From Verrucomicrobiia bacterium (GTDB lineage Bacteria; Verrucomicrobiota; Verrucomicrobiia; Verrucomicrobiales; DEV007), in NCBI GenBank assembly GCA_020439925.1, contig JAGRPC010000086.1, positions 1-37,496 of the forward strand: a stretch of 37,496 nucleotides of DNA. Direction: 5' to 3'. Both the position numbers and the translations under genes were made by a program. The number at the start of each line of letters is the position of its first letter. The stretch's first letter is position 1. The notes beneath the pieces were generated by a model. The model did not search any database. It saw only the letters and a program-made list of their open reading frames with translations, and had not been told where the DNA came from. Shown here piece by piece: positions 1 to 37,496 of this stretch.

Positions 1-20
1 CGTTCGTTTATGAAAACAGG

Positions 21-764
21 ATGAATCGCTACACCTTTTCTCGGTGCGTTTTTCTCTTTGGGGGGATTTCATTGTTCGTGGGCTGCAAATCCACGGATCT
101 TGTGGAAGACATTCCTTCATCGAACTACCCTCCGCCGGCAATGCCTGTACCCGAAGCAGCTCCGGCACCACCGAAGCCAGTATCGATGAAGCCCTTGGTG
201 GGAGGTTCGATCCGCCCGGGGGATACTCTTGAGCTCTTTGTTGAGGAGGACGATGCCTTCAACGGGACATACCCGGTCCGCGAGCAAGGCGATATCATCA
301 TCCCTTCGGTGGGGCGGATTCAAGTGGCTGGTCTGTCGCTGGGAAGCGCCGGTTCCCGCGTGCAAACCGAGCTCCAGGCGAGGCACCTGAAAAAGGCCAC
401 TGTGATCCTCGATCGGGTAGGGAGGGCGTCGGTCCCGCAAGAGGCGCTGGCTTCGGCCCCGACCGCGCCTCCGGTGGCTCCGAAGATGACGATCTATTTA
501 AACGGAAAAGTGAATCGACCGGGGCAACATCGGATCGACCTTCCCGCCAGTGGGTATCTAGGAGTATATGAAGCCATTCTTATCGCGGGCGGGCTCTCAA
601 ATTTTGCCGACCCAGGCAGGGTGCATGTGTTGAGGAACGATAGTGAGGGCAAGAAACAGAAAATCCCGGTGAACATCACGGGAATCGAACAGGGTCTCGT
701 GAAGGATCCTCAGATCGGTAATGGTGATATCGTGGTGGTTCCTGAAAAGGTGTTTGGATTTTAG
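21..764 (+). CDS. Wza-like polysaccharide export lipoprotein (Poly_export + SLBB)
   Basis: This 247-residue protein is predicted to be a periplasmic or outer-membrane polysaccharide export protein of the Wza/OMA family. It starts with a short basic region, a hydrophobic stretch and a relaxed lipobox (LFVGC, Cys22), so it is probably a lipoprotein. A Pro/Ala-rich linker (about 35-60) precedes the Poly_export domain (about 63-120, beginning IRPGDTLELFVEED). One SLBB-type domain follows (about 155-247) and ends IVVVPEKVFGF. The protein is much shorter than E. coli Wza, with a single SLBB domain and no C-terminal amphipathic helix, as seen in short family members outside the Proteobacteria. It lies 50 bp upstream of the initiating sugar transferase on the same strand, which fits an export and initiation unit. 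The ATG at 21 follows an AGG, but any promoter lies outside the window. Confidence 0.9.
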   Translation: MNRYTFSRCVFLFGGISLFVGCKSTDLVEDIPSSNYPPPAMPVPEAAPAPPKPVSMKPLVGGSIRPGDTLELFVEEDDAFNGTYPVREQGDIIIPSVGRIQVAGLSLGSAGSRVQTELQARHLKKATVILDRVGRASVPQEALASAPTAPPVAPKMTIYLNGKVNRPGQHRIDLPASGYLGVYEAILIAGGLSNFADPGRVHVLRNDSEGKKQKIPVNITGIEQGLVKDPQIGNGDIVVVPEKVFGF

Positions 765-814
765 TTCGGCCGACGTTGCCCGAAACGGTGGCAAGCAGGC
801 AAAGTTGATCGGCA

Positions 815-2266
815 ATGAGCCTGGGCGTCCAGCGGCAATCAAAACACTTACGATGGGCCGGGTTTCTTTTCCTGATCGACTTCCTTCTCGTCTGGGGCTC
901 CTTTTTGCTAGGCATTCGGGTTCGTTTTGAAGCGTTCTCGTGGGACAAACTGGCAGATTACGGACCAGGAATCGGTCTTGCTTCGCTCGTGTTGCCCTCA
1001 ATACTTTACATCGGAGGGTTGTATTCGCCGCGGCACCTTGCCGTGGATCGGATTTCCCATCTTCGATGGCTGCTTTTCGGCGTGATCGCTGTCAATCTTT
1101 CTGTGCTGGCTGCTGGCTCGCTTGTGTTTACCTCCCGGGTGGGTCGAGGGGTGCTTCTCGCTTCCATGCTGTCCCTGATTCCGCTGCTTCTGTTGAGGTA
1201 TTGGGTCGTGATGCAGCGGCGACGACAGCGAAGTGATTCCCTCCTCTGCCTCGTCGCGAGTGAGGCCGATGAGCAGGCTGCGCTGAAACTTCACGAATTC
1301 TGGGGAGACCGGTCGAGGATTTTTGCGATTGTCGCCGGCAGGAATTATCGACCCCAGTCGGATCTGAATGTGGCCAAGATTCTAACCGACGGATCTTCGG
1401 ATGAATCCTTGCGCTTCGATGTGGTTCTCGTCCGTGACAGCCACTTTCAGGATCGCGAGCTTGCGGCATTTCTTCGCGGCTTGCGCTACGAGGGCTCTGA
1501 GATTCTTCCGCTTTCCGATGCATGTGAAGACATTTATCATGCCGTTCCCCTGGAACTGATCACCGACGCCTGGCTTTTCCGAGCTTCGAACCAGTCTCAG
1601 TTGTTCTACGTCCGCAAGCTCAAGCGTTTTTCAGACCTCCTTCTTGCATCTCTTTTCCTTGTCCTCTTGAGTCCGTTTCTTGCCCTTGGTGCGCTGTTGG
1701 TAAAGATTTCATCGCCGGGACCATTGATTTTCCGGCAGGAGAGAGCCGGCCGACTCGGCAGGTCGATCACCGTTTTGAAGTTGCGGACGATGCACGTTGA
1801 TGCTGCAGGACGAGGGGAGCGTTGGGCCAATGAGGAAAAGGACCGCATTTTCCCCCTGGGCAGCCTGCTCCGGACCTTCCGGGTGGACGAGATTCCGCAG
1901 CTGATCAATGTCATTCGCGGTGAGATGTCTTTTGTCGGACCTCGCCCAGAGCAGCTTTCGATTGTCGAGGAATTGGCCAAGCGAATTCCCTTCTATCGCG
2001 AGCGTCTCCTCATCCAGCCGGGCATCACGGGCTGGGCACAAGTCAACTATCCCTACGGGGCTTCGGTCGAGGACGCGGCCAGAAAGCTTGAGTACGACCT
2101 CTATTACATGAAGCACATGGGGATCTTCCTCGACTTCTTCATTCTTCTGGAGACCATCAAGATCATCTTGAGTGGAGGGCGTCGATCCGGCGACCGTGAT
2201 TACCTTGAATTCCGTGAGGATCTTGGAGGTCTCGAAGAAGAACTACGGCAAACGCCGCCTCTTTGA
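815..2266 (+). CDS. Exopolysaccharide initiating polyprenyl-phosphate sugar phosphotransferase
   Basis: This 483-residue membrane protein should transfer a sugar 1-phosphate from a nucleotide sugar to undecaprenyl phosphate, the first step of repeat-unit assembly. Four hydrophobic segments lie near 15-35, 53-70, 86-105 and 112-132. A cytoplasmic Rossmann-like region (about 140-260) follows, then a fifth hydrophobic segment (about 272-300). The C-terminal Bac_transf catalytic domain contains KLRTM (322-326), RVDEIPQLINV and MSFVGPRPEQ, all hallmarks of the WbaP/WcaJ/EpsB group. Its length and architecture match polyisoprenyl-phosphate hexose-1-phosphate transferases. The sugar (glucose, galactose or another) cannot be told. 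It converges on the kinase gene, with 69 bp between the stop codons and no convincing terminator there. Confidence 0.95.
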   Translation: MSLGVQRQSKHLRWAGFLFLIDFLLVWGSFLLGIRVRFEAFSWDKLADYGPGIGLASLVLPSILYIGGLYSPRHLAVDRISHLRWLLFGVIAVNLSVLAAGSLVFTSRVGRGVLLASMLSLIPLLLLRYWVVMQRRRQRSDSLLCLVASEADEQAALKLHEFWGDRSRIFAIVAGRNYRPQSDLNVAKILTDGSSDESLRFDVVLVRDSHFQDRELAAFLRGLRYEGSEILPLSDACEDIYHAVPLELITDAWLFRASNQSQLFYVRKLKRFSDLLLASLFLVLLSPFLALGALLVKISSPGPLIFRQERAGRLGRSITVLKLRTMHVDAAGRGERWANEEKDRIFPLGSLLRTFRVDEIPQLINVIRGEMSFVGPRPEQLSIVEELAKRIPFYRERLLIQPGITGWAQVNYPYGASVEDAARKLEYDLYYMKHMGIFLDFFILLETIKIILSGGRRSGDRDYLEFREDLGGLEEELRQTPPL

Positions 2267-2335
2267 GGAAAACGACGATTCACTCGGCGAGATTTCGTGG
2301 GTGTTGGTCGCACCGACAGAATTGTGGGCTTGACC

Positions 2336-4975
2336 TCAGATCGTATTTTCGTCGCCCGACGAAGTCGGACGGCGCGACAGAGGCTTTCGCTCAAGGGGTT
2401 GCTGCCACTCACTATCCTGCTGCTGGCGTAGTTTCTCACGTTGGAGTTTCTGCCAGGACTGGTCAACTGCAGAGTCGCTCCATTCCTCGGTGGGTGTGGC
2501 TTTCGAAGTATTCCGGGGCGTTGCAGTCCTGCGTGCGGGAAGGGAGCTGGACGCTCGTTCCGGTTGGGAAGCTGAGCGTGGCCGAGGAGAGACGGCTCGG
2601 AAAACTTCCGGCGATGACACCGGCATTTGGGGCAGGGGAGGCGGAGAGGACGATGAGGGGGGTGCAGGATCGACTTCCGATAGTTCAAATTTGGAGGGAA
2701 CAGGGGCTTCGTCCGGTTCCCGAGATGGGGGATCTGCCGAAGACGGAGTGGGAACATCGACGGGATCTTCTTCGAACTGGTCGTAGTAGGGCGCTGAGTA
2801 GTAATAATACTGGTAGTAGTTCCCAACCTTCGAAAGATCGACTCCGTTCAAAACAAACCCGAAGAAGCGAGCGCCGGTTTTCCTGAGGATCGTGACGGCA
2901 TCGCGTACGTCCTTCATGGAAGTCTTTTCCGATCGGACAACGAGAACAATGCCATCGGCAAGCCGCTGTAGCGAGGTTGACTCGCTGAGTCCGAGTACTG
3001 GAGGGCAGTCGATGATGATCCGGTCGTAGCGTGCGCGCCAGGCTTGGACGAGCTCAAAGAAACGATCCTGGCAGAGCAGTTCGGTTGATCCGGGGATGAT
3101 GGGGCCCCGCGGAATTGCTTCGAAACTTCCGGAAACCGTCGAAAGAATGGATTCCTCCGGGGAAATTTCACCGATCAGCATGCGAGACATGCCTCCTGTG
3201 TTGTCGAGTTGAAGGAGGGCGTGCTGGCGACCCCGGCGAAGGTCGCAATCGATCAAAAGGACCTTTTCTCCCATGGAATGGAATGCCCAGGCAAGATTGG
3301 CTGCCTGGGTAGTTTTGCCTTCCTGTGGTCGCGCGCTGGTAATCAGGATCACTTGGGACTGGGTCCCCTCGAATTTTGCGTCGAGCCCGATGTTGGCTCG
3401 GACAACACGGAAACATTCCAGAAGGTAGTTGGGTACCTTCGCCCCTTGGGCGGGCGACCGATGTACCTCCTCGAGGAACCCTGGGTCGGTCAGGGGTACG
3501 ATCCCGATACCCTTGAGCCCAATGTAGTCCTCGAGCTGGGCGAGGGAGGTCGCGGAGGTGTCGAGGAGGTTGAGGATCGTGGGAAGACCGATGGCACCGG
3601 CGAAGCCGATAATAAGTGAAATCATCAAGAGCTTCGCTTTGTTCGGGGAAACAGGAATCTGGTCGCGCAGACTCGTGTGTCCCTTGAATCTCAATTGAAT
3701 CCAGTCGAAATCTTCTGCGAACGTGATGGTTGCAAGCTTCTCGGCAAGGCGTTCACGCGCTTTCTCCCACATCGCCTGAGCTTGTTCGATCGAACTGAAT
3801 TCCATCGATGAACGGCCGAATTCTTCAGTGACACGCTGGTATTCCGGAATGCGCAACTCGAGCTGGGCCAGCTTTTCGGTAAGGCGACGATATTCGATGT
3901 CGAATTTTTCCCTCAGGACCAGCATCTCGGATTGGAGAGCTCGTTGCAGCCTTTCCAATTCTTCCGCGAGCTCCTTCATTTTGGGATGCTCGGGCAGGTA
4001 GATTGCGGTCGCCTCCGCGATACGGGTCTCGATCGATCGCTTTTCTCGCTCGAGTTTACGCCAGGGCTCGGTGCCTTCGATATCTGCCGGGGTAACCACT
4101 TGGACTTCAGCGGGTTTGCCTGGAATTACGCCCGAACGGCTTACGGCTAGGGGCCTTTGGACGAGATTGCCCACCTCTACTTCCGTTTCCTTTTCAAAAG
4201 TGCTGAGAAGGGACAATATGGCGAGTGTGTTGTCGCTGGTCTCGGTTTCAGCTTCGTAGCGTTCGAGCGTGTCCCGTATTGCGTCCATGCGCTTGATGCG
4301 TTCCCTCGTTTCGACAATTTCCTTGGGAATCTCAAGGAGGCTCTGCTGCTCGATCGTAACCTCGGTGAACTTCTGATCTCTTTCCATCGTTGTGATGGAA
4401 TCGACATTCTCTGCAACCTTTTTCTCCAACTCTGTCAATTGAAGAGCGTAACGCTCAAGGGCTTCGTCACGAAACTGTGTCCAGGTTTCTTCCTGAATTC
4501 TCTGGAACTCGGCGACGAGGGCTTCACAAAAATCACGTACGACTCTTTTGTCATAAGCGAGGACGGTTACTTCGAGGTGTCGGGCATCTACGATTCCAAT
4601 GACGACGGAGGGAACATGCTCAAGTAGTGCCTCGATGGTGGACTCCCCATCATCAAGAAGACCTAGGCGTTTCGCGGCGGCGATCTGCACCTGCTGGGAC
4701 CGCAATCGGTCCATCAGGCTTCGGGTGACGATGGCGCTGTTGAGGGTCGAAGTTTCCGGAATCTCGGAATCGCGTATCGGACTCCCGAACGATTGAAAGT
4801 AGACCAGGGATTGAGCCCGATAAATCGGCGTTGCATACAGGTAGTAGGTTATGCCGGCAAGGATCCCAATCGCAAAGAGGGTTAGCATGAGGCGTAGATG
4901 CCTCATGTACGAAAAGGCCTGGGAAAAGACCTTGATGGGATCGAACTTCGCGTTCGGGCTGCTTGAGGAATCCAT
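2336..4975 (-). CDS. Wzc-like polysaccharide co-polymerase and tyrosine autokinase
   Basis: This 879-residue inner-membrane protein should control chain length and export through tyrosine autophosphorylation. An N-terminal Wzz-type region has TM1 near 28-48, a long periplasmic coiled-coil-rich part, and TM2 beginning AKLLMISLIIGFAG. The cytoplasmic BY-kinase domain shows Walker A (SARPQEGKTT, 547-556), Walker A' (VLLIDCDLRRG, from 572) and Walker B (RIIIDCPP, from 652). A tyrosine cluster (NYYQYYYYSAPYYDQ, 719-733) is the likely phosphorylation tail. Unusually, about 146 further residues follow, rich in Pro, Ser and Arg, whereas most BY-kinases end at the Tyr cluster. I chose the ATG at 4975: the frame is open to 5149, but that extension would overlap the upstream membrane-protein gene and is not Wzc-like. 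The stop of that gene lies 35 bp upstream, so the two are probably co-transcribed. Confidence 0.93.
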   Translation of the reverse strand: MDSSSSPNAKFDPIKVFSQAFSYMRHLRLMLTLFAIGILAGITYYLYATPIYRAQSLVYFQSFGSPIRDSEIPETSTLNSAIVTRSLMDRLRSQQVQIAAAKRLGLLDDGESTIEALLEHVPSVVIGIVDARHLEVTVLAYDKRVVRDFCEALVAEFQRIQEETWTQFRDEALERYALQLTELEKKVAENVDSITTMERDQKFTEVTIEQQSLLEIPKEIVETRERIKRMDAIRDTLERYEAETETSDNTLAILSLLSTFEKETEVEVGNLVQRPLAVSRSGVIPGKPAEVQVVTPADIEGTEPWRKLEREKRSIETRIAEATAIYLPEHPKMKELAEELERLQRALQSEMLVLREKFDIEYRRLTEKLAQLELRIPEYQRVTEEFGRSSMEFSSIEQAQAMWEKARERLAEKLATITFAEDFDWIQLRFKGHTSLRDQIPVSPNKAKLLMISLIIGFAGAIGLPTILNLLDTSATSLAQLEDYIGLKGIGIVPLTDPGFLEEVHRSPAQGAKVPNYLLECFRVVRANIGLDAKFEGTQSQVILITSARPQEGKTTQAANLAWAFHSMGEKVLLIDCDLRRGRQHALLQLDNTGGMSRMLIGEISPEESILSTVSGSFEAIPRGPIIPGSTELLCQDRFFELVQAWRARYDRIIIDCPPVLGLSESTSLQRLADGIVLVVRSEKTSMKDVRDAVTILRKTGARFFGFVLNGVDLSKVGNYYQYYYYSAPYYDQFEEDPVDVPTPSSADPPSREPDEAPVPSKFELSEVDPAPPSSSSPPPLPQMPVSSPEVFRAVSPRPRSASQPERASSSLPARRTATPRNTSKATPTEEWSDSAVDQSWQKLQREKLRQQQDSEWQQPLERKPLSRRPTSSGDENTI

Positions 4976-5010
4976 GAGCGATTCAGACGGGCTTTTACCG
5001 GACTTTCGGT

Positions 5011-5301
5011 TCAACGAGGAGCAATTTTTCTCGCGGTCCGGGGTGGAGCTAGAACGGGCTTCAAGAAGGACCAGTTTCCTTTCACGAAACATCGTAGGGC
5101 ATAGACTCCCAATCCGAATATGGGGATAAGGACGATGATTAAGAGCCAAGTCACTTTGGCGGAAATGGAAATCTCAAGACTTCTTACACTTGAGATCGAG
5201 GCCACAAGCAGAAGGAGCCAAACGGCCAGAAGCCCCCAATAGACGGCCGGATGTTCGGAGACAACATTTAAGGTCAGGAATCGGACTACAACGGGAAGCA
5301 T
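5011..5301 (-). CDS. Small two-TM protein with PLDc_N-like domain
   Basis: This 96-residue protein has two predicted membrane helices, WGLLAVWLLLLVAS (about 23-36) and VTWLLIIVLIPIFGLGVYAL (about 49-68). They are followed by a basic tail ending RKIAPR. The second helix, with its Ile/Leu-Pro-x-x-Gly pattern, resembles the phospholipase D N-terminal (PLDc_N) domain, which often occurs as a free-standing small membrane protein. No PLD catalytic HKD motif is present. The ATG at 5301 is preceded by AGGAG about 10 bases upstream, a reasonable ribosome binding site. It sits directly upstream of the Wzc-like kinase on the same strand. A role in kinase assembly or membrane anchoring is only a guess. 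Confidence 0.75.
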   Translation of the reverse strand: MLPVVVRFLTLNVVSEHPAVYWGLLAVWLLLLVASISSVRSLEISISAKVTWLLIIVLIPIFGLGVYALRCFVKGNWSFLKPVLAPPRTARKIAPR

Positions 5302-5688
5302 GACCTGGAATCTCCTGGTGTTTGGGTTTTGACGAGTGAAGTGGCGACAAACCTCGAAACCACCGAAGGCATATTAAGACAAGAAGAAGACCCCGCAAAC
5401 GAAAAGGGGAATGGCTACTCAGCAGGCACTCACAAAGCCGGGTTTGTGTGTTTGAAAGCCGGGGTCAGACAGGGCGTGAGGCACTTCACCACGCGCCAGG
5501 CATCGCCGAACGAGCGGGTGGCCTCTATGGCGAGAAGCAAGGCTATCGGACAGGAATATGGACTGCTGCTCATTGGCATTCGTCTCGCTTGCGCAGCCGG
5601 ACTTTCCTAGCTCGGTTTAAGAGTCCCCACCAAACCTGCTTTCGAACACACACTATCGATGGGGCGGTGGGGGGCTGACTGGCTAACC
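5302..5688. other. 387-bp intergenic region without a credible gene
   Basis: This stretch lies between the start of the small membrane-protein gene and the stop of the hexapeptide acyltransferase gene, both on the minus strand. The open frames across it lack family features, good starts or ribosome sites. It must hold the promoter of the kinase operon and the 3' end of the acyltransferase transcript. A 7-bp inverted repeat (5625-5631 with 5666-5672) has a 34-base loop and no T-run, so I do not call it a terminator. Confidence 0.6.
5371..5399 (-). promoter_or_regulatory. Weak candidate promoter for the kinase operon
   Basis: On the minus strand, TTTGCG (5394-5399) and TAATAT (5371-5376) are separated by 17 bases, about 70 bases upstream of the small membrane-protein start. 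Both boxes match the sigma-70 consensus poorly. The call rests mainly on position upstream of a probable two-gene operon. Confidence 0.2.
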
Positions 5689-6291
5689 TTACGATTCTGA
5701 ACTGTTTTCGTAATTTCTGTAATCAATGTGATGGACAAAATGGCTGGATCCGTTCTTCGAAAAGAGCTTTCCTGGAACTCCGAAAACGACACCGTGATCG
5801 GGAACATCAGAGACAATCAGAGAGTTGGCCCCGATCAAGGCGTTGTTTCCGATGTGGATCTCCCCAGATACCACTGCGCCAGGACCCACGTAGACATTGT
5901 CCCCAATCGTGGGCGCCCCTTTCCCGGGACCATCCGATATCCCCCCAATGGTGACGCTCTGGCAGATCGTGCAGTTCGCCCCGATCTTTGCCAATCCGCT
6001 GATCCAGATCCCTCCGTAATGGACGAAAAGGAGTCCGGGCCCGATCTTGGCATCGGAATGCACGTGGATTCCCGCCCGGGCTTCTGCCAGATGCAGCAGC
6101 AGATAAGCGATTCGGCGGAAAAGGAATCGGCAAGCGCGATTCGAGTCGGCAAATTTGGTCAATCGGTAGTAGAAGGTGTAACGAGCCCCGGGGCAATACC
6201 GGAACCGCGTCAGAAAGGTTTTCCACGAACTCGAACCGTACTCCCGGAAGCAATCCGATTTCACCAGGTATTTGAATTCTGCAAAGGTCAT
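5689..6291 (-). CDS. Hexapeptide-repeat acyltransferase, CysE-like (LbH fold)
   Basis: This 200-residue protein resembles serine O-acetyltransferases and polysaccharide acetyltransferases of the left-handed beta-helix family. An N-terminal helical part (about 1-85) is followed by hexapeptide repeats. These run from GIHVHSDAKIGPGLLF through TICQSVTIGG to YVGPGAVVSGEIHIGNNALI. A histidine in the FVHYGG segment sits where the CysE catalytic His lies. It probably O- or N-acylates a sugar or lipid-linked unit in the cytoplasm. It is the last gene of the polymerase-FkbH-ACP series, directly after the ACP, so an acyl-ACP donor is possible. Two starts are plausible: ATG at 6291 (used here, preceded by GAGG at short spacing) and TTG at 6351, whose codon overlaps the ACP stop and has GAGGAAA upstream. 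Confidence 0.82.
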   Translation of the reverse strand: MTFAEFKYLVKSDCFREYGSSSWKTFLTRFRYCPGARYTFYYRLTKFADSNRACRFLFRRIAYLLLHLAEARAGIHVHSDAKIGPGLLFVHYGGIWISGLAKIGANCTICQSVTIGGISDGPGKGAPTIGDNVYVGPGAVVSGEIHIGNNALIGANSLIVSDVPDHGVVFGVPGKLFSKNGSSHFVHHIDYRNYENSSES

Positions 6292-6347
6292 GTCCTCAAA
6301 TGGTTGTCGTGGACCCGCGTCCGGGGGGCGAGTCAAGGAGGCAGGGT

Positions 6348-6593
6348 TCAAATCCTGCCCGTTTCCTCGAGATAAAGTCTGATCAGTCGGACGGAGAGCA
6401 TTTCCAAAGTCTCTTCGGGACTGAGTTGAATGTCGAATTCATCCTCGATGGCCAAGATGAGGTTGAGATGGGCAATCGAACTCCATTCGGGCGTGTTGTC
6501 CGGACTCAAGTCGTCGGAGATAGAGCCCGGGGGGATCCCGAGTACTTTTGAGAGGAGATCGTGCAGGCGGGCTTCAAGGGTGTTTTCGGACAT
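6348..6593 (-). CDS. Acyl carrier protein (phosphopantetheine-binding)
   Basis: This 81-residue acidic protein has the four-helix acyl carrier fold. The likely phosphopantetheine serine lies in WSSIAHLNL; the usual Asp before that Ser is replaced by Ser. It is followed by the acidic helix ILAIEDEFDIQLSPEE, typical of ACP recognition helices. The ATG at 6593 begins MSENTLEARLHDLL; upstream codons in the same frame are not ACP-like. It lies 40 bp after the FkbH-like gene and just before a hexapeptide acyltransferase. In antibiotic pathways FkbH-type enzymes load a glyceryl group onto a stand-alone ACP, so this is probably the dedicated partner. The acyl group itself cannot be deduced. Confidence 0.88.
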   Translation of the reverse strand: MSENTLEARLHDLLSKVLGIPPGSISDDLSPDNTPEWSSIAHLNLILAIEDEFDIQLSPEETLEMLSVRLIRLYLEETGRI

Positions 6594-6633
6594 GGATTTT
6601 GGTTGGTAGAGTTGATGAATGGTGACCGCCCTC

Positions 6634-8463
6634 CTATTCCGCTTTGAGGCTGTACAGATCGGGAAGCTCGGGAATTCGGGAGGAATCGAGCAAGTAGCGA
6701 ACCTGCGTCGCCGACTCGTCGATCTTTTCAAAGGCGTGTTCAGGATAAAAATTCCTCGACGGGCTGTTTTTTGGAGTGGGGATATATTCGCCGATGATAG
6801 CAACGTCACGTGCCCGACCGCGAACTCGGTCAACGAGGAGTCTCAGGAGGGCAGATTCGATCCGCCTTCCCATGACGCGGCAGCTCAGCAGAAAAGTATC
6901 GATTCGCCAATCTTCCTTGGAATCGTGTCCGGAAGGAGGAACCGCGAGTGCGAATCCCACCAAGCCATGACTTCCGAACCGATCGGAAACGGAAACTGTG
7001 ACTCCGATTCCCCCGGCTTCGAGAAGGCGCCGCAGTTCGTCGGCGGTGTGGCGACGGGTTGTGAGGTTGAACTGGTTGGACCGGCCGAGCAATTGAAGGA
7101 CGCGGCGAAACTGGGGCGACTCCGTATCCAAAAGCTCATGGGAGATGATCGTATCGAGACTCCGGAGAAAATCTTCAGGGTTCTCAAAAGATCGACTTGA
7201 GATCCTGCGTTGACGCTCAATGCGGTAATGGTCGGCTCGCTCCGTGTCCTCGGGTGTCAGGACGAGGGTGTCGAAGAGCCCGGAAGATTCAATCACGTCG
7301 ACGTAGCCAATCGGATTCGTGCCGGTATCGAAAACGTGAACCTCTGGAAGTTGCGACTTGACCCACTCCCGCTCCGCGGGGTTGTCATCGAAGAAAGTGA
7401 TCGAATCGAGGGCGATATTCAGATTCGCGGCGATGTTCCGTATGGACAATGCTTTGTCTTTCCAGTGAATCTGGAGTTCCGAAAAATCCTCGGGTCGGAG
7501 GATTGATGAAGGGTGGTTTGTGAGTACGTCTAATGCGTCTTTTTCGTTGTTCTTGCTGGCGATAGCGAGGAGGATGCCCCTATTTCTGAGGCGGGCGAGG
7601 TAGCGCTGGAAATCTACATAGGCCGAACCGGGATAGTCCTCGCCCAGTTCAATGCCGCTCAGGCCGTCCTCTCCCACGACTCCCCCCCAAAGGGTGTTGT
7701 CCAAATCGAGAACTAGGCACTTTTTGGGCCGCATTTTCAGCAGAGCAAAGCACCTTGCGTGATTTCGGGCGAGATGGGCTTGGGCTCTCTGGGAAAAAGG
7801 CATGCGAGCCAGATAGGATAAACGAAGATCGTAGAAGTGTTTCAAGCCGACCTCATAGGCGGTCCGGTGGAAGTCGAAAATCCAGGTGTTCTGGCTTCGC
7901 CGGCACAAACCGGAAATTCCCTGGTTCACTTCGGCGACGAATTGCTGCTCCGAAAATTCGAGAGATGCGTCGGCAAATCCTGCAGCCAAACGCGCGGGTT
8001 CGGCCATGTTCCAGAGAAAGATGGGGGCGGAGGAATTTTTCCGAATGCCGTCAATGAGATTCTCCAGTCGCTCCACGACATGTTCCCGGACCAAGAAAAG
8101 GCTCTCTTCACGCGATCCTGTGAATCGGCAAAGTCGGCCTGGAAGCCAATCCTCCAGCTGTAAAGCAAGAGTGACTACCTCCGGCTCGAACCGGTAAAGT
8201 TCGGATGCTGGGTCAAGGACCAACTGCTCGAATTGGTCGAAAGGACAGAAGAAGTGATCAAGGAGGAAGCCTTGTGAGGCAAGCTCCACCTTGAGATGGG
8301 GCTCCATCAATTCAATGGAAAAGGAGGAAAGAAATGCCGCCCGTAACGGAGACAGGTTTAAGTCGTTGTCAGCTGTGAGTTCACGTGCCAAAGCGACGTA
8401 ATCGGTTTGACTCTTCGACGGGATGGCGAGACGCGTTTCGATGGATGACGGACTCTCGGGCAT
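6634..8463 (-). CDS. FkbH-like HAD-IIIC family enzyme (acyl-ACP loading)
   Basis: This 609-residue protein belongs to the FkbH-like group. An N-terminal domain (about 1-240) is followed by a HAD-IIIC phosphatase domain whose motif I is VLDLDNTLWGGVVGEDG (Asp253/Asp255 region). A C-terminal region (about 460-600) resembles the GNAT-like part of the family. Well-studied FkbH proteins take 1,3-bisphosphoglycerate, remove the phosphate and place the glyceryl group on an ACP. The ACP gene follows 40 bp downstream and a hexapeptide acyltransferase follows that, which suggests making and transferring an acyl (perhaps glyceryl) decoration. The acyl product is inference. The polymerase gene lies 110 bp upstream on the same strand, so these genes may share a promoter. 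Confidence 0.9.
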   Translation of the reverse strand: MPESPSSIETRLAIPSKSQTDYVALARELTADNDLNLSPLRAAFLSSFSIELMEPHLKVELASQGFLLDHFFCPFDQFEQLVLDPASELYRFEPEVVTLALQLEDWLPGRLCRFTGSREESLFLVREHVVERLENLIDGIRKNSSAPIFLWNMAEPARLAAGFADASLEFSEQQFVAEVNQGISGLCRRSQNTWIFDFHRTAYEVGLKHFYDLRLSYLARMPFSQRAQAHLARNHARCFALLKMRPKKCLVLDLDNTLWGGVVGEDGLSGIELGEDYPGSAYVDFQRYLARLRNRGILLAIASKNNEKDALDVLTNHPSSILRPEDFSELQIHWKDKALSIRNIAANLNIALDSITFFDDNPAEREWVKSQLPEVHVFDTGTNPIGYVDVIESSGLFDTLVLTPEDTERADHYRIERQRRISSRSFENPEDFLRSLDTIISHELLDTESPQFRRVLQLLGRSNQFNLTTRRHTADELRRLLEAGGIGVTVSVSDRFGSHGLVGFALAVPPSGHDSKEDWRIDTFLLSCRVMGRRIESALLRLLVDRVRGRARDVAIIGEYIPTPKNSPSRNFYPEHAFEKIDESATQVRYLLDSSRIPELPDLYSLKAE

Positions 8464-8573
8464 TGAGAAAAGCGAGTTTTATTCGGTGTTTCAGAGGGGG
8501 CGGCTCCTGCAATGGCAATCGATATCCCGATCAATTCCGGGGCCGCTGAGGAACGCCCATTTCATGGAAAAGA

Positions 8574-9983
8574 TCACAAGTTTTTGAGCACGTAATCCCA
8601 AGTCCAGAAGGTGAGGATGGTCAATCCGGTCGAGCAGAGCAGATCCAGGAATCCGAAACGATTCCAGAATTTCTCCACTTGGCCATTTCCCCTCGCGGAG
8701 AGTGTGAAAGCCGGTGCGGGGGATGCTGAGTGGATCCGTTGTGCAAGTCCCCAGAAGGGAGCGTGGGTTATCGCGGCATCGGGCGAGCGGGATTCGGCCT
8801 TGTCGGGTTCAGGCAAAACCTCTTCTGCCTTTTTCAGGCGATGCAAGGCCGCTGAGGCGGCTATCAGGAGGAAATATTCGGTGTGATATTGGCGATTGAT
8901 CATCCACCCTGAAATCGCGTTCGCAATCAGGAGGATTATGAGAATCCTTCGGCAGCGTTCCTCGATGCTGTCCGACGATCGGAAAACGATCAGTGTGTGA
9001 AAAGCACACCAGAGTCCGGCCAGGTAGAGAAAAAGGCCATAGCGACCAAGGTCGGCGCCAATCTGGACATAACTCGAGTGGGTTGCTTTCGGGACAATGA
9101 TGGTTTGTCCACCCTCCTGCCACGGGATTTGAGCGATGAACTGACGCCAGCCGATGCCGGTATGGTTGTTTTGTTCTACCGTTTTTGCCATTTCCCATGC
9201 GAGGAGACGGCCTTGGACGCCCTCATCTGATCCGAGATCGCTCATGTCCTCCATTCGCGGAAGGAAACTTAGGGCGGAGACCCCAACCGTCAGGGCGATC
9301 ACGAGGGTGGCCAGTTGGATCCACCATGGTTTCCCAAGGATCAAAGTAATGACAACGAGCAAGCCTCCGACGACGTAGGATCCCTTCGATTGGGTTAGCC
9401 AGGCGCAGTAGAACACGATGGCGGCGATTGCCGGGAAAACGATGATTCGCCCGATCGCATTTCCCTTCCAGGCGAAGATCAGGTAGGCGGCGGGTATCGC
9501 CACAACGATGCTGTGTCCGAGAGCGTTTGGGTTGTCGTGCAGCCAGGTTCCAATGGCAAGGCGTCCAAGCTGGGTGAAATAGTTGTCCTGAGCATGGGTG
9601 GGATCGATTCCGACGGTGCTCAGGACACCGAGGGCAGCGATCATCACGAGAGCATAAGTCCAGAACTTGAGATAGCCGAGCAGCCGGGGCCAGGTATTGA
9701 CGGACTGGAGAGTTAGAACGTAAAACGCAAGGAACGGGAGGACTTCGGTGATCGAGGCGTCCCCAAAGAAGACGATGTAGCCAAGGTAGATATGAACGAC
9801 CCAATCGTGAGGAGTGCGCAACCATCCCTTCAGGGGAGAGGGACGTGAACGGGCCGCCAGAAGAAAAAAGACCCAGAGACCGATGATCGGTTTGATCAGT
9901 TCCACGCCGCTAAGGCCGGGCACCCAGTCCTGAGGTCGCAGGTAATAAAAGAGAAGGAAGAACAGTGCGAAAAAAAACTCCAT
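8574..9983 (-). CDS. O-antigen ligase/polymerase family protein (Wzy-like)
   Basis: This 469-residue protein has many hydrophobic segments, beginning FFFALFFLLFYYLRPQDW. It carries the Wzy_C/O-antigen ligase pattern: NPNALGHSIVVAIPAAYL, a following TQSKGSYVVGG segment, and a periplasmic loop. After the loop comes HSSYVQIGADLGRYGLFLYL, matching the family's conserved His-Ser-Tyr and Glu/Asp-Leu-Gly region. In a locus with a flippase and a Wzc-like regulator it is the best polymerase candidate, joining lipid-linked repeat units at the periplasmic face. The family also includes O-antigen ligases and O-glycosylation ligases, so ligase activity is the main alternative. A basic, Pro-rich cytoplasmic stretch (about 390-440) precedes the final helix. 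A fair promoter lies upstream at 10108-10135. Confidence 0.85.
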   Translation of the reverse strand: MEFFFALFFLLFYYLRPQDWVPGLSGVELIKPIIGLWVFFLLAARSRPSPLKGWLRTPHDWVVHIYLGYIVFFGDASITEVLPFLAFYVLTLQSVNTWPRLLGYLKFWTYALVMIAALGVLSTVGIDPTHAQDNYFTQLGRLAIGTWLHDNPNALGHSIVVAIPAAYLIFAWKGNAIGRIIVFPAIAAIVFYCAWLTQSKGSYVVGGLLVVITLILGKPWWIQLATLVIALTVGVSALSFLPRMEDMSDLGSDEGVQGRLLAWEMAKTVEQNNHTGIGWRQFIAQIPWQEGGQTIIVPKATHSSYVQIGADLGRYGLFLYLAGLWCAFHTLIVFRSSDSIEERCRRILIILLIANAISGWMINRQYHTEYFLLIAASAALHRLKKAEEVLPEPDKAESRSPDAAITHAPFWGLAQRIHSASPAPAFTLSARGNGQVEKFWNRFGFLDLLCSTGLTILTFWTWDYVLKNL

Positions 9984-10107
9984 GGCGTTGGGAGTCGGGA
10001 TGCCGATTCAACGGGTGAGGTAAGGGAAAACTCCTGGCGTCATTTGGAGGGGTGGCGAAAGAATCCTGCAATTGCCTGAACCCGGCGCGATAGGGGGCAA
10101 ATTCTTG

Positions 10108-10135
10108 ATTCTAGCCCGGCAATCGTCGGATTCAA
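10108..10135 (-). promoter_or_regulatory. Candidate sigma-70 promoter for the polymerase-FkbH-ACP series
   Basis: On the minus strand, TTGAAT (10130-10135) and TAGAAT (10108-10113) are separated by 16 bases. The -10 box matches the consensus at five of six positions and the -35 at four of six. It would give a leader of about 115-120 bases before the polymerase start at 9983. It sits in a divergent intergenic region, where a promoter is expected. Confidence 0.42.
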
Positions 10136-10177
10136 GAGGGTTCGCGCAGGCCCCAGCAGCGGGGGCATTCACTCGGG

Positions 10178-10198
10178 ATCAGACCGATCACGTCTGAT
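10178..10198. promoter_or_regulatory. Perfect inverted repeat, candidate operator
   Basis: ATCAGAC (10178-10184) is mirrored by GTCTGAT (10192-10198) with a 7-base spacer. It lies in the divergent region between the polymerase and methyltransferase genes, about 15 bases upstream of a possible -35 box for the plus-strand series. This form suits a dimeric regulator or a small hairpin. No T-run follows, so it is not a typical terminator. No copy was noticed elsewhere in the window. Confidence 0.35.
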
Positions 10199-10212
10199 TA
10201 GAAATACCTGAC

Positions 10213-10240
10213 TTGATACGCTTGGCAAAAGGGCTAAGAT
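10213..10240 (+). promoter_or_regulatory. Candidate promoter for the 10251-15575 series
   Basis: TTGATA (10213-10218) and TAAGAT (10235-10240) are 16 bases apart. The -35 box matches five of six and the -10 box four of six consensus positions. Transcription would begin near 10247, only a few bases before the GTG at 10251. The message would then be nearly leaderless, or a later start would be used. Confidence 0.33.
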
Positions 10241-10250
10241 TCAACTCCCC

Positions 10251-11192
10251 GTGACAAGGAAGGCGCCTATCCTTCCCGTCAAATCCGGAGAGTTTCGAGT
10301 GGGCTTGGATCGACATTCCTGTGAACTTCTGGTCTCTCTGCGAGATCGAGGCGTTGTCATGGACCGTTTTCTCATGTTGGGGCGGCAGCACCTTTATCTC
10401 ACGGAAGAAGAGGCGCTGAAGTATCCGGTCCTTAGATCTTTCGCCTCCGAAATTGAGTCGATGAAGCGATCTTCTGGCGGTTATTCAGAGGACTTTCTGC
10501 GGTTCCTTGGAGCGACCGCTATTGATTCACTCGATTTTTCCGACTACGAGGGAGCCAATTTGGTCCATGACCTCAATCGTCCGGTTCCCGAGGAGTGGCA
10601 CGGCCGATACGACCTTGTCTTTGACGGAGGAAGTCTGGAACACGTTTTTCAGTTTCCGGTGGCCCTGAAGAGTGCGATGGAGATGGTTGAATTGGGTGGG
10701 CATTTTGTCGCCGCCTCCCCGTCCAACCACTTCAATGGTCACGGATTTTACCAATTGAGCGCCGAACTTTTCCATCGAGCGCTTTCTCCGGTGAACGGTT
10801 TTTCCGTCAAATTGATGGCTTTTGCGGAACAGGGGGCGGGTGGACGCGTTTACCGGGTGGAGGATCCGGCCCAAGTGGGCAGGCGAATTCTCTTCGGGGG
10901 GAGGAATCCTTTGTTGTTGCTAGTGGTGGCGAGACGGGAAAAGATCTCCGAAATATTTTCAGAAAACCCCTCACAGAGCGACTACGCTAAAGTCTGGACT
11001 TCGAGCGAAGAACCCAAGCCAACTGGGAAGCGGAAGTTTCGTGCGATCCGGCGAATCATGCCCTCGGCCTTGATGCACCGCTATGACGCTTGGCAGGTCC
11101 GTCGACGCCGCTGGCGTGAGGCCCGGATCGGAGTCCACCCTGTGGATTCGTTTTCCGAAGCGTTCCAAGAATTTCCGAGACCATCATGCTGA
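10251..11192 (+). CDS. Putative SAM-dependent methyltransferase with degenerate motif I
   Basis: This 313-residue protein has a class I methyltransferase-like core. A helix and strand (CELLVSLRDRGVVMDRFLML) lead to GRQHL, where the usual glycine-rich SAM motif is poorly kept. Later, YDLVFDGGSLEHVFQFP and MEMVELGGHFVAASPS match the motif IV and post-IV layout of methyltransferase type 11/12 families. The C-terminal 80 residues are basic and unassigned. The GTG start at 10251 keeps the N-terminal helix; an ATG at 10359 has a better GAGG site but would remove that helix. The stop overlaps the next gene by 7 bp, so the two are co-transcribed. The substrate is unknown, and the weak SAM motif leaves room for a non-methyltransferase role. 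Confidence 0.65.
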   Translation: MTRKAPILPVKSGEFRVGLDRHSCELLVSLRDRGVVMDRFLMLGRQHLYLTEEEALKYPVLRSFASEIESMKRSSGGYSEDFLRFLGATAIDSLDFSDYEGANLVHDLNRPVPEEWHGRYDLVFDGGSLEHVFQFPVALKSAMEMVELGGHFVAASPSNHFNGHGFYQLSAELFHRALSPVNGFSVKLMAFAEQGAGGRVYRVEDPAQVGRRILFGGRNPLLLLVVARREKISEIFSENPSQSDYAKVWTSSEEPKPTGKRKFRAIRRIMPSALMHRYDAWQVRRRRWREARIGVHPVDSFSEAFQEFPRPSC

Positions 11193-11911
11193 ACCATTGG
11201 AAGACACGGCTCCCTTTTTTTCCCATCTGGCCGGAGATGGCGGATCTCGACGGGATTCTGATTCCCATCAGGAATTCCCCATTTCCTCCGTTCTTGCGGC
11301 GACACCTCTTGGCGGGCGGCTACGAGGTTGCCGAGCGCAAATTGGTGGATGAATTTGTTCGTCCTGACGACCGGGTGCTTGAGATAGGGGCCTCGGCAGG
11401 GGTTCTCTCGAGTTTCCTATGGAGAAAAGTGGGCCGGAACGGCCGGGTCGTCAGCGTCGAGGGCAATCCGGCACTTCGGAAATGGTTTGAAGCGCAGCTG
11501 GCTTCAAACGGTTTTTCAGGGGAATGGAAGGAAGCGGTCTGCTGGCCCACGTGGGACGAGTCAGTTCCGGAACAGGTGCGTCAAACGGGGCTAATGCCGC
11601 GTGACAATCCTCTCGGATCGTCCGTGGTCGAAGGATCAGAGCCCTGCGCCGACGGCGCTTGGCAGAGCGCGGCACAGATCTGCAATGACTGCCTGATCGA
11701 CCCGACGGTCGTCATTGTCGACATCGAAGGAATGGAGACTGTTTGGGTGGAGTATCCTCCCAAAATTCCCCGCTGTGTCCGGATTCTGATCGTTGAATTC
11801 CACCCCACTTTGGTCGATCCGCGGCTTTTGGGACGATCAATCCAGGCACTTGTTGAGGAGGGATTTGCGGTCTGTGGCATGAGCGGCACCGTCCTGGCAT
11901 TCAGCCGTTGA
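11186..11911 (+). CDS. FkbM-family methyltransferase
   Basis: This 241-residue protein carries a clear Rossmann methyltransferase core. Motif I is VLEIGASAGVLSSFLW (64-79), followed by VVSVEGNPALRKW (88-100) and the FkbM-typical VVIVDIEGMETVWVE (175-189). FkbM proteins O-methylate sugars or other hydroxyl groups, and in polysaccharide loci they are usually assigned to sugar O-methylation. The ATG at 11186 lies inside the end of the previous gene. The next gene, a hexapeptide acyltransferase, begins about 40 bp after the stop. The methylated position cannot be predicted. Confidence 0.82.
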   Translation: MLNHWKTRLPFFPIWPEMADLDGILIPIRNSPFPPFLRRHLLAGGYEVAERKLVDEFVRPDDRVLEIGASAGVLSSFLWRKVGRNGRVVSVEGNPALRKWFEAQLASNGFSGEWKEAVCWPTWDESVPEQVRQTGLMPRDNPLGSSVVEGSEPCADGAWQSAAQICNDCLIDPTVVIVDIEGMETVWVEYPPKIPRCVRILIVEFHPTLVDPRLLGRSIQALVEEGFAVCGMSGTVLAFSR

Positions 11912-11952
11912 TTCCATGCCGCGCCGCGAGGATGAAGTTGCAAAAGGCGATC

Positions 11953-12546
11953 ATGAGCGAGGCTTTACTGCGTTTCCGGTGCCATGTCCGGGCTGATCTT
12001 TTCCGCTACGGCGGAGAAAGCGGACCCATGGGGATTTTCAGGGCTTGGATCAGGGAACCAGGGTTCCGGTTGGTGTTCAGCCTCCGTCTTTGCAGGCTTC
12101 TTCGCGAGATTTCCTGGACCCGTTGGGGGTTTTATCACCTGATCAAGTATTTTTACGGGCGAAGTTGCGTTCGCTACGGGGTTTATCTCGACCCGTTCAT
12201 GGAACTTGGCGGAGGGTTGTTTATTCCACATCCTTGCTCGATCATCGTCAACAGCAGCGTTGTGATCGGCTCGAACTGCAACCTTTCACAAGGAGTGACC
12301 ATCGGTGTCGGCAACAGGGGAAAGTTTCCTGGTTTTCCGAGAATCTGCAGCCGGGTCTTCATCGGGCCGGGTGCCGTGATTTTTGGAGGAATCTCGGTGG
12401 GGGAGGGTTCCGCCGTCGGCGCGAACTCGGTGGTGACGAAGTCGGTGCCGGCAGGCCGGACCGTTGGTGGGATTCCGGCAGTGGTGATTTCTGACTCCGG
12501 TTCCGATGGATATGTGAACTTTACGCTGGACGAGCTTGGTGACTGA
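11953..12546 (+). CDS. Second hexapeptide-repeat (CysE-like) acyltransferase
   Basis: This 197-residue protein has an N-terminal helical part and then left-handed beta-helix repeats, from YGVYLDPFMELGGGLFIP through NCNLSQGVTIGVG to FIGPGAVIFGGISVGEGSAV. A histidine in LFIPHPCSIIVNSS matches the CysE catalytic His region. It probably acetylates a sugar or amino-sugar in the cytoplasm with acetyl-CoA or another thioester. The ATG at 11953 was chosen because AAAGG lies five bases before it; ATG 11932 and TTG 11908 are alternatives. It is related in layout to the acyltransferase at 5689-6291 but clearly not a recent duplicate. True serine acetyltransferase (CysE) activity is less likely in this setting. 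Confidence 0.82.
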   Translation: MSEALLRFRCHVRADLFRYGGESGPMGIFRAWIREPGFRLVFSLRLCRLLREISWTRWGFYHLIKYFYGRSCVRYGVYLDPFMELGGGLFIPHPCSIIVNSSVVIGSNCNLSQGVTIGVGNRGKFPGFPRICSRVFIGPGAVIFGGISVGEGSAVGANSVVTKSVPAGRTVGGIPAVVISDSGSDGYVNFTLDELGD

Positions 12547-12627
12547 ACGATTGAAAGCAAGCATCGACATCCGATTCCCGTCGGGAGCGGCTCTGGTATC
12601 TGGCCCACAACACAAGTTCTTCCGATC

Positions 12628-13191
12628 ATGACAACCCAACAGTATCTATCGCGCCTCCAAGAACTCATTTCCGTGATCGATCTCGATTCGGTATCCCGTG
12701 TCTCCTCGCTTTTCCGGGATGTCAGCGAAAGAGGGGGGACGGTCTATGTCTGTGGCAACGGTGGAAGTGCGTCAACGGCATCCCACATCGCCTGCGATTT
12801 GTCGAAGAATGTGACGAGTTCCCGGGAAAGGCGTCTCCGCGTGATCAGTCTGACGGACAATCTAGCCTACTTTTCTGCCATCGCGAACGACATCGACTAT
12901 TCGGAGGTGTTTGTGGAGCCTCTTCGCAATCTTCTGACCTCGAAAGACGCTTTGCTCGCCGTCTCGGCGAGTGGAAATTCGCCCAACGTCGTCAAGGCTG
13001 CGCAGTATGCCAGGGATGCTGGGGCGACGGTAGTAGCGTTCACCGGTTTCGGTGGGGGAGCCTTGCGTGGTCTTGGTCACGAAGTCCTCCACGTTAGCTG
13101 CGAGGAGTATGGTCCTGTCGAGGATCTCCATTTGGTATTCAACCATTTGCTGGTCGTTTCTCTCAGGGAAGCGATGGGGCCGGGATCGTGA
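12628..13191 (+). CDS. gmhA: Sedoheptulose-7-phosphate isomerase (GmhA-like, SIS domain)
   Basis: This 187-residue single SIS-domain protein matches GmhA in size and motifs. VYVCGNGGSASTASHIACDL (39-58) forms the phosphosugar-binding loop. LLAVSASGNSPNVVKAA is the second Ser-rich loop, and a C-terminal helix keeps a histidine (EDLHLVFNHLL). It should convert D-sedoheptulose 7-phosphate to D-glycero-D-manno-heptose 7-phosphate. The following enzymes (HddA and a GmhB-HddC fusion) are encoded at 18137-20418 on the other strand, which supports a GDP-heptose pathway rather than a general SIS role. The stop codon lies four bases before the next gene's ATG, so translational coupling is likely. Confidence 0.9.
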   Translation: MTTQQYLSRLQELISVIDLDSVSRVSSLFRDVSERGGTVYVCGNGGSASTASHIACDLSKNVTSSRERRLRVISLTDNLAYFSAIANDIDYSEVFVEPLRNLLTSKDALLAVSASGNSPNVVKAAQYARDAGATVVAFTGFGGGALRGLGHEVLHVSCEEYGPVEDLHLVFNHLLVVSLREAMGPGS

Positions 13192-13195
13192 GCCG

Positions 13196-14587
13196 ATGGG
13201 TTGGATCAATCATCTCTTTCGAAACGGAAGGGTTCGGACCCAAGCCGTTCTTCGTGACCGGATCCGCTATTCAAGAGCAGCGCAGGCGGTTGTTGGCTTG
13301 GCATGGCTGGCGAAGTATTTGTCTTGTCCGGGACGCCCAAATGGGCTCGCTGCCCTCGCGGCAGCACACCGCACCTTCCTTCCACTCGGTTGGAGTGGCA
13401 TCACCCGCGGCAAAATGGCCTCGGTTGCCCCTGGCCGGGAAGGGACTTCAAACCGGTGGAGAGATGAAAAGATTGGATGGAGTTCCTACCGGTATAAAAC
13501 ATCCGGGGATAAGCCGGTGATGAGCCATGGCCTGGTGGTGAAGCCTCCGGTTTCCGCGAACGAGAAGGGAGTCCTGGTTGTTTGGGTGGAGTACAATCTC
13601 GCCGCGTTGCTCTCTTGCTCCAGGCTTCCTCGGATTCTCGGGGAATATCGGGTTGTATATTCGACCTCGTGGTCGCCCCCGGATTTCTCCCTTTCATGGG
13701 CTCTTTCCGGCGAAAATGCCGGGGAGTCCTACATGATTCCTTCCAACCGGCTTGACGCGTCATGGATTGAGGCGATTCCGCAACCCGTCAAGGTGCTTCC
13801 ATTATATGCTTCGCATTGGATCGCGGACGTCCCCGACTTTTCTCCAATTCCCATGGATCGACGGAGTTTCGACCTTTGCCTGGTGGCGAATTGGGCACCG
13901 TTCAAGCGCCATTGGCTGCTATTTCGAGCTCTGCGTCGCTTACCGGACGAACTGCGGATCTGCCTGATCGGGCAACCCGAAGGCAGCTTCACCGTTGAGA
14001 CGGCAAGGGGCTTGGCCAAGGCTTTCGGGGTCCGGCAGGAAATCACGTGGCTCAACCGTCTCCCTGCCGCCGAGGTCAGGAAGATTCAAGCCGATTCACG
14101 GGCTGCCCTGATGCTTTCCAAGCGTGAGGGGTCATGCCTAGCCATTGCGGAAAGTCTGTTGGCGGACTCGCCTGTCGGAGTGATGGCGGATGCCCATATC
14201 GGATCCAAGGATTTCATCAACGAATCCACGGGAATTCTGTTGAATGAGAACACGCTTCCAGAGGATATTGCGAGATTGTTGCTTTTGGCAAGGGAAGGCC
14301 GTTTCTCGGCGAGGCCATGGGCATTGGAGCATATTGAAGCTTCGGTTTCTGTGGGACACTTGAATGAGATTCTCCGGCAAGATGCGCTGAGCCGGGGGGA
14401 GGACTGGACCAGCGATATCAAGCCATTTTGCCTGAGATCTGCCGTCCCCGTTTTCACCTCCCCGGACGATGCGGCCGAGGCTAAGTCGTGGCATTCTGCT
14501 TTCGAGTCGACGCACGGTCTCCGCTTCATCGGGGCGGCTCACGCCGACCCTGTCGGGGATGCACCGGGCCTTTCGGGACTCGATTGA
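13196..14587 (+). CDS. Glycosyltransferase (GT4-like, GT-B fold)
   Basis: This 463-residue protein has an unfamiliar N-terminal half and a recognisable GT-B C-terminal half. DLCLVANWAPFKRHWLLFRAL (226-246 region) corresponds to the donor-domain first strand and helix. SKREGSCLAIAESLLADSPV (about 308-327) has the E-x7-E donor motif of family 4. It should add one sugar to the growing lipid-linked repeat. The ATG at 13196 follows the GmhA stop by four bases; a longer in-frame reading back to 13052 would overlap GmhA and is rejected. Placement right after GmhA hints at heptose transfer, but that is only contextual. Confidence 0.75.
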   Translation: MGWINHLFRNGRVRTQAVLRDRIRYSRAAQAVVGLAWLAKYLSCPGRPNGLAALAAAHRTFLPLGWSGITRGKMASVAPGREGTSNRWRDEKIGWSSYRYKTSGDKPVMSHGLVVKPPVSANEKGVLVVWVEYNLAALLSCSRLPRILGEYRVVYSTSWSPPDFSLSWALSGENAGESYMIPSNRLDASWIEAIPQPVKVLPLYASHWIADVPDFSPIPMDRRSFDLCLVANWAPFKRHWLLFRALRRLPDELRICLIGQPEGSFTVETARGLAKAFGVRQEITWLNRLPAAEVRKIQADSRAALMLSKREGSCLAIAESLLADSPVGVMADAHIGSKDFINESTGILLNENTLPEDIARLLLLAREGRFSARPWALEHIEASVSVGHLNEILRQDALSRGEDWTSDIKPFCLRSAVPVFTSPDDAAEAKSWHSAFESTHGLRFIGAAHADPVGDAPGLSGLD

Positions 14588-14693
14588 TAGCTAGGTTCGC
14601 CGCTTTCCAAGATCGGCGTGGAGATTTTCTTGGAAACAACTAGATTTCAGTTCGTTGCCGACTCTCAGTCAGGGAGTCGCTCGTGGAAGAAAA

Positions 14694-15575
14694 ATGAAAG
14701 AACTCGCAAGACGAATTCTAGAGAGAGTGGTCCGGTTTTTCCTGTTGTTCAGTGTTTTTGACCGTTTCCTCGTTTTTGCCGCCTATGAGAGAAAGCGAAT
14801 ATTGAGGGGAAAAATCGAGCAAAGGCTGCGTCGATTGGGACTTTACGGCGATACGGTGCAATCCGGACCGTTCGAGGGAATGGTGTATCCGGAACCGGAA
14901 GTATGGGTTTCCTGTCGTTTCGAGAAAGTATCCGGCTTTTATGAATTCGAACTTCACCAGTGGATCGAGCGACTAGCGGGTTCCGGGAAGGCATTCACCT
15001 CTGTGGTCAATATCGGTGCTGCCGACGGCTATTTTGCCGTTGGCCTTGGGAGGCTCTTTCCGGAGGCGCGGGTTTTCGCGTTCGAAGCCGCCGAGAACCG
15101 GTATCAGTCGCTTGTCAGGGTTTCGGAGGTGAATGGCATGTCGAATCGCTTGGTTGCGGGAAGATGGTGCTCGCCAGAAGCTCTTGCGGCTCTCGATGTT
15201 GGTGACTGCCCCTTGGTGGTCTGCGATGTCGACGGCTTTGAAGATGTATTGATGGATCCCGCGCTTGTTCCATGGCTTCAAGAGGCGGTGATTCTGTTAG
15301 AAGTTCACGAGTTCCTAGCGCCCGATCTGCCCGGTGCCGAGAAGGAAGCGTTTGAGAAGCAGCATCCGTTTCTGGTTCGTGACATGGGCAGAAAGATACG
15401 GGAGCGGTTTCGCATTTCGCATGTGATCGAAGAGTGTCTGGTCGGCGCGGTGCCGATCGACCGTTATCCGGTGTTTCGCAACCTGTCCATGGGGGAGATC
15501 GCGGCCCTCGCCGAGTCGGACCGGTGTTGCATCCACCCGTGGTTCCTGATGACACCGGCGCCCACCAACGCTTAG
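14694..15575 (+). CDS. FkbM-like SAM-dependent methyltransferase
   Basis: This 293-residue protein has an N-terminal basic and hydrophobic segment (about 1-30) that may associate with the membrane. The methyltransferase core follows: motif I VVNIGAADGYFAVGLG (104-119), VFAFEAAENRY (127-137) and LVVCDVDGFEDVLMDP, the FkbM-type acidic motif. The C-terminal 60 residues are not assigned. The ATG at 14694 was chosen over a TTG at 14655 because GGAAG lies just upstream. The gene ends the plus-strand series, and its stop overlaps the stop of the opposing MBOAT gene by four bases. The substrate is probably a sugar hydroxyl. Confidence 0.75.
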   Translation: MKELARRILERVVRFFLLFSVFDRFLVFAAYERKRILRGKIEQRLRRLGLYGDTVQSGPFEGMVYPEPEVWVSCRFEKVSGFYEFELHQWIERLAGSGKAFTSVVNIGAADGYFAVGLGRLFPEARVFAFEAAENRYQSLVRVSEVNGMSNRLVAGRWCSPEALAALDVGDCPLVVCDVDGFEDVLMDPALVPWLQEAVILLEVHEFLAPDLPGAEKEAFEKQHPFLVRDMGRKIRERFRISHVIEECLVGAVPIDRYPVFRNLSMGEIAALAESDRCCIHPWFLMTPAPTNA

Positions 15576-16987
15576 AACCTGAAATAGATAAAGGGCTGGA
15601 ATTCCTTCGGGTAAAACGCGATGACAAGCCAGATCATCGTAAGCAGGATGGCGGGAGCGCGAATGGTGTCCGGTTTCAAATCGAACCAGGACGATTTTCC
15701 CGCGGCCAGAAGGGCGTTGTAGGCGGAAAAGATCACGATCACTCCGACGGCGAAGGGGTCGTGCCAAGCAACTCCATCCGCCAGCGACAGCATCCGTGAG
15801 AGGATCATCAGTGCCGAATCGAGGTCGGGAGACCGAAAAAAGACCCAGCCGAAAAGCACGATGAGCAAGGTGGTTCCCCAGCCGAAGAGAGAGCGGAGGA
15901 AAGCGGGAATGTGACGGGCCCGCCGCATTGGCGGGTTTCCGGTATCCTTTCCCGAGACCATGCGGTCGACGGCAAGAGCGAACCCATGCCAGGCTCCCCA
16001 AATCACGAAGGTCCAGTTTGCTCCATGCCAGAGCCCGCCGAGGACCATCGTGAGGAATAGGTTCACTTGGGTTCGGACGCGTCCGAGTCGATTCCCGCCA
16101 AGGGGGACGTACAGGTAGTCGCGCAGCCATGAGGAGAGGGAAATATGCCAGCGGCGCCAAAAGTCCTGAATCGAGGTGGCGAGATAGGGGTGATCGAAGT
16201 TTCTTGTGAAGTCGTAGCCCATGACACGTGCCAGGCCGATGGCCATGTCAGAGTAACCGGAGAAGTCGCAGTAAATCTGAATGGCATAGGCCAGGAGCAC
16301 GAGCCAAAGGGTGATTCCGTCGAGAGCGGCGGCGTTTTCGAAGCCCGGATCGACAAAGGCGGCGAGTCGGTCGGCGATGAAGACCTTCTTGAAAAGGCCG
16401 ATTACGAATTGCCGGAAACCATCGTAAGCGCGAGCCCAACCCAAGGTTCTCGGTGTTTCCAACTGGGGAAGGAACTCTGAGGCTCGCACGATCGGTCCCG
16501 CCACCAACTGGGGAAAGAAGGCGACGAAGAGGGCGAAGTCGGAAAAGCGACGGCAGTGCGGGAGGTTTCCACGATAGACGTCGATGGTATAGCTGAGTGT
16601 CTGGAAGGTGTAAAAGGAGATACCTACAGGAAGAATGAGATTGATCGTGCTCCCAGGCGAATCGGGCAGCCCACACATGGCACGGAACGAATCGATGAAG
16701 AAATTGAAATACTTGAAAAGGGCGAGGACACCGAGGCTGTAGACGAGGGCCGCAGAAACAAGGAGCCTTCGACGCGACGGGCTGCTTCCTTCCATGCGAC
16801 CAGCCAGCCAGAAATTCACGGCGGTGCACGCGAGCAGCAATCCAGAGAATCGCCAGTCCCAGTAGGCGTAGAAGTAATAACTTGCAACAAGCAGGACGGC
16901 CTTTTGCACACGATGCTGCCTGATGACCAGAATGGCCATCAGTACCGCCGCGAGAAAAAAGTAGAACTCAATCTGGGTAAACAACAT
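15572..16987 (-). CDS. MBOAT-family O-acyltransferase (AlgI-like), copy 1
   Basis: This 471-residue polytopic protein matches AlgI/DltB-type MBOAT enzymes, which move acyl groups across the inner membrane for polysaccharide acylation. Conserved features are ASYYFYAYWDWRF (35-47), LPVGISFYTFQTLSYTIDVY (119-138), FFPQLVAGPI (158-167) and FWRRWHISLSSWLRDY (276-291). The active-site His321 is in GGLWHGANWTFVIWG. The ATG at 16987 overlaps the SGNH gene by 20 bp, so the two proteins are probably made together and work as a pair. It is the last gene of an eight-gene series that also carries E1, E2, ACP and heptose-activation genes. The acyl donor is unknown. Confidence 0.92.
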   Translation of the reverse strand: MLFTQIEFYFFLAAVLMAILVIRQHRVQKAVLLVASYYFYAYWDWRFSGLLLACTAVNFWLAGRMEGSSPSRRRLLVSAALVYSLGVLALFKYFNFFIDSFRAMCGLPDSPGSTINLILPVGISFYTFQTLSYTIDVYRGNLPHCRRFSDFALFVAFFPQLVAGPIVRASEFLPQLETPRTLGWARAYDGFRQFVIGLFKKVFIADRLAAFVDPGFENAAALDGITLWLVLLAYAIQIYCDFSGYSDMAIGLARVMGYDFTRNFDHPYLATSIQDFWRRWHISLSSWLRDYLYVPLGGNRLGRVRTQVNLFLTMVLGGLWHGANWTFVIWGAWHGFALAVDRMVSGKDTGNPPMRRARHIPAFLRSLFGWGTTLLIVLFGWVFFRSPDLDSALMILSRMLSLADGVAWHDPFAVGVIVIFSAYNALLAAGKSSWFDLKPDTIRAPAILLTMIWLVIAFYPKEFQPFIYFRF

Positions 16988-18140
16988 GGCGGTTCTCCAG
17001 AATCCATGAGTGGATGGCCTCTGCGACAAGCCGGTGACCATCGTCGTTGAAGTGTCCTTCCCAAGGACGAGAATTCTGAAATCCCTTCGGGAATCGACCC
17101 GTTTCGTTCCAGAAATGGAGAAAGGATTCCTCAAGGCTTATAAAGCCGATCTTCTTCTCCTCGCAAAGTTCCCCAAAGCGTGTCGCCAGCGATTTCTCGG
17201 AGTTCTTCAGAATCACTTGCCCGTGCTCCAAAGCCGGTGTCGCGGGACTGTAGACGATAAGAATGGGCAGCTGGGTCGAAGAGCGGATTTCATCAAGAAG
17301 AAAGTTCCAAGCCTTTTCAGGTGCCTCCTCACTCGCCCACTCGGGTTCGAGCAGGCGGTTCCAAGCCCGGTGCAGCCCTTCCGGCGTCTCCTTTCGGTAG
17401 ACCCCGGGGGCGAAACGCAACTCTTCGAACCGGGCGATGCTGGCAAGGCGCGTCCTAAGATAGAGGAAGAACTGAAGATGAAGTTTGGAAAGATTAGTTC
17501 GCAATCGACTGGGTTCGACCGGCGCCTCTCTTTCCTGGTACTCATTGTCATATTTCTCGAGGTGAAGGTCGGGTTCGCTGAGGAACAGCGAAATCCGGGC
17601 TCCTCGATACAGGTCGGGTAGGGTATCTTCGAGCGAGTAGAGGTGAAGAACATGAAGGCGGACACCCCCCAAAGCCGACTCGTAGATAGGAATCCGGAAG
17701 CGGTGATCGGCGAAACTCGCGAAGCGTTCGCCAATGCCGACGGCAACGCCTCCCAAGTCGTGTCGAAGGAGTTCCGTCAACTGCCGCTGCATCTTGGCGG
17801 AGTCTGCAACATTGACGGCCTCCACGAAAGAGTCTCCCCAGATTGCGACCTTTGGGGATTCGTCGATTTCTCCTTCGGCGGATCCAATGAGGCCGAATCT
17901 GCCAACAATGCTGTCAGCCCAGCCTTCCTCTCGTTCGCGGAGAACCGTCCCTGGTTCGAGAATGTTTCGCCGAAGTTCGGGCGACCATTCTTCAATCCAG
18001 ATATTGTTCGTGAAAACGGCGGTGATGCTCCAGATCGCTGCAATGGAGATCAATCCGCCGACCAGCCACTTGAGGACGAGAGAGACGGAGAATGCAGCCT
18101 TGCCAGGCACATAGCCTGAAAGTCGAGGTATCGAGGTCAT
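16968..18140 (-). CDS. SGNH/GDSL-type protein, MBOAT partner (AlgJ/AlgX-like role)
   Basis: This 390-residue protein has one N-terminal membrane anchor (about 20-44) and a periplasmic SGNH-like domain. The nucleophile block is VAIWGDSFVEA, with GDS at 102-104. The C-terminal block GHFNDDGH supplies the Asp366/His369 pair. Such proteins accompany MBOAT acyltransferases and complete transfer of the acyl group to the polymer in the periplasm, as AlgJ and AlgX do for alginate. The start overlaps the HddA stop as ATGA, and the stop overlaps the MBOAT start by 20 bp. Both active-site blocks look intact. It could instead act as an esterase, but the coupling favours acyl transfer. Confidence 0.85.
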   Translation of the reverse strand: MTSIPRLSGYVPGKAAFSVSLVLKWLVGGLISIAAIWSITAVFTNNIWIEEWSPELRRNILEPGTVLREREEGWADSIVGRFGLIGSAEGEIDESPKVAIWGDSFVEAVNVADSAKMQRQLTELLRHDLGGVAVGIGERFASFADHRFRIPIYESALGGVRLHVLHLYSLEDTLPDLYRGARISLFLSEPDLHLEKYDNEYQEREAPVEPSRLRTNLSKLHLQFFLYLRTRLASIARFEELRFAPGVYRKETPEGLHRAWNRLLEPEWASEEAPEKAWNFLLDEIRSSTQLPILIVYSPATPALEHGQVILKNSEKSLATRFGELCEEKKIGFISLEESFLHFWNETGRFPKGFQNSRPWEGHFNDDGHRLVAEAIHSWILENRHVVYPD

Positions 18141-19120
18141 CCGTAGTGAACGATGGTGCTACCCTGCATCTCGATACCTGTCTCAAATTCGTTCAAACCT
18201 CGTGCCTTCATCGCGTTTCTCAGGTTCTCCTGCTTCGGCTCATCGCAATAGAAAAGCAGGAATCCTCCGCCCCCTGCACCGAGAAGCTTTCCACCGCGGG
18301 CACCGGCGGCAAGGCCTTCCTCGTAAAGCGAGTCGATCCTTGCGTTAGCGATATCGCCGGTGAGACTCCGCTTGAGAAGCCAGTTTGCGTGGAGAAGGTC
18401 GCCGACCTCATTGAGCCGACCAGCTACGAGCGCGGAGTTAAGCGGCTCGACCAGTGCAACCATCTCCGAAAGGACCCGGCGTTTCTCCGCATTTTGACCG
18501 ACTTCGCTGGACTGCTTTCCAAGAATGGCGGTGTTGTCCCCACGCATGCCGGAGTAAAACATGAGAAGCTTGGACTCGAGTTGTTCGCGAATGCTTCGAT
18601 CGCAAACGACCGGCTCGACAAAGACCGTTTCGTCAGGATTGAACTGGATCACGTTGATGCCACCGTGGCCGGCGGCATACTGGTCCTGCTTGCCGATGGG
18701 AGCTCCAAGAATTTCGATTTCCAGGCGACTTGCTTCCTCGCAGAGCTGTTCCTTGGAGCGGTACTCGCCACGGTAGGCATGGAGGGCATGGAGAACACCG
18801 ACGGCGAGGGAGGACGAGGAACCCAGCCCCGTTCCGGCGAAAATGTTAGCTATAGTGGTGATCTCGACCCCCTGGGTTACTCCCGTGAGGCGCATCGCCT
18901 CACGGATCAGATTATGCCGGAGATGTGAGAAGTCGTCGACAATCTCGGTCTCGGTGTAGGCGACACGCACGCTTTCGTCGAAGCGGGGGCTGACCGTGAC
19001 GTACATGTAGCTCTTGATCGCGAAACTGAGCACCCTTCCGGGTGAGTGACGATAGTAGTTCGCCATGTCGGATCCGCCGCCCACCAGGCTGACGCGGAAA
19101 GGGGTTCGGGAAATGATCAT
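18137..19120 (-). CDS. hddA: GHMP kinase, D-glycero-D-manno-heptose 7-phosphate kinase-like (HddA)
   Basis: This 327-residue protein is a GHMP-family sugar kinase. It begins MIISRTPFRVSLVGGGSD, typical of HddA and related kinases. The ATP loop is FAGTGLGSSSSLAVG (94-108) and motif 3 is LLGAGGGGFLLFY. It should phosphorylate D-glycero-D-manno-heptose 7-phosphate at C1 to give the 1,7-bisphosphate. The assignment rests on family likeness plus linkage to GmhA and the GmhB-HddC fusion; fucose or galactose kinases of the same fold are the alternative. The ATG at 19120 overlaps the fusion gene's stop (ATGA), and its own stop overlaps the SGNH start in the same way. Confidence 0.88.
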   Translation of the reverse strand: MIISRTPFRVSLVGGGSDMANYYRHSPGRVLSFAIKSYMYVTVSPRFDESVRVAYTETEIVDDFSHLRHNLIREAMRLTGVTQGVEITTIANIFAGTGLGSSSSLAVGVLHALHAYRGEYRSKEQLCEEASRLEIEILGAPIGKQDQYAAGHGGINVIQFNPDETVFVEPVVCDRSIREQLESKLLMFYSGMRGDNTAILGKQSSEVGQNAEKRRVLSEMVALVEPLNSALVAGRLNEVGDLLHANWLLKRSLTGDIANARIDSLYEEGLAAGARGGKLLGAGGGGFLLFYCDEPKQENLRNAMKARGLNEFETGIEMQGSTIVHYG

Positions 19121-20418
19121 GCGGTCTTCAGATACTGCTCGATCCAAGTGAGACGTTCGGGGGTGCCGACGTCGAGGAGAAGGTCTTCGGTGTTGTAACC
19201 GCAGAGGACATCGCCCGCTTCGAGCATGCGCGGGAAGAGGTCTCGGCAAAAATCCTCGTCGCGGGGAGGAGCGGAAAGGCGATCAAGGGCGGCGGGTTCG
19301 AGGAGGTAGGCCCCTGCATTTCCGAGGATACCGAAACGATCGTCGCCTGGCTTGTGATGAATATGCCGAATGCGGGCTCCGTCGCCCAATTCGATGATGT
19401 CACTGTCGTGTGGGTGACTACTCGGATGGATCACGAGGGAAGCGGCGGCATTCTCCGCCCGGTGGAAGTTCGTCAAGGCACCGAGGTCGAGGCGGGAAAA
19501 GACGTCGCCATATTGGACCAGGAAGGTCTTGTCGAGACGTTCCCGAAATGCATGCAAGGCTCCGGCGGTTCCGAGTAGCCGTTCCTCCCGATGATAGCGG
19601 ATCTCAACTCCCCATGCGCTTCCATCCCCGAAATGATCGGAGATAACGTCGGCGAGGTAGTGAAGATTGAAATGGAATTCCCGGACGCCGAATGAGCGGA
19701 GCCATTCGATATGGTGTTCAAGCATGGGTTTCCCGGCGATGGGAACCATGACCTTCGGCAGGTTTCGGGTCAGCTCGCCGAGGCGAGTCCCCATTCCCGC
19801 GGAGAGTATGACGGCCTTGCGCACCGGTTCGACTTTGCACGCTTTCACTTCCATGTGTTTTTCGAGGAGAAAGGACACGGCATCTCCAAGATCGTCAAAG
19901 GCGGAGTCGGGAAGAACCTGGCATTTTCCGTCTTTACCGCCGAAACCCGTACGTACAAGCCAAGCGGCAGTTCCCGCTGCCCTGCCGGCTTGAAGATCAA
20001 CGGTTCGATCCCCGATAAAGATACAGCTGGAAAGCTCCAACCCGAACTCGGCAGCCGCCCTTTTGAGGAGTCCGGGACGCGGTTTTCGGCATTCGCAAAT
20101 CATCCGGAATGCAGGATCGTCGGCATTCTCGTGGTGTGGACAATAGAAGATCGCATCGATCTTCGCACCCTCGGCTGCCAATAGTGCCCCAAGAGTTTCG
20201 TGAATGTCTCCCAGCGCCCGTTCGCTGCACCATCCCCGTGCGACCACCGGCTGGTTCGTGATCACGATTGCCGGAATCGAAGCGGCGTTGAGTTTTCGGA
20301 TCGCCTCAGCGGCCCCCGGGATGAGTTTCAGTTGATCCGGGCTCCTGATGATTCCGTTCTCCTCGTTGATGACACCATCCCGGTCGAGGAAAACCGCTTG
20401 GATAGGAAACTTTTCCAT
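19117..20418 (-). CDS. Bifunctional GmhB phosphatase - HddC heptose-1-phosphate guanylyltransferase fusion
   Basis: This 433-residue protein joins two pathway enzymes. The N-terminal HAD domain (1 to about 185) has FLDRDGVIN (Asp12/Asp14) and the GmhB zinc set Cys93, His95, Cys108 and Cys110, ending CECRKPRPG. It should remove the 7-phosphate from heptose 1,7-bisphosphate. After a short linker (about 186-200) the nucleotidyltransferase domain begins AVILSAGMGTRLGELTRNLP (202-221), with KVMVPIAGKPMLEHH. It should form GDP-D-glycero-alpha-D-manno-heptose. The guanylyl preference is inferred from HddC context; the sequence alone does not exclude another nucleotide. The two halves are in one uninterrupted frame. 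An internal ATG at 19854 has no ribosome site. The stop overlaps HddA by four bases. Confidence 0.88.
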   Translation of the reverse strand: MEKFPIQAVFLDRDGVINEENGIIRSPDQLKLIPGAAEAIRKLNAASIPAIVITNQPVVARGWCSERALGDIHETLGALLAAEGAKIDAIFYCPHHENADDPAFRMICECRKPRPGLLKRAAAEFGLELSSCIFIGDRTVDLQAGRAAGTAAWLVRTGFGGKDGKCQVLPDSAFDDLGDAVSFLLEKHMEVKACKVEPVRKAVILSAGMGTRLGELTRNLPKVMVPIAGKPMLEHHIEWLRSFGVREFHFNLHYLADVISDHFGDGSAWGVEIRYHREERLLGTAGALHAFRERLDKTFLVQYGDVFSRLDLGALTNFHRAENAAASLVIHPSSHPHDSDIIELGDGARIRHIHHKPGDDRFGILGNAGAYLLEPAALDRLSAPPRDEDFCRDLFPRMLEAGDVLCGYNTEDLLLDVGTPERLTWIEQYLKTA

Positions 20419-20434
20419 GCAAATTTGACGCGGT

Positions 20435-21661
20435 TCAGCAACCGCCGTGGGCGGAATGATAAACTCGCGCTAGACGGTCGGCCGCCTTTTCGATACTCTG
20501 GGTGGATTCGATCCACATGGACGCTGAGGCTCCCAAACGGGTCCTAGCCTCCGGTGATCCAAGCAAGTGGATCAATGCGCTCGCGATGGAAGCGGGATCG
20601 TGGGAAACCGCGAGGAACTCGCTTCCAGGAGTTCCATATTCCTCTCCCGGGTCCGGGAATCCGTGGAAGGGCGCAAGCACTGAAGGCAATCCGCTGCTCA
20701 TCGCTTCCAGCACCGCGCTCGGCAACCCCTCCTTGTGTGAGGCAAATACGAAAAGATCGGATGCTTGGTAGTAGTCTTCAACGTTGGAGACTTCTCCCGT
20801 GAAGATCACGCTTTTGGGATTTGAGAGGTTTGAGACGAGCTCTTGCACGTTTTTTAGATATTCCTCCAGGCGGTCTCGCACACCGGGCTCGTCGAAGGTT
20901 GATCGAACGTGGTTACTGCCGACAATCACGAGCGATGCGGACGGGCACCGGTCCAGTACTGTCTGCCAGGCCTTGATCAACAAGTCGACCCCCTTTCGCG
21001 GTATGACGCTACAGACGGAGAGCACGATGGGACCGGAATCAGGAAGCCCCAATCGGGTCCGGGTTCCAGATTTGAATGTTGGGTCGATCGGATGAAAGAT
21101 CTTGCGGTCGATGCCGTTGGGAATGACTGCAATCCGCTTTGCACCGATTCCCGCCAACTCTTGAAAAGTACGCCCCATCGTGTGACTGCACATGAGCAGC
21201 CGATTGTATGGGCTTAATCCGACTCGTTCAACAAGACGTCTGCGGGTCATCCGTAGAATGCCGGCCTGTTTGATTTCCGGCACCTCGGTGAAATGTCGAA
21301 AAAGAGGTATGCCTGCGAGCCGGATACGAGCCAACTTTGCGACGCTGCGGGGGGTGAACGCGAACGTGCCTATCGGCTGGATGCACGCCTGTCTGCGGAG
21401 ACCGCGGGAGGCAATCTCTCTGGCGGCGAAATCCGCCAGCATCAGCAGATCTTCAAGGAAGTTGCCGTCACCCACGCCCGGGATCCGGCGAATCTCCAAT
21501 CCTTCTGCCTCAATCTTCTCACCCTTGTGTTCGGGGCGTAGAGTTGTCAGAACGGTGATCTTGATTCCGCGGTCGCGGAGGTAAGGGGCATATCTGAGGT
21601 ACTGGAGGGAGCCACCGGGCAATTCCGGAAAAAAGAAGTTGCTGGGGAGATACAGGTGCAT
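20435..21661 (-). CDS. Glycosyltransferase family 4
   Basis: This 408-residue GT-B glycosyltransferase begins MHLYLPSNFFFPELPGGSLQ, a typical GT4 acceptor-domain start. The C-terminal domain shows VIPNGIDRKIF, VLSVCSVIPRKGVDLLIKAW and SHKEGLPSAVLEAMSSGLP with the E-x7-E donor motif. It lies 16 bp upstream of the GmhB-HddC fusion and 16 bp downstream of the ACP. It is therefore a good candidate for the heptosyl or manno-heptose-type transferase of this operon, although no motif proves the sugar. The ATG at 21661 was chosen because further upstream codons would run into the ACP gene. Confidence 0.87.
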   Translation of the reverse strand: MHLYLPSNFFFPELPGGSLQYLRYAPYLRDRGIKITVLTTLRPEHKGEKIEAEGLEIRRIPGVGDGNFLEDLLMLADFAAREIASRGLRRQACIQPIGTFAFTPRSVAKLARIRLAGIPLFRHFTEVPEIKQAGILRMTRRRLVERVGLSPYNRLLMCSHTMGRTFQELAGIGAKRIAVIPNGIDRKIFHPIDPTFKSGTRTRLGLPDSGPIVLSVCSVIPRKGVDLLIKAWQTVLDRCPSASLVIVGSNHVRSTFDEPGVRDRLEEYLKNVQELVSNLSNPKSVIFTGEVSNVEDYYQASDLFVFASHKEGLPSAVLEAMSSGLPSVLAPFHGFPDPGEEYGTPGSEFLAVSHDPASIASALIHLLGSPEARTRLGASASMWIESTQSIEKAADRLARVYHSAHGGC

Positions 21662-21677
21662 CGAGAGGGTCTGAAAG

Positions 21678-21953
21678 TCAGACAGGGATCGGGGCGTCCA
21701 TGGGTTCGCCCGAGTCGAGGTTGGAATCCACATTGCGTTTTTCAAGCAACTCCACAATGTTTGAAACACTTACGAGTTCGACGATTTCGTCATCATCGAA
21801 GACAACGGAGAAGCGTTCTTCAAGGGCGAGGACAAGACGGAGGTGCCCGGCGGAGTCCCAGCCGGGGACGGTCATGGGGCTGGACTCCAGGTCAAGGGAT
21901 GCAGGATCCGCCGAGAATAACTCTGCAACGGTGCTCAGAACGCGATCAGTCAT
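21678..21953 (-). CDS. Second acyl carrier protein
   Basis: This 91-residue acidic protein has the acyl carrier fold, with the phosphopantetheine serine in GWDSAGHLRLV and the recognition helix LALEERFSVVFDDDEIVEL. A short acidic and Pro-rich tail follows helix IV. It lies 52 bp after the E2 gene and 16 bp before a glycosyltransferase, within the minus-strand series. ACPs are not normal partners of 2-oxoacid dehydrogenase E2 proteins, which use CoA, so the linkage is notable. It may accept an acyl group made by the E1/E2 pair, or serve an unlinked acyl-activating enzyme. Confidence 0.85.
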   Translation of the reverse strand: MTDRVLSTVAELFSADPASLDLESSPMTVPGWDSAGHLRLVLALEERFSVVFDDDEIVELVSVSNIVELLEKRNVDSNLDSGEPMDAPIPV

Positions 21954-22005
21954 GAATTTCTAATTGGGAAAGTCTAATTGGAAAAGTGGTAAAGGAGGCC
22001 TGGAA

Positions 22006-23100
22006 TCAGGCCCATTCTGAGGGGGCGGGGCACTCGAATCGCTCCTTGATTGCCTGTGCGAACCTATTTGCGTCGGAGCCGTTGATGGCCCGGTGGTCGA
22101 AGGCGATACCGATGTTAACGAATCTTTTGAAGAGAGGAAGCCCATCATCAAGACCCGAGAATTCCGAAAGGACGGCACCGGTCGAGATCATACAGGTTTG
22201 GTCCGGGGGAATGATCGGGGCGACGAATACGGTATCGGAGTCGCTGTTGATACTGATCGAAATCGAAGCCCCCTCAAGATGCTCGGCCTTGAATGCGGAT
22301 TTTGATGCGGTGATACGGTGCTTCATCATTGCCTTTGCGATCTCCGGAAGATTCGTGCATGCACTCGACGGAATCACCGGGATGAACAGCCCTTTTCCCA
22401 CGTCCATTGTTACTCCAACGTTCGGAGGCGATTTTGGCGTGAAATTCAGTTCGCCATCAACTTTCCCATAGAAGAGGGGAAACTCTCCGTCCAATCTTGC
22501 CACCACGAATACCAGTAACTCGGGGAGTCCGAGAAACAGGCGATGTTTCGTCGAAAACTCTCTCAGAGCATTGATGACATCGTCGACGTAAACCCGCTTT
22601 AACAAGAACGAATCGGGAATGAGCCTGTGTGATTCGGAGACCACTCGGGCTACCGCCGCCTGGATATCTTTCAGCGGGTGGATTTGGGACGCCGCGTCGT
22701 GATCTGAGAGCAGTGAAAGCACGTCACCGGACCGGATGATCTGTTTTCCCAAGGCCAGGATCTGTTCCCGTGTGATACCATGTTTACGGATCAATTCCTC
22801 GGCGGGGGTCGTTATTGCCGGCCCCTGGAACACGGTGTTGTTCGCTGGTTCGGGAGGTGAAAAGAACTCCCCGTCGTGGATCCATGCGATCGTACTTCCG
22901 AAGGCGTGGGAGCTTCCTGGCGTTGCCGCTATCCTGAGGGTTCCAGTACAAGGGGCGTCGAGATCGAATGATGCCTTTGTGGTTTCGAGAACGGCGATGA
23001 CCTCCCCCGCCGAGACCGTTGCGCCGTCGTCTTTCGTCCATGCCACCAGTTTCGCGGAAACGTCATTGGCATTGATGGTGGGAACCGTTACGGGTGTCAT
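22006..23100 (-). CDS. Dihydrolipoamide acyltransferase-like E2 component
   Basis: This 364-residue protein has the full E2 layout. The lipoyl domain (about 1-78) has the lipoylation site ETTKAS with Lys42. A peripheral subunit-binding-like segment lies near 93-132 (TPAEELIRKHGITREQI). The catalytic acyltransferase domain follows to the end. It would pass an acyl group from lipoamide to an acceptor thiol. The conserved HxxxDG motif reads DHRAINGSD, so the usual Asp is Asn, while the His is kept. There is only one lipoyl domain. The ATG at 23100 overlaps the E1 stop (ATGA). No E3 (dihydrolipoamide dehydrogenase) gene is present in the window, so E3 would be shared with the housekeeping complexes. 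Confidence 0.88.
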   Translation of the reverse strand: MTPVTVPTINANDVSAKLVAWTKDDGATVSAGEVIAVLETTKASFDLDAPCTGTLRIAATPGSSHAFGSTIAWIHDGEFFSPPEPANNTVFQGPAITTPAEELIRKHGITREQILALGKQIIRSGDVLSLLSDHDAASQIHPLKDIQAAVARVVSESHRLIPDSFLLKRVYVDDVINALREFSTKHRLFLGLPELLVFVVARLDGEFPLFYGKVDGELNFTPKSPPNVGVTMDVGKGLFIPVIPSSACTNLPEIAKAMMKHRITASKSAFKAEHLEGASISISINSDSDTVFVAPIIPPDQTCMISTGAVLSEFSGLDDGLPLFKRFVNIGIAFDHRAINGSDANRFAQAIKERFECPAPSEWA

Positions 23101-25112
23101 GAATGCAGATCTGAGAGAATGCGTGCCGCAATTTGGTCGGCGCCGGGGATGACCCCAGCTTCGAGGTGCTTGGAAGACGGAATAATCGAATGGACAGAAC
23201 CAATCGTTTGAACATTGATCCCCGACCGTTCGAGTTCGCGCAGTTCCCGGGACAGGCCAGATGTCCATCCGCATTCGACTGATCCCTCCTCGACCAGGAA
23301 AACCGCTCGAGAGGTGGTTGTGTGGCCCAGCCAGTCGAGATCAAAGGGATAGATGCGAGCAAGGACGATGATCTGCGAATCAATTTCGTGCTCGAAAAAA
23401 AGCTTTCTGGCGGCTCCGAGACAATCCGGAAACATGCTTCCTGTCGTGACAATCGTTAGGTCGGGCTGGTCGCTGACGAAGGCTCGTGCGAAAAAACCAT
23501 TTTCCGAGGATGAGAAATGGTAGAGATCATCCACCCGGTCGCCGGTCGAAACCGGCCAGCCATAGAGTGATTTGGATTCGAAAAGGATCGAGGGGGTGCC
23601 GGACGAGAGGATCAGTGGAATGAGTTTCGTGTTGTCGTGCAAGGGGGAAGTTTCGTAGAGGTCGAGGTCTGGAATTCCGAGAAAGTGTTTCTGGACCGAT
23701 TGGCTGTGGGTGGGACCGTAACCGCGTCGGCCGCCCACGGGAATGCGGAACAAGACGGTGTGTCTCCGACGCTCACCGTACATCGATGGTGACTTCGCGG
23801 CAAAGTTTACGATCTGGTCGTATGCGAGAAGGGCAAAGTCCCCGAACATGAACTCGACGATGGGGACTCGGCCGGAAAGGGCCAAGCCGTTTGCGACCCC
23901 GGTGAAACCGAGTTCACTGATGGGGGTGGACAGGACTCGTCCGGGGAAACGGGTTGAAAGGCCGCGTCCGGCTTTGAAGGCGCCACCATAAGGATCGGCG
24001 ATGTCCTCACCGAGGAAAAAAACACTCTCGTCCTCCATGACGAGGTGAAGGGCGCGGTTCAAATTCTCGACGACCAATTCCCCGGGGCGGTCCGGAGAAA
24101 GATCCAAGCACGCGGACTGTCGCTTGGTGGGGGGAAGTGGATCCCACTCCGAGGGGCGCCGTGTCAGCAAAGAATTTGTCATCTCCTCGATCATCTCGCG
24201 TGATTCCGAATCGAGTTGTTCGAAAAGGTCCGGGTCGAGGGCCCGGTAAAGGGAATGCCAATCCCGGTCATGAAGTTCCGAAAGTTCCTCTTCGGGGCGA
24301 GTGTCATCGCCCTTGCTGTGGGAGGAAAGGCGGTCCGTCAGGAACTCCACGACCAACGGCCCCCCCCCGTCCCTGACCTTTTCGATGAGGGGAGCAAGCA
24401 GGATTCTTGCTGTTTCGACGTCATTCGTGCTGATGAATTCATGGGCCACGCCAAAGGCCCGGCAACGACCTGAAATATCCCCCGCCATGTGTTCCTTGAT
24501 CCGGGTTGTCTGTGCGATCCGATTGTTCTCCACGATCACACAAATGGGAACCTGCCAAAGGGAGGCGAGGTTGAGGGCCTCATAAACAGCCCCCTGGCCC
24601 CAGGTGCCGTCGCCGATGAACGGCATGCAAACGGCACCCGGCTTGTGTAGTTTCATGTCTAGCGCAACTCCCACGGACACGGGAAGGCTCTCGCCCTGCA
24701 CGCCAGTGGAGAGAAAGCCGTCGCGGCGGAGGTGCTGGCTACCGCCGACCCCGTCGCAGATGGCTCCCTCCTTCCCCATGATTTCGGCCATGAGTCCTTC
24801 GGGGTCGTCATATCGGGCCAGGTAGTGCCCATGTCCCCGGTGATTGCTGAAGACCTGATCTCCTTCCTTTAGCAGGGAGATGGCGGCCACGGAAACGACC
24901 TCTTGTCCAATGCAGGTGTGGGTGGTTCCGTTGAGGACGCCCGAATGAAACAGCGAGAGAAGTTTGGATTCGAAGTTCCGGATGAGCAGGAGCTTTTTGA
25001 GAACCGGAATGGGAGGGAATCCCGCTGGTTGATGTGTTTCTGAGGGAATGGCTTTCAAGTGACGGTCGGATCGAAACCCAGGTCGGCGAAAATGTTCTGG
25101 CGCTGGCTCCAA
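23097..25112 (-). CDS. Fused E1 alpha-beta 2-oxoacid dehydrogenase (TPP-dependent)
   Basis: This 671-residue protein fuses E1 alpha (about 35-330) and E1 beta (about 345-671). The alpha part has the thiamine diphosphate motif GDGTWGQGAVYEALN, with GDG at 167-169, ending in ENN (195-197), plus GGSQHL. The beta part has FFLGEDIADPYGGAF (GED at 368-370), the E1 beta core FMFGDFALLAYDQIVNFAAK, and THSQS. It would decarboxylate a 2-oxoacid (or cleave acetoin) and acylate the E2 lipoyl group. The substrate is not readable; the alpha half looks closest to acetoin- or pyruvate-type enzymes. No ATG lies ahead of the domain. The TTG at 25112 is used here and a TTG at 25058 is the alternative; neither has a strong ribosome site. 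Confidence 0.9.
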   Translation of the reverse strand: MEPAPEHFRRPGFRSDRHLKAIPSETHQPAGFPPIPVLKKLLLIRNFESKLLSLFHSGVLNGTTHTCIGQEVVSVAAISLLKEGDQVFSNHRGHGHYLARYDDPEGLMAEIMGKEGAICDGVGGSQHLRRDGFLSTGVQGESLPVSVGVALDMKLHKPGAVCMPFIGDGTWGQGAVYEALNLASLWQVPICVIVENNRIAQTTRIKEHMAGDISGRCRAFGVAHEFISTNDVETARILLAPLIEKVRDGGGPLVVEFLTDRLSSHSKGDDTRPEEELSELHDRDWHSLYRALDPDLFEQLDSESREMIEEMTNSLLTRRPSEWDPLPPTKRQSACLDLSPDRPGELVVENLNRALHLVMEDESVFFLGEDIADPYGGAFKAGRGLSTRFPGRVLSTPISELGFTGVANGLALSGRVPIVEFMFGDFALLAYDQIVNFAAKSPSMYGERRRHTVLFRIPVGGRRGYGPTHSQSVQKHFLGIPDLDLYETSPLHDNTKLIPLILSSGTPSILFESKSLYGWPVSTGDRVDDLYHFSSSENGFFARAFVSDQPDLTIVTTGSMFPDCLGAARKLFFEHEIDSQIIVLARIYPFDLDWLGHTTTSRAVFLVEEGSVECGWTSGLSRELRELERSGINVQTIGSVHSIIPSSKHLEAGVIPGADQIAARILSDLHS

Positions 25113-25390
25113 CCGGCTTGCGAATTTCCGGACGCGGGCCGGGGTTCCGTGATTTCACGAAAGCTCCAAGCGTAGAGCGCGTTCCTAGTTTCCCGATTGA
25201 CCGGAAGAATTCAAGAGTCAATTCACTGCGGTTTTGGAAACTCCGACGGTTACTCCTCCACGCCACATACAGAGCTCGCTGGATTCCGGTTGTGTGGGGG
25301 GCGGATTTCATGATCGGCAAGTCATGGGCATCGGGTCCTTGACCCACGATGGGAAGGGTGGTAGTCAGGTCGACGATACGAGATTCGTGG

Positions 25391-26311
25391 ATGAATTGGC
25401 CGGATAACAAAAAATTTGCGTTCACTGTTTTCGACGACGCTGACAACGATTTTCTGACAAACACCCGTCCGGTCTACGACCTGCTTTCGGATCTCGGCTT
25501 CCGGACGACCAAATCGGTGTGGACTCTGGCTCCTCGGTTTGAAACGGAGTTGACTGGTCTAAGCACGGAAGATGCCGCCTACCTCGAGTGGATCCAGTCT
25601 TTGGTTGCCAAGGGATTCGAAGTGGGGTGGCATGGGGCCAGATGTCACGGATCCCCCAGAGATGAAACCATTAAGGCACTGGATCTGTTTCGAGAGAGGA
25701 TCGGCCACGACCCGGTGTCGATGTCGAATCATTTCCAGAATGAGGAAAGCATCTATTGGGGGCAGGAGAGGTTGAGTGGATTCGCAAAACTCGTCTACTT
25801 GCTCGCAAATTTCCGGGGCCGGCCGAAATCCTCCGGTCATCGGGAGGGAAGCGTTTTTTTCTGGGGGGACCACTGTGTGCAGAGAGTCAAATACATCAGG
25901 AACTTCGTTTTCCGGGAGATCGATACCCTGTCGGTCTGCCCTTTCATGCCCTATCACGACCAGCGGTTCCCGATGGCCAATGCGTGGTATGCCTCGTCTG
26001 AAGGCGGGGATGTAGGGGATTTCAATGAATTGCTCAAGGAGGAAAACCAGGACCGCTTGGCGGAGCGGGGCGGGGGATGCATCGTCTACACCCATTTCGG
26101 GAAGGGCTTTTTTGAGAACGGGAAGTTGGATGGCCGGTTTACCGCCTTGATGACCAGGCTTGCGGCTCTCGGTGGATGGTATGTTCCGGTGGGGAGGCTG
26201 CTCGATTACCTTGCCGAACAAAACGGAGGAGTTCATCCAATCGGGTGGGAAGAGAGGAAAAACCTGCAGTGGAGATGGCTGTCGAGCAAGTTGCGGCACG
26301 GATCCTCGTGA
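25391..26311 (+). CDS. Polysaccharide deacetylase-fold (NodB/CE4-like) protein
   Basis: This 306-residue protein appears to have a NodB-type barrel. FAFTVFDDADNDFLTN (about 9-24) holds the Asp-Asp site. VGWHGARCHGSPRDE has the His-x4-His pair expected for a metal site. A late YTHFGKGF may supply the last motif. CE4 enzymes remove N- or O-acetyl groups from sugars. No signal peptide is seen, so it may act in the cytoplasm on a nucleotide- or lipid-linked sugar. The ATG at 25391 was chosen because the motif region starts soon after it. The next gene begins two bases after its stop, so the pair is co-translated. The family match is by motif only. Confidence 0.68.
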   Translation: MNWPDNKKFAFTVFDDADNDFLTNTRPVYDLLSDLGFRTTKSVWTLAPRFETELTGLSTEDAAYLEWIQSLVAKGFEVGWHGARCHGSPRDETIKALDLFRERIGHDPVSMSNHFQNEESIYWGQERLSGFAKLVYLLANFRGRPKSSGHREGSVFFWGDHCVQRVKYIRNFVFREIDTLSVCPFMPYHDQRFPMANAWYASSEGGDVGDFNELLKEENQDRLAERGGGCIVYTHFGKGFFENGKLDGRFTALMTRLAALGGWYVPVGRLLDYLAEQNGGVHPIGWEERKNLQWRWLSSKLRHGSS

Positions 26312-26312
26312 G

Positions 26313-27428
26313 ATGAAGATTCAGATTGTCGAAAGGAGTCCGGCCCACGACGAAATGGTCGGGAGATTCAATTCCCGGGCCGTCTTGAACGATTCGCCGT
26401 TTCTTCTCGGAGCCACCGCGGACGTTGGTTGGTTGTCAAAGAAGTCGGCGGATCAGCCTATCGTTCGGGAATGTTTTCTGGCAGTCGAAGGCGGGGAGGT
26501 TCGGGGCGGATTTGTACTAAGGAAGCAGGATTTCATCTTGGATGGGCAAGTAAGAACTGCCTGCAATTATCAAGGTCCGATTTCAGAAGGGATCTGGGAT
26601 CGCCGTTTTGCACTGCTGGGCGTCCAAATGCTGCGAGCCGCACTACGGCAGGAACCATTGCTCTATTGCCTGGGAATGGGAAATCGGGAACAGCCGCTGC
26701 CGAAATTGCTTTCAGCGGCGGGGTGGCCGATCACCGAAGTGCCCTTCCGTTTCAAGGTGGTTGAAAGTGGTGCCTTCCTTCGGGAGATGCGAGTTTTCAA
26801 AAAGAATCGACTTCTGAAGTGGCTCTCACAAGCGGGACGGTTCAGCGGGTTGGGGCAGGCGGGAATAGCTGCGTATCAGGGCATTCGGGGTGGTTGGAAC
26901 AGAGAAGCAGGGCTGAAAGTCTCGATTGTTCACGAGTTCGGGGATTGGTGCGACGGGATTTGGACTGAATCCCGGGAAGCGAACCGATTCACCGCTGTCC
27001 GTGATCGGAACTCACAGAACTGCCTTTTTGTTCGTTTCCCCGGGAAAAACCTCATTTTAAGAATGGAGAATTCGGAAAGAGTTGTGGGTTGGGCGGTTGT
27101 CAGGGCGACGCAGATGGAGGGCGACAAGTACTTCGGCAACCTGCGCGTGGGAAGTCTTGTGGATTGCATGTGCCTGAACGGTTCGGAGCGGGATGTGATC
27201 GATGGAGCGGAGCGGACTTTGCGCGGCCTCGGTTGCCAGCTGATCCTTTCAAACCAGACACAGGACGCTTGGCTTGCCGGAATGGATCGGAACGGCTGGT
27301 TGTCCGGCCCATCGAATTTTCTGATCTCCTTGTCCCCGCAGCTTGCGAAACTCGTCGGTGACTTTTCCGAATCTCTGGGGAGACTGCATTTCAACCGCGC
27401 CGATGGAGACGGCCCGATCCACTTGTGA
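26313..27428 (+). CDS. GNAT/FemAB-like N-acyltransferase-like protein
   Basis: This 371-residue protein looks like two GNAT-type halves, as in FemAB and related acyltransferases. It begins MKIQIVERSPAHDEMVGRFN, includes PFLLGATADVGWL near the N-terminus, and contains ECFLAVEGGEVRGGFVLRKQ, typical of GNAT beta strands. A second half has VVGWAVVRATQMEGDKYFGN and a helix (DVIDGAERTLRGLGCQLIL). It is not firmly assigned and no acetyl-CoA loop is obvious. It follows the deacetylase-like gene with one base between the stop and the ATG, so a deacetylate-then-acylate pair on an amino sugar is plausible. It ends 14 bp from the convergent acyltransferase-3 gene. Confidence 0.6.
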   Translation: MKIQIVERSPAHDEMVGRFNSRAVLNDSPFLLGATADVGWLSKKSADQPIVRECFLAVEGGEVRGGFVLRKQDFILDGQVRTACNYQGPISEGIWDRRFALLGVQMLRAALRQEPLLYCLGMGNREQPLPKLLSAAGWPITEVPFRFKVVESGAFLREMRVFKKNRLLKWLSQAGRFSGLGQAGIAAYQGIRGGWNREAGLKVSIVHEFGDWCDGIWTESREANRFTAVRDRNSQNCLFVRFPGKNLILRMENSERVVGWAVVRATQMEGDKYFGNLRVGSLVDCMCLNGSERDVIDGAERTLRGLGCQLILSNQTQDAWLAGMDRNGWLSGPSNFLISLSPQLAKLVGDFSESLGRLHFNRADGDGPIHL

Positions 27429-27442
27429 GGTTCGAAAAGGCC

Positions 27443-28531
27443 CTAAACACTGGGAGCGGCCGGGAAACGGGATTTAAGTCGGTTGACCGGTGCTTCCAGG
27501 CAATGCCAGGAAACCAGCGCGCAAAGATAAGCAAGAACCGTGAGAACGATTCCGATCAGGAAATAGGTAGGCGTGAGAGGTTGCGAGTGGAAGAACTTGC
27601 GGCCGAAAGCCGTTATCGGCACATGGTAGAGGTAAAGTCCGTAGGAAATCCTCCCGATGTGTCGGAGGATCGGGTGTTCGAGTAGCAAGAAGGGGAAGGC
27701 CGAATGTCCGGTAAACGCAATCCAGAACAGCGAAGAGGAGAATAGGACGGCGGAGGGAACTCCGACGATAGCCATGGGCAACCCCATCCCACTGAATGAG
27801 AGTTCTCCAAAAAGAGCGAGCGCGCACAGCAGAGTCGCCGAAACCACCAAGCCGGAGATTGCCAGGCGTTGCGTGAGCCAGCCAGGTGGGGCGCCGCCGA
27901 CGCAAAGCAGGGCAAAAACGGCACCGGCTACAATTCCGTCGCTGCGAGTGAACAGGCTGTAAGTAAAGAGGAATTCGTCACCTCGGGTCAAGCTGGCTCC
28001 GGCGCGAACTCCCATGCTTCCGATGAGCAACAATCCGCAGAGTGAAAGGAGAACCTTTCGGGGGAATTTCCTAACGACGAAGGGCCAAATCAGGTAAAAC
28101 TGCTCCTCTATGCTGAGAGACCAGGTGTGATAGAGCCAGGGAATCTCGTATTCGGAGGTGACCCAGTTGAAGTTCGAAAGATAGGCGGCATACCACCAGA
28201 TTTTTGCATGAGTCGTAGGGTGGGTCACGAAAGTGACAAGTAGGATCAAAAAATAAGCGGGAAGGATTCGGAGTGCGCGGCGTGCGTAGAAGGGAACAAA
28301 GTATCGTTCGCTTTCACGGCTTTGTAGCAGAATGCGGGTGATCAGAAAACCGCTGAGAACGAAAAACACATCCACTCCGATCCATCCCATTGGCATCGCG
28401 AAATTGTGCATCGCAACCACCATGAGGACCGCCGCCCCGCGGAGACCGTCCAGAGCCGGTACGTGGGTGCTACTCAAGACGGTCGGGAAGATAGGAACCG
28501 AGGAGGGCACCGCGCGGTGGGATTTCTGCAT
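27443..28531 (-). CDS. Acyltransferase-3 family membrane protein (OafA-like)
   Basis: This 362-residue polytopic protein belongs to the acyltransferase-3 family, which O-acetylates surface polysaccharides, LPS or peptidoglycan. It shows HVPALDGLRGAAVLMVVAMH (conserved His region), GWIGVDVFFVLSGFLITRIL, and FYARRALRILPAYFLILL with the family Arg pair. WSLSIEEQFYLIWP is the other hallmark. About ten hydrophobic segments are visible and there is no SGNH domain at the C-terminus. The ATG at 28531 is used; a TTG at 28582 is a possible longer start. It is the last gene of the minus-strand series from 32858, 79 bp after the methyltransferase. Confidence 0.9.
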   Translation of the reverse strand: MQKSHRAVPSSVPIFPTVLSSTHVPALDGLRGAAVLMVVAMHNFAMPMGWIGVDVFFVLSGFLITRILLQSRESERYFVPFYARRALRILPAYFLILLVTFVTHPTTHAKIWWYAAYLSNFNWVTSEYEIPWLYHTWSLSIEEQFYLIWPFVVRKFPRKVLLSLCGLLLIGSMGVRAGASLTRGDEFLFTYSLFTRSDGIVAGAVFALLCVGGAPPGWLTQRLAISGLVVSATLLCALALFGELSFSGMGLPMAIVGVPSAVLFSSSLFWIAFTGHSAFPFLLLEHPILRHIGRISYGLYLYHVPITAFGRKFFHSQPLTPTYFLIGIVLTVLAYLCALVSWHCLEAPVNRLKSRFPAAPSV

Positions 28532-28610
28532 CAGGGACAATGAGAATTTGCCTGCTGCATCCGGATCAATGACTCGCCGCAAGGCCTGGCATCGATCGAG
28601 GTCGGCACGG

Positions 28611-29780
28611 TCAGACCTCCACCCCGGCAGCTTCGATGGATTCGATCGACTTCGCGGGGTAATATTCGATCAGCATGGGTTCATTGTCCTCTCGCGGTTT
28701 ATCTGCCCATCCCGTCACGCTCTGGCGATAGGGAGTGAATCTGATTCGACGATATCGGCGGGTCTTGTCGAACCAATCGATCACTTCCGAGAGTTCGTTT
28801 GTATGCTGGTTGGGAGTCGAGTAACAATCAAAGTTTCGCGCGATGTTCGATTCCGCGGATTCGAGCGGCTTGTCCGAGTACATCGGACCGAATTTCAACA
28901 AAAGACGAGCAAGCAGACGTCCCGGGGCGCCTCGTTTCTCCATCCAGACGACGAAACACCTGAAGCGCCAAAGGGATCGGCAGATCGAGAGACGGGTTCC
29001 GTCCGGCAGTTTGGCGACGAGCCGACGTAGCCGCTCCTTGACGGCTATATCATAAAGTCTGCCCAGCGACGTTTTGACACTGTAGAGCTTGTTCCACGGA
29101 ATATACTCGCACAGGTGGATGTAGATGGTGAAGGTTCCTCCGCGCTTCACAAGCTTGGAGAGGTTTTGAAATCCAAGATCGGGTGTCCCAGTGAGATTGA
29201 GAACCCCGATGCTGATGACCCGGTCGGCGGTTTCGTTCCTGAATGGGGGCCGCATAATGTCTGCCTGAACCCATTCGATATTCGCGTAATCGCCGGATTG
29301 CGATCGGGCCACATCCACCGCGTAGCCGGCATCAAACGCGATGACAAGCTGGGCCTCCGCCCGGGCCATCGCCCTAGCGAAGCGCCCGACGCCACAACCG
29401 GCGTCGATGCACACGGATCCTGCAAAATCGGACATCAAGAGGCCGGATCGTGCCTCGAGAATCTCTTCATTTTTGAGGCGATCTGCAAGGGGGGCGTAGA
29501 CCTTTCCTTGGTAGGCGGAATAGTTTTCAATGGTTTGTTGCAGGGTCGAAAAATGCGGACTCGTCGTTCCGACGCTATTGCCTCCGGAACTATGGAAGTA
29601 GTCTCGGGCTTCCGGGAAGAGCCTCGGAATCCCGTCAATGATCGGGTATTTTACGCCGCAATCTGAGCAGGTGATGGTGCCGGTTTCAATCTCCTCGGAG
29701 GATTCTTTCAGGGGGGCAACGGAGAGTCGAGGGGATCGACAGGCTGGGCAGGCGAGATAATCTAGGAGCCGCAACTTCAT
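28611..29780 (-). CDS. Trm112-like zinc domain plus class I methyltransferase
   Basis: This 389-residue protein starts with a Trm112-type zinc-ribbon (Cys11, Cys14, Cys38, Cys41: ACPACRSP and CSDCG). A class I SAM domain follows, with motif I VCIDAGCGVGRFARAMA (123-139), WVQADIMRPPFRNETADRV, and VISIGVLNLTGTPDLGF. The C-terminal region of about 120 residues ends SIEAAGVEV. This architecture is common among methyltransferases in surface-polysaccharide loci, where the substrate is often a sugar. The ATG at 29780 is chosen since the zinc domain begins at once. It follows the asparagine-synthetase-like gene by 34 bp in the same direction. Confidence 0.85.
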   Translation of the reverse strand: MKLRLLDYLACPACRSPRLSVAPLKESSEEIETGTITCSDCGVKYPIIDGIPRLFPEARDYFHSSGGNSVGTTSPHFSTLQQTIENYSAYQGKVYAPLADRLKNEEILEARSGLLMSDFAGSVCIDAGCGVGRFARAMARAEAQLVIAFDAGYAVDVARSQSGDYANIEWVQADIMRPPFRNETADRVISIGVLNLTGTPDLGFQNLSKLVKRGGTFTIYIHLCEYIPWNKLYSVKTSLGRLYDIAVKERLRRLVAKLPDGTRLSICRSLWRFRCFVVWMEKRGAPGRLLARLLLKFGPMYSDKPLESAESNIARNFDCYSTPNQHTNELSEVIDWFDKTRRYRRIRFTPYRQSVTGWADKPREDNEPMLIEYYPAKSIESIEAAGVEV

Positions 29781-29814
29781 GGTGCTGGAGAATCTGAAAA
29801 ATCTTACGACTTGG

Positions 29815-31668
29815 CTATACGTTGTTGCTGCGACGCCAGAAGTCCAGCACAAGCAGGGTCATCAAAAGGCGTCCTTGCTCTTCCGTGAGATGTCCGGGGG
29901 CTTTGAGGATTCCTAGGAGATGATTGGGGTCGATCCAGGGAAGCCTCGGGGAGTTCTCGAGGAGGTCGCGGATCAGGGGGGAAAGCTCGCTCGAAAACCA
30001 TCGCCGAGTGGGGACTGGAAAGCCCATCTTCTTTCGCGTGAGAACCGGACCCGGAAGGAGATCAGCAAGGCTTCTCCGGAAAAGCCTCTTCGACTCCCCG
30101 CGGAAGAGCCTCGCGTGGTCTGGCAACTCCGAGGCGAACTCGACAAGGCGGTGGTCCAGGAAGGGAACCCGCAGTTCAATTGACGCGGCCATTGTCATCT
30201 TGTCTGCCTTCAACAGAAGATCGTCGGGTAGCCAGGTCTTGGAATCGATGTAAAGAAGTTTGCCGAGAGCCGACTTTCCGGGAGGCAGCTTCGCAAACAG
30301 GTTCGAAAAAGTGTCGTCCAGATATCCGCCGGTTTTCTCCAGGAAGTCCTTGTGGAACAATCGATGCTTTTTCGAAGGAGGCAGATTCGCCGAAGTCCCC
30401 TTAAAACGGTTTTCAAGGGGGGTCGTCGCCCAATCCAGATATTTCGAAAAGGGAAGGTGCGACAAGTAAGGTTTGATCGCTCCGGTCCACGACCAGACTT
30501 GCTCGGGAAGGCTGGCGTGGATACGCTCGAGCGTCAGCATCCGCTGATAAATTCCGTAGCCGGCGAAGATTTCGTCACTTCCTTCGCCGGACAACAAAAC
30601 TTTTACCTCGTTTCGCGCCATTTTCGAGAGCTGGTAAAGAGCGATCGCCGCGGGCTCGACGAGCGGCTCCTCGGTGAAGTTCACGAGGAGGTCGAGGCTC
30701 TCGAAAAAATCCGAAGAACCGAGAATGTGGGCGAAGTGTCGGGTGTGGTAGCGCGAGGCGACCATTCTTGCATATTCGCTTTCATCCTCCGTGCCGGACC
30801 CGTCGTAGCCCACCGTGAAGGTATTGATCTCGCCGATCCCGGCTTCATGCATCAGGGCCACGGTGGCACTCGAATCAAGGCCTCCGCTCAGCAAAACCCC
30901 GATCGGAACATCACTCACGGTACAGGCCTGGGTGCAGTCTACCAACAGTTCAAAAAGCCTTGCTTCATCGTCGGGATCGGATTCGCGCTGCTCGATCGCT
31001 GCGAAATCCCAGTAAACTTCCCGTTGAACTCCCAGACACGAAAACTTCAACCAGGTTCCGGGCTCCAATTTCGAAATGCCCTTGAACATGGTGCGAGGCG
31101 CCGGGACATAGCCGAGGCTGAGATAGGCATCGACGACAGTCTCGTCGAGTTCTTTCCGCTGGACGCCGATCGACAGGAGTGGGCGGATTTCCGAGGCGGC
31201 GGCGAAGCTGACGCCGTCGGTCCAATAATAAACCGGCTTCACGCCCATCCGGTCGCGAACGACCCAAAGTTCCTTTGAGATCCGGTCCCAAATGGCGAAC
31301 GCGAACATTCCGTTGAAGCGTTCGAGGCATGCGGTTCCCCATTCTTCATAGGATTGCAGGATCACTTCCGTGTCGCTGTTCGTTCGGAAGCAACGCCCCT
31401 TGCTCTCGAGGGCCTTCCGGATCTCAGCGAAATTGTAGACTTCGCCATTGTAAACGAGCACATATCGGCCGTCTTCGCTGTGAAAGGGTTGGGTCCCTCC
31501 GGATAGATCGATGATGCTGAGACGTCGGTGCCCCAGTCCCACTTCATTTTCCACAAACAGCCCGGATCCGTCCGGGCCGCGGTGGGACATCAGATCGGTT
31601 GCCGTCCGGATATCGGTTTCGCGACCTGCGAGGCCGAAGGGATGAAACCATGCGAAGAAACCACACAT
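29815..31668 (-). CDS. Asparagine synthetase-like glutamine amidotransferase (AsnB-like)
   Basis: This 617-residue protein has a class II glutamine amidotransferase domain beginning MCGFFAWF, with catalytic Cys2, SHRGPDGSGLF and YNGEVYNF. An ATP-pyrophosphatase synthetase domain follows, with the PP-loop VLLSGGLDSSATVAL (258-272) and LLSGEGSDEIFAGYG. All key residues look intact. True AsnB makes asparagine, but copies inside O-antigen and capsule loci are usually assigned to amidation of uronic acids. The setting favours that here. It overlaps the upstream glycosyltransferase stop by one base (TGATG), so translation is coupled. Confidence 0.92.
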   Translation of the reverse strand: MCGFFAWFHPFGLAGRETDIRTATDLMSHRGPDGSGLFVENEVGLGHRRLSIIDLSGGTQPFHSEDGRYVLVYNGEVYNFAEIRKALESKGRCFRTNSDTEVILQSYEEWGTACLERFNGMFAFAIWDRISKELWVVRDRMGVKPVYYWTDGVSFAAASEIRPLLSIGVQRKELDETVVDAYLSLGYVPAPRTMFKGISKLEPGTWLKFSCLGVQREVYWDFAAIEQRESDPDDEARLFELLVDCTQACTVSDVPIGVLLSGGLDSSATVALMHEAGIGEINTFTVGYDGSGTEDESEYARMVASRYHTRHFAHILGSSDFFESLDLLVNFTEEPLVEPAAIALYQLSKMARNEVKVLLSGEGSDEIFAGYGIYQRMLTLERIHASLPEQVWSWTGAIKPYLSHLPFSKYLDWATTPLENRFKGTSANLPPSKKHRLFHKDFLEKTGGYLDDTFSNLFAKLPPGKSALGKLLYIDSKTWLPDDLLLKADKMTMAASIELRVPFLDHRLVEFASELPDHARLFRGESKRLFRRSLADLLPGPVLTRKKMGFPVPTRRWFSSELSPLIRDLLENSPRLPWIDPNHLLGILKAPGHLTEEQGRLLMTLLVLDFWRRSNNV

Positions 31669-32858
31669 CAGAATGATTGGTGCGGGGAATTTCTAGTAGC
31701 TTGGCCACCCGGAAGCAAGCGTGCAAACTCGGATGTCGTGTGGTCGGCGACCCTGTCCCAGGTGTGGGTGCGGCCCTCTTCGGAGATTTTCGCATGGTCC
31801 CATCCATGAGTCAGAGACTCCTTGATGGCGGAGGCGATCGAGTCCGGAGTCGGCTCGGGTAGAAAGCCGTTTTCACCAGAGAAGACGAGGTCGGGTACGG
31901 CGCCAACCGGAGTGGAGACCACCGGTAGGCCGCAAGCGAGCGCCTCATGGATGACGACAGGACACCCCTCGTGGGCAGAGGTCAGACAAAAAACATCGGC
32001 TGCGTAGTACCAATCCGCGAGAGACTCGTGGGCCACGCCTCCGTTCAGGATGATGCGGTTCTTAAGGCCTTTCCGAACAATCAGGTCCTGGATTTCATGG
32101 TGGAGCGGACCTACCCCGAGAATGAAGGCCTGCAGGGACGGGTCGGGAATCCGAGAGATCGCGTCGACAAGAAGGTGGATCTGCTTTTCTTCCGACAAGC
32201 GAGCCACGCAGAGGATGATCGGACGGTTCAAAGCCAACCCGAGTGCACGTCGCGCCGTTTCCCGATCCCGGTATAAAAATTTTCCCGGATCGATGCCATT
32301 GTGGATCACCTTGATTCGTTCGGGAGCCACGCCGAAGCTGGCGATGAGGATCTGACGGAGTTCCTCGCTCACCGCTATGACCAAGTCCGTGAGTTCGAGT
32401 GCCTCCCGGCATTTCGGAGTGGCCAGCCCCCTGATCCCCATGCCGAGGGAGGCGTGTCCGTGAATCGTTACTGCGGTCTTAGCTCCGATCGTTCGTGCCA
32501 CCTTGGCGGCGGCGTAGCCGTCGGGATAAAGCCAGTGGGAGTGAAGGATATCGGGTCGGAAGTCTTCGCGGGCCAAGTCATCAAGGATCCCTCCCAAAGC
32601 CTTCTGGTAGGTGATCCAGCGCATGTTTTTCATTACCTTGGGCAGGGCCAGATAGCGAGGATGGTAAACGAAGGTTCCTTGGCGGATCGCAAACGGGGGG
32701 ATTTCGCCTTGAGGGCGAAGAATGGGGAACCACGAGATCGGAGCCGCTACCCGAATTTCCTCCAGGTTGCGGATGGCGGAAGTTAGCTCAGCTACAAAAA
32801 CCCCCTTGAAGGGTTCGACCTGGTTCGGATAGAGGTGGCTTACGGTCAGGACCTTCAT
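31668..32858 (-). CDS. Glycosyltransferase family 4
   Basis: This 396-residue GT-B enzyme begins MKVLTVSHLYPNQVEPFKGV, a classic GT4 acceptor-domain start. It has HSHWLYPDGYAAAKVA, VIHNGIDPGKF, ILCVARLSEEKQIHLLVDA and SAHEGCPVVIHEALACGLPV with the E-x7-E donor motif. It should add one sugar of the repeat unit at the cytoplasmic face. The ATG at 32858 has AGGGA just upstream. It leads a four-gene minus-strand series (transferase, AsnB-like, methyltransferase, acyltransferase-3). The AsnB-like partner hints at a uronic acid or its amide as donor or acceptor. Confidence 0.92.
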   Translation of the reverse strand: MKVLTVSHLYPNQVEPFKGVFVAELTSAIRNLEEIRVAAPISWFPILRPQGEIPPFAIRQGTFVYHPRYLALPKVMKNMRWITYQKALGGILDDLAREDFRPDILHSHWLYPDGYAAAKVARTIGAKTAVTIHGHASLGMGIRGLATPKCREALELTDLVIAVSEELRQILIASFGVAPERIKVIHNGIDPGKFLYRDRETARRALGLALNRPIILCVARLSEEKQIHLLVDAISRIPDPSLQAFILGVGPLHHEIQDLIVRKGLKNRIILNGGVAHESLADWYYAADVFCLTSAHEGCPVVIHEALACGLPVVSTPVGAVPDLVFSGENGFLPEPTPDSIASAIKESLTHGWDHAKISEEGRTHTWDRVADHTTSEFARLLPGGQATRNSPHQSF

Positions 32859-33178
32859 TTCCCTGTGAAAGCCCTGTCGCGGGCAGCTTCAGAAAATACG
32901 AGGGAAGATTGAGAAGGAGCGACGAAGGGAACGCGGCCTGTTTTCTGCCGGATTAACACCGGTTCGAATGGATGGAGAGCGGGACGGAGCATCACTGGGA
33001 AGTTCCAGAAGGAAAGCGGGGTGGTCAAGGTGGTTTCCGGCCCAACTTGTGACTGAAGCTTCGCACTGGCGGCAAGTGGCTCGAAACGGGGGCAAGATTC
33101 TCATGGAAAACTGCCAGAAAAACCCTTAAGAGGTCCGGGCGGGGCAACGGGAACCGGTGTCTGCATGCCCTGCGGTCA
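32859..33178. other. 320-bp divergent intergenic region
   Basis: This stretch separates two divergent series, the glycosyltransferase on the minus strand and the second MBOAT on the plus strand. It must hold promoters for both, but I found no pair of boxes that match sigma-70 well, and no sigma-54 motif. A short open frame at 32889-33104 on the minus strand has no family features. The MBOAT start has no clear ribosome site. Confidence 0.55.
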
Positions 33179-34588
33179 ATGTGGTTCAACAGCTTCAGTT
33201 TCTGGCTCTTCCTAGCGGTGGTTCTGCTTGTCTACCACCGTCTCGGACATCGTCTCCAGAATCGGTTTCTTCTTCTCGCCAGCTACTTCTTTTACGGGTG
33301 CTGGGACTGGCGCTTTCTCTTCCTCATCCTTTTCACGACGGCGTTTGATTTCTTCGCGGCTCGGCGGATCGAGGCGAGCGCCGATGCAACGGTGCGAAAA
33401 TACTGGGTGACAGCCTCCCTCGTCGTCGAGCTGGGGGTGTTGGGAGTCTTCAAGTATTTCGGGTTCTTCCTGACAGAATTCAATCGAGTCCTTTCGGTTC
33501 TCGGACTCGAACACTGGGAACCCGGCTTTCGGCTCATCCTGCCGGTGGGGATCTCCTTCTACACCTTCCAGGCGCTCAGTTACACCATCGACGTCTACCG
33601 GGGGAGGACCACTCCGTGTCGGCATTTCCTCGACTTCGCCCTCTACATTTCCTTTTTTCCGCAGCTGGTGGCGGGTCCCATCGAGCGTTCCCATCACCTC
33701 CTTCCGCAGGTCGAGAATCCCCGTCCACGGGTCTCGGAGGCGCTGTTCCGGGAGGGCCTCTACCTCGTGATCACCGGGCTCTTTCTCAAGGTGGTCATCG
33801 CGGACAACATGGCGTGGCTCGCCAACTTCGTGTTCGATGCCAAGCCCGGCGAACTGAACGGAGCCGAGGTTCTCCTGGGGATCTACGCGTTTGCTTTCCA
33901 GATCTACGGAGATTTCGCCGGTTACAGCGCCATCGCCATCGGGGTTTCGAAATGGATGGGCTTCGATCTCATGGAGAACTTCCGGCGGCCCTATTTTGCG
34001 GCGAATCCGCGCGAGTTCTGGCAGCGTTGGCACATCAGTCTCTCAACCTGGCTGCGGGATTATCTCTACATTCCCCTGGGTGGGAACCGGGAAGGGGAGT
34101 GGAAAACGAGGCGGAATCTGATCCTCACGATGGTCCTTGGCGGTCTCTGGCACGGAGCCGCGTGGACCTTCGTGATCTGGGGAGCCATTCACGGAGTTTG
34201 GTTGGCGATCCATCGTCCTTGGTTCGCGCGCTCTCCGGGAGGAAACGGGCGGGGTGCGAGACTTCTTGGAATCGTCGTTACCTTTCACCTTGTGTGCCTC
34301 GGCTGGGTCTTTTTTCGCGCTGAATCATTCGGGGCCGCCATCGCGCTCCTTTCTTCGTTGGCGGCACCCTGGCAGTTTTCGGATTTCCTGACGACCGGCA
34401 TTTGCCTGATGGTTTTTTTTCTCGGGCCTTGGCTTGCATTTGAGTTTTGGATGGAGAGGCAGAATGACTCCGCAAGACTGCTAGGACTGCCGTGGCCAAT
34501 TCGAGTATTCGCGTATCTCTATGCTCTTCTCATGTTGTTGTTTTTCGCCGCTCCCAAGCCAGTGGAGTTCATCTATTTTCAATTCTGA
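33179..34588 (+). CDS. MBOAT-family O-acyltransferase (AlgI-like), copy 2
   Basis: This 469-residue polytopic protein shares layout and many motifs with copy 1 at 15572-16987. Examples are LASYFFYGCWDWRF (33-46), LPVGISFYTFQALSYTIDVY (121-140), FFPQLVAGPI (159-168) and FWQRWHISLSTWLRDY (280-295). The active-site His325 is in GGLWHGAAWTFVIWG. It should move an acyl group across the inner membrane for polymer or repeat-unit acylation. Its partner SGNH-like gene starts 12 bp downstream, the reverse gene order of copy 1. The two MBOATs differ in many places, so they are not a recent duplication. They may use different acceptors or donors. Confidence 0.92.
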   Translation: MWFNSFSFWLFLAVVLLVYHRLGHRLQNRFLLLASYFFYGCWDWRFLFLILFTTAFDFFAARRIEASADATVRKYWVTASLVVELGVLGVFKYFGFFLTEFNRVLSVLGLEHWEPGFRLILPVGISFYTFQALSYTIDVYRGRTTPCRHFLDFALYISFFPQLVAGPIERSHHLLPQVENPRPRVSEALFREGLYLVITGLFLKVVIADNMAWLANFVFDAKPGELNGAEVLLGIYAFAFQIYGDFAGYSAIAIGVSKWMGFDLMENFRRPYFAANPREFWQRWHISLSTWLRDYLYIPLGGNREGEWKTRRNLILTMVLGGLWHGAAWTFVIWGAIHGVWLAIHRPWFARSPGGNGRGARLLGIVVTFHLVCLGWVFFRAESFGAAIALLSSLAAPWQFSDFLTTGICLMVFFLGPWLAFEFWMERQNDSARLLGLPWPIRVFAYLYALLMLLFFAAPKPVEFIYFQF

Positions 34589-34600
34589 CAGAGTTCCTCG

Positions 34601-35566
34601 TTGAAAACGGAAAGTTTGGTTGTGGTTTCCCTGGTGGTCGCTTTGACGGCCCTCGAAGCGGTTTCCAGAGTGGTCGAGCCCCGGCTCTCGGCCGATGTCC
34701 GGCAGATGCTGGCCCAGAATGAAATTGCCGACCGCGTCCGAGAGGCCAAGAACGAGGATAGGGCATCCATCCTGGTGATCGGAAATTCATTGGCAAGGGC
34801 CTCAATCCTTCCCGACGAGATCGCGGTTGCTATCGATTCAACGGAGGGGAAGCCGCCGGAGGTTCTCTACATCACGCCGGATGCCAGCGGTATCAACGAA
34901 TGGGCGGCGGCCTACCGCAAGGCTTTTGCGCCCGATCTTGGGGTCGAGCTTCCGGATCTGATCATCATCGTAGCGGGCCCATGGCACCTCGTGGATCATG
35001 CTGTCAGCAGTCCCGAGAAATTGTCGGCCTACCATGTGTCTTCTCGTGATCGATTGGATGTGGCCTGGAATTGGTTCTCCGACATCGGCGCTCGTTGTCG
35101 TTTTGCACTGGCGGGTGTCTCGCGCCTTTTCGCCAATCGGGAGAGGGTTCAACCTCTCCTGTTTTATGGTTGGGTGCCCGGATATGAAGTCACCGCTCAA
35201 AGACTGAACCAGACAAGCAGCTTACGAGCTGAGGACCGTTCCGGTCGAGATGAACCGGCGTCGGTTCGCCCCGCCGACACCACTTCAAGATTGGAACTGC
35301 TTCTTGATTCTCTCGGAGTGGAGCCGGAACAGGTTTTGATCGCGGCCGTACCCTTGCCAGAGCACTACAAACTGCCCGAATCGGTGGTATCCGTTGCGAG
35401 GGCGCGAGGGATCAATGTCTTCACCGAGGCCGCGGAGAAAGAATGGCCTGCTTCGGCGTTTCCGGACGGTTACCACATGTCTTCCGAAGCGGGGCGGGCA
35501 TTCTCCAGGGAGCTCGAGAATTTCATCCGATCGCGCCAGAACGGAGGCTATCAGCCTTCGCGATAA
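34601..35566 (+). CDS. SGNH-like periplasmic protein, partner of MBOAT copy 2
   Basis: This 321-residue protein has an N-terminal hydrophobic anchor (about 5-22) and a periplasmic domain. The nucleophile block reads ILVIGNSLARASI, so GDS is GNS (61-63), and the C-terminal block FPDGYHMSSEAG keeps Asp289 and His292. Sequence likeness to the other SGNH gene is low, so the assignment leans on these two blocks and the MBOAT partner. The start is a TTG at 34601, 12 bp after the MBOAT stop; no ATG precedes the anchor. Its 3' end overlaps the convergent flippase gene by 16 bp. It may complete acyl transfer outside the membrane. Confidence 0.7.
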   Translation: MKTESLVVVSLVVALTALEAVSRVVEPRLSADVRQMLAQNEIADRVREAKNEDRASILVIGNSLARASILPDEIAVAIDSTEGKPPEVLYITPDASGINEWAAAYRKAFAPDLGVELPDLIIIVAGPWHLVDHAVSSPEKLSAYHVSSRDRLDVAWNWFSDIGARCRFALAGVSRLFANRERVQPLLFYGWVPGYEVTAQRLNQTSSLRAEDRSGRDEPASVRPADTTSRLELLLDSLGVEPEQVLIAAVPLPEHYKLPESVVSVARARGINVFTEAAEKEWPASAFPDGYHMSSEAGRAFSRELENFIRSRQNGGYQPSR

Positions 35567-37068
35567 ACCCGGGGAAAGATACGAGATAGCAGCAGGCGTC
35601 GTTCTGCGGTCGTGAACGTGGCCAACAGCAGCAGGGGCAGCGACACGGCTCCGTAGAGCGCGCCGAGAAGCGAGAGGCGCAAATAGTCGGGAGCGAGATA
35701 GTCACCGAGCAGGCGTGCAAACAGGACGCCCAGAATCAGGTAGGGGATGGAGTGTCGAAGCAGGTGCGCCCAGAAACGGAAAAAACCGCAGTCGCAGCTG
35801 CGTGAAATCAGCCAGGGCACATATAGGCCGAAGAGGAGGAGGAGTTCCGTGGCGGTCGCGTAGACCACCCCCAGAAATCCGACCTTAATGACGAGCACGA
35901 TGCTCAGAATCGCGTTGAAAGCGCCGCCCGTGAGACAGGCGATCGCGAGCCAGTGTTGCTTGTTCTGACTGTAGAAAAAGCTCCAAACGGGATATTGCGC
36001 AAGCATCACGCAGGTGGGAGCGGTGAGAATGATAAGAACTTGTCCGGACTCCGCAAAGGAAGGGCCGATCCATCGTTCGATGAACGGTGGTCCGAAAATT
36101 GCGATCCCCGCACCTCCGATGGCGGCGAAGGCGCTGCTGAAAGAGGTTGTCTTGAGGAAATTTCGCCGCAGCCCTTCACGGTCGTTCCTGCCATCGAGTT
36201 GGCTGAAGGCGGCCACGAAGTTTCCTCCGAAGATGGCATTGATGACGTCGGTGAAAAGCGAGAGGAAACGGGCTCCGATGGAATAGACCGGCACCTGCTG
36301 GATGCCGGAAAAGTGTCCGATGATGACGGGGTCGACTCCGTTGCGGAGTTGGTGGCCGAGGTTCGCCATCATCGCCGAAACGCTGTATCGAAGGAAAGGC
36401 GAGAGTTCGGCGGGGCGCCTCCGAACGAACGAAATGCCGTTCCGCGGATCGACTTTCCGGGCGAAGAATCGCAGCAATGCCTGATCGACGAGGTCCGTGA
36501 GGATGAAAATCACGAGGAGCGTTTTCAATCCGTGACCCAGGGATAAGAAGTAGATGAGGCAGCTTGATTGAATGACAGTCTTGAAGATGGCGATGAGTCC
36601 GATCAAGTCATAGCGGACATGGCTCTTGAGGATGACCTCATAGATTCTCGTCACAAACCGAAGTGCGGTAGCGAGACCAAGTGCGAGAATCAGCCAGCGC
36701 ACTTCGAGCAGCACGGCATCCGCCGACAGCCAGAGCGGCACCAAGAAGGCCAGGGCCAGACTTGTCAAAGCCGCCGCCAGGGCGATTCGACCAAAGAGGT
36801 AATTCAGGGTGCGAACCGTTGCCTGGAACCGGTTCGGATCCCCGGAACCAATGGCTTGGCCCAGAAACCGGGTTCCCGAAAAGGAAACACCGAGATCGAG
36901 CAACTGCAGGTAGGCGATGATTGCCAGCGCGACAATCCAAAGCCCGTATTGCTCCTCTCCCAACCGATGCACCATCAGGGGAGTCGTGATGAACATTGCG
37001 GCGACCTTCAAGGTCTGCTCCAAAACACTGAGCGCCGAGCCTCGGATGAGTTTGCTGGCCAGGGACAT
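35551..37068 (-). CDS. Polysaccharide flippase (Wzx-like, MOP superfamily)
   Basis: This 505-residue protein has about 12-14 hydrophobic segments. It begins MSLASKLIRGSALSVLEQTL, with FITTPLMVHRLGEEQYGLWI, a recognisable polysaccharide-synthesis/Wzx start, and ALAIIAYLQLLDLGVS next. The mid region has MMANLGHQLRNGVDPVIIGH, also typical of Wzx-type flippases. It should flip the undecaprenyl-linked repeat unit to the periplasm for the polymerase. ATG 37068 is used; a GTG at 37104 gives a 517-residue form overlapping the upstream methyltransferase by 16 bp. Neither start has a clear ribosome site. The gene ends tail-to-tail with the SGNH-like gene, overlapping by 16 bp. Confidence 0.88.
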   Translation of the reverse strand: MSLASKLIRGSALSVLEQTLKVAAMFITTPLMVHRLGEEQYGLWIVALAIIAYLQLLDLGVSFSGTRFLGQAIGSGDPNRFQATVRTLNYLFGRIALAAALTSLALAFLVPLWLSADAVLLEVRWLILALGLATALRFVTRIYEVILKSHVRYDLIGLIAIFKTVIQSSCLIYFLSLGHGLKTLLVIFILTDLVDQALLRFFARKVDPRNGISFVRRRPAELSPFLRYSVSAMMANLGHQLRNGVDPVIIGHFSGIQQVPVYSIGARFLSLFTDVINAIFGGNFVAAFSQLDGRNDREGLRRNFLKTTSFSSAFAAIGGAGIAIFGPPFIERWIGPSFAESGQVLIILTAPTCVMLAQYPVWSFFYSQNKQHWLAIACLTGGAFNAILSIVLVIKVGFLGVVYATATELLLLFGLYVPWLISRSCDCGFFRFWAHLLRHSIPYLILGVLFARLLGDYLAPDYLRLSLLGALYGAVSLPLLLLATFTTAERRLLLSRIFPRVYREG

Positions 37069-37088
37069 CAATGGTTTGATCTGGTTTG

Positions 37089-37496
37089 TCAGTCGTTCTT
37101 CCACGCCGCGAGTGAAACGGATTGGAAGAGCCGGTCGGAAAAACGGCGACGGAGTTGTTTCGGAAGCGCGCCGACCAGCGCTTCGACGCCGTCATGGGCC
37201 AGGTTGAGCGGCGTATTTCGGAGAAGGCGACCTTTCCGGTGAATCGCAGTCCGGCCGAAGCCGTGGCGTTTCAAGAGGCTTCGCATCTCCCGGTAGCTCC
37301 ATTCGTGGAAATGGAAACCATCGAGGGTATCGCCGAAGTGGACGGAGACATCGTGCGGGCCGGAGAAGCGATGGGGGGTGTCGAACACATAGACACCGCC
37401 GGGTTTGAGGAGGCGGCGAACCATTTCAAAGTGGGGATCCACGTCGTCGGGATGGAGGTGCTCAAGGAACTGGTAGCTGAAAGCGATGTCGGCGCA
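37089..37496 (-). CDS. Class I SAM-dependent methyltransferase, 5' end cut by the window
   Basis: The frame stays open to the window edge, so the N-terminal part and the SAM-binding glycine motif lie outside. The visible C-terminal portion of about 135 residues begins CADIAFSYQFLEHLHPDD, the motif IV region of methyltransferase type 11/12 proteins. It continues with MVRRLLKPGGVYVFDTPH, the usual post-motif strand and turn, and GFHFHEWSYREMRSLLKRHG. It lies immediately upstream of the flippase with close or overlapping ends, so the two are co-transcribed. The substrate is unknown. Confidence 0.82.
   Translation of the reverse strand, partial: CADIAFSYQFLEHLHPDDVDPHFEMVRRLLKPGGVYVFDTPHRFSGPHDVSVHFGDTLDGFHFHEWSYREMRSLLKRHGFGRTAIHRKGRLLRNTPLNLAHDGVEALVGALPKQLRRRFSDRLFQSVSLAAWKND

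Follow-up and report, generated by a model that had tools for sequence, protein, structure and literature searches.

The closest described counterparts of the locus analysed here come from antibiotic biosynthesis and from the acylation of cell-surface polymers. NapB/NapC/NapD and QncN/QncM/QncL, which produce glycolyl-ACP from ketose phosphate, as well as SclQ1-4 and the DinS/T/U two-component transketolases, combine in one operon an E1 alpha/beta thiamine diphosphate (TPP) enzyme, a lipoyl and E2 protein, and a discrete acyl carrier protein (ACP), an arrangement shared by the locus. The roles and gene sizes of the Nap, Qnc and Scl systems are described (PMC7570522, PMC6335953): the Qnc enzymes are reported to produce a C2 glycolicacyl unit and to attach it (PMC6335953), and NapB-C-D-E of the dnacin cluster comprise 306, 76, 754 and 336 aa (PMC7570522). 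Similarly, in the pepteridine E1/E2-T-C pathway of Photorhabdus, E1/E2 are proposed to prime the carrier arm directly (PMC5384830). Unlike in our locus, the pepteridine carrier forms one protein with E2 and delivers to the condensation domain of an NRPS.

In Dlt D-alanylation (DltA/C/B/D/X), the MBOAT protein DltB receives the acyl group from a carrier. The known MBOAT/SGNH systems other than Dlt (AlgI/AlgJ/AlgX, PatA/PatB) do without a carrier protein, acyl-CoA being regarded as their donor, and an FXYXXF acyl-tyrosine motif has been described for PatA and DltX (PMC12148441). The E1/E2/ACP acyl route is known for antibiotics and apparently undescribed for surface sugars; no account of glycan acylation involving E1/E2 or lipoyl-hexapeptide proteins was found in the open-access literature, an absence that proves little.

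Organization of the Locus

The window, i.e., the whole stretch of 37,496 nucleotides analysed from a Verrucomicrobiia bacterium, is an exopolysaccharide locus encoding a Wza-like export protein, an initiating sugar transferase, a Wzc-like kinase, Wzy and Wzx. The initial annotation had described eight minus-strand genes in the order E1, E2, ACP1, GT4, GmhB-HddC, HddA, SGNH-like and MBOAT1; all eight reading frames are open, and the families named were borne out by Pfam and NCBIfam domain matches, apart from the SGNH-like protein, whose label draws on motifs. Its gene junctions were reproduced exactly upon recomputation: E1/E2 -4 bp, E2/ACP +52, ACP/GT +16 and GT/GmhB +16, followed downstream by HddC/HddA -4, HddA/SGNH -4 and SGNH/MBOAT -20. 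In a promoter and terminator scan of the operon, counts were not above those of shuffled sequence.

E1 (23097..25112, minus strand) is a fused alpha-beta TPP enzyme with PF00676, Transket_pyr and Transketolase_C within a single 671-aa frame; its TTG start at 25112 is uncertain, and ATG is absent from the first 60 codons. E2 (22006..23100, minus) starts at ATG 23100, not 23274, and its domain matches comprise a lipoyl domain (ETTKA) and a 2-oxoacid_dh acyltransferase domain with the active-site motif HRAING. ACP1 (21678..21953, minus; WDSAGHL) is a discrete carrier recognized by PF00550 (E 5.8e-5) and by alignment with other E1/E2-linked ACPs. The remaining five genes of the operon, for GT4, GmhB-HddC, HddA, the SGNH-like protein and MBOAT1, form a second conserved block, and each of the two blocks is met apart from the other elsewhere.

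Phylogeny of E1

An E1 alignment was scanned against 84,980 species genomes and returned at least 80 loci from many phyla; a scan of viral contigs gave two matches only. The loop motif HSKGDD is present in 76 of 84 E1 relatives, whereas the readable outgroup sequences have HSMSDP or HSHSDP in its place. In a tree of 67 E1s, the window E1 and that of a congener (G025) fall within a 10-row clade with actinobacterial natural-product E1s (SH-aLRT 100). In three loci of this clade (L190-L192), a gene for E1alpha is followed by one for an ACP of 80-odd residues and by an E1beta/E2 fusion; a KASIII-type gene comes next in both of these loci that were examined, KASIII and the fusion being profile-confirmed in L191. 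Because this order is the NapB-C-D-E layout, we call the E1 clade Nap-like, a label based on gene order and fusion pattern. The operons of the actinobacterial members presumably correspond to the glycolyl-ACP makers NapB-C-D and QncN-M-L, and the well-supported clade places the window E1 with operons of Nap/Qnc order rather than with PDH. The E2s of the clade share the variant HRxxNG instead of HRxxDG. The window nevertheless differs from the Nap, Qnc, Scl and Din systems: E1 alpha and beta are fused, E2 is separate, KASIII is missing, and the genes lie in an exopolysaccharide locus alongside MBOAT/SGNH genes. Unlike in Nap and Qnc, an NRPS gene was not found among the scanned window proteins.

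E1 also differs from the housekeeping pyruvate and branched-chain dehydrogenases (PDH/BCKDH). It scores 192.6 bits against a PDH equivalog cut-off of 393.85, it lacks the PDH loop motif, and the operon contains no E3. Separate housekeeping E1, E2 and E3 are encoded elsewhere in the genome; therefore, the operon E1/E2 are not the housekeeping complex. A simple PDH paralogue was ruled out for E1 by the tree, the HSKGDD motif and the sub-cut-off PDH scores.

Carrier Proteins Accompany the E2 Catalytic Domain

We sorted the loci, including those from targeted searches, according to what the lipoyl domain is joined to. Of the 46 loci with an E2 catalytic domain, 42 had a carrier, which was a discrete ACP, an NRPS, or a phosphopantetheinyl transferase fusion with an ACP-like domain; among the 31 loci whose lipoyl domain is joined to a left-handed-helix (LbH) sugar acyltransferase, the count was 0 (Fisher p 1.6e-17, uncorrected for shared ancestry). 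A further 20 loci were unclassifiable, and the flanks of many loci end at contig ends. The fusions of ACP and phosphopantetheinyl transferase match Pfam ACPS and have an invariant Ser37 in the N-terminal domain, which was modelled as a helical bundle with Ser37 at a helix start, while the other domain matches AcpS structures. On the simplest reading, E2 passes the acyl group to a carrier, and the LbH fusion makes a carrier unnecessary. The proposal that E1/E2 constitute a dedicated acyl supply to the ACP is supported, because E1 groups with Nap/Qnc-like operons, carriers accompany the E2-type loci, and the housekeeping PDH is separate.

The 31 fusions of a lipoyl domain to an LbH/PglD-type sugar acyltransferase suggest that acyl groups from this E1 family probably go into sugar acylation in the cytoplasm. 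Acyl-ACP1 of the window might likewise be used in the cytoplasm, where a soluble acyltransferase, e.g., the LbH protein at 11908-12546, would acylate sugar nucleotides or repeat units prior to export while the MBOATs use acyl-CoA, as PatA-type MBOATs do (PMC12148441). We regard this as improbable: the carrier that is absent from all LbH-type loci is present at every MBOAT-linked E1 locus, and the LbH protein of the window resembles serine acetyltransferases.

MBOAT/SGNH-like Pairs and Their Proposed Link to the Acyl Supply

The window encodes two MBOAT/SGNH-like pairs. MBOAT1 (15572..16987, minus; PF03062) has the GLWHG histidine and a C-terminal FIYFRF corresponding to the FXYXXF acyl-tyrosine motif. 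The product of 16968..18140 (minus) has one transmembrane helix and the motif GDS...DxGH; it has no Pfam or NCBIfam match, and we label it SGNH-like, as a putative periplasmic partner, from the GDS/DxGH motifs, two distant homologues that retain them and its position before MBOAT1; the GDS and GH blocks are conserved across three homologues. A PDB sequence search with this protein gave no match, and its AlphaFold model is poor (pLDDT 46), with non-significant matches of which several are SGNH esterases. MBOAT2 (33179..34588, plus) ends in FIYFQF and is a candidate user of acyl-ACP1, its orthologue in G025 adjoining E1/E2/ACP; it is followed by u34601 (34601..35566, plus), an SGNH-like partner with GNS and DGYH motifs whose 40% homologue lies beside the MBOAT2 orthologue of G025.

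Carrier protein, DltB-like MBOAT, a putative SGNH-type partner and FXYXXF tyrosine motif are all shared with Dlt. In the PDB, MBOAT1 has no relatives other than DltB, and the DltB model TIGR04091 scores 163.7 and 176.4 bits against a cut-off of 375, which indicates proteins that are related to DltB and are not DltB. No AMP-binding match, as expected of a DltA-type adenylating ligase, was found among the scanned window proteins. In contrast to Dlt, E1/E2 would load the carrier in place of DltA, the target would be an exopolysaccharide, and FXYXXF is fused to the MBOAT instead of residing in the microprotein DltX. A fused FXYXXF, a putative SGNH-type partner and a Gram-negative cell are features in common with AlgI/AlgJ/AlgX and PatA/PatB.

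The combination of ACP, E1, E2, MBOAT and an SGNH-like gene recurs in G025, in a member of the Nitrospirota (L128) and in two Bdellovibrionota (L113 and L180, the latter in G646), which supports the tie between acyl-ACP supply and MBOAT/SGNH in the initial annotation. The five cassette genes of L113 and L180 are 66-85% identical in different flanks, and the cassette MBOAT is the sole MBOAT in each of these two genomes. Every MBOAT of such cassettes keeps GLWHG and the C-terminal FIYFxF. These loci look like exceptions among the otherwise carrier-less non-Dlt MBOAT/SGNH pathways. A single clade of MBOAT-linked E1s was rejected (AU p 4e-7), the Nitrospirota and Bdellovibrionota cassettes occupying a separate E1 branch; thus, the association arose at least twice, and one ancestral E1/E2/ACP/MBOAT unit is ruled out. 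The MBOAT-linked loci are 5 of about 97 carrying an E1 of the HSKGDD subfamily, most relatives serving other sinks.

The Heptose Block in Related Genomes

GmhA (12628..13191, plus; TIGR00441 97.4 bits, below cut-off), the fusion of GmhB (HAD phosphatase) and an HddC-like nucleotidyltransferase (19117..20418, minus; NTP_transferase), and an HddA-like heptose-7-phosphate kinase (18137..19120, minus; GHMP; NF049969 129 bits, equivalog cut-off 600) constitute the full gene set for GDP-D-glycero-D-manno-heptose, GmhA being its first step. All are family-level matches below equivalog cut-offs, and the genes would make a sugar of this type, the exact sugar being putative. The orthologous locus of another congener (G009) keeps Wza, the initiating transferase, Wzc, Wzy, Wzx, GmhA (65%), the glycosyltransferase GT4 (20435..21661, minus; domain match, 56%), GmhB and HddC as split genes (68% and 77%), HddA (86%), SGNH (59%) and MBOAT1 (76%). 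Orthologues of E1, E2 and MBOAT2 are absent from 58 kb around this locus, which has FkbH, an ACP and another MBOAT instead. The E1/E2/ACP genes of G025 neighbour an MBOAT2 orthologue (76%), with no heptose genes and no FkbH within 60 kb; this orthologue spans two frames and may be broken, and another MBOAT2-like gene, which is intact, lies next to the ACP gene.

The initial annotation had linked the acyl supply to a heptose-containing glycan and had proposed that conserved neighbourhoods be sought; their comparison spoke for the MBOAT part and against the heptose part. Specifically, E1/E2/ACP1 might supply SGNH/MBOAT1 of the same operon for acylation of the heptose from HddA/HddC, as the single operon with its overlapping genes and the persistence of GT4, heptose, SGNH and MBOAT1 genes as a block in G009 would suggest. 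However, G009 has this block without E1/E2/ACP1, and the E1/E2/ACP/MBOAT sets of G025, L113, L128 and L180 come without heptose genes, so that a specific link of the acyl supply to heptose is not supported. Nor is one to MBOAT1, because its nearest relatives (L202, L203, G009) have no E1/E2/ACP1 nearby, and we consider this explanation unlikely overall.

The sister of MBOAT1 in the MBOAT tree is a relative lacking E1/E2/ACP, and MBOAT2 groups with the MBOATs that adjoin an ACP in G025 and L128, in a clade that also includes a non-ACP MBOAT (L217). The window and G025 each have both E1/E2/ACP and MBOAT2/u34601, and the 58 kb of G009 contain neither. We therefore lean towards MBOAT2/u34601 as an at least equally good candidate partner of acyl-ACP1, an argument that draws on three genomes, with MBOAT2 located 8 kb from the operon; MBOAT1 may draw on another donor.

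Proposed Mechanism

We hold it somewhat probable that E1/E2 load an acyl group onto ACP1 and that acyl-ACP1 feeds an MBOAT/SGNH-type pair which acylates the exopolysaccharide; this is deduced, with every reaction, acyl group and acceptor, from gene content, domains, motifs, phylogeny and the recurrence of the gene set. E1, with thiamine diphosphate, would take a C2 or other short acyl unit from a donor in central metabolism. The kinship of E1 to the Nap/Qnc-like enzymes suggests a ketose phosphate as the most likely donor, which would yield glycolyl; a 2-oxoacid is less likely. The unit would pass to the lipoyl arm of E2 and through the E2 catalytic domain to the phosphopantetheine of ACP1, the lipoyl group presumably being re-oxidized by the housekeeping E3 encoded elsewhere in the genome. 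Acyl-ACP1 would be the cytoplasmic donor for the MBOAT, whose C-terminal FXYXXF tyrosine could hand the group to the SGNH-type periplasmic partner for ester formation on the exopolysaccharide. The acyl-ACP1 user may be MBOAT2/u34601, which is somewhat favoured, or MBOAT1/SGNH, and the GT4-heptose-SGNH-MBOAT1 block would be a separate conserved unit on a shared transcript.

More broadly, the HSKGDD subfamily could be a general CoA-independent acyl source for bacterial surface sugars (possibly of glycolyl from sugar phosphates), with one outlet from lipoyl through ACP to MBOAT/SGNH across the membrane and another through lipoyl-fused LbH/PglD-type sugar acyltransferases in the cytoplasm, a generalization that we find plausible, if short of probable. 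If the mechanism is correct, there would be a second carrier-fed MBOAT/SGNH class besides Dlt, loaded by dehydrogenase-like or FkbH-like enzymes; glycolyl, glyceryl or branched acyl groups could be expected on exopolysaccharides in addition to acetyl and D-alanyl, the loader gene would predict the acyl group, and the acyl-ACP supply would tie the decoration of the sugar coat to glycolyl-ACP machinery of the antibiotic type.

A Second Loader and Carrier

FkbH proteins are glyceryl-type loaders in polyketide biosynthesis. The window encodes an FkbH-family protein (6634..8463, minus; TIGR01686 271.7 bits, cut-off 146.65), a putative second, alternative ACP loader, followed after about 40 bp by ACP2 (6348..6593, minus; WSSIAHL; identified by profile match, sequence and NCBIfam). 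FkbH/ACP2 (6348-8463) as well as MBOAT2 and its partner (33179-35566) lie outside the eight-gene operon. ACP1 as the partner of FkbH was set aside, since ACP2 adjoins FkbH.

One could suppose that E1/E2 produce acyl-CoA as a paralogue of PDH or of the branched-chain dehydrogenase and that the neighbouring ACP serves, e.g., glyceryl loading of the FkbH type; an ACP-FkbH-MBOAT cassette does exist in G051 (L240), and FkbH is present in the window. We regard this as very improbable, given that FkbH comes with a carrier of its own (ACP2), that the E1 subfamily stands apart from PDH and its E2s co-occur with carriers, and that the housekeeping components are encoded elsewhere. Counting FkbH/ACP2 together with E1/E2/ACP1, and MBOAT1 together with MBOAT2 and their partners, the window has two pairs each of loader and carrier and of MBOAT and SGNH-like protein; a natural reading would be that one polymer bears two kinds of acyl group.

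Genes linked to E1 and further acyl carriers

The gene adjoining E1 in the loci L064 (5916-6980), L026 (11635-12876) and about 30 more encodes a fusion of a lipoyl domain with a left-handed-helix (LbH; PglD/NeuD-type) sugar acyltransferase, and DegT aminotransferase genes lie near 12 of the 31 loci counted with this arrangement. This arrangement suggests that the acyl group is passed straight from lipoyl to an amino sugar, free of CoA; we found no account of such a transfer by these fusions in the open-access papers searched. E1 relatives with LbH partners were also seen on two IMG/VR contigs filed as viral (L131 and L132), which may represent wrongly filed host DNA or carry viral glycan genes.

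A different fusion, encoded after E1/E2 in L125 (6439-7155), joins a small ACP-like domain with an invariant serine to an AcpS-type phosphopantetheinyl transferase, forming a carrier with a built-in activating enzyme. There are 16 similar proteins, and the loci encoding them, again after E1/E2, include L065, L072, L097, L103 and L110. On the minus strand of the window (6348-8463), an FkbH protein is followed by a second ACP. FkbH-ACP pairs also occur near MBOAT genes in L240 and L241, which makes FkbH a further candidate for loading the carriers that feed MBOATs. The orthologue of the second window MBOAT in the congener G025 (L027, 8756-10208, minus strand) is split into two overlapping frames, which points to either a disrupted gene or a mistake in the assembly.

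Two proteins (frames of 320 and 422 aa), neither of which matched Pfam or NCBIfam, are encoded on the plus strand of the window (25349-27428), in divergent orientation to the E1 operon. In L106, L077 and L102, proteins of 750-910 aa (cluster c28) adjoin E1 and NRPS genes; judging by the appearance of their sequences, they looked like candidate relatives of lantibiotic dehydratases.
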